Shown here piece after piece: positions 1 to 64,000 of a stretch of 64,000 nt of DNA. This stretch comes from Enterobacter asburiae. GTDB lineage: Bacteria > Pseudomonadota > Gammaproteobacteria > Enterobacterales > Enterobacteriaceae. Position numbers and translations under genes: made by a program. Each line of letters starts with the position of its first letter. Positions within the stretch are counted from its first letter, which is position 1. The stretch spans positions 1-64,000 of the forward strand of contig JAAQVN010000002.1 of the NCBI GenBank assembly GCA_011754535.1. The letters are read 5' to 3'. The notes beneath the pieces were generated by a model, which ran no database searches, was not told where the DNA came from, and saw only the letters and a list, made by a program, of their open reading frames with translations.

Positions 1-1
1 A

Positions 2-39
2 AGCGAACTCTGTCTAAACGGCAGAGTTCGCTTTTTCTT
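2..39 (+). terminator. Rho-independent terminator
   Basis: An 11 bp perfect stem (2-12 with 22-32, arm AGCGAACTCTG) with a 9 nt loop is followed by TTTTTCTT. It would end a plus-strand transcript entering from outside the window. Confidence 0.75.
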
Positions 40-137
40 GTCGATGAGAATACCAGTTACGTCAACCTATCTTACCTTTAATGTATGAACCGACATGGGT
101 TAACAAACACCTCATAGTCGTTTAGGCTTAAAGGGTG

Positions 138-1038
138 TTATCCATGATGAGGAATAACGCTTTCCTTATGCAACCAGCGAACAAGAACCTCACACCCGAC
201 AGGTACAGCCGGCTCCCCTTTCATAATGGGTTGATACCAAGGCTGTAACTCATGGTTACTCATCGCGGTAATAAGCAGCTTTTCGGGAGTGAGAGGCCTT
301 CCGGCCCATAGGTAATACGCAGAAGCTATTACCACATAAAAAAACTAAAAATATCAACAACATGAATCGATAAATTTCAGGGGAAAGGTGATGATATCGC
401 GCGCATCAATGCTTGACGACAGCCAGTATCCATAGGCCTCAGAGTGTATCTTCGCACTTTGCTCTACCGTAAACGGAGAAGAATTAATGACACCGTCTTG
501 CCCCATCCGGCCATGATCTGTCAATAGTACAACGGGTAAAAGCTCCGAAACCGACTCCAGAATGTTGCGGATATAGTAACCATCCGTGCTGGTATAAAGC
601 CCATTGCTATTCTCGCGCAGATGAAACACGATAAAGGGATGCCCCTGAAGGGCGCGAGTACTGGCGGGTCAAGTAGAGATTTCTTTCAGTCCCAGGCAGA
701 ACTTCCCCTGGCAGCGAGGAGCTGTACACCTCTCCTGATTTCGCTAGCTCAATATTCCCTACATTCGGTGTAATGGCCAACTGGCGGCGCAACTCAGCTA
801 CAGTGCGTGGTGTGCAGGGGGCTCCAATCAATGGACGCATGGACTGAACCGATTTATTAACATGCGTCAACAGGGAATCCAGCTGTTGTTGTGCACGGGC
901 CATATTGTCATGCTGCTGATTTTTAACCCAATGAACCGTTTGCAGATAGAGAAAGGATGTTGTACCCGTCAGGCAAATGATAAATACGAGAATAGTCAGT
1001 GCAATGCGATACATCTGATGCTGGGGATGAGTTTTCAT
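138..1038 (-). pseudogene. Broken CSS-EAL cyclic-di-GMP phosphodiesterase
   Basis: Intact relatives are inner-membrane enzymes with a periplasmic CSS domain between two membrane helices and a cytoplasmic EAL domain that hydrolyses c-di-GMP. Here the first helix (about residues 10-30 of the 143-codon frame at 607-1038) and the CSS region (APCTPRTVAELRRQL) are readable. The continuation (FHLRENSNGLYTSTDGYY) lies in another frame at 354-629. The second helix and EAL start (HELQPWYQPI, EVLVRW) come after another shift near a T7 run at about 340. The EAL domain stops about 45 residues in, without any catalytic motif. At least two frameshifts plus 3' truncation make it non-functional. The family call is by eye but the order of pieces fits well. 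Confidence 0.7.
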
Positions 1039-1099
1039 TGGCGGTCAAAGATATGTCTGGAATATAACAGGAAGTGTGGCAAATTCTTTAGAAATGTCC

Positions 1100-1140
1100 A
1101 CATGCACTCATTTTCGACACATGCACTCCAAGAAATTTCT
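1100..1140. promoter_or_regulatory. Possible regulatory site upstream of the exporter operon
   Basis: The 474 bp gap 1039-1512 between the phosphodiesterase remnant and macA holds no convincing gene. It has a 10 bp direct repeat ACATGCACTC (1100-1109 and 1119-1128) next to the perfect palindrome AGAAATTTCT (1131-1140). The rest of the gap is AT-rich and should carry the exporter promoter; I could not pick a clear -35/-10 pair. Confidence 0.25.
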
Positions 1141-1512
1141 GCTCTATCTTTACTCCCCCGGTCATAGTAGCCTGCCCGATATTCATTCGAACAACCGGAT
1201 GCAGGGGGCGAACAGACTATGCATATTACAGAATAATTAAGCTAAAGAAGAATGAGCGACTCACATTAATAATGGGCGTTTTTTCCTGGGGCAAGATCCG
1301 AAAAAACAAAGCCACCCTGATTTATTCATGAAAATTCCCTGACACTCTGAGCGGGCTAGTGATGTTTAGAATGCGCCAGGCCATAATAATCCATGATTTG
1401 TTTTAAATGTTGATGCACTACAGCAATCTTATTAACCCTTTATTTAATGCCCGGGGCTATGATCTATGATGAGTGCTGAATTATCGTATTTAACGTTACG
1501 GAAAACTGCACT

Positions 1513-2709
1513 ATGTCGTTGTCGCCAGTAAAATTCATCTCCCGCCGCGCGGTACTGCTTTGTATCTTCGCGCTGGCCATTGCCACTGTTTTACTGGCGG
1601 TATTTCTGCATAAGCCAGCACAACCTGCCTACATTGTAGCTACGGTGCGCCTGGGCAGTATTGAAAATGCCGTACTGGCTACCGGTCGGCTGGACGCAGT
1701 TGAACGCGTCAATGTAGGCGCACAGGTTTCCGGCCAGGTAAAATCACTGAAAGTCAAAGTGGGTGACAAGGTGACCAAAGGACAATCTGTCGCCGACATT
1801 GATGACCTGCTCCAGCGTAACGACCTGCGGACTGCAGAAGCCAGTCTGAATGAGATCAAGGCCGATATGCTCGCAAAACAGGCACAGCTCAAACAGGCTG
1901 AATCGAAATACAAACGCCAGCGCAGGATGCTCAGTGAAGAGGCCAGCTCTCAGGAAGACTACGAGGATGCGGAAACGACGCTTGCCACCCTGCGGGCGCA
2001 GATGCAGTCGCTTAATGCCCGACTTGTACAGGCGCAAATCACCGTCGACAAAAAGAAAGTCGATTTGAGCTACACGCGCGTGGTTGCCCCGATGGACGGG
2101 ATTGTCATTGCGGTTGTCACGCAGCAGGGCCAGACCGTAAATTCCACCCAGAGCGCACCCACCATCATCAAACTTGCCCGCCTTGATGTGATGACAATTA
2201 AGGCCCAGATATCTGAAGCTGACATCACGCGTGTCAGACCGGGCCAGAAAGCCTGGTTTACTATCTTCTCAGAGCCTGAACATCGTTACGATGCCACACT
2301 GCGTTCCGTTGAGCTGGCACCGGAATCGATAATGAAAGACGATTCACTGGCCAGCAACAGCACGTCCTCGGGGTCGGGAACGTCAAATGCATCCGTTTAT
2401 TATAACGCGCTCCTCGATGTCCCAAACCCCGGTAACCGCCTGCGCATTGCCATGACCGCTCAGGTCTCAATGGTGCTTGGCGAAGCAAAAAACACCCTCC
2501 TGATACCTGTCCAGGCAGTGCATAAAACAGCGGATAAAAAATCGCAGGTTCAGGTGCTGACCCCGGACGGACATACTGAGGCGCGTGAAGTCAAAACCGG
2601 TATCACCAACAATGTTGATGTGCAGATCCTCTCCGGACTGAAGGCAGGTGAAACCGTTACGCTGTCTCAGCCAGAGGCCAAACCTGCCGAGGGAGTATTC
2701 TTCCTGTGA
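1513..2709 (+). CDS. macA: MacA-like periplasmic adaptor of a tripartite efflux pump
   Basis: The 398 aa protein belongs to the HlyD/RND membrane-fusion family and links an inner-membrane ABC exporter to an outer-membrane channel. Residues 13-32 form the single N-terminal membrane helix. Two half lipoyl motifs (around VNVGAQVSGQVKSLKVKVGD and RVVAPMDGIVIAV) flank a long alpha-helical hairpin (about residues 95-180, rich in Ala, Gln, Lys and Leu). Beta-barrel and membrane-proximal domains follow. Length fits MacA (about 370-400 aa). Its TGA overlaps the GTG start of macB, so the two are translationally coupled. The cargo cannot be read from sequence; relatives export macrolides, peptides, siderophores or heat-stable toxins. 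Confidence 0.9.
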   Translation: MSLSPVKFISRRAVLLCIFALAIATVLLAVFLHKPAQPAYIVATVRLGSIENAVLATGRLDAVERVNVGAQVSGQVKSLKVKVGDKVTKGQSVADIDDLLQRNDLRTAEASLNEIKADMLAKQAQLKQAESKYKRQRRMLSEEASSQEDYEDAETTLATLRAQMQSLNARLVQAQITVDKKKVDLSYTRVVAPMDGIVIAVVTQQGQTVNSTQSAPTIIKLARLDVMTIKAQISEADITRVRPGQKAWFTIFSEPEHRYDATLRSVELAPESIMKDDSLASNSTSSGSGTSNASVYYNALLDVPNPGNRLRIAMTAQVSMVLGEAKNTLLIPVQAVHKTADKKSQVQVLTPDGHTEAREVKTGITNNVDVQILSGLKAGETVTLSQPEAKPAEGVFFL

Positions 2710-4643
2710 AGGCGGTCATTGAGCTAAAAGGTATCAGCCGGACCTATTCAAACGGCAATCAGTCCCTCAGCGTACTGAAAGATATCAACCTGACTATCAG
2801 GGCCGGTGAAATGGTCGCCATCATCGGAGCCTCTGGCTCCGGTAAATCAACGCTGATGAATATTATGGGCTGCCTTGATGTACCTGACAGCGGCGACTAC
2901 ATAATCGGTGGCCAGAATGCAGCGCAGCTGTCTGCTGACGCGCTGTCACAGATACGCCGCGAGCACATTGGCTTTATCTTTCAGCGGTATCATCTGATGC
3001 CCGACCTCAGCGCACTGGGTAACGTGGAAATCCCGGCCATTTATGCCAACCGCCCCCGCGTTCAGCGTCGTCTGCGGGCAGCCCAACTGCTGGCCCGACT
3101 GGGGCTGAAAGGGTGGGAGCACCACCGGCCAGGCCAACTGTCAGGTGGACAGCAGCAACGCGTCAGTATTGCCCGATCGCTTATCAACGGCGGGGAGATC
3201 ATTCTGGCTGACGAACCCACCGGCGCGCTCGATTCGCAATCAGGCCAGGAAGTTCTGGCTATTCTCAGTGAGCTAAACCAGCGCGGCCATACCGTCGTTA
3301 TCGTTACCCATGATATGAACGTCGCGAAACGTGCCCGGCGCGTCATTGAACTTCGGGACGGTGAAATCATTTCGGACAGCGGACAAAACCCGGGCACGGG
3401 GCAACCGTTGCCACAATCGCCCCGAGTGTTGCAGACAGGCTGGCAGACCCTCCTGGATCGCACCCGTGAGTCGCTGCATATGGCGCTGAAATCGATGAAT
3501 GCGCACCGCCTGCGCACCGCATTAACAATGACCGGTATCATTTTCGGGATTGCCGCCGTTGTCACCGTTGTCGCGCTGGGGGAAGGGGCCAAACAGCGAA
3601 CGCTGGAAAACATCAAAGGGCTGGGGACCAATGTGGTCAGTATTTTCCCGGGAAGCGATTTCTTCGATGATGCCGCCGACAAAATCCGCACACTGGTCCC
3701 CGCCGACGCGGATGCCCTTGCAAAGCAGAATTTTATCGAAAGTGTCACGCCGGAGATCTACGCTCAGGACACTATCCGCTTTCGCGGAAAATCAGCTACA
3801 GCCACCATCAACGGCGTCGGGCGGGACTATTTTCACGTGAACGGCATCGAGATTATTCAGGGTGCCACGTTTCGCGATGACGGTCATGCCCTGCAGGAAG
3901 TCATTATCAATGATAACGCCGTACACTCCCTTTTTGGCGATCCGGGTGCCGATGCGCTGGGTCAGATCGTTTTTCTCGGATCTGTTCCGGCCCGGGTGAT
4001 TGGTGTGGCAAAAAGTAACCGTGATTATCCTCCTAACCGAATCGCAGTCTGGATGCCCTGGAGTACCGTCATGTACCGCATGGTGGGAAAACCGACATTG
4101 AGTAGCATCAGCGTTCGACTGCGGGACGACGTCACCAGTGAGGCCGCGGTCAGCGCCATTACGCAGTTGCTGAATCAGCGTCATGGGGTAAAAGATTTTA
4201 TGCTGTTCAACCGTGACCAGTTCCGAAAATCGGTTGAACACACGTCCATGACACTCAGCCTGCTGATCCTGATGGTCGCCTCAATCGCCCTGATTATCGG
4301 TAGCCTGGGGGTTATGAATATCATGCTGGTTTCCGTGACGGAACGCACCCACGAGATTGGCGTACGCATGGCGGTGGGAGCGAGACGAAGCGACATTATG
4401 CAGCAGTTTATGACAGAGGCTGTGCTGGTCTGCCTGACCGGCGGTGCACTGGGTATTGCCCTGTCATTCATCACCGGCCCACTGTTCTCTCTGATGGGGG
4501 GCGACATGCTCAACGCCATCTGGTCATGGCAAGCCGCCACCATTGCATTTTTCTGTTCAACATTAATCGGCATGGTTTTCGGTTATCTCCCTGCCCGCAA
4601 GGCAGCAAGAATGGATCCGGTCGCTTCACTGGCCAGTGAGTAA
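2706..4643 (+). CDS. macB: MacB-like ABC exporter, fused ATPase and permease
   Basis: The 645 aa protein has an N-terminal ATPase with Walker A GASGSGKST (41-49), signature LSGGQQQR (145-152) and Walker B IILADE (165-170). Then come the MacB membrane helix at about 270-290, a large periplasmic domain and three C-terminal helices (about 520-640, ending in ARKAARMDPVASLASE, typical of FtsX-type permeases). All catalytic motifs are intact and the length matches MacB (about 648 aa). It starts at GTG inside the macA stop codon. MacB uses ATP hydrolysis as a mechanotransmission pump to push periplasmic substrate through the outer-membrane partner encoded just downstream. Confidence 0.92.
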   Translation: MKAVIELKGISRTYSNGNQSLSVLKDINLTIRAGEMVAIIGASGSGKSTLMNIMGCLDVPDSGDYIIGGQNAAQLSADALSQIRREHIGFIFQRYHLMPDLSALGNVEIPAIYANRPRVQRRLRAAQLLARLGLKGWEHHRPGQLSGGQQQRVSIARSLINGGEIILADEPTGALDSQSGQEVLAILSELNQRGHTVVIVTHDMNVAKRARRVIELRDGEIISDSGQNPGTGQPLPQSPRVLQTGWQTLLDRTRESLHMALKSMNAHRLRTALTMTGIIFGIAAVVTVVALGEGAKQRTLENIKGLGTNVVSIFPGSDFFDDAADKIRTLVPADADALAKQNFIESVTPEIYAQDTIRFRGKSATATINGVGRDYFHVNGIEIIQGATFRDDGHALQEVIINDNAVHSLFGDPGADALGQIVFLGSVPARVIGVAKSNRDYPPNRIAVWMPWSTVMYRMVGKPTLSSISVRLRDDVTSEAAVSAITQLLNQRHGVKDFMLFNRDQFRKSVEHTSMTLSLLILMVASIALIIGSLGVMNIMLVSVTERTHEIGVRMAVGARRSDIMQQFMTEAVLVCLTGGALGIALSFITGPLFSLMGGDMLNAIWSWQAATIAFFCSTLIGMVFGYLPARKAARMDPVASLASE

Positions 4644-6020
4644 ATGATGAAATTATTACCTTTTCCCTTATGCCTCGCCGTACTCCTCTGTGCTGGCTGC
4701 GGCAATATGTTAAAAAGGGAGTATCAACGCCCGCTCATTCAGTATCCGGACCACTGGCAAACTGAAACAGTCGGTACTGCGCCAGCCCCCTTTAACTGGC
4801 TGGATTTCCGCGATCCCGCACTCAACAATTGGCTGCATCAGGTGATGACCAGAAATAACGATCTGGCCCGGGCGGTGCTGCGCGTCTATCATGCGCAACT
4901 TAATGCCGAACGAACCGGTATACTCGCGGCACCAGACCTCAATGCCAGACTGAACAGCGGAGCAGAGCACGAGTTATCCGGATCATCATCCTGGCAGAAT
5001 AAAAGTGGCGCATCACTGGATACCCGATATGAGGTGGACCTGTGGGGTAAGCTTGCCCGGGCGCAGGATGCTGCAGAGTGGCTAAGCCAGGCAAGCGAAC
5101 AGGATTTACGGGCAGCAAGGCTCACGTTGCTGGCAAACGCCAGCACGAACTACTGGCGAATTGGCTACCTCAATGAACAAATCAGCATAAGCCAGGGAAG
5201 TCTTGAATATGCAAAGAAAACGCGCCAGCTGGCCAGCGCCCGATTCCATGCGGGAAAAATATCGCCCCTAGATGTGGTTAATGCAGAGCAAAATGTCCTG
5301 AAACAGGAAGCTCGCCTGCTGACGCTGCAGCACCAGCGCCAGCAGGCGCTGAATGGGCAGACCGTACTGCTGGGTGCCCCGCCAGGGAAAACGGTTGTTG
5401 AACCGGAAAACCTGCCGCAAGGACCACTGCCGCAGATTGACAGTGGAATTCCGGCCAGCATCCTGAGCCGCAGACCTGACGTGAATGCAGCAGAGATGCG
5501 CCTGCGAGCGGCCCTGTCCGACATTGATGCCAGACGCACACAATATTATCCGTCTTTCACCCTGACAGGTACGCTGGGCACAAGCAGCAGCGCATTACTG
5601 GCTTTTCTGGGCAATCCCGTCGCCGGCATCGGCGCCAGTCTGACCCTACCCTTCCTGGAATGGCGAAAAATGAATGTGGACGTCAAAATTGCCCAAAACG
5701 ACTACGAACAACGTGCCCTGGAATTTACGCAAACCCTTTATAAGGCGATGTCTGATGTGGACAACGCCCTGTCTCTACGCGCACAACTGATGGCTCAGGA
5801 AACGCATCTCCACACGACACTGGCGCTGGCTCGCAAGTCTGAACGGCTGAATGAGGTACGTTACCGCGAGGGGGCTGTCACCATCACTGACTGGCTGAAT
5901 GCTCAGGAACAACGCCGACAGATGGAATCAGCGCTCAACGAAAATCGCTTTAAACAGTACCAGAATATGATGAGCATTTATTTAGAATTTGGTGGAGAGG
6001 GAAAATGTGGCTATCAGTGA
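4644..6020 (+). CDS. Outer membrane efflux lipoprotein (OprM/NodT/TolC family)
   Basis: The 458 aa outer-membrane factor completes the tripartite pump. The N-terminus MMKLLPFPLCLAVLLCAGC is a lipoprotein signal with the acylated Cys at position 19. Two homologous halves of helical/beta repeats follow (IPASILSRRPDVNAAEMRLR is the characteristic OMF motif in the second half). It directly abuts the macB stop (TAA then ATG), so macA-macB-omf is one operon that need not borrow chromosomal TolC. Confidence 0.88.
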   Translation: MMKLLPFPLCLAVLLCAGCGNMLKREYQRPLIQYPDHWQTETVGTAPAPFNWLDFRDPALNNWLHQVMTRNNDLARAVLRVYHAQLNAERTGILAAPDLNARLNSGAEHELSGSSSWQNKSGASLDTRYEVDLWGKLARAQDAAEWLSQASEQDLRAARLTLLANASTNYWRIGYLNEQISISQGSLEYAKKTRQLASARFHAGKISPLDVVNAEQNVLKQEARLLTLQHQRQQALNGQTVLLGAPPGKTVVEPENLPQGPLPQIDSGIPASILSRRPDVNAAEMRLRAALSDIDARRTQYYPSFTLTGTLGTSSSALLAFLGNPVAGIGASLTLPFLEWRKMNVDVKIAQNDYEQRALEFTQTLYKAMSDVDNALSLRAQLMAQETHLHTTLALARKSERLNEVRYREGAVTITDWLNAQEQRRQMESALNENRFKQYQNMMSIYLEFGGEGKCGYQ

Positions 6021-6167
6021 AAATAATAGTGACAGGTTATGCCTCTTATTTTTGTTACTACTTTTCTGATAGTTTAATAAGAATAAATACGGTGAGAAAG
6101 AAAAAATATAAACGGTCATCAGAACCAAGCGTCATTGGGTGAAAATAATATAAGGCAAGATATCTTG

Positions 6168-6734
6168 ATGAAGAATATATCAATATATGGTCAAACTCAC
6201 TATATGCGGTTATCGATATCAGAATTTTTGTTTCATTTAAAAGAAGAGATTGAAATGGTTGAAAACCTTTCAATTTTCGCATTTGAAGGGGCCTGGGTAA
6301 ACCTGAAAGAGTTTTTGACTTTGATACAATGCACCTCGAGGCGCATCCTCATAATAGCTAAAGAAGGAATAATTGATTTTCTTTCAGCCATTTTAAGGTC
6401 TGGTAAAATCAGTTATGTATGCATCAATACCGATCTAACTCATTTGAAACAAGAAATAAAACGCTTTATACAATGCCTAACACCTCACATTAATAATTGT
6501 CCAGTGACACCCGCACTGGTTTTGCAGCCCAGGGAATACTGCATAATATCGCTATATCTCCAAGGTAGATCAATCAGCTATATTTCTAAAGTTATGGGTA
6601 AACCTATCAAGCAAGTACATAATTTTAGGCTCCACGCAATGAGAAAAACTGGTGTTTTTTCTGATGCTGCTCTGGTAAATCACTGGTGTATTATTGTTCA
6701 TTGGTTATATTTAAAACCAAACTGTATAGTATAG
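6168..6734 (+). CDS. LuxR-type HTH transcriptional regulator
   Basis: From ATG 6168 the protein is 188 aa; an in-frame TTG at 6135 would add 11 residues, but ATG after TAAGG looks likelier. The C-terminal third (from about LQPREYCIISLYLQGRSIS to NFRLHAMRKTG) is a GerE/LuxR helix-turn-helix. The N-terminal part lacks the conserved Asp pocket of a receiver domain, as in RcsA, MatA and fimbrial LuxR regulators. It lies 147 bp after the exporter operon and is much more AT-rich than it, suggesting separate origin. Control of the exporter or of surface structures is only a guess. Confidence 0.72.
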   Translation: MKNISIYGQTHYMRLSISEFLFHLKEEIEMVENLSIFAFEGAWVNLKEFLTLIQCTSRRILIIAKEGIIDFLSAILRSGKISYVCINTDLTHLKQEIKRFIQCLTPHINNCPVTPALVLQPREYCIISLYLQGRSISYISKVMGKPIKQVHNFRLHAMRKTGVFSDAALVNHWCIIVHWLYLKPNCIV

Positions 6735-6912
6735 AGTAATACATGGAGTTTATCGGAGATCATGCTGTCAGGCAGCGTCAAGCTGAGACAGATGCTCACC
6801 AAAATGTAAGCGTAGTGGGTCAAGGATCTGAGTTCAACTATTTCATAGCGATAACGAACTTTATAATTACTAAATCTCCCACGAGATCAGAGATCATCAT
6901 TTATTCCTTTAT

Positions 6913-6944
6913 GGGGTCAGTTTGGATATCGAAAATTATTGTAC
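6913..6944 (+). repeat. Direct repeat, left copy, first part
   Basis: The 32 bp sequence starting GGGGTCAGTTTGGATATC is identical to 15137-15168. In the right-hand copy it is directly followed by a second block; here that block resumes at 8294 after the IS110 element. Confidence 0.85.
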
Positions 6945-8293
6945 TATAAGGGCTTCCCCGGCATATCAACGCCGGTGTTTATGGTTTCTGTCTGCTTTTC
7001 AGTAAAAATAAAGGGGAGAGACTGCGGTACTATAAACGGCCATAATGAATCGTTATCGATTCGGACCCTGATGAAAGACGCGCGTGAGGCTCTTGTTCGT
7101 TAAGCGGATACGTATATCCTGTACAATATTCAGATATACCTCACGGGGTCTAACCCTTTATCATCAACGAGTTGCAGGTCAGATGGTCATACTGTTGCTT
7201 CGTACTTTAGCTGGCTGAGTACAGTCTGAAATCATCACCGTAATGCAATGATGCCCAGCACAGCCTTGCATTTTTGGCGGCGATGGCCACAACAGTGCGC
7301 CAGTATCCTCTGCGTTCGACCAGTGAACAGACCCAACGACTGAATGAGTCAGTCCTTTTCTCAGCGCCAATCAGTACTGAACGAGCTCCCTGTACCAGAA
7401 GCGTTCGCAGATACGAATCACCGGCTTTTGTGATCCTGCCGAGCTTCGACTTTCCACCGCTGCTGTATTGTGATGGCGTCAGTCCCAGCCAGGCCGCCAG
7501 TTGCCGTCAATTTTTAAATCATGTGCATTACCGATACTGGCATCCAGTGCACAGGCCGTTAACTCCATTAGCCGCTGACTGCGGTGATCTGTTTTGGCCA
7601 TGCGCGACAAAATTCGGTCATATTCAGCGATGTTAGCTTCAATGCGATCAGCGTGTTCCAGCAAATCATCAACACATTGGTGAACCTGAAGAGGTAAAGA
7701 GCTCTTCTGCCCAGAAACCATGTGGCGCAGGGCATCTGTACTTTGTGGCGCGATGACATCGAATTCAGATATCAATCCTCGTAATCGATTATACGTTGCT
7801 GTTTTTTCTTCGATAAAACCCTGACGGGTACGATGTCAACACTGCATGGCCTGCAGGCTTTCGTCCTTCACTGGTACAAACCGCATATGCGGACGACGAA
7901 CAGCTTCACATATAGCCTGAGCATCCGCTGCATCATTTTTCCCTGATTTACCGGCCATGCGGTAAGGCGATACAAACTTTGCAGCCATAAGGCGCGGTTC
8001 ATGGCCATACTGCCGAAATAACCTTGCCCAGTAGTGAACTCCGGAACATGACTCCCCCCCGATAACACAGGGCGGTAAACCAACAATCAGTCCGGGAAGA
8101 GCGGCACGGGTTACTCTGGATTTAACCAGAACGGTTTTGCCATTCTGGTCAACGCAGTGAACCGCGAACATATTTTTAGCAAGATCGATACCGACAGTAG
8201 TGATGGTCATAACGAATCCCTCCGGGGCTGTGTTTACCCCATGATTGCACAAGAGTTAATCAAGCTCATTTCCAGGGGAAGTCCATTCCATTC
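6945..8293 (-). mobile_element. IS110-family insertion element, 1349 bp, IS1111-like layout
   Basis: Ends are set by comparison with the uninterrupted copy of the target at 15137-15211: GTAC|GTTAAG there, GTAC|TATAAG...CCATTC|GTTAAG here, with one ambiguous base. Size fits IS110 elements, which lack target duplications. The transposase is on the minus strand and a roughly 260 bp non-coding tail (6945-7206) lies on its 3' side, as in the IS1111 subgroup where the guide (seek/bridge) RNA is encoded there. A hairpin-rich sequence in that tail (CCCCGGCATATCAACGCCGG) is consistent with this. Confidence 0.75.
7207..8210 (-). pseudogene. IS110-family transposase, frameshifted
   Basis: The N-terminal DEDD nuclease part reads TTVGIDLAKNMFAVHC with downstream KNDAADAQAI, so the metal-binding Asp residues are visible. 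It ends in a stop at 7836 after the helix MRFVPVKDESLQAMQ. The middle (FDVIAPQSTDAL, 7479-7775) and the C-terminal transposase_20 part (AAWLGLTPSQYSSGGKSKLG and RRGYWRTVVAIAAKNARL, 7207-7500) are in other frames. At least two frame disruptions inactivate it. ATG 8210 is taken as start because the DEDD domain begins there. Confidence 0.85.
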
Positions 8294-8337
8294 GTTAAGC
8301 TCGTTTTTTGAGCGAATACAAAAAGCTTGCCATGAGC
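8294..8337 (+). repeat. Direct repeat, left copy, second part
   Basis: Starting GTTAAGCTCGTTTTTTGAGC, this block of about 44 bp matches 15169-15211 with a few differences. Together with 6913-6944 it rebuilds one 75 bp repeat unit split by IS110. Confidence 0.8.
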
Positions 8338-8430
8338 ATACAGTGATAAAACAGACAGAAGGTTCTTCGCGCATGGAAGCAAAAAATTCTCACTGGAACA
8401 CGCGGATGTAAAATAAAAATCAAATCATAC
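8338..8430 (+). pseudogene. Detached 3' end of the OstA-like gene
   Basis: This stretch repeats the last 70 or so coding bases and the 3' flank of the gene at 11331-11660 (shared runs such as CTCACTGGAACACGCGGATG and the TAAAATAAAAATCAAATCAT-type tail), with point changes and a 1 bp loss in the A-run. No start or upstream part is present. Confidence 0.75.
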
Positions 8431-8850
8431 CCCTAGACGAAAAATACGGCATTTTTTCGTATACAAGAATTTTATAAACCTTGACGCCTGGGAATTTCTA
8501 CTTTTTTGAGGCCCCGGATAGGCATTAGTGCATGAACAAGCTCTACAGGACCGATTGCAGTTTCCATTCCTGTTGTTCAGGCAAATTTTACCTGTTTATT
8601 GCAGAGCGAAATATGATGATAACGGGAGGCCTTGCAGTGCTGCACCTTTTGCTAGCTCAGAACAACCAGCCCGACAGTCTTTTCCTACTCTTTGCTGACG
8701 GTCATAGGAAATGCTTTTGTTTTCAGCTAATTTGGTTTGAAAAATGAAATGCTGGTCGGTAAAGATAAACGAAATTTAGTTGTAGGTATTGTGGATAAGG
8801 TCTTTGCAATGATTGCAGCTAATGTGGGCCAGTAAGGGACGGTGAAAAGT
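8431..8850. other. Gap without a recognisable gene
   Basis: A 71-codon frame (8532-8747) has no recognisable features and I do not support it as a gene. At 8813-8828 the string TGCAGCTAATGTGGG recurs at about 59808, where it is one of several transposon-end-like repeats. Confidence 0.4.
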
Positions 8851-8876
8851 ATTACCGCCCGTATTCGGGCGGTAAT
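8851..8876 (-). terminator. Terminator of the first LPMO gene
   Basis: A perfect 11 bp stem (8851-8861 with 8866-8876, arm ATTACCGCCCG) with a 4 nt loop lies just after the LPMO stop. On the minus strand it is followed by ACTTTTC. Confidence 0.75.
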
Positions 8877-8884
8877 AATTGAGA

Positions 8885-10780
8885 TTACTGCTGCTTCCAG
8901 AGTGCACTCTGACCTGGGGTGGTGCCCTGAGCAATCCACTGACTCGCTTTCCAGACTTTACCGTCATGGCTGACTATGTTGCCCATCTGATAAACCATGG
9001 TAGAGAGCCAGGCAACAGGTTTGGCGTTATTATGCAGTTTCCAGCTGTCACCTTTTCCCGGTTCGGCGGTAGTCCAGTAGCTCGCCATATAGTTTACGCC
9101 GTTCCAGCTCACGGTATTACCCGCGGTGTAGGTTTTACCTGCCACCCAGCTTTCATAGGTCCCGGTACCTGGTTCGTCTTTGTCCATGACTTTTAGCGCG
9201 GCGGTTCCACTGGCTTTACGTTCACCGCTGTCCAGCTCGGCAGTAACTTTTACCAGATAATCACCTGCGGCCAGGCCGCTTTTCACGCTACCACTCTGAT
9301 CAATACCCGGGACTTCATTGCCTGCTTTGAGCAGTGACCAGCTATAGCTTACTTTTCCTTGACTGTAGTCAAAGTTCGCCTTAGCGGTAAATTTACCGCC
9401 TTTGTCAGAGGTAATTATTGTCGGACCAGTAGGTGCTACCTGCGGAGCCTGTACATTCACTTTCAGCGTCGCTTTACCGGTCGCACCGTTTGCGGTTTTG
9501 CCGGTAAGCTCGAAGGTAGCCGAGGTACCGCCAGGGACGCCACCCTTTACAGTAATCTGCGTTTTAGCCTGATTTGCCGGGCTGGCGGTAATGCGGCTGT
9601 CGCCAGCTACTCGAGTCCATTGCCAGGATACGCCTGCTTTATCGCTGCTGCCGGTCACTGCGTAGCTATAGCCACTATTGGTGGTGGCAATTGGAGCGAT
9701 GGTGTAACGATCGAGGCTTATCGCTGGCGCCTCGGCATTTTTCACGATCTCAATGGCGTAGCCATGGCTTTTATCGCTAACGAAAACTTGGTTTTCGCGT
9801 GGCTTTTGTTCGTTAAAGCGGATGGTACCGTCAGTCTGCTGCTGACCGATTTGTAATTCGTTGCCGTGATTACGGTTCAGTTCACGACCCAGTTCAAGTA
9901 CCCACTGATTGTTATTGATGTTCTGTGCCGTTATCTTCAGATACACATCGACCAGATTATCGCCGCGGGTACCGCCCATCAGGCGGAAGCGAACTTGTTC
10001 CCCAACGGCAGGTTGATGCGCCATGGTGATGAAGTCGCCTTTGCTTACCCAATCGCTCTCATCGCCGCCGCCTTCTTCCTCTCCGCCGCCATCCGGGATT
10101 TCTGAGCCGTCACGGGGTTTGATGTTGACATCGCTACAGTTATAAAAGCCTTCGCCCACGGCATCAATGCGCTGCCAACGCGTAAAGATAACCGCAGTAC
10201 CGGTCCTGTCTTCAGGAATGGTCACGTTCACCGTATGGCGATCGCTTGAATCGCCTGAAGCGATATCGAAGCGTTTAAGTAGCTCCACGTCGTTCCAGCC
10301 CAGTGCTTTTTTGGTCGGGTCGACGTTTTTCTTGTTGATGTAAAACTCAATAAAGGACGGGGTGTGCTTCGCCGTGTAGTAGTAAGTCATGCCGACTTTA
10401 CCTTGCGAATCTGGCTGGAGGGTAGTCTTAGTCCAGTCTGCGCGCGGTAAGTTGAAGCCTGCAAATCCGCTGTTGCTACCGCTGCAAAGCATGCCATCTT
10501 TAACATCACTCTTGTCCACGGTGTGTGGGGCAGTCGCAAAACCGGTGAAGCCGTTCCAGTTGTCGAAGGCTGCCTGCTTTGACGGGCTAGCATCCAGTGC
10601 TGCTTTACAGGCAGCACTTTTCATTGTGGCTGGGTTCCAATGACCGCCTTGCGTATGGCATTCCCACTGGCGTGCTTTTGGGTTTTCCATTGCGCCGTGA
10701 CCGAACACTGAGCCGGAGAAGGTCGACATGGCCAGGCTGCCGATGACAGCCGCCAGAACTTTCTTCTGAGGTATTAACAT
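8885..10780 (-). CDS. Secreted chitin-active AA10 LPMO, GbpA-like, multimodular
   Basis: The 631 aa protein has a Sec signal peptide (1-27) cleaved to leave N-terminal His28 (HGAMENPKARQWEC), the first ligand of the histidine brace; His139 (TAKHTPS) is the second, and GFYNCSD near 212 closes the AA10 domain (28-222). An acidic Gly/Glu linker (about 228-242) leads to a GbpA-type second domain (about 243-345), two Ig/PKD-like domains (about 350-535) and two C-terminal CBM5/12-like chitin-binding modules (YESWVAGKTYTAGNTVSWNG and VAWLSTMVYQMGNIVSHDGK). LPMOs oxidatively cleave crystalline chitin with copper and peroxide or oxygen. No chitinase is nearby. It is a single gene with its own terminator. 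Confidence 0.93.
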   Translation of the reverse strand: MLIPQKKVLAAVIGSLAMSTFSGSVFGHGAMENPKARQWECHTQGGHWNPATMKSAACKAALDASPSKQAAFDNWNGFTGFATAPHTVDKSDVKDGMLCSGSNSGFAGFNLPRADWTKTTLQPDSQGKVGMTYYYTAKHTPSFIEFYINKKNVDPTKKALGWNDVELLKRFDIASGDSSDRHTVNVTIPEDRTGTAVIFTRWQRIDAVGEGFYNCSDVNIKPRDGSEIPDGGGEEEGGGDESDWVSKGDFITMAHQPAVGEQVRFRLMGGTRGDNLVDVYLKITAQNINNNQWVLELGRELNRNHGNELQIGQQQTDGTIRFNEQKPRENQVFVSDKSHGYAIEIVKNAEAPAISLDRYTIAPIATTNSGYSYAVTGSSDKAGVSWQWTRVAGDSRITASPANQAKTQITVKGGVPGGTSATFELTGKTANGATGKATLKVNVQAPQVAPTGPTIITSDKGGKFTAKANFDYSQGKVSYSWSLLKAGNEVPGIDQSGSVKSGLAAGDYLVKVTAELDSGERKASGTAALKVMDKDEPGTGTYESWVAGKTYTAGNTVSWNGVNYMASYWTTAEPGKGDSWKLHNNAKPVAWLSTMVYQMGNIVSHDGKVWKASQWIAQGTTPGQSALWKQQ

Positions 10781-11076
10781 GAACGTTTATCCTTGTTCAA
10801 CGAACATTAATAATGAAGGGCACAAGGTACCGTTCTGCAGTTGAGTGGGGAATAAGACGACAGAATAAGTGTATGAGAAACTTCTTTTTCACAAAGGATC
10901 GATAACAGCAGCTTTAAGATGTTTTTTATGTTATGTAAGTGCTTGTTGAAAATCATATTTCTCATTAGTTGCACTAGTACATAAATTCAGGCAGGTCTTT
11001 GATTTCGCAGTGCTAAATGGCCTAGTGAGAGCGAAGCTGCAAGATGCGACATCTGACTTTTTTGAACTGGATCGGA

Positions 11077-11117
11077 TCTGACGCTCAGTGGAACGAAAAC
11101 TCACGTTAAGAGATTAT
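11077..11117. other. Scrap of a ColE1/pMB1-type origin flank
   Basis: The sequence TCTGACGCTCAGTGGAACGA and the following AAAACTCACGTTAAG match from memory the end of the ColE1-type origin region seen next to bla in pBR322-like plasmids. It is too short to replicate. The surrounding gap 10781-11330 otherwise shows only the divergent upstream regions of the LPMO and OstA-like genes. Confidence 0.55.
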
Positions 11118-11330
11118 GGTTGACGTTTAAGGTGGATAGGTGCGCCGGTTATATCCGGGAAAGCGCATGAACCGGTATCCGGTGGCTCTGACTGCTCCTT
11201 CCGGAGCAGGACCTTCATCATTTATAATTCCCGCCGTTGTGATAGAATCGACCGGATATGTAAAGCAGCTTTCCAGCTGTCAACCGATCTCGGTGTTAAT
11301 CAAAATATACTATCCCTACAAGAGGTTATA

Positions 11331-11660
11331 ATGAAAAATCTATCGGCTTTGTCAGTTGTCTGTGCTGCACTGTTTTTCACCGTTCCTGTGTATTCCATGG
11401 AGGTTTCCGCTGATACGATTCAGACCATTCAGGAATATAAGGGAAACGTCCGTATTGTTTTTAAGCCAGCCGAGGAATTTAATATTACTTCGAAAAAAAC
11501 ATCAAAAGTTAATGACACTACCGTCTTCTCCGGGAACGTTGTCATTACATTTAAGGAAACCACGCTGAAAACGGACTCTGTTACTGTGAAAAAACAGGCA
11601 GATGGTTCTTCGCTCCTGGAAGCGAAAAAATTCTCACTGGAACACGCGGATGTAAAATAA
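11331..11660 (+). CDS. Small OstA/LptA-like periplasmic protein
   Basis: The 109 aa protein has a clear signal peptide (MKNLSALSVVCAALFFTVPVYS, cut after about residue 22) and two copies of the OstA-type beta strand pattern (EYKGNVRIVF and VFSGNVVITF), then LKTDSVTVKKQADGSSLLEA. LptA-type proteins carry lipopolysaccharide across the periplasm as beta-jellyroll filaments, but this one is about half their length and has no lpt neighbours, so a scaffold, LPS-binding or immunity-like role are all open. The ATG follows a good ribosome site (AAGAGGTT). Its 3' end is duplicated at 8338-8430. Confidence 0.62.
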   Translation: MKNLSALSVVCAALFFTVPVYSMEVSADTIQTIQEYKGNVRIVFKPAEEFNITSKKTSKVNDTTVFSGNVVITFKETTLKTDSVTVKKQADGSSLLEAKKFSLEHADVK

Positions 11661-11724
11661 AAATCAAATCATAGCCTCTGACGAAAATTACGGGATTGCA
11701 TTCAGGCCTTCATAATGAAAGCCT

Positions 11725-11942
11725 GAATGCAATCCCGGCTGTACGTCTGAAGAATCTCGCTCGTTATGCAGGAATGACTTCGGTGTTCAATATCGCCAGG
11801 ATGGCTCCGCAGAAAAGGACCGCGATACTGGTTGCCTTTGTCCTTGCATGAGAGACGCTGGCGCTGGATGATGCACTGGACGTTCTGGATGCCATGCTGG
11901 CTGTTATCATCCGTGACGCCAGTAAGATTGGGCAGAAAAAAC
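11725..11942 (+). pseudogene. Tn3-family TnpA fragment
   Basis: Plus-strand translation gives LKNLARYAGMTSVFNIARM, then AILVAFVLA, a stop, and ETLALDDALDVLDAML and IRDASKIGQKKR. This is the N-terminal domain pattern of Tn3-family transposases. The fragment is cut at the IS6-type end at 11943. Confidence 0.65.
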
Positions 11943-12764
11943 GGTTCTGTCGCATTAAGGCGAGGTCGGGTAATAATTGTGTTTTTTTGTGATATTACCT
12001 GACCATGACTTTGATCCGGAACGCCTTCAGACGCCTGCATTACCCCGTTGATCTCATCGCGCAGTGTGTCCGCTGGTATCTGGCGTATTAGCTGAGCCTG
12101 CGTAACCTCGAAGAAATGATGGCAGAGCGCGGCATCATCGTTGACCATTCCACCCTGCACCGGTGGGTTATCCGCATGGTCCCCTACTGGATAAGGTTTT
12201 TCGTCGTTATAAACGGCGTCCTGGCGGACGCTGGCGAATGGATGAAACCTACGTGAAGGTCAATGGCCGCTGGCATATCTGTACCGGGCCGTCGATAACA
12301 GGGGCCGCACTGTCGATTTTTATCTCTCTTCCCGTCGTAACAGCAAAGCTGCATACCGATTTCTGGGAAAGATATTAAACAACGTGAAAAAGCGGCAGAT
12401 CCCGCGATTCATCAACACGGATAAAGTGCCCACCTATGGCCGTGCGCTGGCTTTGCTCAAACACGAAGGTCGATGCCCGGCTGAAGTTGAACACCGACAG
12501 ATTAAGTACCGGAATAACATCATTGAATGTGATCATGGCAAACTGAAAAGGATAATCGGCGCCATACTGGGATTTAAATCCATGAAGACGGCTTACGCCA
12601 CTATCAAAGGTATTGAGGTGATGCGTGCACTACGCAAAGGCCAGGCCTCAGCATTTTATTATGATGATCCCCTGGGCGAGATGCATCTGGTGAACCGAGT
12701 TTTTCAAATGTAATGCCTTTCAATAAGAAAAAGGCTACCTTATCGCTAACTTTGCAACAGTGCC
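11943..12764 (+). mobile_element. Decayed IS6-family (IS26-like) element
   Basis: The right end is TTTGCAACAGTGCC (12751-12764), the exact complement of the IS26 terminal repeat. The left end GGTTCTGTCGCATT (11943-11956) is a diverged IS6-type repeat. Total length 822 bp matches IS6 elements of about 820 bp. No 8 bp target duplication is obvious. Confidence 0.75.
12005..12713 (+). pseudogene. IS6-family transposase with stops and frameshifts
   Basis: Readable pieces are LIRNAFRRLHYPVDLIAQCV, an in-frame TAG, NLEEMMAERGIIVDHSTLHR, then after a shift FRRYKRRPGGRWRMDETYVK (first catalytic Asp), and after another shift KRQIPRFINTDKVPTYGRAL and ECDHGKLKRIIGAILGFKSM with the last catalytic Glu region. 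All pieces line up with IS26-type Tnp, but at least one stop and two shifts make it dead. Confidence 0.85.
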
Positions 12765-12779
12765 ATTCGCTACATGTAG

Positions 12780-13187
12780 GGCTAGGGGCTGCCACGGCCG
12801 TGGGAAAGCAGCAGCGAAATAACCAGCGGCAGCTCTGCTCATGACGGTGTCCAGATGTTTCTGCATGGCGGCAATGGAGTACCGCATGAGTCTGAACGCC
12901 ATATGCCTGTCGGGACTGTTCTGGTACTCAATGAGCGTATAAATGTATCCCTCACCCTCTGTGGTCTTCAGAGAGTACAGCACGTCGGCAAAATAGGTCC
13001 GCAGGTTTTCCTCAATAAAGGAGCCAGATTCCAGCAGCAGGTGGTCAGGTCACACAGCTGCAGCAGCATCTGCGGGCAGATGCAGGGCCAGAAAATCCCG
13101 GGCGGTATCCGTATGTGTCAGGAAGGCTTTAAACAGCCTGTCCTGGGGAACCGGTGACTTCCCGCACTTTCCTTTTCTGCCTGACAT
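12780..13187 (-). pseudogene. Rpn-family nuclease remnant
   Basis: From ATG 13187 one reads [20 protein letters not shown], a stop/frameshift, then [20 protein letters not shown] and [20 protein letters not shown], then [19 protein letters not shown]. This is the N-terminal PD-(D/E)XK half of the proteins encoded intact at 46984-47913 and 60099-61049. The 3' half is missing; the end touches the IS6 right terminus. Confidence 0.75.
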
Positions 13188-13214
13188 GCCGCGTCTCCGT
13201 TGGTTTAAGTGTGC

Positions 13215-13325
13215 TCATCTGGCAGTATTATACCGGAGCTGAGGTCCCAAACTGGCGGGCAACGGCGCTGATACTTGCACCTGCTTTCAGGTGTTCAAGC
13301 GCTGCCTGCCGCTGTTCACGTTGTC
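13215..13325 (-). pseudogene. Serine recombinase C-terminal HTH scrap
   Basis: Minus-strand translation gives EQRQAALEHLKAGASISAVA followed by RQFGTS, the DNA-binding tail seen in resolvase/invertase proteins. There is no catalytic domain. Confidence 0.45.
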
Positions 13326-13903
13326 AGTAAATGAGGGGGGTTGTAAGAGGGAAGCCGCCAAAATTTTGCGGTCTACCATTTTTAGTGATCTTTCGGAACC
13401 TCGATAACTCCATCAGCAATCCCCTGAGCCAGTCGCTCCATCCATTTCGCAAAGCGAAAATAGCCAGGTTATTGCTGGCAGATGTAGTCCATCTGCACCT
13501 TTGATGTACTGTCCATCACTCGCTTTATCGTCCATGTAGTCGCTGTTGGGAAAAAATGCCCTGTCCTGTTCCGTACAGACAGGGTGCCTTAGCAGCCAAC
13601 ACCGGAGAAATGTAATGGATAGCTATTTTAACTACACTAAAGTATAGCCGCAGGTTTTTTGCAGCCTGAAGGAAGCATCGCCCTGCATGGAGAAAAGTCG
13701 CAATTTCTCTTTCCGGGAGTCTGTGCATGCATCAACGTCCGACTGAGCCGTTCTTCTCTGTTCAGAAAAGAATTATCCTCTATTATATCGTACCAGGCAG
13801 GTACATCATTACGTAGCTTTTTTCACAGAAAGGCATGACACAGTCGTTTTGTTAATGCTCCCGCAACAAAACGCTTATCATTTATAATGTAATGAGAGTA
13901 TTC
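13326..13903. other. Gap without a recognisable gene
   Basis: No frame here looks like a real protein. A hairpin with arm CCCTGTC (13559-13584) and the AT-rich stretch 13740-13890 before the second LPMO gene are the only structures seen; the latter probably holds its promoter. Confidence 0.4.
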
Positions 13904-15013
13904 ATGAAAATTGACAAACTGGCGCTGGCACTTGCTACACTCGTAGCCAGCGGTGCTGCCTGGTCCCACGGCTATGTAATGGATCCCCCTACCCGTGCTT
14001 ATCAGTGCAACCTTGGGAAAAACACGAACTGTGGAATGATTCAGTATGAACCACAAAGCACAGAGGCCACCAAAGGTTTCCCTGCACGCCAGGTGATCCT
14101 CAACGGAATCACCATGCCAGTGGTGAGAGACGGTCAAATAGCCAGTGCAGAACACTCCCCCAACGGTAAATCAAACGGTGAACTGGATGAGCAGAGCAGC
14201 AACCGTTGGGTAAAAAATCCAATCAAACCAGGCTATAACACCTTTAAGTGGAAGTTTACCGCTAACCACCCGGCTTCCAAATTCGAATATTTTATTACCA
14301 AAAATGACTGGAACCCCGACAAACCATTAACCCGTGACTCCTTCGAATCCACCCCGTTCTGTACCGTTGACGGAGGCGGCGTAATGGTGAATGGGACGGC
14401 TACACATGAATGTGAAGTACCTGCGCATAACGGTTATCAAATTATCCTGGGCGTATGGACCGTCGCCGATACCACCAATGCATTCTACAGCGTAATCGAC
14501 GTAGACTTTGGCGGTGATAACAAACCGGGTGTAGAAGAACACCAAAAACCAGTGATTGGTCTGGCGCAGAACAGCTATGTATTTAAGCAAAAAGATGTTT
14601 CAGAAGGCTATACGCTGGATGCCTCCACAACGAAGCACGCCACGCATTATAAATGGGAAGTGATTGGGGATGACTCCGGCTTCCGGCTCAAGAAAAAAGC
14701 CGATGCAGAACCATATAAGATGCTGGAAGGTAACACACTGAGCGCCCCGCTGGCCTGGGTTGATGCGGGGCACACGGGGCACACGACTTATCGTCTCACT
14801 GTGACCAACGAATGGGGTGAAGCAAGCAAAGACATCAAGGTAGAGGTGCTCCCCGGCAAACCAGATGAATCCGGCAGCTGGAAAGAAGGTCAGAGCTATA
14901 AAATTGGTGACACTGTGACTTATAAAGGAAAAATGTACCGCTGTATCAACGGTCATACTTCAAGAGCACACTGGGCACCGGGTGACGCCGCGTCATTATG
15001 GTCTATAGAGTAA
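13904..15013 (+). CDS. Secreted chitin-active AA10 LPMO with one chitin-binding module
   Basis: ATG 13904 (after GAGAGT) is preferred over ATG 13892 because it gives a normal signal peptide (MKIDKLALALATLVASGAAWS) cut before His22. His22 (HGYVMDPPTRAYQC) and His122 (TANHPAS) form the copper brace, and NAFYSVIDVDF ends the AA10 domain near residue 205. An Ig-like domain (about 215-315) and a CBM5/12-like module (about 322-369, SGSWKEGQSYKIGDTVTYKG) follow. At 369 aa it is much shorter than the GbpA-like LPMO at 8885-10780 and not its close copy. A terminator follows directly, so it is monocistronic. Confidence 0.93.
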   Translation: MKIDKLALALATLVASGAAWSHGYVMDPPTRAYQCNLGKNTNCGMIQYEPQSTEATKGFPARQVILNGITMPVVRDGQIASAEHSPNGKSNGELDEQSSNRWVKNPIKPGYNTFKWKFTANHPASKFEYFITKNDWNPDKPLTRDSFESTPFCTVDGGGVMVNGTATHECEVPAHNGYQIILGVWTVADTTNAFYSVIDVDFGGDNKPGVEEHQKPVIGLAQNSYVFKQKDVSEGYTLDASTTKHATHYKWEVIGDDSGFRLKKKADAEPYKMLEGNTLSAPLAWVDAGHTGHTTYRLTVTNEWGEASKDIKVEVLPGKPDESGSWKEGQSYKIGDTVTYKGKMYRCINGHTSRAHWAPGDAASLWSIE

Positions 15014-15032
15014 ATCCTTGAAGATTATATTC

Positions 15033-15062
15033 CCCCGTCGCTTGCGGCGGGGTTATTTTTTT
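15033..15062 (+). terminator. Terminator of the second LPMO gene
   Basis: An 8 bp GC-rich stem (CCCCGTCG at 15033-15040 with CGGCGGGG at 15045-15052, one G-T pair) and loop CTTG are followed by TTATTTTTTT. Confidence 0.8.
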
Positions 15063-15136
15063 CAAGTGTTGCCTTAAAGCTACAAGCTCAACCAAACCAT
15101 TCGATTTGCATAGCCATTTCGGGTCTGTTCATAATA

Positions 15137-15211
15137 GGGGTCAGTTTGGATATCGAAAATTATTGTACGTTAAGCTCGTTTTTTAAGCGAATACAAATGC
15201 TTGCCATGAGC
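15137..15211 (+). repeat. Direct repeat, intact right copy (75 bp)
   Basis: Both blocks found apart at 6913-6944 and 8294-8337 are contiguous here, with sequence starting GGGGTCAGTTTGGATATC and continuing GTTAAGCTCGTTTTTTAAGC. The same orientation of both copies brackets the LPMO segment. Confidence 0.82.
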
Positions 15212-15244
15212 AACTTATGTGACTCATAGCAAATCCCTTAACTT

Positions 15245-16753
15245 TTAAGGTCGTATACAATCCTGGCATCCAGGTGGATGTCCTCCAATACCAGGAGTAC
15301 TTCCTGCTCCTGAAGAAGCAGAACTGACACTTAACCTCCATTTTTGATTTGGTTCTTTAGTCAAATCTTTTACGAAGCGAAGTCGATCGCCCGGAGAATC
15401 ACCAGGGCTGGTGAGATAAACGTTGTTTATCGCTTTTCTGATATAGAAAGACTCATCCTTATCACCCGTTGGAATAAATTCATAAACATAGCTGATATAG
15501 CCATGTGGGTCTGAAGTGCATATATCCTTTTTCGTACTAACGGCGGGTTCATTGTACCAGCTAAGGCAGGCATGTGTATCATCAATCCTGGTATAAAAAG
15601 GGTAGACGGGACCGTCAACACGGTGGTCTTTCCTGCGTTCAAAGCTCCACCACAAACTCATTGTGTTGTATTTTTGCTGAACAGCAGCATAGGTTTTTCC
15701 CTCCTCGTCTTCGTATATAAAGCCCCCAAGGGTCATGACCATGCCGTTACTGACTGAGCTGATCACGAAGGGTCCATATTCCAGGACGGGCTGGCCGGGA
15801 TAGCTGAGCGTGTCACTGAGCCCTGTGATTCCGGAGGCCTCTTTCCAGGAGCCAGAGACAGATTCGGTAGTCTGGTCAGGCAGGATCCGCATATGCAGGT
15901 AGTGGTCGGTTGAAAACACCCAGTAATCGTTGTCATAACCGGGGATTTTCCATGAAGCCGGGATTTTCTGCTGGTTCTTCAGTAAATTCCAGTCAGAGAG
16001 GGGTTTCCACTGGTCCAGAGGGGTGTCGGTGCGGTTGGAGTCGATGGCTATCTGCATGGGACGGTACCAGTCGCCGCTGAAAACCCAGTACGTGTTTTCC
16101 TGGTCCGGCAGGGGAATGAAAGTATCTACGTGCCTGACCTCGTTGAGGGAGTTCCAGTTTCTGAGGGGTTTCCAGTTTTGTCCGTTGGGTGCAGAATCGT
16201 TGTTGTTCTGGTCCAGGGCTATGTGGAGATACTGGTCGCCCGAGAAGACCCAGTACTGGTATTTGTTGGTTCCTTCCCGGTGAGGAAGCTGGAGGAACGC
16301 ATCGATGTGTTTTTTATCCTTCAGGGTCTTCCAGTCCTGAGAAAATTTTCGCCAGCCGGTGAGCGGTTTTTCTTCGTTGCCATACTGACCCACTTCGACT
16401 TTGCGGTAATACTCACCAGAGAACACCCAGAACTGATTATCCTCCCCCGGAACGGGAAGTACCGCATCCAGATAGGGTTGTATACGTGCAGGAGTCAAAG
16501 CCGGAATGGTCATTGCTGACGGGTTACCCTCTGAGTCAGTTACAGGAGTATTTGTCGCGGCAGTTCCGGAACTGAGTGGCAGTAAACCAGAGATGAGGAG
16601 GAATGCTCCGCCGATAATCGTTGTGAGATATTCCCGAGATCGCAAGAATTCGAATATTTCATTTTTAAAGCGGCTTAAACAACATACTTTTATATGTGGT
16701 TCAGGGGTAATAACAGAAATGAGGAACTTCAGGCCCGGAATATTGCTTATCAT
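15245..16753 (-). CDS. Hemopexin-repeat protein with C-terminal trefoil-like domain
   Basis: ATG 16753 follows AAGGAG at ideal spacing, giving 502 aa (a GTG two codons upstream is less likely). A long basic N-region precedes a hydrophobic segment (LTTIIGGAFLLISGLLPL, about residues 43-60) that can act as signal or anchor. Four hemopexin-like repeats follow (NQFWVFSGEYYRKVEVG, YQYWVFSGDQYLHIALD, NTYWVFSGDWYRPMQIA, NDYWVFSTDHYLHMRIL; about 85-320). The last 170 residues (VISSVSNGMVMTLGG to YLTSPGDS and NQKWRLS) look like a ricin-B-type beta-trefoil, and the end is Cys/Pro/Gly rich. Similar repeat proteins include Photorhabdus photopexins. Heme, glycan or matrix binding is inferred, not shown. 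Confidence 0.72.
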   Translation of the reverse strand: MISNIPGLKFLISVITPEPHIKVCCLSRFKNEIFEFLRSREYLTTIIGGAFLLISGLLPLSSGTAATNTPVTDSEGNPSAMTIPALTPARIQPYLDAVLPVPGEDNQFWVFSGEYYRKVEVGQYGNEEKPLTGWRKFSQDWKTLKDKKHIDAFLQLPHREGTNKYQYWVFSGDQYLHIALDQNNNDSAPNGQNWKPLRNWNSLNEVRHVDTFIPLPDQENTYWVFSGDWYRPMQIAIDSNRTDTPLDQWKPLSDWNLLKNQQKIPASWKIPGYDNDYWVFSTDHYLHMRILPDQTTESVSGSWKEASGITGLSDTLSYPGQPVLEYGPFVISSVSNGMVMTLGGFIYEDEEGKTYAAVQQKYNTMSLWWSFERRKDHRVDGPVYPFYTRIDDTHACLSWYNEPAVSTKKDICTSDPHGYISYVYEFIPTGDKDESFYIRKAINNVYLTSPGDSPGDRLRFVKDLTKEPNQKWRLSVSSASSGAGSTPGIGGHPPGCQDCIRP

Positions 16754-17160
16754 TGTCACTCCTTAACAGTTATGTTGCCGGAAAATCAACTCTCAGAAAT
16801 TAAGTCCCTGAATTTCATCCTATCAGCTATAAGGCGAGGGGAATGAGATGTGCAGCGCATTATTCAGAATGCCGCCAAGCGGCATGGAGGCGCCAGCGGA
16901 TGTTAATCAGGGCGTTGAAGGTCAGTGGCGCCGTAGCCCGGCGCAGCCGGTTACAGCTATGACAGGTTCTGCCAATCCATTCCTTCGCCCTGTCAGACCA
17001 AAACCCGCTGGAAGCGATACATAAGCTTTTGTGCGGCGTCGGAGTGGTCTCGACAAGGCGTAGCCGCAGTCGGGGCGTATCTCCGCGTTAGCGGGCCGTC
17101 AGGGCCGCTTACGGGCGTGTACTCAAAACTTCCAGCGACACTACTTACAGCCATTCAAAT
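16754..17160. other. Gap next to the IncFII replicon
   Basis: GC-rich sequence with several short inverted repeats (for example GCCGCCAAGCGGC near 16872) and no convincing gene. It lies on the origin side of the IncFII-type replicon. Confidence 0.35.
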
Positions 17161-17171
17161 GTTTAGTTACA

Positions 17172-17411
17172 TCATCCAGCATTAAAAGCGATGTTATTCC
17201 GGCCCTTTGGGCCGGGGCGGCCTCGCTTTTCAGTGGTGTGTTCCGGCTCAGGTGTTGCCGCTGTGCACGGTGAGGTATTCAAAGTTTTTTGCATGTTGTA
17301 ACTACTGGTGTCAGTGATGCCCGACGCGTAGCGGAGGGTGCTACTTCTGGTTTTTCCGAACCGGCGCGGACGAAAGTCCGCTGCAAGGGCGGGCATTATT
17401 ACGTTGTGCAC
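17172..17411 (-). CDS. Possible RepA4-like small ORF beyond the origin
   Basis: A 79-codon frame (ALAADFRPRRFGKTRSSTLR early, TTEKRGRPGPKGRNNIAFNA at the end) lies where IncFII plasmids carry the poorly defined repA4 reading frame, downstream of repA and oriR. No domain is recognisable. It may be non-coding DNA conserved for replication. Confidence 0.3.
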   Translation of the reverse strand: MHNVIMPALAADFRPRRFGKTRSSTLRYASGITDTSSYNMQKTLNTSPCTAATPEPEHTTEKRGRPGPKGRNNIAFNAG

Positions 17412-17459
17412 AGATTTTTCAGGGACAGATAACTGCCCTGATTCGTTTTCAGGGGATTA

Positions 17460-17711
17460 ATAAAAGGAATTAAGACTATATTGCGGGTTTCCTGATATAC
17501 GTTTGTTGATTCTGACCATTATCTGTTTGCGGATTTTTGTGGATATCGTGGCGGCCGGAGAGAAAATGCGACGGCTGAGTAGGGTTATGCGGCCGGATAT
17601 GGCCAGAACTGACGTCAGGGCGGCGATCGGGAATGAAAATCGCGAACCGGAACCAGCGCCAGAAGCCCCGAAAGGGGCTTCTGGCGAAAGAAATCAGTTT
17701 TCAGGTTGTCG
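17460..17711 (-). other. Probable oriR of the IncFII-type replicon
   Basis: This non-coding stretch directly follows repA, the position of oriR in IncFII plasmids, where RepA acts in cis. It contains a DnaA-box-like site (complement ATATCCACA, 17538-17546) and a 12 bp perfect hairpin GCCAGAAGCCCC with loop GAAA (17658-17685) that may end the repA transcript. Nothing shows directly that it fires. Confidence 0.5.
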
Positions 17712-18731
17712 CTAGTGAGGCGGCGGGGCCGTCAGCGAGAGCTGGAGCTGATACAGGTGATCGACGGCCAGCTTCTGCAGGCGGTCGTCAGAACACCAGT
17801 AGAGTTCATCTGCCGGCATGGTTTTGCGCAGGAATTCCGCCATCTCGTGAATCTGCTGGTCTTTGGGCAGTCTGGCCAGTCTGTTGGCGCGCTTGCGCGC
17901 TGCGCCCTTCTCCCGACGATATCTGAGTGCTTCAAGCGTGCGCTGCGCGTACCAGCGCTTTCTCGCCGCATGCACTGAAATCTCCTCATCCTCACGGATA
18001 ATGCCGTCCCGGATAAGCGCACGTCGCTCCTCACACTCCCTGAGTTTGCGGGTCTGCTGCTCAATCAGCTTGTCCATGTCCACGCCCAGGAGCTGCCAGC
18101 CCGTAAGAGTGATCCACACATATTTAGGCAGGCGCTTACGGGACTCTTTGTCCCAGGAAGTCTGTTCTGAAACACCAAGCACGCCGAAGCGCACTTGCTC
18201 GGCAATCAGATTTGAAAGGCGTGATACGGTGACTTCCGTGCCGGCAATGACATTCCCTTTTGCATCCTTTGGGCTGAGTTCTCTGGCCAGCCTGGAGATG
18301 CACATTCCGACCGTGTGCTTGCCTGCATCACAGAAGCTGATGAGCACCGGCCACAGCGCGTCGAGCAGACGCTGTTTTTCAGGCCTGAAGGCGTACCTTC
18401 GCCCCGCCTGCCGCCGCTTCTGGACATAAAACGGGTGAAGGGACATATGCATGCGCAAGTTGTATTCACCGGTTTCAGGCTCCTTCCGGACAAGACGGTT
18501 ATAGGCGCGGCCCAGCTGCCCACCGAGCGCCTTATAGCGGGCAGGACGGAACCAGAGAGGATTTTCGCATTTAGGTTTGGTGGAATGCTCGCCGCGATGA
18601 CGCCGTGTACGCTTCTTTTCCGGGGCTACCAGAAAAGAATCAACGTGTCCGTCATCAACGCCCTGCCAGAAATGGATTTGGTCTTCCGTATCAAGCTGAC
18701 TCCAATGAAATGGGTTAGTATTTTTACTCAC
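17712..18731 (-). CDS. repA: Replication initiator RepA, IncL/M-IncI-like, full length
   Basis: The protein is about 340 aa, starting NTNPFHWSQLDTEDQIHFWQ. The basic motif KKRTRRHRGEH, the block NPLWFRPARYKALGGQLGRA and winged-helix-like segments (ISRLARELSPKDAKGN, VTVSRLSNLIAEQVRFGVLG) fit RepA initiators of the IncFII/IncL-M/IncI superfamily. The start is either GTG 18731, which overlaps the upstream TAA as GTGAGTAA, or ATG 18746; both sit in the tail of the truncated repA1, so translation is probably coupled. It is presumably the working initiator of this replicon. Confidence 0.78.
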   Translation of the reverse strand: MSKNTNPFHWSQLDTEDQIHFWQGVDDGHVDSFLVAPEKKRTRRHRGEHSTKPKCENPLWFRPARYKALGGQLGRAYNRLVRKEPETGEYNLRMHMSLHPFYVQKRRQAGRRYAFRPEKQRLLDALWPVLISFCDAGKHTVGMCISRLARELSPKDAKGNVIAGTEVTVSRLSNLIAEQVRFGVLGVSEQTSWDKESRKRLPKYVWITLTGWQLLGVDMDKLIEQQTRKLRECEERRALIRDGIIREDEEISVHAARKRWYAQRTLEALRYRREKGAARKRANRLARLPKDQQIHEMAEFLRKTMPADELYWCSDDRLQKLAVDHLYQLQLSLTAPPPH

Positions 18732-19263
18732 TATCCCCCCCAGCATTCGACACCAGTCGGGTTTCAATCAACGCGAGCGGAGACACACCCAAAAACTCAA
18801 ATAAGCGTGGTGTAAAGGTGATTATTGAGTGAACATACTGAGTATTATTAAACTCTGACGGCGCGAGACAGGCTATAAACCCAAAATCTTCCTCAAGTGA
18901 CTTGATGGCACGAACAGCACGCTCAATGGACAAATAGCCACTAGCCGACTTTCTGGCTAATCCACATTCAAGAGCCAGCTCAGTCACTGAACGAATCACT
19001 GTATTTGATAGCGGATCATAATAGAAGCACATGGCCTTCAGCAGAGCAGATATAGCTTTACGCCGGAGTACTGGAGGTTTGCGTTTACGTTTACCACTGG
19101 CACACGAAAACGCAGAGGCGATGTCGAATGCAAATCCTTCAGTGAAACCGTCCGTTTTCTGCATCAATTTTTTACAGAATGACGAGGTCTCTTTTCCCTC
19201 CGGAACATTAAACACCGGATCAGGGTTTTGCACTTGGAGATATTGTGATAGGGGTTCAGCCAC
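18724..19263 (-). pseudogene. repA1: C-terminally truncated IncFII RepA1
   Basis: GTG 19263 overlaps the tap stop codon exactly as in plasmid R1. The 179 aa product matches the first half of IncFII RepA1 (QNPDPVFNVPEGKET, then PPVLRRKAISALLKAMCFYY, LALECGLARKSASGYLSIER, IITFTPRLFEFLGVS) but ends at 18724 where R1 RepA continues about 100 residues with basic helices. The frame is open with no internal stop, so it may still be made, perhaps as the coupling leader for the second RepA. Whether it retains function is unknown. Confidence 0.72.
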
Positions 19264-19333
19264 ACCTTCCCGCACTTATGTTGCACGGAAGGAGTAAATG
19301 GCACAGAAACGGGTATTGCAGTTTTCTGAGCAT
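19256..19333 (-). CDS. tap: Tap leader peptide (RepA6)
   Basis: The 25 aa peptide MLRKLQYPFLCHLLLPCNIS plus AGRCG matches the IncFII repA leader peptide. Its translation opens the repA ribosome site by coupling; its TGA lies within GTGGCTGA at the repA1 start. CopA antisense RNA blocks this translation. It is too short for ordinary gene calling but supported by position and sequence. Confidence 0.88.
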   Translation of the reverse strand: MLRKLQYPFLCHLLLPCNISAGRCG

Positions 19334-19344
19334 AAAACTATACT
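19316..19344 (+). promoter_or_regulatory. CopA promoter
   Basis: TTGCAG (19316-19321) and TATACT (19339-19344) are separated by 17 bp and placed to start transcription near 19351, opposite to the repA mRNA. Confidence 0.75.
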
Positions 19345-19350
19345 CCCTGC

Positions 19351-19438
19351 ATAGAGCAACAGCTTCTATACAGTTTAAGTAGGCCCCGTTAATCTCCTGA
19401 CCCGCCAAGATTAGAGAGATTATCGGGGTTTTTGCTTT
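19351..19438 (+). ncRNA. copA: CopA antisense RNA (copy number and incompatibility control)
   Basis: About 88 nt starting from the promoter at 19316-19344. The main stem-loop pairs CCCCGTTAATCTC (19384-19396) with GAGATTATCGGGG (about 19416-19428), with a loop containing CCGCCAA as in R1 CopA, and ends in TTTTTGCTTTT. It pairs with the repA leader, blocks tap translation and therefore RepA synthesis. Confidence 0.88.
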
Positions 19439-19553
19439 TCTGGTTCCGGGTAGACACCTCATCAGAACCAGTTCCCTGCCACCTTACGGCGTGGCCAGCC
19501 AAAATTCTTCAGACGATCAGTAATCTAGCATTGAACATCAAAAAGTAAAGCCT

Positions 19554-19814
19554 TTACTTCAGCAGCCCCTGTTCACTAAGTTCCCGCTCGATGAGTTTTT
19601 CAATGAACTGGGCCTGAGTTATCCCTTCCTGATCACAGAGCGCAATCATGCGATCTTTAAGAGGGTTACGGATAAAGACTTTCACTTCTTTGTGTGTAAT
19701 CCGCTTTCGGGCTACAGCCGCTAACTGCTTCTCAGAAGCAGTCATCGGATTACCTTTTCGGTAAGAACGCTTTTCTTTCGATGAGGAAGTTACTGCATTT
19801 TCGACCTGCGACAT
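19554..19814 (-). CDS. copB: CopB replication repressor (RepA2)
   Basis: The 86 aa product starting [20 protein letters not shown] closely matches R1 CopB, including [20 protein letters not shown]. CopB represses the repA promoter as a small basic tetramer. ATG 19814 after GAGGAGGC is chosen over the upstream ATG 19835 because it aligns with CopB family starts. Position upstream of copA/tap/repA1 is the standard IncFII order. Confidence 0.9.
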
Positions 19815-19965
19815 CTCTGCCTCCTCAAGGATCAAACTTGGATCGTTTGCAGAGGATACTACAGATATCTGAAATCAGCGACTTAACTTTACGCGTAAGT
19901 GTGAGCCATGTTGGCGCATGACTCACCTAGATGGATGTAGATTGCGGATCAAATGACGATGCGAC

Positions 19966-20511
19966 TTAGTATGAAGAATGCCACTCAGTTCCTCCGTCCC
20001 AGCGTGACTGCCAGTGCTGAAGGTAGGTTTGTGCCACTTCCGGCACTTCATTAATAACCAGCACATTCTCGCTATTCCTCGATGCAGCAGAGCGAGTGTA
20101 GTTAAAGCTACCAGCCTCAACTGTATGATTATCAACAATAATGACTTTGTCATGCATGATGGCGTAGCGACCGTTGGTGCGCAGCGGAATTCCCGCGTTC
20201 ACCACGACGTTCATCGCCGCCTGGCTGGCTTTACTCCGGTTGCTCTTTTCATCGATCACTATTCTTACGTCCACACCACGGCGCTTTGCCCGGACAAGCG
20301 CACTAACCACCTCCGGAGACGTAAATGAGTAGCCCATCAGCCGAATTTCCTGCTGTGCTGACTCAATCGTCTTAAGGACCAGCTGCAACGCGCTGCCTTC
20401 AGGTGAAAAGCCGACCTGAACGGAGGGTGCCGCTGCTGCGGGCTGAATACAGCTCAGCGAAAGGCATACCAGACCGGACACGGCCAGCTGGCGGAAGGTG
20501 AACTTACGCAT
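19966..20511 (-). CDS. nuc: Secreted phospholipase D-like endonuclease (Nuc family)
   Basis: The 181 aa protein has a signal peptide (about 1-27, ending AAAAPS) and a single HKD motif, HDKVIIVDNHTVEAGSFN (His, Lys, Asp all present), as in pKM101 Nuc, where two monomers form one active site. Periplasmic or secreted DNA/RNA cleavage is expected. Location between copB and finO matches many IncFII backbones. Confidence 0.85.
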   Translation of the reverse strand: MRKFTFRQLAVSGLVCLSLSCIQPAAAAPSVQVGFSPEGSALQLVLKTIESAQQEIRLMGYSFTSPEVVSALVRAKRRGVDVRIVIDEKSNRSKASQAAMNVVVNAGIPLRTNGRYAIMHDKVIIVDNHTVEAGSFNYTRSAASRNSENVLVINEVPEVAQTYLQHWQSRWDGGTEWHSSY

Positions 20512-20657
20512 TAAATAACCTCAGAATACTGTTCGGATGTGTTAACCAGAAACGCCGGAGACGGGGAAAACTTGCTTTTGCCCTTCTCCGGGGTTGGACA
20601 ACTGAGCACGGCGAAGGCGTCAGTCTCTTTTAGCGGTATCAGGTGGCGAACGCCTGA

Positions 20658-21455
20658 TTATTTTTTGGTATCGCCGGCAGCATGACTGATGGCCTGCTGC
20701 AGGGCCTCTGCGCTGGTGTATCCTGGGATAACCGTCACGTTATCAGCGCTGGCGCCGGCTGACGGGAGAACCACCAGGGCTGGAGTACCGCTGAAGCCCA
20801 GCTGCTGCGCAAGTGTGTTTATGCCATCCAGGGTTCCCTGAACATTTGGGGCTGTTTTCGCATCGAACTTCACGGCTTTTGCGGCCGCGCTGATATCAGC
20901 GTCGGTCAGCTTGCCCTCGTTGTGGCCGGTGGCGTAAATCGCGTTGTGATAGTTGAGGTAAGCATCGGCCCCCTTCTGCTTCCAGACCTGGAGCCCGGTT
21001 TTCGCCGCGCTGAGCGACGCCGGCCAGCGCTGGCCAAATATCGGGAATTCCTTGAACACAAAGCGCACGTTCGGGTTTGCTTTTATTACCTTTTCCAGCT
21101 CCGGCGCCAGGCGAGCACAGTAGATGCACTGGTAATCGAAAAACTCGACGACAGTGACTTTTGCGTCGGCCGGCCCATATGACGGCGTGCCTTTATCGTT
21201 CAGCAGCGCCGCCTGATTCTGAACCACGGCGGCCGTCATCGCCTGCTGCTGCTTCTCCTGCTGTTGAGCCTGCAGCTTCTGGCTGACCTCAACCAGCACT
21301 TCCGGATGAGCCAGCAGGTAGTCTTTCGCGATTTCACCAATGCGGGCTTCCTGCTCCGGGGTAAAGGCAGCGGCAGGTTTCTCTGCTGCCCCCGCCATGC
21401 CGGAGACCAGAAGGCCAGCGGCAAGCATGACTGAAAGGGTTTTATTCATGTTCAT
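20658..21455 (-). CDS. Periplasmic DsbA-like thiol oxidoreductase
   Basis: The 265 aa protein has a signal peptide (1-23), an alpha-helical dimerisation-like N-part (about 30-90, HPEVLVEVSQKLQAQQQEKQ) as in Com1/ScsC/DsbG-like proteins, then a thioredoxin fold with redox motif CIYC in EFFDYQCIYCARLAPEL and the cis-Pro loop FSGTPALVV. It should form or shuffle disulfides in envelope proteins. It may have served the now absent transfer apparatus. Confidence 0.87.
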   Translation of the reverse strand: MNMNKTLSVMLAAGLLVSGMAGAAEKPAAAFTPEQEARIGEIAKDYLLAHPEVLVEVSQKLQAQQQEKQQQAMTAAVVQNQAALLNDKGTPSYGPADAKVTVVEFFDYQCIYCARLAPELEKVIKANPNVRFVFKEFPIFGQRWPASLSAAKTGLQVWKQKGADAYLNYHNAIYATGHNEGKLTDADISAAAKAVKFDAKTAPNVQGTLDGINTLAQQLGFSGTPALVVLPSAGASADNVTVIPGYTSAEALQQAISHAAGDTKK

Positions 21456-21482
21456 CCTGTGTTTTCCTCTTCTCTGTTGTTA

Positions 21483-22163
21483 TCAGTTCGTATCGTGTGC
21501 GGGCGCGGGTGCTTCCCTGGCCGCCCTGCGCTGTCGTTTAGCATGCTCCTGAGCCCTGCGCTCCACGGCATACGCCGCCTCCTCCTCGCTCACCGGTGCG
21601 ACCGGTTGTCCGGCAAGGTTTTTACGCCACGCGCCCACCGTCATGGCGCCCAGATACGCATCCGAGCGGGTGACTGCGGCAAGGCAGCGTTTCAGCGTCT
21701 TCACGGAAACCTCCAGCCCGCGCCGGCGAATGTCATTGACCATCGCCTCCCGGATGTTGACCGCCAGGAGCTGCGGCTGGCCGTCCGTAACGAGGGCCGG
21801 CCAGCAACGCTCCAGGAGCACGAGCGCGTCCGTCAGCGGCATAACCTTCCGGTAAACCGGTTCAAGTGCAGGCTTGCGCCTGGCCGCCCGCATGGCCTCC
21901 CGTTCCTGCGCCTGTCGCTCTGCCCACAGCCGCGCTTTTTCGGCTTTTCGGGCGGCCTTCTCATCTGCCTGCGCCTTTTTCGCGCTCTCATCCACCGCCT
22001 GCTTCCTGACCTTCCAGGCAGGAGTCGTGTTCACCACTACGGTCTTTTTACGCGTCACGGTTCTGAGCGGCTCACCCGCACTGCCTGCCTGTGGCATGCT
22101 GTTTTCATTTACATCCGACACTGGTTTTCGCCGCAGCGTCAACTTAGGGCGTTGTTCTGTCAT
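21483..22163 (-). CDS. finO: FinO-family RNA chaperone, fertility inhibition
   Basis: ATG 22163 is the only sensible start (MTEQRPKLTLRRKPVSD); the longer open frame upstream is the shadow of traX. The 226 aa protein has a basic, Lys/Ala-rich N-terminal helix (about 60-105) and the ProQ/FinO domain (about 110-195, MPLTDALVLLERCWPALVTD, LGAMTVGAWRKNLAG). FinO stabilises FinP antisense RNA against traJ mRNA. Neither finP nor traJ is in this window and the tra operon seems deleted, so it may now act on other RNAs or be idle. Confidence 0.9.
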   Translation of the reverse strand: MTEQRPKLTLRRKPVSDVNENSMPQAGSAGEPLRTVTRKKTVVVNTTPAWKVRKQAVDESAKKAQADEKAARKAEKARLWAERQAQEREAMRAARRKPALEPVYRKVMPLTDALVLLERCWPALVTDGQPQLLAVNIREAMVNDIRRRGLEVSVKTLKRCLAAVTRSDAYLGAMTVGAWRKNLAGQPVAPVSEEEAAYAVERRAQEHAKRQRRAAREAPAPAHDTN

Positions 22164-22195
22164 ATCCGATCCCTTAATCCCTCTCATACTCCAGA

Positions 22196-22933
22196 TTACA
22201 TCGCAATCAGTCCCAGCACTGCAAGGTGCACCGCGTAGAACAGCGGGAAAAACTCCTGTGGCCAGAAGCGCGGCACAAGACTGCAGGTCCGGCTCAGCAC
22301 CGACAGGGTTATTCCGGGTATTACCAGCCCCGCAACGACAAAGGCGGCGCTGTCCGCGGCATTCAGCGCGAGTATCGCCAGCGCCAGACACAGCGCTAGC
22401 CCCGTGCGCGTGGTGCGCCGGCCCGTCATACAGACGCCGCAGGCCAGCATCAGCATGACTACCCCCGCCAGCCCGTAGCTTCCCGCTGAAAACGGCAGCC
22501 AGGCCAGAACCAGCATCAGGGACAGCGGCCACGCGCGCGGCCCGTGCTGCTGTATCAGCGCCAGCGCCTGTCCGCTGACCGCAAAGGCAAACAGGATATT
22601 GCCCAGGTCCGGGCGCAGCCCGGCCAGTATCCAGCCGCCCTGCGCCACACCCGCCCATATCCAGAGCCGGTTCAGGGCGCGCTGCTGAATCTGCGGATGG
22701 CGGGCGAGGTTCATGGCCCAGACCAGGCCAAAGAGCGGAAACGCTCCCCTACCGGCAAGACGCAGCCAGTCATTATCCAGTCCGCACAGCATGCTGATGT
22801 GGTCGGCCACCATCAGCAGCAGCGCCACGGTTTTGATAAGGTCGGTCTGGCCCGGCGTCCACACAAGCAGACGCTGCAGCCAGCAGTCGGCCACCACCAC
22901 AAGAGGGAACAGCGGATGCTTTTCAGCACGCAT
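22196..22933 (-). CDS. traX: TraX, F-pilin N-acetylase-like membrane protein
   Basis: The 245 aa product starts at ATG 22933, one base after the traI stop (TGATATG) and after GGGAGGCGAC. It has TraX signatures (TDLIKTVALLLMVADHIS, GRGAFPLFGLVWAMNLARH) and about seven to eight membrane helices. In F it acetylates the pilin N-terminus. No pilin gene is visible here, so it is probably an orphan left by tra deletion. Confidence 0.9.
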   Translation of the reverse strand: MRAEKHPLFPLVVVADCWLQRLLVWTPGQTDLIKTVALLLMVADHISMLCGLDNDWLRLAGRGAFPLFGLVWAMNLARHPQIQQRALNRLWIWAGVAQGGWILAGLRPDLGNILFAFAVSGQALALIQQHGPRAWPLSLMLVLAWLPFSAGSYGLAGVVMLMLACGVCMTGRRTTRTGLALCLALAILALNAADSAAFVVAGLVIPGITLSVLSRTCSLVPRFWPQEFFPLFYAVHLAVLGLIAM

Positions 22934-22934
22934 A

Positions 22935-25900
22935 TCAGTCGCCTCCCAGGGTCTTGTCACGCTCAAGGTCTCGCACCGTTTCGCGCTCCATCTGCTGCAG
23001 GCGGTCCCGCTGCACGTTCTCACGCACCACCTGAGACACCGCCTCATCCCGGCGGCGTTCTTCCGGCGCATCCGGCAGCGTGAGGGGAGATGCCGGCGTT
23101 TCTTTTATCCGCTCCATATCCCGCACCACATCCCGGACGGCAACGTCAGCCCCACCGGCCGGCCCGTCGCCGCTGCGGGCCATCTCGCGGACCGCCTCTT
23201 CAGCACGCTTATCCAGCTCCCGCTGCACCTCAGCCTCCCGGGCCTGCTGCGCCAGCACCTCCGGCGGAACCGTCTCTCCGGGCTGCGTACCGGTGCTGTC
23301 GGGCAGGCTGTCGGCCCAGACCCGACCGCCGGTAATGGCGCCGGGGTTCCACGGTCGCGCCTCGCCTTCGAGCCGCACCACCACGCCGCTCTGTGGATTC
23401 TCCCTCGCGAACCGCACGCCCTCTTCCATATCCCGCGCCAGCAGCGACTCACCGTTACGGCTGGCCTGCAGACCCGCAAACGCCGCGTCCCCGCTGCCCA
23501 TCACCCGGCCTTCACCAGCGAGCCCCTTAAGCTGCCCGTCTCCGGAGGTCAGGGCGCTCAGCCAGACGCCCGCCTGCCTGCCGTTGCGGTCAAAAGCGGG
23601 CAGCGCCACGTGCGGCTGCGGGTATTTACGCCCCGGCGAGATAAATTTCGCCATCGAGCCCTCGGGCTGCAGCCCGGCCTGGCGCAGCGCGGCGCGACCG
23701 GCAGGCACCTCACCCAGCGCTTTAGCCGTCGCCGTCAGGCGGGCGGCATTCGCGACGACGCGGTCGCCACGCGGCTCGAGAATGTCATGCGCCGTACTTT
23801 TCGCCTGCGATTTTTCCATCGCGGCCACCCACTTATCCCGGTTGTCGGTATAAACCTGCGCGTGCTGCTTCATGCGGCTCAGCGCCACGTAGGCCGACTC
23901 GAAGCTCACCATCCGCTTACGCCCGCAGTCCGTGCCCTGCAGGGAGATGGAGAAGGGTTCGCTCGCACCCTGTGAGCCTTCAACGGTAACGGCATAGGCC
24001 AGGTCGATGTGCTGCTCTGCCTGCTCCGCTGACGGCGTAAGCGTGCGGGTCTGTTTTCCATCCGACAGCGTGACGCTGTCACCTTTTATCTCACTGACCG
24101 ACCAGACGCTGTTGGCCACGAAGCCCCGCTCGTTGTCGCTTTTCGAAAAGCGCATCCGGTCACCTTCCGACACGGTGATGGTGTCCTGACGGTAGAGCGT
24201 GACGCCCTCTGTCGCCGCCTGCGCGGGCGACAGGCTGCGGGTGTTGCCCTGCGTATCCTTCAGCGTCACCAGGTGCGCCTCCCCGTCCAGCGCCTCAATG
24301 CTGTAATACGTGCTGTCCAGCAGAACCAGGCTGTCGCGGGACGCCTCCCACGTTGCCATGCGCCTCAGCTCCCCGTCGCGGATATTGGCTGGCGTAAGGA
24401 CCGGCAGCGTGACCTCTTTTTCGCCCACCTCGCCGGCATCCTGACGGGCGTCATGAATCATGGCGTTCACCTGGCGGCGGTCGGCGTTCAGGGCGGTGAT
24501 AACGATGGTCTGCGCCTGCGCCTCCGGCGTACGCCCCGTGTAGTCCTTCACGATGGCCTCCAGCAGCGTCGCGGGCTCCCCGCCGGGCAGCAGGCCACCG
24601 GCCGCCATGGCTTTCGCGATGGCCTCCTCCCGTTCGCGGCTGAACTCCATGACCGAGCTGTCCGGCTGCCAGGCATCCGCCCTGCGCGGCACCTGTGCCG
24701 GCGCCACGCGCTCAATGGTCGTCAGGGCGCTGCCGATATCGCGGTTAATCAGGCTGTAGACGGCAGGTTTAAGCTCCGGCGTCTGGCGGACAATCTCCTG
24801 CATCACCGCCACGTCAATGGCGCTGCGCTTCTGCAGCAGGCGGAAGGGCTGGCCCGGGGCAATGGACTGCAGCTGGTCGGTATCGCCGCTGGAGACCACG
24901 CGTCCCCCGCCCCCGGCAATCAGGCTGTACGCCTTCGCCATGTCGGCGTTACCGACCATCGAGCTTTCATCCACGAGAAACAGGACGTTGCTGAAGTCCG
25001 GTCGTTCGCCGCCGCGCAGCTGCTGCTGCGTGTCGTGAATAAAGGCCGCCAGCGTCTGCGTTTCGGGTACGCCCGCATCTCGCATCTCGCTCACCGCCCG
25101 GTGGGTGGGGGCCACGCCGATAACACGCGGCTGCTCCCGTTCCGGCAGCGTGCCGATGGCCGACATGACCGCCCGGAACTGAGTGGTCTTACCCACGCCC
25201 GCGTAGCCCTGCACCAGGGTAAAGCGGTCGGGGGATTCAAGTATCATGCGCGTGGCGTTCCGCTGCCCGTCGGTCAGGCCCGCCAGCTGCGCGTCCGGAA
25301 CATTATCCATTAGCGGGGTGACGGCCTCCTTTCCCTCAAGGACGTGGCGGATAATGCTTTTTTCAGCGTTGTACGACTGGCGTGAGACCAGCAGCTGCAG
25401 GCCGTTTCCCGGCGATACCGGCACCGACAGCAGGGCGCCGCTGCGCACCTGCCGGTCCGCCTCCTTTTCGATGGCCTGCAGGCTGAGGCTGTCCTGCTCA
25501 AATTCTTTCGCGGCGGCCATCAGCTGCGGCTTCGTGAACGCCAGGCCGTTCCCCTCCAGCACCGGAATGGCCAGATGGATAGCCTGCTGCTCCGGCGTGT
25601 GCAGCCCGGCCTTCTGGTGCGCCAGGGCATCATCGAGCCTGTCATGCCCCGCCGCATCCTTAATCTGTTTGGACACGACGCTCCAGGCAGACTGACGCGA
25701 CAGCTTCTCCGTCGTTTTCTGCGCCGTCTGCGCGGAATAGAGCCGCACCGCCCGGCCGCTGAGCGCCAGTTTGTTCAGCGTGGTGTTATCCAGCTCGCGC
25801 TGCGACAGCGAGGCAAAAACCGTGGCGCTGTCGCTCACCGGGCGGCCCGGCGACTCCACCCAGCCCTGCCCCACCTTCGCGGCGGTAAACGGGCTGTCGC

Positions 25901-28118
25901 CGGCGGGCAGGATCACGTCAGCCTTACGCCCGGGCAGGCTGACGACGAGCCCCGCCTCCCCGAGGGCCTTAACGGTCACCGTATCGCCTCCCTTGAGCCG
26001 CGTCCCCTGCGCCTGACCCAGCACCGCCAGGCGGTCGCCCTCGGCCACGTGCAGCATGCCGGTGCGGTACAGCGACCAGCTGCTGTTGAGTTCAGACAGG
26101 CGGGTCACCCGCGTCTCACCCTGGGCGTTACGCAGCGTCAGGCTGTTGTTGCGGCCCGTCACGCGGTCAATGACAAAGCGTTCCCGGCTACGCTCTTCGG
26201 CATTCCAGCGCTCCATGACCATCCCCTCCCGGTAGTGGTCGCGCACCTGCTGATGGCGGCTGTCGAGCCAGACCGGCTCCAGCGTGGTGATACTGACCTC
26301 CCGCTCGCCCAGCACCTTTTCCGCCTTAAGCGCCTCGCGGACAGCGCCTGCCAGCACGGCCTGCTCGCGCGGACCTGAGACCTGCGCCACGCTGTGTTCA
26401 CCTGCGCGGACGCTTCGGGCAAAGTCAGCGGCCAGGCGGTCATACCGCTGCCGCCGGTCAGGCTCGCTGATAACCGAGACCTGCGTCTTCTCACCGCCCT
26501 GCCATGCGAGCGTGCTAACTCCCGCTTCCTTCATGACGGTGAGGGCGCTGCCGGTCCCGGTGCGCTGGCCGATGTCGGCTATCAGCAGCTGGACGTTATG
26601 GCGCAGCGCACCGTCGAGCAGCGTGAGCGTTTCTTTCAGGGTCAGCTTCTCCCCCTGGTCAACAATCAGCGTGCTGCCGGGCGTAAAGGCCATACCCTCC
26701 GTCAGCCCCCGCCTGTCGGTGATATGCTCGCCGCTGAGGCGCTCATCCTGCATAAGGGCGCTGCGCGAACGCCTGTCGGCGGCGATAATCTGCACGTCAC
26801 GCCCCTGTTCGCGCGCCATCATCGTCAGTTCCGCCACGCGCTCACGCTGGCCGGCCGCCCCGCCCTGACCCGAAATGATCGCCACCGGCGGACGGTCCTG
26901 GGCCAGGACACTCACGGCATCGCTGTATGACCGGCTGCGGGGCACGCTTTTATCCGGAAAAATGTCGGCCTGCCCCGTCCGCTGTAAATCGCGGGTCATC
27001 GCCGACACCGACAGCTCATCCAGCACGTGGATGTTCGAGGTAAACAGCCCCTTCTCTTTATCCAGCGGGATGAGCTGCTCATTTTTTATCGCCGCATCAA
27101 TGCCGTCACGCGCCATCTCCACCATGCCCGGCCGCGCGGGCAGCTGCCCGAGGGTGGTAGCCAGCAGTTCGGAATACGTGAACCGCGCCCGCCGGTCACT
27201 CAGCATCGCAATGGACTGTCCGACGCTGCTGTTAATATCAATGGCTTCAGGCGCCGTAACGGGAATATTCCCCTGCTCAACCCGCAGGTCTGCCGCCTCG
27301 CGGTAGGCTTTAATGTCAAACCCCGTCGCTTTCAGGGTCTGCATCCACTCGGCCATGCGCTGTTCGGGGTCAATCTTCTGCTTCGACTGGCGGGTGTCGA
27401 GCGCCGCCACGTCGCGGGACTTCAGGGACGCGTCATCCCCGACCGCCTCGCTGATGGTCCTGCTGCGGCTGGAATACGGCTCCGTCGGTACGCCCTTCAG
27501 CTCCCACATGCCGTGTTTGCCGACCGTCTCAGTCTCATAGCCCATCGCCGCGACGTCATCCTTCAGCGCGGCACGATACAGGCGGCCAAAGGCAATCTGG
27601 TTCGCGTAGATAACGAATCCCTCACGGCGTATCGTTTCGTCGACGTCCGGCATCAGCAGCCTCGCCAGCAGTGACTGGACGTGATACGGCGTGAAATACT
27701 GTCCGTTGCGGTCGTCGCCAAGCTCAAGCTCCATGAAGATCGCGCCGAGGAAGTCGTGGAATTTGGCCTCCAGTGCGCAGACCATCAGGCAGAAGAGCGT
27801 ATGCAGGTTGCTGATATCGCTCTCGCTGTACTTCGCGCAGATTTTGCGGCTCTGCTCAATATTCTCCGGCGTTCTTATCCGCGCCACATCCAGCTCGCTG
27901 GCGGCCAGCGTGATAAAGTCGCTGAACACCTCCCAGCGGCGCAGGCTGCGGGCGGTATCCCTGAACACGCTGATAAACTGGCGGCGGGCCTGGTCGATTG
28001 TCATCATCCGGTGCGGTATCGGCTGCGCGTTCACGGTGGGCAATACGGGTTTAGCGGGTGTTACTGGTGCGGCCTCTTTCGTCTGGTCAAAAAAGCTGGC
28101 AAAACTGAGTTGAGACAT
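22935..28118 (-). CDS. traI: Chimeric TraI: N6-methylase-like N-terminus fused to TraI helicase
   Basis: The 1727 aa reading frame starts well (AAGGAGGA before ATG 28118). From residue about 169 (VIYANQIAFGRLYRAALKDD) to the end it is F-type TraI, with Walker A GYAGVGKTTQ at about 970-979, LFLVDESSMVG, and the C-terminal region ending RDLERDKTLGGD. The first 168 residues are not TraI: they read MTIDQARRQFISVFRDTARS to DRNGQYFTPYHVQSLLARLL, the N-terminal helical part and GQYFTP motif of plasmid N6-adenine methylase-like proteins. The catalytic Tyr pair and the HxH metal site of the relaxase are therefore missing, and the methylase lacks its NPPY-type motif. Nicking and self-transfer should be lost; helicase activity could persist. 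Confidence 0.88.
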   Translation of the reverse strand: MSQLSFASFFDQTKEAAPVTPAKPVLPTVNAQPIPHRMMTIDQARRQFISVFRDTARSLRRWEVFSDFITLAASELDVARIRTPENIEQSRKICAKYSESDISNLHTLFCLMVCALEAKFHDFLGAIFMELELGDDRNGQYFTPYHVQSLLARLLMPDVDETIRREGFVIYANQIAFGRLYRAALKDDVAAMGYETETVGKHGMWELKGVPTEPYSSRSRTISEAVGDDASLKSRDVAALDTRQSKQKIDPEQRMAEWMQTLKATGFDIKAYREAADLRVEQGNIPVTAPEAIDINSSVGQSIAMLSDRRARFTYSELLATTLGQLPARPGMVEMARDGIDAAIKNEQLIPLDKEKGLFTSNIHVLDELSVSAMTRDLQRTGQADIFPDKSVPRSRSYSDAVSVLAQDRPPVAIISGQGGAAGQRERVAELTMMAREQGRDVQIIAADRRSRSALMQDERLSGEHITDRRGLTEGMAFTPGSTLIVDQGEKLTLKETLTLLDGALRHNVQLLIADIGQRTGTGSALTVMKEAGVSTLAWQGGEKTQVSVISEPDRRQRYDRLAADFARSVRAGEHSVAQVSGPREQAVLAGAVREALKAEKVLGEREVSITTLEPVWLDSRHQQVRDHYREGMVMERWNAEERSRERFVIDRVTGRNNSLTLRNAQGETRVTRLSELNSSWSLYRTGMLHVAEGDRLAVLGQAQGTRLKGGDTVTVKALGEAGLVVSLPGRKADVILPAGDSPFTAAKVGQGWVESPGRPVSDSATVFASLSQRELDNTTLNKLALSGRAVRLYSAQTAQKTTEKLSRQSAWSVVSKQIKDAAGHDRLDDALAHQKAGLHTPEQQAIHLAIPVLEGNGLAFTKPQLMAAAKEFEQDSLSLQAIEKEADRQVRSGALLSVPVSPGNGLQLLVSRQSYNAEKSIIRHVLEGKEAVTPLMDNVPDAQLAGLTDGQRNATRMILESPDRFTLVQGYAGVGKTTQFRAVMSAIGTLPEREQPRVIGVAPTHRAVSEMRDAGVPETQTLAAFIHDTQQQLRGGERPDFSNVLFLVDESSMVGNADMAKAYSLIAGGGGRVVSSGDTDQLQSIAPGQPFRLLQKRSAIDVAVMQEIVRQTPELKPAVYSLINRDIGSALTTIERVAPAQVPRRADAWQPDSSVMEFSREREEAIAKAMAAGGLLPGGEPATLLEAIVKDYTGRTPEAQAQTIVITALNADRRQVNAMIHDARQDAGEVGEKEVTLPVLTPANIRDGELRRMATWEASRDSLVLLDSTYYSIEALDGEAHLVTLKDTQGNTRSLSPAQAATEGVTLYRQDTITVSEGDRMRFSKSDNERGFVANSVWSVSEIKGDSVTLSDGKQTRTLTPSAEQAEQHIDLAYAVTVEGSQGASEPFSISLQGTDCGRKRMVSFESAYVALSRMKQHAQVYTDNRDKWVAAMEKSQAKSTAHDILEPRGDRVVANAARLTATAKALGEVPAGRAALRQAGLQPEGSMAKFISPGRKYPQPHVALPAFDRNGRQAGVWLSALTSGDGQLKGLAGEGRVMGSGDAAFAGLQASRNGESLLARDMEEGVRFARENPQSGVVVRLEGEARPWNPGAITGGRVWADSLPDSTGTQPGETVPPEVLAQQAREAEVQRELDKRAEEAVREMARSGDGPAGGADVAVRDVVRDMERIKETPASPLTLPDAPEERRRDEAVSQVVRENVQRDRLQQMERETVRDLERDKTLGGD

Positions 28119-28160
28119 AGTTCCTCCTTAAATGCCGCCCCGTAAGGAGCGGCTCCTCCG

Positions 28161-28424
28161 TCAGCTAAATGCCCGCTTCAGTTCGAGCGTGCGTAACACC
28201 TGCCCCCACTCACTCCCGCGCATGGCAGGAATACGAACGGCGCGCCCCTTCTTCCGGCAGTGCGCTATGTGACGGCCCAGCGCCCGCATTTCGGCGCTGA
28301 TGTCGTCACGGTCGATATCACTGCGTTTAATACGCACCTGTTTTTTTACGGGTGCGTTTTCCGCCTCAAGCATCTGGACATACAGGGCGGTCGGTGTAAC
28401 AATCGAAACTTCACTGAATTGCAT
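28161..28424 (-). CDS. Small leading-region protein of unknown function
   Basis: From ATG 28424 (after AAGGAA) the 87 aa basic protein begins MQFSEVSIVTPTALYVQMLE and contains KKQVRIKRSDIDRDDISAEM. The longer open frame upstream of this start has no ribosome site. It lies 43 bp before the chimeric traI gene and was presumably co-transcribed with the methylase that donated the fusion. Confidence 0.65.
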   Translation of the reverse strand: MQFSEVSIVTPTALYVQMLEAENAPVKKQVRIKRSDIDRDDISAEMRALGRHIAHCRKKGRAVRIPAMRGSEWGQVLRTLELKRAFS

Positions 28425-28509
28425 TGGTTTGTTCCTTTTGGTGAAGGCCGGATTAATCGTTCCTAGGCGTCTAATCCGGCGGGTTAAGGCAGGCGAAAGC
28501 CTGCTTTTC

Positions 28510-28854
28510 TCATTTCTGGCGCTGCACTCCCTCCTTAACGCGTGCCAGAATCTCCGCGTGGTCAAGGTTGCTGTAGTCACGCATCCGGTAATAACGGATA
28601 CCGATCCGCGCGTAGATTTCGGTCACATTGCCGCAGACCATTTCCGCCATCATGAAGGTTTCACACTCGCCGTCTTCACTGCTGCACCAGTTCATCGGGT
28701 ACATCAGGCCCAGTGCATCATGGAAGGCGTGAACGTCGATTTCGACGGGCGCGGTCAGGTATGACTTTTCGCGGCTCAGCCAGTACGCGCGTTCGGCCTC
28801 ACTGGTCGCGTAAATACCTGCTTCGGCACTGGATTCGGTCAGATTTAAGTGCAT
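28510..28854 (-). CDS. Conserved plasmid protein of unknown function
   Basis: 114 aa, acidic, starting MHLNLTESSAEAGIYATSEA after GGAGATAA. No signal peptide, membrane segment or known motif is visible. Position within the same-strand chain of leading-region genes supports it as real. Confidence 0.68.
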   Translation of the reverse strand: MHLNLTESSAEAGIYATSEAERAYWLSREKSYLTAPVEIDVHAFHDALGLMYPMNWCSSEDGECETFMMAEMVCGNVTEIYARIGIRYYRMRDYSNLDHAEILARVKEGVQRQK

Positions 28855-28900
28855 GGCTTATCTCCTTCTGGTTAATGGCGTTGATATTTCGCCGTGGTGG

Positions 28901-29188
28901 TTATTCGTCGAACGTGATGCCGGAAAAATGCGCCATCAGGTGCAGCATGTCGGCAATCTCGTCGACTTTCTGCTGAATGGCTGGCGTGGCTTTCAGGATG
29001 CGCGTGACAGCGGTTCTGAGTTCGCCCATATAGCGGTTTGCAGACTCGCCCAGCGCCGTTTTGTCCGTATTGCTCTGGTACTTCATCAGGGCTTTACTGA
29101 CGTGGTTTTGCAGGGTATCAAGCTCGCTGAGCGCGCTTTTCTCCCATGCGTCGAAGCTGAACGTACTGTTCGTGTTGCTGTTGCTCAT
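28901..29188 (-). CDS. Small acidic helical leading-region protein, unknown
   Basis: 95 aa, starting MSNSNTNSTFSFDAWEKSAL, predicted almost wholly helical (KSALSELDTLQNHVSKALMK, AIQQKVDEIADMLHLM). It belongs to the minus-strand series running toward traI. No function can be assigned. Confidence 0.62.
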   Translation of the reverse strand: MSNSNTNSTFSFDAWEKSALSELDTLQNHVSKALMKYQSNTDKTALGESANRYMGELRTAVTRILKATPAIQQKVDEIADMLHLMAHFSGITFDE

Positions 29189-29241
29189 AATGTTTCTCCG
29201 TTGTGACTGGCGGCATCCCCTGCCGCCAGCCGGTTAAGTAA

Positions 29242-29616
29242 TCAGTAATCCGCCGCCAGCTCGATCATCAGGTCAGCACATTCACCATCGGCACGTTCTT
29301 CTTCCGCAGTCGTCAGCATGTAACCCCGTTTCTCTGCCGCCCCCATAAACACAGGACGGTCTTTCAGTGGCAGTTCTGCCAGGTAGTGCATAGCCATACC
29401 CAGCAGACGGGACTCATAAATCTCGTAGTGCAGGCCACACCCCCGGTTAGCCTGTATTTCCATACGGGCCAGCACCACGTCCGCGCGAATAACATCGAAC
29501 GGGTTACGGGAATGGATATTGCGCACAAAGCCATCAGTACGCAGGGACGAGGTTTTCACCCATCTTTCGGTAGATTCTTTGGTGGCGGTTTTGACGTTGA
29601 CGTTTTGTGTGTTCAT
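29242..29616 (-). CDS. Leading-region protein, unknown
   Basis: 124 aa starting MNTQNVNVKTATKESTERWV and ending ADGECADLMIELAADY. A conserved-looking core (RNPFDVIRADVVLARMEIQA) and lack of shadow-gene composition support it. It follows the 0.4 kb repeat-bearing gap below and may be expressed from it. Confidence 0.65.
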   Translation of the reverse strand: MNTQNVNVKTATKESTERWVKTSSLRTDGFVRNIHSRNPFDVIRADVVLARMEIQANRGCGLHYEIYESRLLGMAMHYLAELPLKDRPVFMGAAEKRGYMLTTAEEERADGECADLMIELAADY

Positions 29617-29717
29617 CCTGCTTTTCCTCCTGTCTGGTGGTTAATCCATCTCTCGGTGAGTTCCCTGGCGGCAAAGGGCAAAGGAGCAACGGCGGGGCGG
29701 CAGGAGAAGGGCGGAGA

Positions 29718-29751
29718 CAAAAGTTTTTGCGATCCTTCGCAAAAACTTTTG
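29718..29751. other. Perfect 15 bp hairpin
   Basis: Arms CAAAAGTTTTTGCGA (29718-29732) and its complement (29737-29751) with loop TCCT, no T-tail beyond the arm. It sits in the 422 bp gap 29617-30038, which holds no gene. Confidence 0.7.
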
Positions 29752-29880
29752 GCGGAGTGCATTTCACCCTTCGGATGACGACACGGCGGTGCTACGACAA
29801 CCCCTCCGCCCGGGGACTTAACGGGAGAGGGCTCGCCAGAGGTACGGGGAGAGGATGAACACACCCGACACGGCGGAACG

Positions 29881-30058
29881 ACGGGGCGTCAGAGGACTGT
29901 CGGCAGTTTTACCGCCGACAGGGTGAAGCGGCGCGTCCGTTTACGGACGCAGCAAGCGCAGGGGTTGACGTTGCGTCAGGATGGATGCCCGGAGGGCGGA
30001 GACGGTTTACCGGCTCCGTTCACGACAGCCGTGTCCCGTCAGGGACGACGCCCGGATA
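29881..30058 (-). repeat. GC-rich leading-region repeat, second family, copy 1
   Basis: Imperfect match to 34700-34957: shared blocks around CGCAGCAAGC, TTGACGTTGCG, CCCGGAGGG/CCCCGGAGGGG and CGACAGCC..CCCG(T/C)CAGGGA. Both copies lie between genes and contain several hairpins. Such elements in F-type leading regions can act as promoters on single-stranded incoming DNA; that role is inferred here. Confidence 0.5.
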
Positions 30059-30491
30059 TTGCCGTAACGGTGATGCCAGCCAGTTCATTAGCCAGCCCCG
30101 CCAGCGTGTACCGTTTTTTATCCAGCACATCAGCCCGCAGCAGCAGGCTGTTTACCAGAAAGGTATCCAGTACCGGCATTCTGAGCAGACATTTAATCCG
30201 CTGTCCGCTGGCTGACTGAAGCAACAGCATCCAGTGGTCACAGACTTCGCCGGGGCTGGTCAGCATGAACCAGTGTCTGCCATGCGGTGGAACATACCGC
30301 AGGCTAACGGGCCATACGCCACCGTATTCAGTGTGATTCTCGGGTGAAACCACCCTGCCCTCCGGCAAAACCAACTCCCGCAGCACGGCCTGCGTCAGCA
30401 CCTTACGAGAAGACCAGCCATCAGAGCGAAACTGCTCATAATCCTCCGGCGTCATGGCAACCAGCGCCGATAATGTCAGTCCTTTATTCAG
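30039..30491 (-). CDS. Diverged second PsiB-like protein, probable CTG start
   Basis: The 150 aa reading frame aligns without gaps to the psiB product (31621-32052) from residue 1: LNKGLTLSALVAMTPEDYEQ against [20 protein letters not shown], then LTQAVLREL against LTHAVMRDL, and YGGVWPVSLRYVPPHG against [16 protein letters not shown]. No ATG or GTG precedes this; CTG 30491 lies 6 nt after AGGAGG and exactly at the PsiB Met position (in-frame TTG 30572 lacks a site). PsiB binds RecA and blunts the SOS response during plasmid entry. The C-terminus diverges, so it may have another partner. Confidence 0.7.
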   Translation of the reverse strand: MNKGLTLSALVAMTPEDYEQFRSDGWSSRKVLTQAVLRELVLPEGRVVSPENHTEYGGVWPVSLRYVPPHGRHWFMLTSPGEVCDHWMLLLQSASGQRIKCLLRMPVLDTFLVNSLLLRADVLDKKRYTLAGLANELAGITVTAISGRRP

Positions 30492-30575
30492 AATCAGCCT
30501 CCTTTTATTGCTGCAGACTACGACTGCTCTCCGGCTCCTGCAGCCCTGAAGATTTCCAGGGGATAATAACAAAAC

Positions 30576-30899
30576 TCACCGGTGAGACTTCCCTCGATAA
30601 TAGTCCGGTCGCGCCGCAAGTTCCTGCCCGATGAGTTCATCAGCAAACAGCGGCGCAATTCTGTTAACACGACGCGCCAGATTCCGTCGGCGGGTGGCAG
30701 CCTTACGCTCGTCGGTCCAGCGTCTGATCTGTCTGTCACACAGAAAATCAATGCAGACAGCATATCCGGCTCCGGCAACCCACAGTGACATCACGGACTC
30801 AGGGGCGGGCTTCCCTGCCTCCACCACTTCTGACGCCAGTTCAGGCTCACCAGGACAGGGACCAGGACGCTTCCAGCGCAGTGAGTAACGCCACTTCAT
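30576..30899 (-). CDS. Small protein downstream of psiA, unknown
   Basis: 107 aa, Arg-rich, starting [20 protein letters not shown] and containing IRRWTDERKAATRRRNLARR. Its ATG overlaps the psiA stop (ATGA), so it is the third gene of a coupled psiB-psiA operon. No domain is recognised. Confidence 0.72.
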   Translation of the reverse strand: MKWRYSLRWKRPGPCPGEPELASEVVEAGKPAPESVMSLWVAGAGYAVCIDFLCDRQIRRWTDERKAATRRRNLARRVNRIAPLFADELIGQELAARPDYYRGKSHR

Positions 30900-31624
30900 A
30901 CCCGCCCCTGTATTGTCAGCTTGTTGGGTACCATCCAGCGCTCCAGCTGCCTGACAGACTCAGTGCTTTCCCTTGCCAGCGCATCCGTTTCAGCCATCAC
31001 CATCCAGAAAGGCTGACTCTCCATCGTCCAGCGCTCCATTGGCTCCAGTGACGGGAAACGTTCGCTCCAGCGCCAGAACATCTCCTCCAGGTCGTACTGG
31101 CGCAGTTCAGTCCCCGACCAGCGCGCGCTCCAGCTGCCGACCGTTTCAGGCGTATGGAATGCCAGCTCTGTCTCCGCCTGCCCCGCCAACGCCTGGTAAG
31201 CCCGCTCACGCTGACACTGTTCCTTGTGGCGCTGGCGGGTGTATTTTTCATCCCGCAGCGCGGCCTGACAGCGAACCCGCTCGGTCTGCTGAAAGGCCAC
31301 CTCCGGAAAGAGGCGCTGACCCGCACCAACGGGAAGCGGCAGCCAGCAACGCGTCCCGCGACTTTCAATCAGCGCATCGATGGCACTGAGCCAGCTGTCC
31401 CTGCAGCCCCGCAGCTCCCGCGCCGTCAGCACCGGCGCAAAATGATGGATTTCCCTGAGTGAGATGCGTGTGCTGCCCGTGAGTCGCCGGAAAAAGGCGC
31501 TGGCATACGGATACATCGTGGACACCGCGCCGCGCGACCGCCTGCGTTCAACCTCAGCGATAGCCTCCATCGCGGCGCGTCGCTCAGGGCTGAAGGGAAC
31601 CAGTGACAGGTTTGCAGGTATCAT
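30896..31624 (-). CDS. psiA: PsiA, plasmid SOS-inhibition-locus protein
   Basis: 242 aa from ATG 31624, which overlaps the psiB TGA as ATGA; the longer upstream frame is a psiB shadow. Features shared with F PsiA include [33 protein letters not shown] and the C-terminal [14 protein letters not shown]. Encoded with psiB in F and IncI leading regions; its own biochemical role is unclear. Confidence 0.9.
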
Positions 31625-32052
31625 GCCGCGCCCTCCGCTGCCAGAATACTGATGATGCTGGCCTGACTGTATCCGTCCGCATCGAGACGCGCAGTCAGGC
31701 TGACGGTGTGGCTGACAGGCTCCGGCTGGTAGCCGCTCAGGGTACGAATGACGGAGAACGGGCGACCGCTGGCGGGAACGAACACCACCATCCACGCCGG
31801 GCTGATGGCACCAGGACTGCACACCGCCAGATGGAAGTTGCCGTGTGAGGGCGTAAAGCGAATTTGCACAGGAAAGAACCCGCCGAATTCACTCCGGTAT
31901 TCACCGTTCATGTCCCAGTTTTCAGGGCAGGACAGGTCACGCATGACGGCGTGGGTCAGTTCGCGGCGAAAGTCCTCGCCGCTGTCGCGCCAGTCCTCAA
32001 ACTCATCACAGGACATCGTTTTCAGTACATCGGGGGTCAGAACAGTTTGCAT
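31621..32052 (-). CDS. psiB: PsiB, SOS inhibitor
   Basis: 143 aa, matching F PsiB (144 aa) throughout: [55 protein letters not shown]. PsiB binds free RecA and prevents SOS induction when single-stranded plasmid DNA enters a new host. It follows the large ParB-like gene by 42 bp and is coupled to psiA. Confidence 0.94.
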
Positions 32053-32094
32053 AACTATCTCCTTATTGCCGCCCCGCAGGGCGGCTCTCCGTTA

Positions 32095-34104
32095 TCAGGC
32101 GGCGTGTGCCGTGTTGGTGGTGTCGTTGTCAGTCCTGTCGGTATCTGAAACAGCGTCGTCAGCATCGGCCTTACCCGCTGGCTCAGACCCTTTCAGCCAT
32201 GCCGGAACCCAGCGTTTATGCTGCATGAAGTGCTCCGCATGCGCTGCTGCATCGCCCTTCTTCATCTTCTCCGCGTCACCCGCAGCGCCCGTCAGCCCCG
32301 CCTCTTTCAGGGAGGCCACAATCTGCGGATGTTTCAGGCTGCCGAAGTAGTTGTCCTTCGTCGGCTGCCACCAGTCGCGCAGGTGGAAGCCGATTGCCGC
32401 CTCGACCGTATCGAGGGTACTGCGCGAGGTGTGCCCCATATCGCGGGTCTGTACCCCGTCAACGGAACAGGCCGTGCAGAAGGCCATCAGCGACATCAAC
32501 ACCCCGCCGTCAAGGGCAAAGAAGGTGGTGAAGTCCTTCTCCCACCCTTCCGGCAGCAGGGCTTTCAGCCTTGCCTGTTCGGTCATCAGGATGTTAAACG
32601 CTGCGCCATCCTTACCGGACGGGGCGTTCTCCGTCAGGCTGCCGTGGGACACGGTCAGGCTGATACGGAACGGGTGCGTCGTGGTCAGACAGCCTGAAAA
32701 TACGCAGGTACACATGCGCCAGACCATCAGCGCCACCGCCTTTTCGGGCTGCTGCATCAGCGCCGCCTGGACTGCCAGCGTACGCTCGCAGGTCATTTTC
32801 GTGAGCAGCGGGACGCTGATCCCCTCTGCGGCGTCGGGCTGGCGTGAGGTGAACGACACCGTTACGCTGCTGGTTTCGGTTTCTTCCGTCATATCCGCTT
32901 TCAGGCGCACACCGCGCTGCACATACACCTGCCCTTCGTACAGGCTGACCATCACCCCCGCGCCTGACTTCATGTCGTCAGTCCACGCGCTGACTTCTCC
33001 CGCCGTCTGAATAGCGAGGATATCCGCTTCGATCGCATCCGACTCGTCGCAAACGCTGTCATATGTGTCGTACTGCTCCCGCAGCGCATCAAGACACTGC
33101 TGCTGCTCAAGGGTGTATACAGGCTCGGGTTCAACAGGCTGAGCGAACTCCTTACCGTCTTCGCCGTGGTACCAGATGCGGGCTGCGCGTCCGCGACCCC
33201 ATGCCCAGCCCTCACGCTGCCGAATGTCCTGCGCGATACGCTCCAGCTTCTCCTGCACCAGACGCTCAACCAGCACGCTGTCTGCCGTGCCGTCGCCCTC
33301 GTCCTGGCTGAACAGATCTTCACGGACGTAACCCCCTGCCGCCTCATACGCTTCGCGCCCAATAAACCGGAATTTGGTGTTGTCGGTGCGCATCTCGGTT
33401 TCGGTAATGGCGCGTTTAATCAGGTGTGCGGGCGCGTTCGACCAGCTGGCCTTCACGCTTTCAAATACATCTACCTGACGGGCAGGATCGTCCTCGAGAC
33501 AGAGCGCCTGACACTGCTCAACGGTCAGTTCGTCCTGCGCGAGCTTATCCATCAGTGACGGCGCCAGGTTTGCCAGCTTCAGCATGCGCTGCACGTGACG
33601 GGAGCCGAAGCCGAGCGCATCGCCAATCTGAGAGGGGGTTTTGCCCTGCTCTGCCAGCGTACGGAAACCTGCGATCTGCTCTGCCGGATGCATGGCGGCG
33701 CGCTGCTCGTTCTCAGCGATGGAGGCAAGGGCAGCAATGTCGTCTGAGACGCGTTTCACCATGACGGTATGATCGGCCGCAAGACGGTCTTCCTGCGCCA
33801 GCAGATTCAGGGCAGTCAGTCGGCGGCCACCTGCGGCCACGCCGGATTGTCCGTCCGCGAGGGTGTGAACAATCAGGTTCTGCAGCAGTCCGAGCGCTTC
33901 GATGGAGTCAGCCAGACCGCGAACGCTGTCCACGGAATACGGGATAGTGCGCACGTTCAGCGGGGATTTAGCGAGACTGGACAGCGGAACATACTCGATG
34001 ACAGCGGCCTCAAGGGCGACCTTCAGGGCTTCTTCCTGCGCCTTCGTGATTTTTTTGCTGCTCGCTTTTTTGGGTGCTTTTGCTTTAATATCGGTTACTG
34101 ACAT
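32095..34104 (-). CDS. Large ParB/Spo0J-domain leading-region protein
   Basis: 669 aa. The N-terminal 230 residues hold a ParB nuclease-like domain (YVPLSSLAKSPLNVRTIPY, VAAGGRRLTALNLLA) and a KorB-type HTH (KTPSQIGDALGFGSRHVQRM). The long C-terminal part has no known domain and an acidic tail (DADDAVSDTDRTDND). This is the conserved leading-region protein of F and IncI-like plasmids, not the partition ParB, which is encoded at 43162-44139. It likely acts early after conjugal entry; the exact role is unknown. Confidence 0.88.
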   Translation of the reverse strand: MSVTDIKAKAPKKASSKKITKAQEEALKVALEAAVIEYVPLSSLAKSPLNVRTIPYSVDSVRGLADSIEALGLLQNLIVHTLADGQSGVAAGGRRLTALNLLAQEDRLAADHTVMVKRVSDDIAALASIAENEQRAAMHPAEQIAGFRTLAEQGKTPSQIGDALGFGSRHVQRMLKLANLAPSLMDKLAQDELTVEQCQALCLEDDPARQVDVFESVKASWSNAPAHLIKRAITETEMRTDNTKFRFIGREAYEAAGGYVREDLFSQDEGDGTADSVLVERLVQEKLERIAQDIRQREGWAWGRGRAARIWYHGEDGKEFAQPVEPEPVYTLEQQQCLDALREQYDTYDSVCDESDAIEADILAIQTAGEVSAWTDDMKSGAGVMVSLYEGQVYVQRGVRLKADMTEETETSSVTVSFTSRQPDAAEGISVPLLTKMTCERTLAVQAALMQQPEKAVALMVWRMCTCVFSGCLTTTHPFRISLTVSHGSLTENAPSGKDGAAFNILMTEQARLKALLPEGWEKDFTTFFALDGGVLMSLMAFCTACSVDGVQTRDMGHTSRSTLDTVEAAIGFHLRDWWQPTKDNYFGSLKHPQIVASLKEAGLTGAAGDAEKMKKGDAAAHAEHFMQHKRWVPAWLKGSEPAGKADADDAVSDTDRTDNDTTNTAHAA

Positions 34105-34175
34105 AGTTAATACCTCTCTGATATTGATGGTTGTCCGGCCCTGCGGAGTTACCGCTCCGGCAGGGCACCTCTTTC

Positions 34176-34406
34176 TTACTGCGGCTTGCGGATACCGTAG
34201 TCCGCGATATAACGGTTGAGCCAGTACGTGCCGCCCGGCTCAAAGTTCCATGTGCGCCAGACCATCTCACCGTCCTTACGGACAACCAGGCGAAAATGCG
34301 CACCCTGATCGTCCTCAATTGCCACGTTGGTGTACTGCGCCGCAACGGCCTCAGCCTGTTCGCGGGTAAAGGTGTCGTCGGGTAAAACCGCCAGCGCCTC
34401 GCTCAT
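34176..34406 (-). CDS. DUF905-family plasmid protein
   Basis: 76 aa, starting [20 protein letters not shown] with the family core [20 protein letters not shown]. Ribosome site AGGAGGAGC lies just before ATG 34406. Found in leading regions of F-like plasmids; function unknown. Confidence 0.85.
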
Positions 34407-34699
34407 GTTGCTCCTCCTTCTGAACCTGTTTTGCTTTTAAAAAACCATCACCCGTTGAGTTGCCGGGGCCGCGGTTTTGACGTTTTGCGGGGACCTGCTG
34501 AACGCCCCGATGGTTGTTACCTTCACCCGTTTGAGAGCCGTTCGCCGCAGGGGCGTAAACCAGCGCGGGTGATGGCGGATGTCCAGGGCGCGGTTTACCG
34601 CGTGCCATTTACCCTGGACAGCTGACAGCGGCTGTGCTTGTCTCAGCCCCGGCGAAAGGACTCAAAAGGGTGAAATGACCAGGAGAAAATGAGCAGGAA

Positions 34700-34957
34700 C
34701 CCGCCGCAACGACGGAACGCGCGGGCGCGAAGCGGCGTTGCGCCTTACAGCCCGGCGTCTTTTGCCGGGGTGCAGAAAGCGCAGGATACGGCGCGTGAAG
34801 GGCGGCGTGACCGGAACGGTCGCAGCAAGCCTGCCGTTGACGTTGCGACAGAGGGATGAAAACCCGCTGCCCCGGAGGGGCCGGGCAGAGACAGCAATGC
34901 TGGCTCTGTGCGGAGCATGACAGCCCCGGTTCCCGCCAGGGAAGTCGCCCGCAGTCA
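34700..34957 (-). repeat. GC-rich leading-region repeat, second family, copy 2
   Basis: Partner of 29881-30058, sharing the blocks listed there. It sits in the gene-free gap 34407-35234 between ardA and the DUF905 gene, upstream of the latter. Confidence 0.5.
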
Positions 34958-35015
34958 TATCGCTCAGGAAGAAAAGCCGACAGGAAATCGATATCAGCCA
35001 GTACGCCACCATCAC

Positions 35016-35058
<43 letters not shown>

Positions 35059-35234
35059 GGCATTATCACCGGAACAGAAATAACGCCGACCAGCTGCAGC
35101 ACACCGGTATTCATACCCTGACACCACAGGTACATCAGACAATGGCGCAGGCGCGGCGTACTTCGCCGGCAGGCAGCGCCTGCCAGGGTTTTGCGCGCAG
35201 GCTGACAGGCGGCTGAACCGCCTGCCGGGGAAAA

Positions 35235-35740
35235 TCAGTTGCTGAAGACGTACCCATCATGGAATACATAACCGCTGCTGAACAGGTCACGCGCCCAGGC
35301 TTCAAAATCGAAATAGCTGCGCAGCGGCTCCGGCACCTCATTCAGCAGGCCGTTGTCCTCCACCATCTCCCGCGCGTAGTCTTCCTCGCTTTCCGCCTCG
35401 CCGCGGTATGCATCATCAAACGCGTCATAGTCACACTCGCTGGTATACTCCGCCCAGGCGATAAACGCGGCCTCCCTGCCCTCTTCTTCAGCCTGTTTGT
35501 ACGCGGCGATAAAATCCCAGTCAATGGAGCTTTCAGAGACGAACTGCGACGGGATACCCTCCCAGTCCTGGAACATAAATTCTGCGTCCCATTCATCGGC
35601 GTGCAGCGCCTGACAGGCCTCGTAAAAATCCTCCCTGCCGTCAAACTCCGTCAGGTCAAACCATTTTCCGAAATGCTCCCGCAGTTGTACTTGTGATACG
35701 TGCCCACATAAACAGCCGGTGTGGTGGTCGTAGTGCGCAT
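35235..35740 (-). pseudogene. ardA: ardA antirestriction gene with a single frameshift
   Basis: From ATG 35740 (GGAGGAATTTT before it) the frame reads MRTTTTTPAVYVGTYHKYNC then GSIS and soon stops. One base lower the ArdA sequence resumes (KWFDLTEFDGREDFYEACQA) and runs to the normal C-terminus (FQDWEGIPSQFVSESSIDWD, RSYFDFEAWARDLFSSGYVF). A 1 bp loss near 35669-35674 explains the break. Intact ArdA is a DNA mimic that blocks type I restriction enzymes. A sequencing error cannot be excluded because everything else is preserved. Confidence 0.85.
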
Positions 35741-35777
35741 AAAATTCCTCCGTGGTCGATGTCGTCTGAGTTCCGGC

Positions 35778-35953
35778 TTACGCCGTGCCGACACGACAGC
35801 CCGACAGGGAGCGAAAAATGCAGGGGCGATGCATGAAGCCGCAGCGCCGGTAAACAGCGGAGAGGGTCTGGACGGTTAGCGAGCGAATATTGAGCAAGAT
35901 AACGACGGGAAGAACCGCGACAGGCATTTAAACATACGGCGACCGGGTGAAGG
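35778..35953 (-). repeat. Leading-region repeat, first family, copy 1 (Frpo-like candidate)
   Basis: About 176 bp, imperfectly repeated at 37551-37726 at the same spacing: shared TACGCCGTGCCGA.ACGACAG, ATGCAGGGGCG.TGC, GCCGCAGCGC, CTGGACGGTT, ACGACGGGAAGA and GCGACCGGGTGA. Both copies lie just upstream of minus-strand genes (ardA here, the methylase there). Similar elements in F are single-strand promoters (Frpo/ssi). The rest of the 35741-36149 gap has no gene. Confidence 0.6.
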
Positions 35954-36149
35954 CATCGACGTCAGTGAACCCTTGCATTTGCAGCGTTCGGGCTAAAGTA
36001 GAGGCACGGCGTAAGCCGCAGGCCGCACGAACGTCACTCACCGCGCGGCCGTAACGCCGTGGAGGTCGTGCCGGAACAGAGGAGCTGGCGACATCCTTTT
36101 ACGTTGCAGGACCGGCAGGGCCAGGATTGCTCACGGCCCTGCGGCTGCA

Positions 36150-36566
36150 TCAGATCCGTTCCATCAGCATTCTGACATCGTGCAGTGCCTGTTTGAGGGA
36201 TTCAGGCATCGGGCGGCCCGCCTCCCATGCCTGCCCGATAAGATTTTCCAGATCGCCTTCCTGTCGCCGCAGTACGCGCATGAGCAGCACCGCGGGAACG
36301 CTCACCTCGCGTGCCACGGCCTCACGGTATCGTACCAGAAGGTCGCATACGCCAGAATTTGTAACGCCTTCCCTGCGGTATACAGCCATATCCGTATTGC
36401 CGGTTGTTTCCATCAGCCCCTGAATCTCGGTAGGTTCCGGCTTTACGTCAAGTTCGCCGCAGGCGACATAAAAAGCTTCTTCGGTCCAGACCAGCAGTAC
36501 CAGCGGCTCGTCGGGGGTGAACATGTTTTCGAGCCGGGTGCAGAGTTCTTCGCGTGTTCCGTACAT
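36150..36566 (-). CDS. DUF1380-like plasmid protein
   Basis: 138 aa starting MYGTREELCTRLENMFTPDE, with VSVPAVLLMRVLRRQEGDLE and a C-terminal LKQALHDVRMLMERI. The pattern fits the DUF1380 proteins common in leading regions. Good ribosome site CTGGAGAA. Function unknown. Confidence 0.75.
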   Translation of the reverse strand: MYGTREELCTRLENMFTPDEPLVLLVWTEEAFYVACGELDVKPEPTEIQGLMETTGNTDMAVYRREGVTNSGVCDLLVRYREAVAREVSVPAVLLMRVLRRQEGDLENLIGQAWEAGRPMPESLKQALHDVRMLMERI

Positions 36567-36614
36567 TTTGATTCTCCAGAGTCGTCTTCTGACGGGCGTT
36601 TCTGCCCGCCCGTG

Positions 36615-36839
36615 TCAATCTTTAAAGCTGGCGTCCAGCTCCAGCGCCTGCAGGTATGCTTCAAGATAAAGCGCATTGATGCGGCAAATTGTCTGGCGGG
36701 CCAGGCGCTCCGTCAGGTTCTCTGCGTCGTAGCGGTAGCGGGATTCAAGCGCATTGAGCGTGGCGCGCAGATCGCACATGCTGTTTGCCAGGGCGGCAAC
36801 GTCGGCACGCAGCGCTTCGTTTCCGGCGTAGTTCGTCAT
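36615..36839 (-). CDS. Small helical protein coupled to the methylase
   Basis: 74 aa starting MTNYAGNEALRADVAALANS and predicted entirely helical/coiled coil. Its ATG overlaps the methylase stop (ATGA), so it is made by translational coupling. No known family recognised. Confidence 0.7.
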   Translation of the reverse strand: MTNYAGNEALRADVAALANSMCDLRATLNALESRYRYDAENLTERLARQTICRINALYLEAYLQALELDASFKD

Positions 36840-37519
36840 GCGGCCTCCGGATACCAGCGGTCGTCATTTGCCGCCGGGGTCTGCATGGCGCGGCGTACCG
36901 CATCAAGGCGTTTCTGTCCCGCCTGGTGATACTGCTCCAGCAGTTCGATACCGATGTATCGGCGTCCGGCCTGTAATGCCGCAACGCAGGTCGAGCCGCT
37001 TCCGGCAAAGGGGTCGAGAACAATGGCGTTCGGGTGTGTAAAGCTCTCGATCAGCGGTTGCAGGCTGGTTACGGGTTTTTCGGTCGGGTGGTGCCGGTTG
37101 CCACTGTATTTCCAGCCCAGCACATCCGGCAGCGGGTTTTGCGGAAGGGTCGGACGGCCTTTTGCCAGCAGGTAGGCACATTCATGGCGGTAGCCAACAT
37201 AAGCGGACTTCGATGTGTAGGTTTTGGTAAACACCAGGTGGCCGACAACGCTGAATCCGGCATGTTTCCAGGCGACCATAAAGCGATCGACGCGGTTCCA
37301 GCCGTAGAGGCTCACCATCAGCGCGTCTTTTTTCAGGACGCGGTACATCTCATTACATGCGGGCTGGAGCCATTCATCGGTTTTATCGCCGGCGATGGTA
37401 CGCCCCTGACGGTCACGAAAACCAACCAGATATGGCGGGTCGGTCAGGATAAAATCGACAGCATTATCCGGAAATCCGGTCATGATATGGACGCAATTAC
37501 CCAGGATAAATCGGGACAT
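36836..37519 (-). CDS. DNA adenine/cytosine-N4 methyltransferase, leading-region type
   Basis: 227 aa, beta-class order: catalytic motif IV DPPYLVGF near the N-terminus (after MTGFPDNAVDFILT) and the AdoMet-binding motif I VLDPFAGSGSTCVAALQAGR near residue 180. No partner restriction gene is present, so it is an orphan methylase that may protect incoming plasmid DNA. It heads the minus-strand gene series. Confidence 0.9.
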   Translation of the reverse strand: MSRFILGNCVHIMTGFPDNAVDFILTDPPYLVGFRDRQGRTIAGDKTDEWLQPACNEMYRVLKKDALMVSLYGWNRVDRFMVAWKHAGFSVVGHLVFTKTYTSKSAYVGYRHECAYLLAKGRPTLPQNPLPDVLGWKYSGNRHHPTEKPVTSLQPLIESFTHPNAIVLDPFAGSGSTCVAALQAGRRYIGIELLEQYHQAGQKRLDAVRRAMQTPAANDDRWYPEAA

Positions 37520-37550
37520 GATAGTTCTCCTTTCTCAAATGCGGCGCCAG

Positions 37551-37726
37551 TTACGCCGTGCCGATACGACAGCCGGATTAAAAGCGGAGAATGCAGGGGC
37601 GGTGCCGCAAGCCGCAGCGCAGTAAAAAAGCCCACGCTGGCTGGACGGTTTGACGGCGAAAATTGAGACGGAAAACGACGGGAAGACAGCGGGTAAAGCC
37701 TTTGAAATTAACTGCGACCGGGTGAG
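37551..37726 (-). repeat. Leading-region repeat, first family, copy 2 (Frpo-like candidate)
   Basis: Partner of 35778-35953, directly upstream of the methylase gene (start 37519). Together with its twin it is the best candidate here for a single-strand promoter or primer site. Confidence 0.6.
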
Positions 37727-37843
37727 CAGTTGTGTTTACTGTCAATAGAAGAATAAAAAAACAGCATTGATCTAGTGGTTATTGAGTTGTATATTTAAAC
37801 ATGCTGGATATGAAAACAGTTAACTACTCGTAAAGGCGGGCTA

Positions 37844-38839
37844 ATGGCTGAAGATTCAGAGTATTTTTCTAGTTTCATTGATATTGATAAGCGTCCTTCC
37901 TTCTCATCAGAGCATGAGATCAGTCCTGAAAACTTCCAAAAACTAATAGGTGAATACAAATTCACTGAAGATGTGAGTTGTCAGGTAAAAGCTTTAAATG
38001 GCATGTGCCATCAAAAACATAAAAGTGGTTGGTTAGGCGTTACCGCGGATGGTTTTGAAGTCCTGATTGGCGGGCATTGTGCAAGAAAATACTTCAAAGC
38101 TGATAAATCCTTTACCAATGAAAGAAAGCGGGTTCGCAAGCAGCTCGACAGAAAGAAAGCCCTTCATAAGCTAAAGGATTTTCGTGATAACGCTCTGATT
38201 ATCAATGAAGAACTATCCCGTCTTCGCACTACTATCATTAATACAAGAGTCATTTTAGATCAGATACTTAAATCATTTCCAAATACAGTATTGTCATTCA
38301 TCACTGATGCGCAGAAGACTCGCAACTGGGATATCAAAATTGATGTCCTGCACAAATTTAATGATGACAATAAACCCATATGGGTTACCAGTTCATTAGG
38401 CAATTTAAAGTCGCTACCTTATATGTATGAGGTCATTAGTTTAATGACCCGGGCAAAATCGCTCGCAGAAAAATTCTCCGAGGCCTGCAGCCTGAATCCA
38501 GAAGATGTATCAACACCAAAACTGAAACGGATCATTGAGACTCTCAACGACAAGGACGATCTAATCAAATCAGCCACATCTCTAAGCCAGGAAGTATCGC
38601 GATTCATTGATACAAGAAACCTAGAGCTACTTATCTTCGTTTGCAGAAACTATGAAGAGGAGTTCCTCGCAACCAGAGCAATTATAGCTATTACAGGTGC
38701 AAAAGTCTCAACTGATGGGCATGTCAACCTGCGACTACGGCGGATAAAGGAAAAAACTACAAAACTCTTTGACGGAAAACTGATTAGAAAGAATCAGATA
38801 GTCGAGAAATTCCAGCGTAGCAAGGCATTCACTAGTTGA
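37844..38839 (+). CDS. Unknown 331 aa protein with a Cys/His cluster
   Basis: Starts after AAAGGCGGGC at ATG 37844, on the plus strand and opposite to the leading-region genes. It is visibly more AT-rich than they are. An N-terminal cluster (CQVKALNGMCHQKHKSGW and GGHCARKYF, residues about 46-85) could bind zinc. A basic segment (NERKRVRKQLDRKKALHKLK, about 92-112) and long helices follow. I recognise no family. Position at the edge of the leading region would suit a defence or anti-defence gene, but this is only inference. Confidence 0.65.
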   Translation: MAEDSEYFSSFIDIDKRPSFSSEHEISPENFQKLIGEYKFTEDVSCQVKALNGMCHQKHKSGWLGVTADGFEVLIGGHCARKYFKADKSFTNERKRVRKQLDRKKALHKLKDFRDNALIINEELSRLRTTIINTRVILDQILKSFPNTVLSFITDAQKTRNWDIKIDVLHKFNDDNKPIWVTSSLGNLKSLPYMYEVISLMTRAKSLAEKFSEACSLNPEDVSTPKLKRIIETLNDKDDLIKSATSLSQEVSRFIDTRNLELLIFVCRNYEEEFLATRAIIAITGAKVSTDGHVNLRLRRIKEKTTKLFDGKLIRKNQIVEKFQRSKAFTS

Positions 38840-38890
38840 CGTCTAATACCATTCCTTTTACCAATGATGGGTGCCATTCGGCATCCGTTA

Positions 38891-39721
<831 letters not shown>

Positions 39722-39761
39722 CTAATATTGATCCACCTTGTTTACTCAGGATTAGCTTCCG

Positions 39762-41567
<1,806 letters not shown>

Positions 41568-41786
41568 TAACCCATGGATCAATTTTCAACCGTTGGGGTG
41601 GATCAGTTTTGCACCGTTGGTAACATCCATGACAACAAGCGAAACCGATAACTCCCTCAACGCTTCCAGCAATAACTGTATGCCTGTCGGTGTGTTTTCC
41701 AGATGAAGAAACTGGGATGTTGTATCAATGTGGACATCAAAGCTGTCTTTCGATACATCAATTCCGACTGTTGTAGTTTCTTTCAT

Positions 41787-42119
41787 TTTTCAGTTCTCCC
41801 TACCTTGTAGATACGGGCTTACCCTTCAGCCCCGGCAATTGTTCGGGCTAATTCTGAAACTGACACTGCGCAAAAATACTCACCCTCGGGCTTTATATCC
41901 CTGGACACCGGTCACGCTGCAGCATCAGGAAAAACACATAGAGTGTATACCTCTATGTCAAACAAAACATACAAGGACACCGGCAGAGCGAACCCTTGCA
42001 TTCGCAGCGTCCCGGCTACAGTAGCGGCACGGCGCCCACACGATGGCAGGAACCAGAAATACGGCCTATGTTCAGAGCTGAGGTGAACCCTGATTAGAGA
42101 TCCACAGCGGAGAAACACA
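41787..42119. other. IS110 5' flank, then leading-region repeat scrap
   Basis: 41787-41985 is the upstream non-coding end of the IS110 element and the place for its bridge RNA. From about 41986 the sequence (GAACCCTTGCATTCGCAGCG, then GGCTACAGTAGCGGCACGGCG) closely repeats 35967-36010, so the IS110 right end is near 41985. No gene is present. Confidence 0.55.
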
Positions 42120-42707
42120 ATGTGCGGTCGGTTTACGCAGTACAACTCCCGCGAGGAGTACCTTGCCTTTCTCGGAGAAGAAGCTGAACGGGATATTCCG
42201 TATGATCCGGAGCCCGTCGGCCGCTACAACGTTGCGCCCGGTACCCGGGTATTGCTGCTGAGTGAACGCCGCTCACAGCTGCATCTTGATCCTGCTCACT
42301 GGGGTTATGCCCCGGAGTGGTGGAACAAGCCCGCTCTCATCAACGCCCGAAGTGAAACTGCTGCCGGCAGCCGGATGTTCAGGCCACTCTGGGAGCACGG
42401 ACGGGCCATTGTTTTTGCCGACGGCTGGTTCGAGTGGAAACAGCAAAACGGCAATGACTAGGAAGGATTCCTGATCGTCACGGCAGCTGCGGGTGAGGGA
42501 CTGCTGGACATTCACGATCGGCGACCGCTCGTGTACTCACCGGCTGCTGCGCGTAAATGGCTCAGCGAAAACACAACCGGTAAAGAGGCGGAAGACATTG
42601 CCCGTGAGGGCAGTCTTCCCGCCGAAGATTTCACATGGCACCCCGTCAGCCGGGCAGTTGGCAATCCCGGTAACCAAGGCCGGAAACTTATTGATCCACT
42701 GACCTAG
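42120..42707 (+). pseudogene. SRAP/YedK-HMCES family gene with internal deletion and stop
   Basis: Intact relatives cross-link abasic sites in single-stranded DNA through Cys2. Here MCGRFTQYNSREEYLAFLGE, RYNVAPGTRVLLL, KPALINARSETAAGSRMF and VFADGWFEWKQQNGND are present. An in-frame TAG (42459) replaces about 35 residues of the family, and the same frame then resumes EGFLIVTAAAGEGLLDIHDR to DFTWHPVSRAVGNPGNQG. Cys2, the Asn and Glu of the active site lie before the stop; the catalytic His after it. Confidence 0.83.
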
Positions 42708-42763
42708 CAGACGCTGAGATACGCGGCATCCACTCACAGGGTTATGCACTGTTTCTGTGGATA

Positions 42764-43080
42764 ACCACGTATGAAGCCATGCGGCAGGCAGTCTGTCAGT
42801 ACGCTGAGCGTGCAGCTGAAAAGCTGCGCGGTGAGCGGCAGTTCTGCAGGCATATTGCCGTATTTGTGAAGACGTCACCGTTCGCGGTGAACGAACCGTA
42901 TTACGGGAATGTGGCCAGTGAGAAGCTGATGAAAGTCGTGGACGGTATTAACCATTCAGGACTGGGAAAAGTGTGGTTCGCGGGTAGGGGGTTGCGCCTG
43001 AGTGGCAAATGAAGCGTGAGATGCTATCACCTGCTTATACGACACGCTGGGCAGATATTCCTGCAGCGAAACTGACTTGA
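42764..43080 (+). pseudogene. umuC C-terminal remnant
   Basis: Translation gives TTYEAMRQAVCQYAERAAEK, FCRHIAVFVKTSPFAVNEPY and YGNVASEKLM, then after a frameshift WQMKREMLSPAYTTRWADI. This is the last third of UmuC/ImpB-type DNA polymerase V. The catalytic domain is absent. Confidence 0.8.
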
Positions 43081-43084
43081 AACA

Positions 43085-43160
43085 TTGGCGATTTCACCTT
43101 GAAATTTTCAACATAAACCACATTATTACAATAGGTTAGGTGTGAAATCGCCGTGGCGAA
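43085..43160. promoter_or_regulatory. parS: parS-like centromere of the P1 type
   Basis: Left arm TGGCGATTTCAC (43086-43097), right arm GTGAAATCGCC (43142-43152) and TGGCGA (43154-43159), separated by an AT-rich stretch with a partial IHF match (TTACAATAGGTTA). These are the P1 parS heptamer (ATTTCAC) and hexamer (TCGCCA) boxes, placed just after the parB stop as in P1. Confidence 0.82.
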
Positions 43161-43161
43161 G

Positions 43162-44139
43162 TTATTTACTCAAATTTCTATCAAGGACCTCGTTGATAGC
43201 TTTGTCCAGTTCATCCTGAACCACTTTTGACATACGGCTAAACTCATAAGTCAGCGTACGCCCTTTCACACGCTTGCGCGCGAACTTATCCTTTTCTTCA
43301 AAGGTCCAGAGTGCGGAAATTACTGACGTTTCCTTAGGAGGAGGAGCTATCAATGCCTGAGAGGCCTGAGAAATCAATTTCAGTATACTGGCTTTCTGTT
43401 CGTCTTCCGGTCGCTCGTAGTCACTCAAAATTGCATCATGCTGATCTGAGACAGACTTAATGAGCCCTTCAGACGTTAAGCCCTTTTCACTGAGTTTTTC
43501 ATTAACCTCTAACAGAATTTTATAGTCACTAAACGACAGCTCAGACTGAACCGGGAACAGAGAAATCAATTCTTGCGGTACTGCTGCCGCCTGCAGTGCC
43601 CTGGTGACCTTAGCCTGGGATAACCCCTCCAGTTCAGCAATTTCCTTTTGATTGAATCCAGACTCTTTCAGAGCCATCAATCTTAAGCCGATCTCCCGAA
43701 GGTTATGCTCTTTAGCTGTCTGGATATCTTTAGCCAGCTGGCGAGCTTCATCAGCTGATAAAAGTTCATCGGTAACCATTACATCAAGGCCTGTACGGAT
43801 ATAAATCGCTGAGGCTCGCCGTCTCGAACCATCCAGTATCTCAATACTTTCACCTTGCTGAATGCCAATACAGGGGAAAAACTGCTGAAACTTAATCGTC
43901 TGGATAATAGATTTCAGGGACTCCCTGGTCAGAGCAAGTTGATCTCTTCCATTGGTTTCCTGGTTTACGAATGTCTTACTTTCAACGTCCGATGCTGGTA
44001 CCCGAACAAACCTGAACGTTATCTTCCTGCCGGATTTTAGGGTAAATACCTGACTTCTTTGGGTGTCAGTCATCTCGACCATTGACGCTTGGGTATTTAA
44101 CTGTCTGCCAATGGTTTTTCTTTTCTCATTCGACATCAC
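43162..44139 (-). CDS. parB: ParB, P1-type centromere-binding partition protein
   Basis: 325 aa, matching P1 ParB (333 aa): KRKTIGRQLN at the start, IEILDGSRRRASAIYIRTGL, AKDIQTAKEHNLREIGLRLM, the HTH GFNQKEIAELEGLSQAKVTR and the C-terminal dimer domain FARKRVKGRTLTYEFSRM. It binds the parS boxes directly downstream of its gene. Coupled to parA by ATGA. Confidence 0.94.
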   Translation of the reverse strand: MMSNEKRKTIGRQLNTQASMVEMTDTQRSQVFTLKSGRKITFRFVRVPASDVESKTFVNQETNGRDQLALTRESLKSIIQTIKFQQFFPCIGIQQGESIEILDGSRRRASAIYIRTGLDVMVTDELLSADEARQLAKDIQTAKEHNLREIGLRLMALKESGFNQKEIAELEGLSQAKVTRALQAAAVPQELISLFPVQSELSFSDYKILLEVNEKLSEKGLTSEGLIKSVSDQHDAILSDYERPEDEQKASILKLISQASQALIAPPPKETSVISALWTFEEKDKFARKRVKGRTLTYEFSRMSKVVQDELDKAINEVLDRNLSK

Positions 44140-45341
44140 ACACCTCCGTTAGTACGAATGAACTCAATGCGATCAAATACGGCCTTCGCAAAGTCTTCCG
44201 CTGCTGATTTTGCGCTTTTAAGCGCCTCGGTGCTTCCATCATAGGTTGCTGGATTTGCGGAAATAACTGTGTCAAAAGTCTCCCCGCAGCGCTCGAAGCC
44301 ATCCAGCCTCGGCAGAACCATGTCGAGCATATCGGCACCGAATACCTCTTTGGCCTGACTATGGCAAATTTTGTGATCAGACTTGTTCAGGATTTTAGAC
44401 ATAAAACCGACATTTCCGATGAGATTGCAGGTGTGTCCATCCTGTTCGATCGAATCAATAAGCGCAGGAAGGCTGGCTACAAACTTCAGGGAAGAATGAA
44501 AATCAACCGTTGCCGGTGGAAGAGGGGTCAACATCAGGTCTGCCGCTCCGATGCAGTTTTTCAGGAACGCATCGAGGTGAGGACCACTATCAAGGAAGAT
44601 AAAGTCGTAGTCATACCGTAGCTTGTCGATAATGTTCTCTTTGAGCACTGCATGAATATTTTGCCCCGGCAGATGTTCCTCACACAATCCCTTCCAGCCT
44701 TCAGCAAGGAATGCATCGTCAATGGAAGCAGGAATAACATCAACGCCCGGGATAATTGACGGCACGATGAAATCGGACAGTAATTCTTCACGAGACACGT
44801 TCTGGAGCATGGCCTGAGCAGCCGTATTTTCAACCAGACCCACTGAATTCTCATGGCTCAGGAACATTGTCAGAGATGCCTGCGGATCGAAATCGATGGC
44901 AAGAATACGCAGGTCTTCGAACAGAAGCTGAGGATGAGCTCGAAAAGCATGGGATAATGAAGCGGTAGAAACTGTCTTGGAACCGCCACCTTTAAGGTTA
45001 CATACAAAAATAGTGAAGGCTTTATCGAAGCGATCTCTGTACTTGGGGACTTTACGATGGAAATACAGATCGATGACGTTCTGAATCGTCATCGCGTACT
45101 TCATCGTATTGCCGGAAGGTTTCTTTTTAAAAATGTAGCCACTGGCTTCCATTTCGGCCACAGCATACTCAACACTCCCTTTGCTGAGCTTAGGCAGCTT
45201 ATATAGGGCGGCTTTACTGTATTCCTGATAGAACTCGGTAAGCTTCAATTCCTCTTTTTGCAGGCGGATACTTTCGCTCAAGGATGTCAGAAGTTTACCT
45301 GCACGTGTGGCGACTTTCCGTAACTGCTCAATATTTTCCAT
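44136..45341 (-). CDS. parA: ParA, P1-type partition ATPase
   Basis: 401 aa, type Ia Walker ATPase with an N-terminal HTH region (about 1-105) and deviant Walker A KGGGSKTVS (117-125; P1 has Val for the third Gly), Walker A' ILAIDFDPQASLTMFLS. It resembles P1 ParA along its whole length (LPGQNIHAVLKENIIDKLRY, LPRLDGFERCGETFDTVISA). It moves plasmid copies over the nucleoid and represses its own operon at the palindrome just upstream. Confidence 0.95.
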   Translation of the reverse strand: MENIEQLRKVATRAGKLLTSLSESIRLQKEELKLTEFYQEYSKAALYKLPKLSKGSVEYAVAEMEASGYIFKKKPSGNTMKYAMTIQNVIDLYFHRKVPKYRDRFDKAFTIFVCNLKGGGSKTVSTASLSHAFRAHPQLLFEDLRILAIDFDPQASLTMFLSHENSVGLVENTAAQAMLQNVSREELLSDFIVPSIIPGVDVIPASIDDAFLAEGWKGLCEEHLPGQNIHAVLKENIIDKLRYDYDFIFLDSGPHLDAFLKNCIGAADLMLTPLPPATVDFHSSLKFVASLPALIDSIEQDGHTCNLIGNVGFMSKILNKSDHKICHSQAKEVFGADMLDMVLPRLDGFERCGETFDTVISANPATYDGSTEALKSAKSAAEDFAKAVFDRIEFIRTNGGV

Positions 45342-45351
45342 CTTTCACCTC

Positions 45352-45387
45352 ATGACGTTTTTTGTCATTTTGAACAAAAAACGTCAT
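45352..45387. promoter_or_regulatory. par operator
   Basis: A perfect 14 bp inverted repeat ATGACGTTTTTTGT with 8 nt between the arms starts 11 bp from the parA start, the expected place for ParA autorepression. Confidence 0.75.
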
Positions 45388-45447
45388 ATTGCAAGAAAAA
45401 AATCATAGTATTTTGGTTTTGCTCTCAATCGTTGGGGTCGTGTTAAA

Positions 45448-45504
45448 TTTTGTTGGCCCACAACGCAAACCGTGTGTCTGTTCAGAGCTTGCATCTGAGC
45501 AGGC
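45448..45504 (+). repeat. 57 bp direct repeat flanking relBE, copy 1
   Basis: Matches 46584-46640 with about eight differences (shared TCTGTTCAGA and CTGAGCAGGC). It lies upstream of the toxin-antitoxin genes. Confidence 0.8.
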
Positions 45505-45512
45505 AAGAGACA

Positions 45513-45568
45513 AAAGACTTGTTAACAGGTCTTTGCGGGTGTATTTTAGAGACTAGTTAAACGGTCTC
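45513..45568. promoter_or_regulatory. Tandem operators before relBE
   Basis: Two related quasi-palindromes, AAAGACTTGTTAACAGGTCT (about 45513) and GAGACTAGTTAAACGGTCTC (45549-45568), precede the antitoxin gene and share the core GAC..GTTAA..GGTCT. They are likely bound by the antitoxin. Confidence 0.6.
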
Positions 45569-45580
45569 AAAAGGTAATCT

Positions 45581-45832
45581 ATGCCCAACATCATTCTCAG
45601 TGACACAAGCGCCAGTGTCAGCGAACTTAAGAAAAACCCAATGGCGACTGTCAGCTCCGGTGATGGCTACCCGGTTGCTATTCTTAACCGCAACCAGCCC
45701 GCCTTTTACTGTGTTCCGGCAGAGCTATACGAGAAAATGCTCGATGCCCTGGACGATCAGGAACTGGTTAAGCTTGTCGCCGAACGCAGCAACCAGCAGC
45801 TGCATGACGTGGACCTGGATAGTTATTTATGA
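45581..45832 (+). CDS. relB: RelB/StbD-type antitoxin
   Basis: 83 aa Phd/YefM-like antitoxin (DTSASVSELKKNPMATVSSG, YPVAILNRNQPAFYCVPAEL) that binds DNA with its N-terminus and the toxin with its C-terminus. It overlaps the toxin start by 4 bp. Confidence 0.88.
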   Translation: MPNIILSDTSASVSELKKNPMATVSSGDGYPVAILNRNQPAFYCVPAELYEKMLDALDDQELVKLVAERSNQQLHDVDLDSYL

Positions 45833-46116
45833 CGTATACGGTCAAATTCAGGGATGATGCGCTGAAAGAGTGGCTGAAGCTGGATACAGTCATTCAACAG
45901 CAATTTGCGAAAAAGCTAAAGAAGTGCAGTGAAAATCCGCATATCCCTTCAGCAAAACTGCGCGGGATAAAGGACTGCTACAAAATCAAACTTCGAGCGT
46001 CTGGCTTTCGTCTGGTCTATCAGGTGATTGACGATCAATTAATTATCGCTGTTGTAGCTGTAGGAAAACGTGAACGTAGTGACGTTTATAATCTTGCCAG
46101 TGAACGAATGAGATAA
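45829..46116 (+). CDS. relE: RelE/StbE-type toxin
   Basis: 95 aa ParE/RelE superfamily toxin (KFRDDALKEWLKLD, NPHIPSAKLRGIKDCYKIKL, SGFRLVYQVIDDQLIIAVVA, VGKRERSDVYNLA). Basic residues typical of ribosome-dependent mRNA interferases are kept. Post-segregational killing and stability of the plasmid are the likely roles. Confidence 0.9.
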   Translation: MTYTVKFRDDALKEWLKLDTVIQQQFAKKLKKCSENPHIPSAKLRGIKDCYKIKLRASGFRLVYQVIDDQLIIAVVAVGKRERSDVYNLASERMR

Positions 46117-46144
46117 TTATTCATTTTTATGTTTGGAGGTCATA

Positions 46145-46369
46145 ATGGATTACCGTTCTCTTATGAAAAACTCATTCAGCGAAATGAGAAAGTACAGCAG
46201 TCAAACCGTTATGGTTACTCAGTCATTTACTTCCTTTGGTCGATATAAGCCTCGGCCAGCCTTTCAGGACTGGATTAAGCGCCTTAATAAAAATGATCGC
46301 TTGCCCCGAGGACGTTTCTTTGCTGGAAAAAAACCTGGTCGTCGCCTTGCGATTTTTGATGAAATTTAG
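46145..46369 (+). CDS. Small basic protein after relBE, unknown
   Basis: 74 aa from ATG 46145 (after GGAGG): MDYRSLMKNSFSEMRKYSSQ to GRFFAGKKPGRRLAIFDEI. It follows the toxin gene by 28 bp on the same strand. No family recognised; the strong ribosome site makes it plausible. Confidence 0.5.
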   Translation: MDYRSLMKNSFSEMRKYSSQTVMVTQSFTSFGRYKPRPAFQDWIKRLNKNDRLPRGRFFAGKKPGRRLAIFDEI

Positions 46370-46583
46370 TTTTCAGACAAAGCCGCGCCAGCGGCCTTTT
46401 TTCTGCCCCTCGTTTAATTCCTCCGCCAGCCTGGACATTCAGGTGATTCTGTCCAGCATTATGTTTGCCACTTTCATCCATTCGTCTCGGCCCTTCAGCA
46501 ACGCACAAAAAATGCTATTCATCCTGGACATTTCGGCACTATCGGAAAAAGTGTCCTGAAAATATTTTGGTGATCGTATTTTA

Positions 46584-46640
46584 TTTTGTTGACCCGCAGC
46601 GAAAACCGTGAGTCTGTTCAGAACTTGCTTCTGAGCAGGC
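46584..46640 (+). repeat. 57 bp direct repeat flanking relBE, copy 2
   Basis: Second copy of 45448-45504, same orientation, 1136 bp apart. The gap 46370-46983 holds no other gene; it ends in the Rpn upstream palindrome GGAATTGCAATTCC (46901-46914). Confidence 0.8.
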
Positions 46641-46983
46641 GAAGGGTTGGACAAGCCCGGCGGGCGCGTCAGCCCGTCACATTGGGGTATGCTCCAGCAG
46701 TACCGACTTCCGTCTACTCTTCCCACCAGTTGTGACCAGATAAGAGATACCTTCAAATGCATAACCACTTAAATGTCACCAGAACATCTCGTCATTTCGT
46801 TATAGCTGTAGTACCAGTGTCTTGGCGCAGATATATCAGGACCATCAAACTGAAGATTAAAAAGAAAAGAGGGGACAGCCCCCCCCGGAACTGCCCTAAA
46901 GGAATTGCAATTCCATTCTCCACCAATGTTAGCATTTTTTGCCTGTGATACTATGACCGGGTCATTTTTCAGAGCATGGACTG

Positions 46984-47913
46984 ATGAAAAAGAAAAATAC
47001 TACGCCAACTCCCCTCGATGCGACATTCCGCCAGTTTCTGTCACAACCAGACATTGCCAGGGATTTTATGGAACTGCATCTGCCGACAGAGCTGCGTGCC
47101 ATCTGCGATCTGAGCACGCTGAAATTGGAATCCGGCTCGTTCGTTGAGGATGATCTCCGGCAGTATTTCAGCGACGTTCTCTACAGCCTGAAAACTACAG
47201 CAGGTGACGGGTACATACATGTCCTCGTGGAATACCAGTCAACGCCGGACAAACATATGGCTTTCCGCCTGATACGCTATGCGGTGGCCGCCATGCAGCG
47301 CCATCTGGAGGCAGGGCATAAAAAGTTGCCACTGGTGGTACCGGTGCTGTTCTATACGGGTAAGCGCAGCCCGTATCCGTACTCTACCCGATGGCTGGAT
47401 GAATTTGACGATCCGGCGCTGGCAGGCAAACTCTACAGCTGCGCTTTCCCGCTGGTAGACGTTACGGTCATTCCGGATGATGAAATCGCTGACCATCGTA
47501 GTATGGCCGCACTAACTTTACTGCAAAAGCATATTCACCAGCGGGACCTGGCAGAACTGGTTGACCGGCTGGCGCCCATCTTGCTGGCCGGATATCTGTC
47601 TTCATCACAGGTAATATCGCTGGTACACTATATAGTGCAGGCAGGCGAAACATCGGACGCCGAAGCCTTTGTACGCGAACTGGCACAGCGTGTGCCGCAA
47701 CACGGAGACGCACTTATGACCATCGCACAACAGCTTGAACAAAAAGGCATCGAGAAGGGGATTCAGCTCGGTGAACAGCGCGGCATTGAAAAAGGCGAGC
47801 GCGAAGCCACACTTAAAATTGCCCGTACCATGCTGCAGAACGGCATTGACCGCAATACCGTCATGAAAATGACCGGTCTGACTGAAAACGATCTGGCCCA
47901 GATCCGTCACTAA
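46984..47913 (+). CDS. Rpn-family recombination-promoting nuclease
   Basis: 309 aa. N-terminal PD-(D/E)XK nuclease-like domain (PLDATFRQFLSQPDIARDFM, KLESGSFVEDDLRQYFSDVL, DGYIHVLVEYQSTPDKHMAF with the EYQ motif) and a C-terminal charged helix ending in IARTMLQNGIDRNTVMKMTG. Rpn proteins are DNA endonucleases that raise RecA-independent recombination and may act in phage defence. A close paralog is at 60099-61049. Confidence 0.9.
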   Translation: MKKKNTTPTPLDATFRQFLSQPDIARDFMELHLPTELRAICDLSTLKLESGSFVEDDLRQYFSDVLYSLKTTAGDGYIHVLVEYQSTPDKHMAFRLIRYAVAAMQRHLEAGHKKLPLVVPVLFYTGKRSPYPYSTRWLDEFDDPALAGKLYSCAFPLVDVTVIPDDEIADHRSMAALTLLQKHIHQRDLAELVDRLAPILLAGYLSSSQVISLVHYIVQAGETSDAEAFVRELAQRVPQHGDALMTIAQQLEQKGIEKGIQLGEQRGIEKGEREATLKIARTMLQNGIDRNTVMKMTGLTENDLAQIRH

Positions 47914-48110
47914 TCCCCCTCTCCTGACACTCCTTGTCCGGCCATTAGCGAATACTGGCGGGGCGGGGCAGGGAGGCACCAGACTCAGGCTCTGCCAGCC
48001 ACAGCGATTAAATAGCTTCATTACCTCCGCTACGTTCCCCGTCAGACGCGCAGTTAGGGGACTTATCTGTCGGCCGCTGTCGTCAAAAGTGACATCAAGG
48101 TTGGCCCGTG
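47914..48110 (-). pseudogene. Conserved Rpn-downstream fragment, copy 1
   Basis: Minus-strand translation gives IYLSRANLDVTFDDSGRQIS and PLTARLTGNVAEVMKLFNRC, matching the sequence behind the other rpn gene (61046-61369). No start or complete domain is found. It looks like the tail of a plasmid gene carried along with rpn. Confidence 0.5.
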
Positions 48111-48310
48111 AGAGATAAATGCCATTGACGCCCGCACTGAGCGGCAGGGCATTCCGGCCGGACCATTTCCACCAGGCAATGTGCAGCCAAAAAGTAAGTA
48201 GTGCTCGCCGCAGCCATGTGACCGAGCAACGCGAGCGAACTGGCGAGGAAGCGCAAGAGCGAGGGTGTTACAGAAGGCAATTACGCGCAGGAACTGAATA
48301 CTTAGAAAAC

Positions 48311-48588
48311 TATGGGAAATACCCCTGGTTTGGAGATATCCAGTTATCCACCGGATATTTTTAAAAGCATTTTTACTCTTTTTATTTCCTTTTTATCCAT
48401 TTTATCCCTTTTAGAAACCCGCCAGACCACGCCAGCCGCACTTCTCAAGGCACCAGTATGGGAAACGCCTAAAGTTCTTCTGGGAAACACCTCGGGTTAT
48501 TGTGGGGAACACCACAAGTAGCTATGGGGAACACCTCAACAAAGTATGGGAAACACCACATGTTACTATGGGAAATACCCCTAGTTCA
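48311..48588 (+). other. Iteron origin of the second replicon
   Basis: Six iterons with core TATGGGAAACACC begin at 48457, 48479, 48501, 48523, 48545 and 48567, in exact 22 bp register (two helical turns); a seventh stands alone at 48311. A DnaA-box-like site TTATCCACC (48344-48352) lies between. The AT-rich stretch 48355-48420 could be the melting region. Confidence 0.88.
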
Positions 48589-48692
48589 TCTGCAGTTCAT
48601 ATACCTGTTGATAACTTACTAATTCTTCTTGTGAATTTCGGTGCCTCATGCCAGTATGTGGGGGATTCAAAAACACCCACACGGTGAAGGCA

Positions 48693-49388
48693 ATGACCAC
48701 GGAAACCATTAAAAAGCCTGTCAATATCAGTCAGTCCAATGAGCTGACTGAGGCCGCTTACTATTTGCCTCTACAGGCAAAACGTGTGTTGTGGCTTTGC
48801 CTGATGCAGTGCTACCCGATGAAGGATGATCCCGATTCTGTCTCTCCGATATTCACCGTTACTGTGGCGGATTATCAGAAATTTTTTAAGGTCAGCGTGG
48901 ATACTGCCTCAACTGACGTTAAAAAAGGTGTGACCGCACTGGCGGACAGCAGCGTGGTTTTTTACCCTAAAGAAGGGGAGTTTGAAGAGGTGAAACGTCC
49001 CTGGCTGGCTGAAGCAGGCCTGAAAAAAGGGCGGGGGAAATGGCAAATAGAGTTCAACTACAAGGTAATGCCGTACCTGATGGGACTGACTAACCAGTTC
49101 ACAACATACTCCTTGTACGACTGTGGAAAAATTAACAGTGTACGGGTTATCCGCCTCTATGAAAGCCTTTGCCAGTACCGTTCAAGCGGCGTTTGGATCA
49201 CTACTCAGGATTGGCTGTCTGAACGTTTCATGCTCCCGGAATCACAACGCAGTAACTTTGCTGAGATGAAACGCACCTTCATCAATCCAGCTCTGAAGAA
49301 AATCAACGCCAATACGCCTCTTAAAGCCGCGATGACGCAGAATGACGACGGCCGACTGGTATTCACTATCCTGGATTCAAAAAGCTAA
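48693..49388 (+). CDS. Iteron-binding replication initiator (Rep_3 family)
   Basis: 231 aa from ATG 48693 after GTGAAGGC (an upstream in-frame ATG lacks a ribosome site). The double winged-helix pattern of RepE/pi proteins is visible: ISQSNELTEAAYYLPLQAKR and NQFTTYSLYDCGKINSVRVI with RLYESLCQYRSSGVWITTQD. It binds the iterons upstream and the inverted ones downstream. It is closer to RepE-type than to the longer RepFIB RepA. Confidence 0.92.
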   Translation: MTTETIKKPVNISQSNELTEAAYYLPLQAKRVLWLCLMQCYPMKDDPDSVSPIFTVTVADYQKFFKVSVDTASTDVKKGVTALADSSVVFYPKEGEFEEVKRPWLAEAGLKKGRGKWQIEFNYKVMPYLMGLTNQFTTYSLYDCGKINSVRVIRLYESLCQYRSSGVWITTQDWLSERFMLPESQRSNFAEMKRTFINPALKKINANTPLKAAMTQNDDGRLVFTILDSKS

Positions 49389-49391
49389 CTT

Positions 49392-49470
49392 GGGGTATTT
49401 CCCATATCAGCCCTGCCGACTGCTAAACTCTAGGTCATTCCCATAAACTGAACTTGGGGTATTTCCCATA
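49392..49470 (-). repeat. Two inverted iterons after rep
   Basis: GGGGTATTTCCCATA occurs at 49392-49406 and 49456-49470, the complement of the upstream iteron TATGGGAAATACCCC. Iterons on both sides of rep suggest handcuffing control. Confidence 0.85.
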
Positions 49471-49471
49471 A

Positions 49472-49711
49472 TCATCCTCGGTTCAGTTGTTTTATCAACG
49501 CAACCGCATCTGATTCCGGCATAGCAAACTGCACCCGATGACGTGCTGCGACATCGAGCGCAAAAACCTTCGTGTAGACCTCCGGTGAGCTCACTGACTT
49601 GTGCCCCATCAGGCTCTGCAGTACCTTCAGCGGAATTCCGGCATACAGCATGTGCATGGCATAGCTGTGACGGAATGTGTGCGGTGTTACCGGCACGGAG
49701 AACGTCCCCCA
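49472..49711 (-). pseudogene. Tyrosine recombinase C-terminal remnant
   Basis: The last 78 residues include VTPHTFRHSYAMHMLYAGIP (His-x-x-Arg) and the nucleophile SPEVYTKVFALD. The N-terminal core-binding part and first catalytic Arg are missing. Such an integrase/resolvase next to rep is usual in RepFIB-like plasmids. Confidence 0.75.
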
Positions 49712-49741
49712 TATGCTGGATAACATCAAGTTATCTTCCTG

Positions 49742-50224
49742 TCACAGTCTTGGACGTTTGTGGTTTGTACTGGCTAGAAGTGCATCTTCAAATATCTTTT
49801 TTAATTGTGGTTTCTCATCAAAAGCACCGGCTGCTCCGGCTCTTTCCATTGCACTCTCAAGTGTTTCAATAGCGAAGGATTCCCCGTCAACTATATCCGT
49901 AGGCGGTAATATACTCTTTATTTTTCCACGAACAAGTTGATCATCTTCTATTGTTTCAGAACATCCATCAGGAGATATAGTCATCACGGTAGTGTCCCCC
50001 CAGGTGACAACAAAACGATTAACCATATGATCCACTTCTCCGGCACGCCCTCGTTTTTTAGAGCCTTTAATCCATAGATCGCTGAGCAAAAGTCCGTCAG
50101 TCATGCGGGACGCTCGGGTAAGAACAGTCGAGATGGCATCAAGAATCCTGGTTTCCCCGGGACCGATAAGTAGATGTTTAAGAGCAGCATTTCGCCATTT
50201 CAGTTCCGTATTATCAGTCATCAT
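49742..50224 (-). CDS. Unknown protein, third gene of a small minus-strand group
   Basis: 160 aa starting MMTDNTELKWRNAALKHLLI after AGAGGAGC. Contains VNRFVVTWGDTTVMTISPDG and an acidic C-terminal half. No signal or membrane segment, no family recognised. Confidence 0.6.
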   Translation of the reverse strand: MMTDNTELKWRNAALKHLLIGPGETRILDAISTVLTRASRMTDGLLLSDLWIKGSKKRGRAGEVDHMVNRFVVTWGDTTVMTISPDGCSETIEDDQLVRGKIKSILPPTDIVDGESFAIETLESAMERAGAAGAFDEKPQLKKIFEDALLASTNHKRPRL

Positions 50225-50285
50225 TGCTCCTCTATTCTATGTTTCTGCCATAATCGCGACGTTTCATTGCGTAACGCCTGAAAGC

Positions 50286-50429
50286 CTATAGGGCGTCAGC
50301 CGAGGAGGCCTGCTCGGTACAGTCCCCGCGCAGCGGGTCGAATCCCGCCGGGTACTCACTGACCAGCTGGCCATACACGCATTCTGGCGTATGGAAGTAA
50401 TTTTCGTCCGCCCTGCATAAATCGCACAT
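50286..50429 (-). CDS. 47 aa Cys-containing small protein
   Basis: ATG 50429 follows GAGGAAAG at good spacing. The peptide begins MCDLCRADENYFHTPECVYG and ends DCTEQASSADAL, with four Cys residues including CxxC. It sits between two other small minus-strand genes (49742-50224 and 50561-50797). A small zinc-binding or regulatory protein is possible. Confidence 0.5.
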   Translation of the reverse strand: MCDLCRADENYFHTPECVYGQLVSEYPAGFDPLRGDCTEQASSADAL

Positions 50430-50560
50430 AATCTTTCCTCTACTTAGAAATCCCGCCCGCTGTTATGAATATTGCTCAGCGGAAAGGAAAAAGGGCCGTG
50501 AGAACATCGAACCCGTTTCGCCGAGAAGACGCCGGGTTAATAGCAGATATAAATCCATTT

Positions 50561-50797
50561 TCAGAGCACCTTTCGGCAGCCCCCAAAATCTCTCGCATGC
50601 CAAGAATCGATGCGCCAGCCATTTTCTAGCCTTTCCGGAATATCAATGCGACGGGCCAGTTCTTTTCCGTTCAGATCGACTATTAGCTGAACGTCAGGAG
50701 AATTACCATCAGGATTGCTGACGCCTGGTTCACGGAGATACCAGACGAATCTGCGACCGCTATCCATCAGCTCACGAAAAAGCTCCACTTCGTCCAT
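50561..50797 (-). CDS. Small unknown protein
   Basis: 78 aa from ATG 50797 (MDEVELFRELMDSGRRFVWY, then PDVQLIVDLNGKELARRIDI). An in-frame ATG five codons upstream is possible. It has good codon composition and a beta-rich middle, no known domain. Confidence 0.5.
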   Translation of the reverse strand: MDEVELFRELMDSGRRFVWYLREPGVSNPDGNSPDVQLIVDLNGKELARRIDIPERLENGWRIDSWHARDFGGCRKVL

Positions 50798-50812
50798 TTC
50801 AGCCCTTTGCAA

Positions 50813-51397
50813 TACCTTCCCAACAAATAGTCACAAATAGTAATTATGTCTCACAGCATAATTATCTGCGCAACCAGCCATTCATCACCTACCTTAATAT
50901 TCCAGTGTTCATCTTTTATGTGAGTTAACGTCACGTTCCTGATAATAAGAAGCAATATAACCACGCAAGTAAATTACCGGATGGCCGATTCGTGGTGATC
51001 CTACTTTTTCGCTATTTATCAGTTTCCGGAAGTCTAACACCCACACGGAATAATCACACCGCCCTGTTCCGGTGGTGAGCAGGCGGTCACGGGGCCGGGG
51101 AAAGATAAAACATATAGCGTCATTATTAGCTGATAACACCGCTACATCTTGTGTTGGTGGGCCACTGCGCGCCAGTGGGGTTTGCGGAGATCCGGAACTA
51201 CCTTTTTTCGGATCTCCGCAGAAAAAAAGACAGAAGTATATATATGTGTGACATATGCATATCACTGCCATCTGTATATGCCAACCATCTGCATATGCAA
51301 GAGATATACAACTGAACATAGTTAGCTTATACTTAGCCTATGCGCACATCCGGCACATTACCACCTTCGGAGAGGTCCGAACATCGGGAGAAACACG
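50813..51397. other. AT-rich gap before vapBC
   Basis: Holds a 9 bp stem GGAGATCCG/CGGATCTCC (about 51185-51224), and ATATGCATA-rich repeats (51245-51305). An open frame on the minus strand (50909-51319) has no ribosome site and runs through the hairpin, so I do not call it. The vapBC promoter should be near 51340. Confidence 0.35.
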
Positions 51398-51628
51398 ATG
51401 AGAACCGTATCAATATTTAAAAACGGCAACAACCGCGCCATCCGTCTGCCCCGCGATCTGGATTTTGAGGGGGTGAGCGAGCTGGAGATAGTCCGGGAAG
51501 GGGACAGCATCATCCTTCGCCCCGTCCGGCCGACCTGGGGTTCGTTCGCACAGCTCGAAAAAGCTGACCCGGACTTTATGGCGGATCGCGAGGACGTTGT
51601 CAGCGACGAAGGACGATTTAACCTGTGA
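51398..51628 (+). CDS. vapB: VapB-type antitoxin
   Basis: 76 aa SpoVT/AbrB-like protein (MRTVSIFKNGNNRAIRLPRD, LEIVREGDSIILRPVRPTW). It binds its operator and neutralises VapC. The stop TGA lies in the GTG start of vapC (GTGA). Confidence 0.93.
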   Translation: MRTVSIFKNGNNRAIRLPRDLDFEGVSELEIVREGDSIILRPVRPTWGSFAQLEKADPDFMADREDVVSDEGRFNL

Positions 51629-52041
51629 ACAAGACCTATATGCTGGACACCAACATCTGCTCGTTCATCATGCGCGAGCAGCCGGAAGCAGTCCTGAAGC
51701 GCCTGGAGCAGGCGGTGCTGCGTAACCAGCGCATCGTTGTCTCGGCCATCACCTACTCCGAGATGCGCTTCGGTGCCACCGGTCCGAAGGCCTCCCCGCG
51801 CCACATCCAGCTGGTTGACGCGTTCTGCGCCCGCCTCGATGCCATCCTGCCCTGGGACCGCGCCGCGGTGGATGCGACCACGGAGATTAAAGTGGCGCTG
51901 CGCCTCGCCGGGACGCCGATCGGCCCGAACGACACGGCGATTGCCGGACATGCCATCGCCGCCGGTGCCGTGCTAGTAACCAATAATGTAAGAGAGTTTG
52001 AGCGGGTATCAGGGTTAGTACTTGAAGACTGGGTGAAGTAA
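51625..52041 (+). CDS. vapC: VapC PIN-domain toxin
   Basis: 138 aa ribonuclease with PIN motifs YMLDTNICSFIM (first Asp), SAITYSEMRFG (Glu), GPNDTAIAGHAIA (Asp) and VTNNVREFERV. Enterobacterial VapC/MvpT enzymes cut initiator tRNA. Starts at GTG 51625, coupled to vapB. Supports plasmid stability. Confidence 0.94.
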   Translation: MNKTYMLDTNICSFIMREQPEAVLKRLEQAVLRNQRIVVSAITYSEMRFGATGPKASPRHIQLVDAFCARLDAILPWDRAAVDATTEIKVALRLAGTPIGPNDTAIAGHAIAAGAVLVTNNVREFERVSGLVLEDWVK

Positions 52042-52595
52042 CGTAGTCAGGCCGCCATCCGGCAGCCTGACAATTGTTAAGGGATTTTAATTATGTGGAT
52101 TTCGAAGAACGGATGAGCACATAAACCCGCTTGATAACTAGGCAGGGATATGCACAAAAATCATTGGATAGTCTGTTATTCAAATGATAACTGTGCGTGA
52201 CAATGAGCCCCCCGGAATTTTCATATAAAACTTTCCGCAGTACGGCATTTTGATGTATGGCAGCTTTAGATCGCTAATTGGTATGCCGTATATCGATAAT
52301 TATATTAACCGCCAGCGAACATAATGTAGTTCCCACATGCAGGATAAAGTATTTCAGCCAGATTAAAGCTAATGGTTGGAAGGCTTAATAATCAATAGCA
52401 AGTCTGCTTCAAGAAAGCTAACTGACTTCAACCGCAACGTACCAAAATCAAAGAGTTGAAGCAGTGAGGTCGACTTGTGCTGCACGTTTTAGGACTTAAA
52501 TAGGACGTAGTAAATAATAACGTAGCACGTTCAGTATAATATTACTGTAAGTTAACCGTTTTGCTGGCGATCACCTGACGGGTAACCCCCTCTCA
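52042..52595. other. AT-rich gap, nothing recognised
   Basis: No frame with gene-like features on either strand, no clear repeats. Probably decayed DNA or the flank of a lost element. Confidence 0.35.
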
Positions 52596-52892
52596 TTAGC
52601 TGGATGAATCACTGTCTTTTAGATTCGGTCGTCGATTTTCCTCTCTTAATTCAGCTGCGTGCCATTTCATGATAGCCAGATCGGCTGAGCCCCTTTCAAT
52701 TAGATTTTTGTGTATCATGCGTAACAGCAATGATACGCGACGTTCTGTACGTTCCAAAGTATCCTGCGGGAGGCTGTAACACAAAGTGTACAGCTTACTA
52801 TCTACTTTCGCGATATCAACAAATAACACAGGAATGAAGCTCCCTAGTATGCCGATATGCCTTAAAGATATACGAGCAAACCTCAATGCCAT
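52596..52892 (-). CDS. Doubtful open frame
   Basis: 98 codons, reading VDSKLYTLCYSLPQDTLERT and ERRVSLLLRMIHKNLIERGS. The helical C-terminus faintly recalls ligand domains of GntR/FCD regulators. No good ribosome site and no DNA-binding part, so at best a remnant. Confidence 0.25.
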   Translation of the reverse strand: MALRFARISLRHIGILGSFIPVLFVDIAKVDSKLYTLCYSLPQDTLERTERRVSLLLRMIHKNLIERGSADLAIMKWHAAELREENRRPNLKDSDSSS

Positions 52893-53061
52893 TCAGAGGT
52901 ACTCCAAGGTTGATCAACATCAGAATGTTGTGGGTTCGAAAGATACCATAGCGATATCTATGCTTGGGTCCGTATTACCATCTTGCCCAACAACATTTCT
53001 AGCGCTTTATAGCCACGGTGGTTGCTTAACTTCTGAACCAGCAGGGCAGAGGCGTAAAAAA

Positions 53062-53083
53062 CTCTCAGGGAAAACCCTGAGAG
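53062..53083 (-). terminator. Terminator-like hairpin
   Basis: Stem CTCTCAGGG/CCCTGAGAG with loop AAAA; on the minus strand it is followed by TTTTTTA. No gene ending here is recognised. Confidence 0.55.
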
Positions 53084-53120
53084 GGGCCATATGGCTAACA
53101 CCAGGTAACTTTCCACTCAA

Positions 53121-53158
53121 ACCTTGGTATAGTAAAACAAACAAAACTATACCAAGGT
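53121..53158. repeat. 13 bp perfect inverted repeat
   Basis: Arms ACCTTGGTATAGT and its complement flank 12 bp. Its core (CTATACCAAGG) recurs in CTATACCAAGGCATAG (about 54710) and CTATACCATGGCATAG (about 54177), suggesting a shared binding or recombination site. Between 52893 and 54837 there is no intact gene. Confidence 0.5.
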
Positions 53159-53544
53159 CTAGCAGCATTATAATCAAACGAAACGTTGATTATCAATAGA
53201 TGGTGCGATATTCCTGATCTAAATCAATAAATTAAGCCATCCCTTACCCTTGGACCTCTCCAGCCTAATGCTGTCAGAAAAACAAAATGCGTTGCCAGGG
53301 ATAAGGGGGAAGCGCATTAAGCTGTTGCCGAAAAGTCTTTTGCAGACCTGATAGAAAATCATGCTCAATGTCGTTGTGAGTCTTGGTAGGGTTTCTAAAT
53401 GGAAAACCGCCAAAATTGTAGCGGAAAAGCTCTAAAGCATTACACTACCGCTGCGTCCTTGACACCAATTAGGCAACAGGTGTAACCCCACCAAAGCAGT
53501 CAGGCTTCGCGAAAACGAAATTTTCTGAGGGTAGAGTAAAAACC

Positions 53545-53600
53545 AGAACAGATGTTTATCTGATGGTGACGGATAGCATTATTGAAAAGCTGGAAGTGTG
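53545..53600 (+). pseudogene. Possible ArdC-like antirestriction remnant
   Basis: Translation reads TRTDVYLMVTDSIIEKLEVW, similar to the start of ArdC-type ssDNA-binding antirestriction proteins (pattern D-x-Y-x-x-V-T-x-x-I-I-x-x-L-E). It stops at once. Only a short match, so low confidence. Confidence 0.3.
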
Positions 53601-53767
53601 GTGTTAAGCCATGGGGGAGCAATAAAGTAGCGATATGTCGGCTCTGATGAGGTTAATGCTGCCGGGCCTGTTGCGAAGGGGGGATATTATCCGTGGAAAG
53701 CGCAGCGTTCTGAACTATTTACTACGACCCTTGATTAAAGCACGACTGTATTAACCACAAAAAACTG

Positions 53768-53998
53768 GTGGTTGGTATACTCACAGGTCATTATGATAAC
53801 AAATATGGTGCTTTACTGAGTGATATTTCTACGCTCAGGCCTCACAGGCACATAATTTGCATAAATATCATCATCGGGGCTCAGGGTGAATATGGTAAAG
53901 TCGAATGTGTAGCGGTCTGTCAGACACAATCTGTAGGTGAATATAAGTTCAATTATAGTAAAGATGCTTATCATTGGTGCGCTTGGGTAGAAAATTGA
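53768..53998 (+). CDS. Doubtful open frame
   Basis: 76 codons starting at ATG/GTG-type codon 53768, ending GEYKFNYSKDAYHWCAWVEN. No ribosome site and no family. It could be the tail of a broken gene since upstream in another frame NAAGPVAKGGYYPWKAQRS is readable (53650-53710). Confidence 0.22.
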   Translation: MVGILTGHYDNKYGALLSDISTLRPHRHIICINIIIGAQGEYGKVECVAVCQTQSVGEYKFNYSKDAYHWCAWVEN

Positions 53999-54837
53999 GG
54001 CTCAGTGACCGATGAACATGTTTTGCCACACAGCATGTATGAATAAATCTGTTTAAATGAGTATAGGTAAGTCTATACGTGTATGTCAAAGAATGACTTA
54101 AGCAGCCCCATATCCCCGATCTTCAACAGCAAGTAAATTCTAAGCTCAAAAAAGAAAAAACTGATCCCATAACTTGCTATACCATGGCATAGTGTACCCA
54201 CCTTTAGGTTGGAGGGGCGTGTTATGTTTTTTCACTGCATTAAAATAGTGGATTTTGGTCAATGCTTGTTTCTCATCATTTTTATCCTTATGAAATCCTC
54301 GATAAAAGACAAAGGTGTTTACTACGAAGTTGTAGTCACATGTCTGATTTATTTTATTGAAAGTCATATGATTGATCTACTATCTAGGATGAGTAATTCC
54401 TTCATATAACAGAGATTTATAATCCAATTTAGGAGATTGTTGCTCGTTGTAAGAATTAATTAGAAACGATTAATTTTATTGTCACAGTGGCAGATTCTGT
54501 CTATCACGGGCACAGGCTTACTCACCATAGCCCGACAAGCGAGAGTGATTTGCTCGAAGGTGGAACGGCTAATCAGAACACGGACACCATCAGGCTACAG
54601 TTATTTTAGCCTTGTCAGTATTGTTTTCCTGTCAAGGATTTGCAGAGGAAGTGTAAGCATATCGTCATAAAATAAATTACAACCGATTGCATTTACATTC
54701 TTGCTATACCAAGGCATAGTTAAATCTACTCTGTTTGACTGATCCTTGATCACCTCTCCTATGTGCAGGCGTGCAAGGAGAGGCTTTTTTTATGTGCTGT
54801 AATTAGATTCAGCATTCAGTTGTTGGCGCACAACAAC

Positions 54838-54970
54838 CTGCAGGCGATTATCTGGTAAAAGTTACTGCCGAGCTGGACAACGGTGAACGGAAAGCCAATG
54901 GAACCGCCGCGCTGAAAGTCACGTAAAAAGATGAACCAGGTACTGGGATCTATTAAAGCTGGCTGACAGC
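54838..54970 (+). pseudogene. Scrap of a third LPMO gene (GbpA-like)
   Basis: Translation gives AGDYLVKVTAELDNGERKAN, GTAALKV, a stop, then KDEPGTG, against AGDYLVKVTAELDSGERKAS, GTAALKV and DKDEPGTG in the protein encoded at 8885-10780 (residues about 510-545). Orientation is opposite to the intact gene. Homology runs into the last codons and stop of the neighbouring integrase gene, which marks the junction near 54965. Confidence 0.82.
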
Positions 54971-56284
54971 ACCTTTACTGAAGGCGCGGTAACGGTTGAG
55001 TGGGATCGGACCTGAGACTGGGTAACAGGGGCCCGTTCGGTTGCCTTCAAATTCAACATGCAGCTTGTTATCAAACAGTCCCCACAGCAACAGTACATGT
55101 TCTCCTGCCAGATCGGGATCCACTTCATATGCCGTTCCCTCCACCATTATTCTGGCATCAATACCCACTTTACGGCGTTCAGGCTCCCGGGCAAAATGAC
55201 AGAACCGCTCCCAGCTGCACATTTCACGGATCCCTTCTTCAGGGAGGTTGAGCAGCCAGGCCTCCCGGCGTGAATGCGGCTGTGAGCGATGAGGCTGGTC
55301 ATTGTAGTGAAGAATATATCGCAGCAGCCATTCATTAGCCTGCTGCTCAGTTTCCGGTTTATGAAAATGGTACAGTGTTTCATGAGCTTCCTTGACGGTG
55401 CGGAAGGGACGTTCCACTTTACCTTTCGAACGGGCGGTCACCCGTTCACCATCCTTCCCGGCGGGTAGATGCGTCTGCCAGTCCACGCCCAGAGACAGCA
55501 TGACATCCTGGAATATGCGGTTTTTGGCCACAGGACCGTTGTCCAGGTAAAGCATTTTTGGCCTGCCCTGCAGGGGAAAAGCGGGATCGACTTTTGGTGC
55601 CATGGCGGCATAAAGGAATCGCAGGGCAGATTCTGCATCTTCACCATAAACACAGTGGTACTCCTGGTATGCAACACCACTACGGTCATCGACAACACTG
55701 AACAGCATCAGTGTGGGCTCACCTTTTGTAGGATCAATCCATTCGGGGGCATCAATATGTTTCAGGTCAGAGGGTGACATATCAAACTGCCAGCAATCAT
55801 TACTGTGTTCGGCCTGAAAACGAACCGCTGGCGGCGGGCGATGTAACCGGGGCTGGTCCAGGTGCCAGCCGGAAAGCCAGCGATTAAAGGTGCTGCGGGT
55901 CAGGACACCTTTTGGAGCCTGAAAATGCCCCTGTTCAGTATCAACACCGTAATCCTCCAGTAATTCAATCGCCCGGCGGGTGGAAAGATGGCGGCCTTTT
56001 TTGTTGGTGGTGCGAAATTTAAGTGCAACGACCAGTTCACAGTAACGTTCCATATCCTTGCAGGGGAGTACCCGTGGCTGCCCATGGTCCTGCCGGTGAA
56101 CCGGGCGGGGTTTTAGCAAATCATTGAGCGCCCGGTACACAGATGTGGTGGAGAGTCCATATAATGCAGAGACTGCAGCAATCTGCGATGCCCGTTCAGG
56201 GCTTTTGGGTGACAGACGTTCCAGCCGCTGGCGCAGCTGTAACAAAGCTTCAGCCGGAATGCTTTTACGCCATCCTGGTGGCAT
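54953..56284 (-). CDS. Integrase-type (rve) DDE transposase
   Basis: 443 aa. N-terminal HTH (AAVSALYGLSTTSVYRALND), then a retroviral-integrase core: CWQFDMSPSDLKH (Asp), MLYLDNGPVAKNRIFQDVML (Asp) and ARSKGKVERPFRTVKEAHET (Glu), then a Mu-type beta-barrel C-terminus (GTAYEVDPDLAGEHVLLLWG). The last six codons come from the LPMO scrap, so the natural C-terminus is altered. It overlaps the resolvase pseudogene by 20 bp; together they resemble transposons with an integrase plus a serine resolvase. Confidence 0.83.
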   Translation of the reverse strand: MPPGWRKSIPAEALLQLRQRLERLSPKSPERASQIAAVSALYGLSTTSVYRALNDLLKPRPVHRQDHGQPRVLPCKDMERYCELVVALKFRTTNKKGRHLSTRRAIELLEDYGVDTEQGHFQAPKGVLTRSTFNRWLSGWHLDQPRLHRPPPAVRFQAEHSNDCWQFDMSPSDLKHIDAPEWIDPTKGEPTLMLFSVVDDRSGVAYQEYHCVYGEDAESALRFLYAAMAPKVDPAFPLQGRPKMLYLDNGPVAKNRIFQDVMLSLGVDWQTHLPAGKDGERVTARSKGKVERPFRTVKEAHETLYHFHKPETEQQANEWLLRYILHYNDQPHRSQPHSRREAWLLNLPEEGIREMCSWERFCHFAREPERRKVGIDARIMVEGTAYEVDPDLAGEHVLLLWGLFDNKLHVEFEGNRTGPCYPVSGPIPLNRYRAFSKGAVSQL

Positions 56285-56839
56285 CCTGACCCGCCTTGTT
56301 CAGATAGTTATACAGCGTTGATTTGGAGATCACCATCATGTTGCAGATTTCCTCGATGGTATGATTACGCTCCTAGTGTAACTTCAGCACCAGCGCTTTC
56401 TTTGTGGGGCTGAGCAACGCAGGCCGTCCGCCCTGACGCCCCCGCTTGCGGGCAGCCGAAAGCCCGGCCGGCCTGCGTTCGCGTACCAGATTACGCTCAA
56501 GCTCGGCCAGCGCGCCAAAAAGGTGTAAAACCAGGCGGCCGCCGCTGGAAGTTGTGTCGATATTTTCCTGAAGACTGCGGATGCCCACCTGCAACCCGTC
56601 CAGCCGTTCGACCAGTTGCAGCAGATTTTTAAGGGAACGCTCAGACGATCCAGTCACCAGATAACGACAGTATCGCCGGGCCGGAGCGAACCTATCAGTC
56701 TGGCCAATCCTTCGCGTTCAGCCTGTGCACCAGTGACTTTATCTTCAAAAATACGTTCACAACCTGCCTGCGCCAGTGCATCACGCTGGAGATCGAGATG
56801 CTGGTCGTCAGTGGAAACCCGCGCGTATCCAATCAACAT
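56265..56839 (-). pseudogene. Serine resolvase/invertase, frameshift and stop
   Basis: MLIGYARVSTDDQHLDLQRD with catalytic Ser in RVSTDDQ, then VTGAQAEREGLARLIGSLRP, then a shift near 56654. The next frame gives SLKNLLQLVERLDGLQVGIR and GRLVLHLFGALAELERNLVR, a TAG at 56373, and the HTH tail NHTIEEICNMMVISKSTLYN. Two lesions inactivate it. It would have resolved cointegrates of the neighbouring transposon. Confidence 0.87.
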
Positions 56840-57077
56840 GGTCTGTATTCCAGTAAGCCATCAGATTTAAGTATAGATGGAAAGTGAATGATGGAATGAG
56901 AAAGTGTAATCCAGTAGTGCAGGTTACAGACCGATCATGAAAGCGGTTATCCCGGGTGCATAAAACGGTCGTTTACTGCACGCTCTGAAAAGTGATTTTT
57001 ATTGATTGTGTGATATTTAACCAATACATTACCTTACTTAAATTATACGATGCCATCTATAGAGAAAGGAAACAGCT

Positions 57078-58103
57078 ATGAAATTTGTTCTGAAGGGAAT
57101 CCTGGCGGGGTTATTACTGTTCAGCCTTCACGCCGTATCTTCTGCCCTGCCACTGGAGAAACCGCGGCTCACTATTGCAGTTGGAGGGAAAAGCGTTTTA
57201 TACAATCTGCCGCTGACGATTGCAGAGCGGAAAGGCTATTTTAAAGAGGCTGGTTTACAGGTTGATATTGCGGATTTCGCTGGCGGTGGGAAAGCGTTAC
57301 AGGCACTGATTGGCGGAAGTGCTGATGTAGTCAGTGGAGCCTATGAGCATACAATTACCTTACAGAATAAAAATCAATATATTACCGCGTTTATAATGAC
57401 CGGGCAGGCACCGCAAATTGTGGTAGCTGTGTCACGGAAAACCATGCCGTATTATCATCAGATTAGCGATCTGAAAGGTAAAAGAATCGGGATAAGCGCA
57501 CCGGGATCCTCCACCAATATGGTGGCAAATGTAGTGCTTGCCCGGGCGGGGCTGAAACCGGGTGATGTTTCCTTCATTGGTGTCGGTACCACCGCTGGCG
57601 CAGTGGACGCTCTGCGTTCCGGACGTATTGATGCCATCGCCAATACGGAACCGGTTATCTCTCTGCTTGAGAAAAGTAACGACATTATTATTGTCGCTGA
57701 TACACGTACAAAAGCCGGTACAGAAGCCATTTTTGGGGGACCAATGCCTGCTGGCTCACTGTACGCCAAAGAGTCATTTCTGAAGAACAATCCGGCAACG
57801 ATTCAGGCATTAACAACAGCGATGCTGAAAGCATTACGCTGGCTGAACACCGCTTCTCCTGAAGAGGTCGCTGCTGTGGTACCCGAAAATTATCTTCTCG
57901 GGGATCCGACCCTTTATAAAATGGCTTTTACCAATATACGTCCTGCCATCTCCCGGGATGGTCTGTTTACACCAGTAGCCACAAAAACAGCATTACATGC
58001 CCTTTCGACGTTCGATCCGTCTATTCAGCCTGAGCATATCGATCTATTACGAACATGGACTAATCGTTACGCGATTGAGGCACAGCGCAATGAACAGGAA
58101 TGA
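57078..58103 (+). CDS. Periplasmic substrate-binding protein (SsuA/TauA/ThiY-like)
   Basis: 341 aa with signal peptide (about 1-23), NMT1/SsuA-type fold: RLTIAVGGKSVLYNLPLTIA, ERKGYFKEAGLQVDIADFAG, GGKALQALIGGSADVVSGAY, ISDLKGKRIGISAPGSSTNM. Such proteins bind sulfonates, taurine, pyrimidines or similar small molecules. First gene of a three-gene operon; AAAGGAAAC before ATG. No metabolic enzyme is next to it to tell the substrate. Confidence 0.88.
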   Translation: MKFVLKGILAGLLLFSLHAVSSALPLEKPRLTIAVGGKSVLYNLPLTIAERKGYFKEAGLQVDIADFAGGGKALQALIGGSADVVSGAYEHTITLQNKNQYITAFIMTGQAPQIVVAVSRKTMPYYHQISDLKGKRIGISAPGSSTNMVANVVLARAGLKPGDVSFIGVGTTAGAVDALRSGRIDAIANTEPVISLLEKSNDIIIVADTRTKAGTEAIFGGPMPAGSLYAKESFLKNNPATIQALTTAMLKALRWLNTASPEEVAAVVPENYLLGDPTLYKMAFTNIRPAISRDGLFTPVATKTALHALSTFDPSIQPEHIDLLRTWTNRYAIEAQRNEQE

Positions 58104-58920
58104 CCCTTACAGTGAGACAGCAATGCAACTGCACGCTGTTTCATATTGTTATGGCCAGTCTCGTTCACAGACAGAAAGAACGGTACTGGCCGAAACCAGC
58201 CTGAAGATTTCAGCCGGAGAGTTTGTCTCTCTGGTCGGGCCAACAGGATGTGGTAAATCCACATTGTTGAAGCTTTGCGCTGGCTTGCTCGCGCCTTCTT
58301 CCGGTCATATTACGGTATTTGATAAACCGCTGGACGGTATTAATTCACACGCAGGCTATATGTTTCAGGATGAAGTATTACTGCCCTGGCTGACGGTTCT
58401 GGAAAATGTGGTGCTGGGATTGGGGTATCACGGGATGCCTGCGACTGAATCTGATTCATTGGGCAGGTCATGGTTAACCCGTGTGGGGTTAAGTGTTGTT
58501 GCAGATTATTATCCTTCGCAGCTGTCCGGAGGCATGCGTAAACGTGTGGCCTTGGCGCAAACCTTGATTCTTGATCCTGACATTATCCTGATGGATGAAC
58601 CTTTTTCTTCGCTGGATATTCAAACCCGTCAGCTAATGGAAAATGAATTGCTCGCACTCTGGGAAAAAAAACGCAGTGCGGTACTGTTTATAACGCATGA
58701 TCTAGACGAGGCCATTGCCTTGGCCGATCGTGTTATTGTCCTTACGGCCGGGCCAGGCACACACCCAATAGGCGAATTTTCAGTTCCCCTGGTCCGCCCA
58801 CGTGATGTAACAGAAATTCGTACCCATCCAGAGTTTGTCGGACTACATAAGAATATCTGGAATGTACTTCGTGACGAAGTGCTGAAAAGTTACCAACATA
58901 ATTTATCCCATCATGAGTAA
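58090..58920 (+). CDS. ABC transporter ATPase (SsuB/TauB-like)
   Basis: 276 aa from ATG 58090, overlapping the preceding stop by 14 bp. Walker A GPTGCGKST, Q-loop MFQDEVLLPW, signature LSGGMRKR and Walker B IILMDEPFSSLD are intact. Powers import with the permease encoded next. Confidence 0.92.
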   Translation: MNRNDPYSETAMQLHAVSYCYGQSRSQTERTVLAETSLKISAGEFVSLVGPTGCGKSTLLKLCAGLLAPSSGHITVFDKPLDGINSHAGYMFQDEVLLPWLTVLENVVLGLGYHGMPATESDSLGRSWLTRVGLSVVADYYPSQLSGGMRKRVALAQTLILDPDIILMDEPFSSLDIQTRQLMENELLALWEKKRSAVLFITHDLDEAIALADRVIVLTAGPGTHPIGEFSVPLVRPRDVTEIRTHPEFVGLHKNIWNVLRDEVLKSYQHNLSHHE

Positions 58921-59749
58921 TAACAATTCCGAAATGAAACCAGCCTTGCTTGTGCTGGGTAAACTGTCTGTATTCTGCAGTGCGCTTGCCGTCTGGGAAG
59001 TGGTATCGTGGGATCCACAGCTGGCGTTTTTCTTTGGTGATCCTCAGCGTGTGGTTATCACCCTCTGGCAATGGTTTACTGAAGGTGAGGGAGCTCTGGA
59101 CATCGCCTGGGGTGACCATGTTCTCTGGTCGTTACATTTCCCGGCGCAAATTTATCCTCATCTCATTATTACACTCGCTGAAACCTTGTTGGCATTTATC
59201 ATTGGTACGGCGATGGGGATGGTGGCGGGACTTTTTCTGGGGATAAATCCGCTGTTATCTGCGATTTTCTCACCTTATATCAAAGCATTAAACTCGTTAC
59301 CGCGTGTGATCCTCGCCCCCATCTTTGCTATGTGGTTTGGACTTGGTATCTGGTCAAAAGTGGCTTTTGCTATCACCCTGGTATTTTTTGTCGTCTTTTT
59401 TAACGTATGGCAGGGGGTCCGTGACGTAAACTCTGTTCTGTTGGACAATGTCCGTATGCTGGGAGCAAATAAACGCCAACAACTAATGACTATTTACCTT
59501 CCATCCGCCACATCATGGGTATTTTCAAGTTTGCATATGGCTATCGGCCTGGCTTTCGTCGGTTCAGTTGTGGGGGAATATTTAGGCTCTTACCGGGGAA
59601 TTGGATATTTAATCCTTCAGGCGGAAGGAAGTTTTGATATCAACACCATCCTTGCCGGAACGTTGTTACTTACCCTGTTTGCTCTGTTATTAGACTCCGG
59701 AATTAATATTATTGAGTGCTATGCATTTAAATACAGGCAAGTTAAGTAA
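58913..59749 (+). CDS. ABC transporter permease (SsuC/TauC-like)
   Basis: 278 aa with about six membrane helices and the EAA-type loop (VRMLGANKRQQLMTIYLPSA). It overlaps the ATPase gene by 8 bp (ATGAGTAA). It completes an importer of nitrate/sulfonate/taurine-type ligands. Lower GC than the leading region suggests independent acquisition. Confidence 0.91.
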   Translation: MSNNNSEMKPALLVLGKLSVFCSALAVWEVVSWDPQLAFFFGDPQRVVITLWQWFTEGEGALDIAWGDHVLWSLHFPAQIYPHLIITLAETLLAFIIGTAMGMVAGLFLGINPLLSAIFSPYIKALNSLPRVILAPIFAMWFGLGIWSKVAFAITLVFFVVFFNVWQGVRDVNSVLLDNVRMLGANKRQQLMTIYLPSATSWVFSSLHMAIGLAFVGSVVGEYLGSYRGIGYLILQAEGSFDINTILAGTLLLTLFALLLDSGINIIECYAFKYRQVK

Positions 59750-59799
59750 TTTTATCGGATGTACAACATTTGCCAATGAAGCTGTTTCGGGGAATGAAT

Positions 59800-59960
59800 T
59801 TTCATTTGCAGCTAATGTGGGTCGGTGGAAATGGAATGCAGGTCGATACGGATAAATGCAGGTTCATTTGCAGGTATTGTGGGTTTGAGACCATCGCTGG
59901 TTGCAGTTAGTGTGGGCTGAAAACGTGGGGTAAATGCAGGTCGGGACGATTTCAAATGCA
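59800..59960 (+). repeat. Cluster of transposon-end-like direct repeats
   Basis: TTGCAGCTAATGTGGGTC (about 59807), TTGCAGGTATTGTGGGTT (about 59869) and TTGCAGTTAGTGTGGGCT (about 59902), plus four copies of AATGCAGGT. Such arrays occur at ends of integrase-type transposons where the transposase binds. One related unit is at about 8812. The gap 59750-60098 has no gene. Confidence 0.55.
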
Positions 59961-60098
59961 GGTCACTACAGGTAGGGAAGGGGACTAAACTCCCCCGGCA
60001 CGGCTCCCTTAAGGAATGGCAATTCCGTTCACTACAAATACTGACGGTCCTCCGGCTGTTGTAATATAAGGTCGTCATTTTTTCAGAGTCCAGGACCG

Positions 60099-61049
60099 AT
60101 GAAGAAGAAACCCGGAACACCAACGCCCCATGACGCGACATTTCGCCAGTTCCTGGCGAACCCCGATGTGGCCCGCGACTTTATGCAGCTCCATCTTCCG
60201 GCGGAATTGCAGGCATTATGCGATTTGAGTACGCTGAAACTTGAACCCGGTACCTTCGTTGAGAATGACTTACGTCAGTATGCCAGCGACATTCTCTGGA
60301 GCATGAAAACCACCACCGGCGATGATGGGTACATCCATCTGCTTCTGGAGCACCAGAGTTCGGCCGATAAAAATATGGCCTTTCGCCAGCTCAGATATGC
60401 TGTCGCCGCCATGCAACGTCATCTTGAAGCTGGTCATAAAAAACTGCCGCTGGTCATCCCGGTACTGTTTTACCACGGCAGCCGGAGTCCGTATCCGTTC
60501 TCCACTAACTGGCTGGATTGTTTCAGTAACCCGGAGCAGGCTGGAAAGGTGTACACGAACGGCTTCCCGCTGGTTGATGTCACCGTCATCGATGATGATG
60601 AGATAATGAACCACCGACGGATGGCCGCACTGACCCTGCTGATGAAACATATCCGCCAGCGGGACATGATGGAACTACTGGACAGGCTGCCCCGGGTGAT
60701 GGTGGAATGGATTTCCCCCGAACAGGTGCGCGTTCTGATAAACTATATGGTAAATGCAGGCGAAGCGCCTGCACCTGAATTTATGCGGGCGCTGGCAGAG
60801 CGTCTGCCGCAACACGAGGATGAACTGATGACCATCGCACAACAGCTTGAACAGATAGGCGTTGAAAAGGGCATCAAGCTTGGTGAACAACGCGGCATCG
60901 AGAAAGGCCGCCATGAAGGCAAACTCGAGGGCAAACTCGAGGGAAAACTGGAAGTTGCGCACACCATGCTGCAGAACGGCATTGACCGTAATACCGTCAT
61001 GAAAATGACCGGTCTGACTGAAGACGACCTGGCGCAAATCCGCCACTAA
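60099..61049 (+). CDS. Rpn-family nuclease, second copy
   Basis: 316 aa, clearly paralogous to 46984-47913 (PHDATFRQFLANPDVARDFM, EHQSSADKNMAFRQLRYAVA, IARx-like tail HTMLQNGIDRNTVMKMTG), with an extra Lys/Glu/Gly repeat (EGKLEGKLEGKLE) before the end. The repeat is a low-complexity tract known to vary in the family. Both flanks also match the other copy, so the whole segment was duplicated or acquired twice. Confidence 0.9.
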   Translation: MKKKPGTPTPHDATFRQFLANPDVARDFMQLHLPAELQALCDLSTLKLEPGTFVENDLRQYASDILWSMKTTTGDDGYIHLLLEHQSSADKNMAFRQLRYAVAAMQRHLEAGHKKLPLVIPVLFYHGSRSPYPFSTNWLDCFSNPEQAGKVYTNGFPLVDVTVIDDDEIMNHRRMAALTLLMKHIRQRDMMELLDRLPRVMVEWISPEQVRVLINYMVNAGEAPAPEFMRALAERLPQHEDELMTIAQQLEQIGVEKGIKLGEQRGIEKGRHEGKLEGKLEGKLEVAHTMLQNGIDRNTVMKMTGLTEDDLAQIRH

Positions 61050-61369
61050 TAACCCTCTCCCGGCACTCCCTGTCTGACCATCAGCGTAAACTGGTGGGGC
61101 AGGGAGGCCCCATTCTCTGGCTCAGCCTGCCAGTCACAGCGGTTAAACAGCTTTACCACACCTGTCACGTTCCCCGTAAGACGCGCTGTCAGCGGATTTA
61201 TCTGCCGCCCATCGTCGTCAAATGCCGCGTCGAGGTTAGTCCGCGAGAGATAACGCCACCATCCTGTCTGGCCAGCGCAAGCGCCACCAGTGCGCACCAT
61301 GCCAGATGGCCCGATTTTTCTGTCAGCGTCATGTCTTCTCCAACGAATCAAAAAACTGAAGTAATTCAT
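61046..61369 (-). pseudogene. Conserved Rpn-downstream fragment, copy 2
   Basis: Reads YLSRTNLDAAFDDDGRQINP and LTARLTGNVTGVVKLFNRCD, matching copy 1 at 47914-48110. Upstream in another frame MTLTEKSGHLAWCALVALAL (from about 61335) looks like its own beginning, so one frameshift probably broke a 100 aa gene next to kfrA. Confidence 0.5.
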
Positions 61370-61434
61370 CCAGCATAATCAGCACACGACGGCCAGTCTT
61401 ACGGGGCGCTTCATCCCGAGTGTCTGGATTGTCA

Positions 61435-61663
61435 TCACTGGCCACCGGTCTGTTTGTTGCCTGAAAGCGCCGCCATCAGTGACTGGTTCTGACGCTTCAG
61501 GGCTTCAGCCTCACCACGCAGTGCCGCGACAGTTTCTTTCTCTCCCATCGTCTCCAGACGGGCATCATCACGCTGGTTTTCCAGTTGTGTGCAGCGATCA
61601 GTCAGACTGGCTATTTCACTGCTCATTCGCACCAGTTGCTCCGAGGAGGCTTTTTCCTACGAT
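61435..61663 (-). pseudogene. kfrA C-terminal remnant
   Basis: Reads ASSEQLVRMSSEIASLTDRC, ENQRDDARLETMGEKETVAA and LKRQNQSLMAALSGNKQTGG, the coiled-coil tail of KfrA-type plasmid DNA-binding proteins. A TAG precedes it and the HTH half is absent. A 38-codon frame starting at GTG overlaps its end (ASDDNPDTRDEAPRKTGRRV) and may be the next gene of the old operon. Confidence 0.6.
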
Positions 61664-61799
61664 TCCAGCCTTACGGTGGGGGCACAGTGATTTCACAGGA
61701 AGCAGGGGCTACGGGAAGACCGGATGATTTTCGGGAGTTCTGCCGGTAAAGGCGTTTATCCAGGTTTTTTGCGTTGATTCGTGGCGGCAAAGGCCAGGA

Positions 61800-61870
61800 C
61801 AGACCGGCCTTCCTGAAGCGAACAGCAACAATCGCACCATCCGCCTGCCCCGCGATCCGGATTGTCAGCG
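61800..61870 (+). pseudogene. vapB-like scrap
   Basis: Reads NSNNRTIRLPRDPD, matching NGNNRAIRLPRDLD of the intact vapB at 51398. Nothing else of the toxin-antitoxin pair remains. Confidence 0.6.
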
Positions 61871-61889
61871 GTATATAAAGGAATAAAAG

Positions 61890-62014
61890 ATGCCTCTGAT
61901 CACGCGGCTTATGTTGCAAAACTTTAAAAAATTTCCGAAACTGGACCTACGCTTCACTAATAACCGTAACATTCTGGTTGGGAAAAATGATTCCGGTTCA
62001 GCACATTCTCCGGG
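61890..62014 (+). pseudogene. N-terminal scrap of an OLD/RecF-type ATPase
   Basis: ATG 61890 reads MPLITRLMLQNFKKFPKLDL and NNRNILVGKNDSGS, the first beta strands and Walker A start of an OLD-family nuclease/ATPase. It is cut off at an IS6-type end (GGTTCTGTCGCATTAA, 62015-62030), the same terminal sequence as at 11943. Confidence 0.6.
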
Positions 62015-62357
62015 GTTCTGTCGCATTAAGGGCAGCGGGTTGATATGCACCTCTCTTTAATCGTTCTTGAATGACTCAGAGGCGTCTGTTAAATCTGTGG
62101 CGATTCACGGATCGTATAGGTCCTCATTTGGAAAGCGACATCAATAGTACTGCAAGAAAACAAAGTTTTAGGAAAAAACCTAAGAAGCCAAACTAATTCT
62201 TCTCCGTGTTCATTTGATAAAATTGCTCCTTCTTATCCAAATAGAGTAGAGGACTTTCTGCATGTACTATGCAGGCATATTTTAAGTATGATAAAATAAT
62301 TTCTTTTACCAATCCATTTAAAATATTAGAGATTCATCAAATTAGGAGTATTTGGAA

Positions 62358-63314
62358 ATGTCCAAACCGTCAATAAAAGATATAGCTAAAATAGCCGGCG
62401 TAACGGATATAACGGTATCAAGAACATTTACATCCCCCGAAAAAGTAAAGAAAGATACAAGAGAAAAAATATTAAGAATTGCACAGGAACTAAATTACAC
62501 TCCAAATTTATCGGCCAGGAGTATTCGTTCATCCAAAAGCAAAATCATTGGATTGATTGCTGATGACATATTCAACCCGATTTATGCTTTTATAATCAAA
62601 GAACTGAATGCTATTGCAGAGAGGGAAGGTTATTCTGTCATGATATTTAATACTAACGGCTGTTTTTTTTCAGAGGAGACTGCTGTTAAAACATTAATAT
62701 CATATAATGCTGCTGGTGTTATTGTGTCTCCAATTAGCGACACCTTAACCAGTCAAGCGCATCTGGAAAAACTTATTGAATCAAATATTCAAGTCATTCA
62801 ATTTGATCGTCAGTTTTCTGAAAGATTACCGGGGGTTTTCATTGATAGCAATTATGCGGGAGAGCTAGTCGGTTCTCGTGCTACAGGGAATACTCTTATC
62901 GTGGGCGGCCCTCGTAATTCAATAATTACCCGCCAACGAATTAACGGTATACTACAAAAATTACCGGAGAATGCTATCCCGACTGTTGTTTATTCTGATT
63001 ATCATTTTGAGAAGTGCTGTGAAATATTAAAAGAATTTAATAAATGCAATCAGATTAGGTTTGACTGTATAATAGGTGTTACAGGATTGATTTCATTAGC
63101 AATTATATCTGAATTAAACGTGAATTATGATGACGCAAAGTTAATATCGATTGATGAAATACCATTATCCAACATTTATGGGCTGCATTGTACTCATGTC
63201 AATCATAATTATAAGGAATGGGCTCGTTTGGTTGCGGTAAATCTTTTTAACTCAATAAATAACAATGAGAATACATTTAGATTTTTTATAAGAGGTACTT
63301 TAAATGAAAAATAA
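62358..63314 (+). CDS. LacI-family transcriptional regulator
   Basis: 318 aa from ATG 62358 (TTAGGAG upstream). N-terminal LacI HTH MSKPSIKDIAKIAGVTDITV plus hinge region (LNYTPNLSARSIRSSKSKII), then a periplasmic-binding-protein-like sensor domain (GLIADDIFNPIYAFIIKELN, GVIVSPISDT, VIQFDRQFSERLPGVFIDSN). AT-rich and isolated; its target operon is not in view, perhaps beyond the right edge. Confidence 0.9.
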   Translation: MSKPSIKDIAKIAGVTDITVSRTFTSPEKVKKDTREKILRIAQELNYTPNLSARSIRSSKSKIIGLIADDIFNPIYAFIIKELNAIAEREGYSVMIFNTNGCFFSEETAVKTLISYNAAGVIVSPISDTLTSQAHLEKLIESNIQVIQFDRQFSERLPGVFIDSNYAGELVGSRATGNTLIVGGPRNSIITRQRINGILQKLPENAIPTVVYSDYHFEKCCEILKEFNKCNQIRFDCIIGVTGLISLAIISELNVNYDDAKLISIDEIPLSNIYGLHCTHVNHNYKEWARLVAVNLFNSINNNENTFRFFIRGTLNEK

Positions 63315-63673
63315 TTATAACTATCACGCAGTTATTGGGCAAGAGCGAAGATTTTCATTTTTAAAATATACTGTACAAATTACTGCAGGGTCATTGATAC
63401 ATACTGTGTATGTTTCCTTATGGCACCGTAGAAGCTAAGCTCGCCCACCTAAGGAACTATTAAGCATTTTCGTCTCAGAAGATTTAAAGCGAACGGAAGG
63501 AACATAACGACCTTTCTCATGTGCCTTGTGGTAGCAGAGCACGCAGGTGACTTAAGTGCATTCTTTTAGAAGAATTTAAGCGTGATCACATTTGTAAAAG
63601 ATGTTGACGTCAACATTCCTGAGGTTTAAAAATGAAACGAACACATAGCCACTATCAATAGCGAGGATAACCC
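63315..63673. other. Gap, nothing recognised
   Basis: AT-rich sequence after the LacI gene with no gene-like frame and no clear terminator. It probably contains the promoter of the small gene at 63674. Confidence 0.35.
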
Positions 63674-63946
63674 ATGAATAACATTGTTGCTGAGAAGCTC
63701 TTCCTTAAGGAGAATGAAGGCGTACGTGTCACCTCCAATGATCTATGTGCAATTTTTCTTTTGAATGATTTTGAACTAAACTCGTTCATTTCTGCATTGA
63801 AGAGAGATATGTTGACACCCATCTATCAATCGACACCTGTTGAAGTTTTTTCTCCTTGTTCAGAAATATGGAATGTCGTCATATGTTTTCAAGGAACAGC
63901 CAGGAAAATAAGGTTCAATATGGAAAGAATAGAATCCTTGAATTAG
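63674..63946 (+). CDS. Small unknown protein
   Basis: 90 aa starting MNNIVAEKLFLKENEGVRVT, with LCAIFLLNDFELNSFISALK and ending RFNMERIESLN. No signal peptide or family recognised. A weak ribosome site (GAGGATAACCC) precedes ATG. Confidence 0.45.
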   Translation: MNNIVAEKLFLKENEGVRVTSNDLCAIFLLNDFELNSFISALKRDMLTPIYQSTPVEVFSPCSEIWNVVICFQGTARKIRFNMERIESLN

Positions 63947-64000
63947 TTATTTTGCCTCATGCTACTGCTTGTAGGTGGCGTGGTATGTGGCTTTCCTGGA

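Follow-up and report, generated by a model that had tools for sequence, protein, structure and literature searches.

We find a 1727-codon reading frame (22935–28118, minus strand) in which the N-terminus of a plasmid methylase runs in frame into the TraI helicase. This hybrid gene is very likely the scar of a deletion by which an F-like conjugative plasmid with an IncFII backbone lost about 27 kb. The loss would have started inside the methylase gene of the leading region, taken oriT and the tra operon with it and ended at codon 188 of traI, leaving a plasmid that is no longer self-transmissible; the break was probably joined by illegitimate recombination at a short homology and without an insertion sequence. 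The gene lies on contig C2 (111,006 bp), one of the two contigs of a 4.96 Mb genome assembly (100% complete), and the stretch analysed here, hereafter the window, comprises bases 1–64,000 of this contig. With the exact joint visible, the case shows, in a single clean step, how an F-like plasmid can lose conjugation. It is also a warning for annotation, since a gene carrying the name TraI or MOBF relaxase may be a hybrid without a relaxase, and plasmid mobility typed from TraI being present would then be misjudged.

Structure of the methylase::TraI hybrid

The frame begins with an ATG and is open over all its codons, as the first-pass annotation had described. Its two parts were delimited by base-level comparison with pNFYY328-4 (NZ_CP141649; L014), an intact plasmid that serves as a stand-in for the parent. 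Residues 1–169 (27612–28118, minus strand) are the N-terminus of an N-6 methylase of the leading region (276 aa in L014), with 97.0% amino acid identity when L014 proteins are searched against C2 by tblastn. Residues 170–1727, with the stop codon (22935–27611, minus strand), correspond to TraI residues 189–1746 by Pfam, tblastn and base-level comparison. In tblastn, TraI aligns over residues 178–1746 at 96.9% identity, slightly overrunning the true joint; base by base, residue 170 of the hybrid is I189 of TraI. Along the minus strand, agreement with the methylase parent extends down to 27611 and agreement with the TraI parent starts at 27612, leaving a TA at 27611–27612 common to both, a 2-bp microhomology as judged against L014, a relative whose proteins are about 97% identical. 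The annotation had given residues 1–168 to the methylase and 169–1727 to TraI, with a joint at about 27606–27614; both origins hold and the joint falls within that interval, with the boundary moved by one residue.

Upstream of the ATG, the strand reads taaggaggaactATG, a ribosome-site-like sequence that belongs to the methylase gene. Promoters and terminators near the start showed no excess over shuffled sequences. At 25260–25332 on the plus strand, AS-traI, an Rfam family antisense to traI, matches below its threshold (27.1 bits against 99, E 0.78).

The TraI part comprises the tail of the relaxase, the helicase-associated domains, the AAA helicase and TraI_C, and PF22232, PF18272, PF18340, PF13604 and PF07057 all score over their Pfam cut-offs, so that the predicted product retains the helicase domains of F-type TraI. 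Of the TrwC relaxase domain, only profile positions 180–285 of 286 are matched, compared with 1–285 in intact TraI. The lost TraI residues 1–188 (L014 numbering) include NYYTDKDNYY and HDTSRDQEPQLHTH, which we take to be the catalytic tyrosines and the metal-binding histidines of TraI, respectively; both are absent from the hybrid, and judged by these motifs the predicted protein is not a MOBF (TraI/TrwC) relaxase. The methylase fragment, in turn, stops just ahead of a DPASGAAG stretch, and the part after the break is lost; the retained fragment matches no Pfam family. Intact methylase matches PF02384 at 137–238, and the hybrid gives no PF02384 match up to an E value of 1, so the predicted protein lacks the SAM-binding and catalytic region of an N-6 DNA methylase. 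Set beside F-type TraI (PDB 5n8o, 9f0x), hybrid residues 163–1727 align to 180–1756 of 5n8o, and the methylase fragment replaces TraI residues 1–188. If translated from the methylase start, the hybrid frame would yield a helicase with neither nicking activity nor a conjugative role.

The joint and the lost transfer region

Plasmids related to C2 are typed MOBF by PLSDB. In the intact relatives L014 and pK516_NDM1 (L003), the leading region is oriented towards the tra operon and closes with the N-6 methylase, an antirestriction gene and a transglycosylase gene, followed by traM, the FinP RNA and the tra genes. The order in L014 continues with traD, traI, traX, finO, a DsbA gene, a phospholipase D gene and the IncFII replicon. 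The oriT, unannotated in both records, is presumably found on that side of the transglycosylase gene which faces traM, as in F-like plasmids. In intact relatives, the methylase and TraI genes therefore lie on either side of oriT and the tra operon, as the annotation had stated. Between the two joint points, L014 carries 27,107 bp that extend from the oriT side, traM and FinP through traY to traD. This segment includes an ISKpn26, and the length lost in the ancestor of C2 may therefore differ.

We searched 23 L014 proteins against C2 (tblastn, E 1e-3). Seven matched: TraI from residue 178, TraX, FinO, methylase residues 1–169, PsiA, PsiB and a ParB-like protein. No match was found at this threshold for the other 16, namely the antirestriction protein, the transglycosylase, TraM, a hypothetical protein between traM and traY, and TraY, A, L, E, K, B, V, C, U, N, H and D. 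All 16 lie inside the lost segment and the seven are the retained ones. FinP was also not found in C2, either at the Rfam threshold or at E values up to 1, although it scores barely above the threshold of 45 bits in the two relatives tested (46.3 and 45.1 bits). The lost segment has a single DNA match in C2, 143 bp at 29915–30056, and here the copy from the retained region of L014 matches better (94%) than the copy from the lost segment (87%), so this repeat need not be a remnant of the deletion. The 142-bp leading-region repeat at this place occurs once in C2, and the L014 and L003 stretches each show three matches to it; the leading region of pMccB17 has a 149-bp palindromic repeat, according to the accessible part of PMC10912980.

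On both sides of the hybrid, the plasmid backbone continues in the order of its relatives. A traX homologue of 245 aa (22196–22933, minus strand, within an ORF at 22196–23071; PF05857) is 92% identical to L014 TraX. Next to it, finO (21483–22163, minus strand; PF04352 and tblastn) is 681 nt long, as are the annotated finO genes of L027 and L028; relative to L025 it has a 2-base insertion that is also present in L013, L027 and L028. The annotation's report that finO and traX survive is thus borne out: their position between traI and the replication region puts them outside the deletion, past its right end. A DsbA-family gene follows (20658–21455, minus strand; Pfam and synteny), as it follows finO in intact relatives, and then the CopA antisense RNA of the IncFII replicon (19351–19437, plus strand; RF00042, 81.7 bits). 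Upstream of the hybrid, the rest of the leading region (28161–34104, minus strand) holds small ORFs, a second PsiB-like ORF, psiA, psiB and a ParB-like gene, in the same order as in L002 and L003. With part of traI, traX and finO retained beside an IncFII replicon, and the tra genes and the oriT side missing, C2 is a tra-deletion remnant. The IncFII RepA homologue (18724–19275, minus strand, 183 aa) matches only positions 6–170 of 275 of PF02387 and aligns to residues 9–171 of 287 of L014 RepA at 51%; given this partial match it may be truncated. A Rep3-type initiator at 48648–49388 (plus strand) may be the working replicon of the plasmid.

The annotation had proposed that one deletion of tens of kilobases joined the two genes. 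The loss itself stands, at about 27 kb judged against L014, and a single event is the simplest reading of it. Several steps, for example an IS-mediated deletion followed by loss of the IS, or a deletion that arose in another plasmid and then recombined, are an unlikely origin. Insertion sequences are at hand in related plasmids: IS903B follows the methylase in pKTa005_3 (L013), where the L014 stretch from that point into traD is missing at that position, and ISKpn26 sits within the tra operon of L014. At 27611–27612, however, we found neither an insertion sequence nor a remnant of one, only the 2-bp overlap, which speaks against such routes.

We also looked for transfer functions beyond the deleted segment. 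The hybrid frame is the single TrwC match in the whole genome, and PF03432 and PF02534 have no match genome-wide. For PF10412, a single weak hit exceeds the cut-off, in the chromosome (21.4 bits, 45 of 387 positions). Among 59 distinct predicted C2 proteins scanned with Pfam, a subset of the total, there was no other relaxase, coupling protein or secretion-channel protein. Within the limits of these four profile searches and the 59-protein scan, no replacement transfer system was found, and the tested lost genes were undetected on C2; a complete tra region elsewhere on the molecule, which the annotation had named as a finding that would refute it, was thus not seen within this scope.

Distribution of the junction and related tra deletions

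The junction was searched for with a query across the joint, counting places that covered 80% of it, or with an exact 20-base pattern. In PLSDB, it was found in 0 of 251 matching records (near mode) and 0 of 4358 (distant mode, 300-bp query), in E. coli in 0 of 17 matching genomes, and the exact pattern was found 0 times in genome_contigs and 0 times in viral_contigs, collections that may leave out records of the genome itself or of one very near it. Within the genus, 7 of 61 genomes gave any match and one contained the joint; within the family, one of 392 did (up to 2 mismatches allowed). In both cases this was the genome studied here. The joint is read from the assembly alone, and its restriction to this genome is what an assembly error would also produce. 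Such an error is nonetheless exceedingly improbable: C2 comes from a two-contig, 100%-complete assembly, the tested lost proteins are absent elsewhere in C2, and the chromosome holds no second TrwC. A 27-kb collapse at a 2-bp overlap is, moreover, atypical of repeat collapse.

At the protein level, region 1–230 of the hybrid gave 296 hits, of which the 120 listed align over 29–37%. None of these 120 paired the methylase start with a long protein. An intact relaxase carrying the methylase N-terminus, which the annotation had weighed against its own reading, was likewise not among them. Helicase and relaxase queries each returned at least 5000 records by tblastn; among the matches listed at 95% identity or more, the helicase query had 194 records and the relaxase query 193, not necessarily the same ones. 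From these near-equal counts, loss of the relaxase from TraI looks rare in this lineage.

Other in-frame chimeras of TraI do exist, with an upstream tra gene as partner: TraD::TraI (P0025, P0115), TraG_N::TraI (P0048, with TraG assigned from the listed PF07916) and TraC::TraI (P0116). TraI begins at about residue 174 in P0025, 162 in P0048 and 137 in P0115, and the N-terminal tyrosines are absent from all three, which also lack inner parts of TraI. P0115 retains the histidine motif, unlike the methylase::TraI hybrid, and P0116 keeps nearly the whole relaxase, with TraI from residue 10. The partners in all four come from inside the tra operon, whereas the methylase comes from across oriT.

Another parallel is pCRE18_2 (NZ_CP075347; L012), a plasmid of the same lineage in which one deletion begins in the same methylase gene. 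Here, the broken methylase gene runs into the traP/traC region, traC to traW are retained, and a second deletion runs from traW into traI, leaving a 571-aa TraI remnant that begins much further in than the TraI part of the hybrid. Compared with L014, both joints (L012 14940–14950 and 19309–19314) have 2-bp overlaps, TA and TG, and no transposase is annotated beside either. Thus the three joints in this plasmid lineage, one in C2 and two in pCRE18_2, all have 2-bp overlaps with no IS annotated or seen, which suggests that short-homology joining is one of the ways in which tra genes are lost, though three cases do not make a rule.

Remnants of this kind have already been described for F-like plasmids. 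Of the group A F-like plasmids, at least 25% are missing a gene regarded as essential for conjugation, and in small F-like (MOBF12) plasmids a massive tra deletion leaves only traI, traX and finO; some of their relaxases are truncated, and that of pCFSAN029787_01 has no N-terminal domain (PMC5102898). Those remnants measure about 15 kb and come from Shigella and E. coli, compared with the 111-kb contig here, and the accessible part of that paper mentions no in-frame partner for them (PMC5102898). The unusual details of the present case are the partner from across oriT and the preserved frame. In the literature searched, at the level of titles and the beginnings of abstracts, a methylase::TraI fusion is not mentioned.

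Constraint on the hybrid and its neighbours

The TraI part of the hybrid (1558 codons) contains no stop codon and no indel. By comparison, the traI copies of pWP8-W19-CRE-01_2 (L030) and pEn718_IMI-2 (L036) carry 7 and 1 indel bases, respectively, against L025, and no traI is listed in these stretches. Pairwise dN/dS between C2 traI and six relatives is 0.12–0.15 and among those relatives 0.10–0.16, values that for C2 mostly reflect the time before the deletion and show no decay. We also counted private changes, that is, codons where one sequence differs and all others agree. In C2 traI, the private changes number 10 nonsynonymous and 7 synonymous, compared with 48:110 for 11 other copies together (Fisher p 0.028), or with 49:116 when the frame-broken L030 and L036 are added (p 0.026), where the copies share ancestry and the p values, from four genes, carry no multiple-test correction. 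A seven-sequence comparison gave 11 nonsynonymous and 8 synonymous. Mutation alone predicts 70–74% nonsynonymous changes, and C2 traI has 10 of 17 (59%). Identical copies (three of traX, four of finO and three of dsbA) were left out of the counts for the neighbouring genes. There, traX leans the same way without reaching significance (6:4 vs 9:22, p 0.13), and finO (1:3 vs 11:17, over 85% of the gene) and dsbA (0:3 vs 6:9) show no such shift. High private ratios occur in other traI copies too (8:10 in L028, 13:18 in L034). Taken together, the private changes in C2 traI weakly suggest relaxed constraint.

These counts bear on whether the hybrid is instead a new helicase under selection, kept for a use outside self-transfer such as plasmid maintenance or interference with related plasmids. 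Its 1727 open codons, the preserved ribosome-site-like sequence, the intact helicase domains and the still open finO and traX are all compatible with this idea. Against it, an in-frame state is weak evidence alone, since the frame is kept by chance at one in three such joints; the junction turned up once only in the plasmid records, family genomes and E. coli genomes searched; and a deletion scar fits the lean towards relaxed constraint better than a selected helicase does. We consider selection for a new helicase very unlikely. On the deletion-scar reading, the frame is still open mainly because the event was fairly recent and the frame was kept by chance. A function for the hybrid protein is unsupported, and there is probably none.

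A related and equally doubtful idea, drawn by analogy, is that the tra-less remnant might act as an interference module, with the orphan FinO and the relaxase-less helicase acting on co-resident plasmids. The orphan FinO would then lower the transfer or copy number of such plasmids through FinP-like RNAs, and the helicase would compete with the intact TraI of related plasmids. FinO of a Salmonella virulence plasmid binds an RNA of a cohabiting plasmid, according to the accessible part of PMC8136791.

Elsewhere on the same plasmid contig, two YhgA-like (Transposase_31) genes lie at 46984–47913 and 60099–61049 of the window, both on the plus strand. The contig also carries cargo genes that hint at chitin or arthropods; they encode two LPMO_10 proteins bearing chitin-binding modules, three more proteins with a GbpA_2 domain, an inverse autotransporter of 2237 aa, an M60 enhancin-like peptidase and a GH18 protein. 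These genes are located at 8885–10780 (minus strand) and 13892–15013 (plus strand) of the window and at C2 84502–91620, 95082–101795, 103485–105998 and 107960–110962 (L015, L016).
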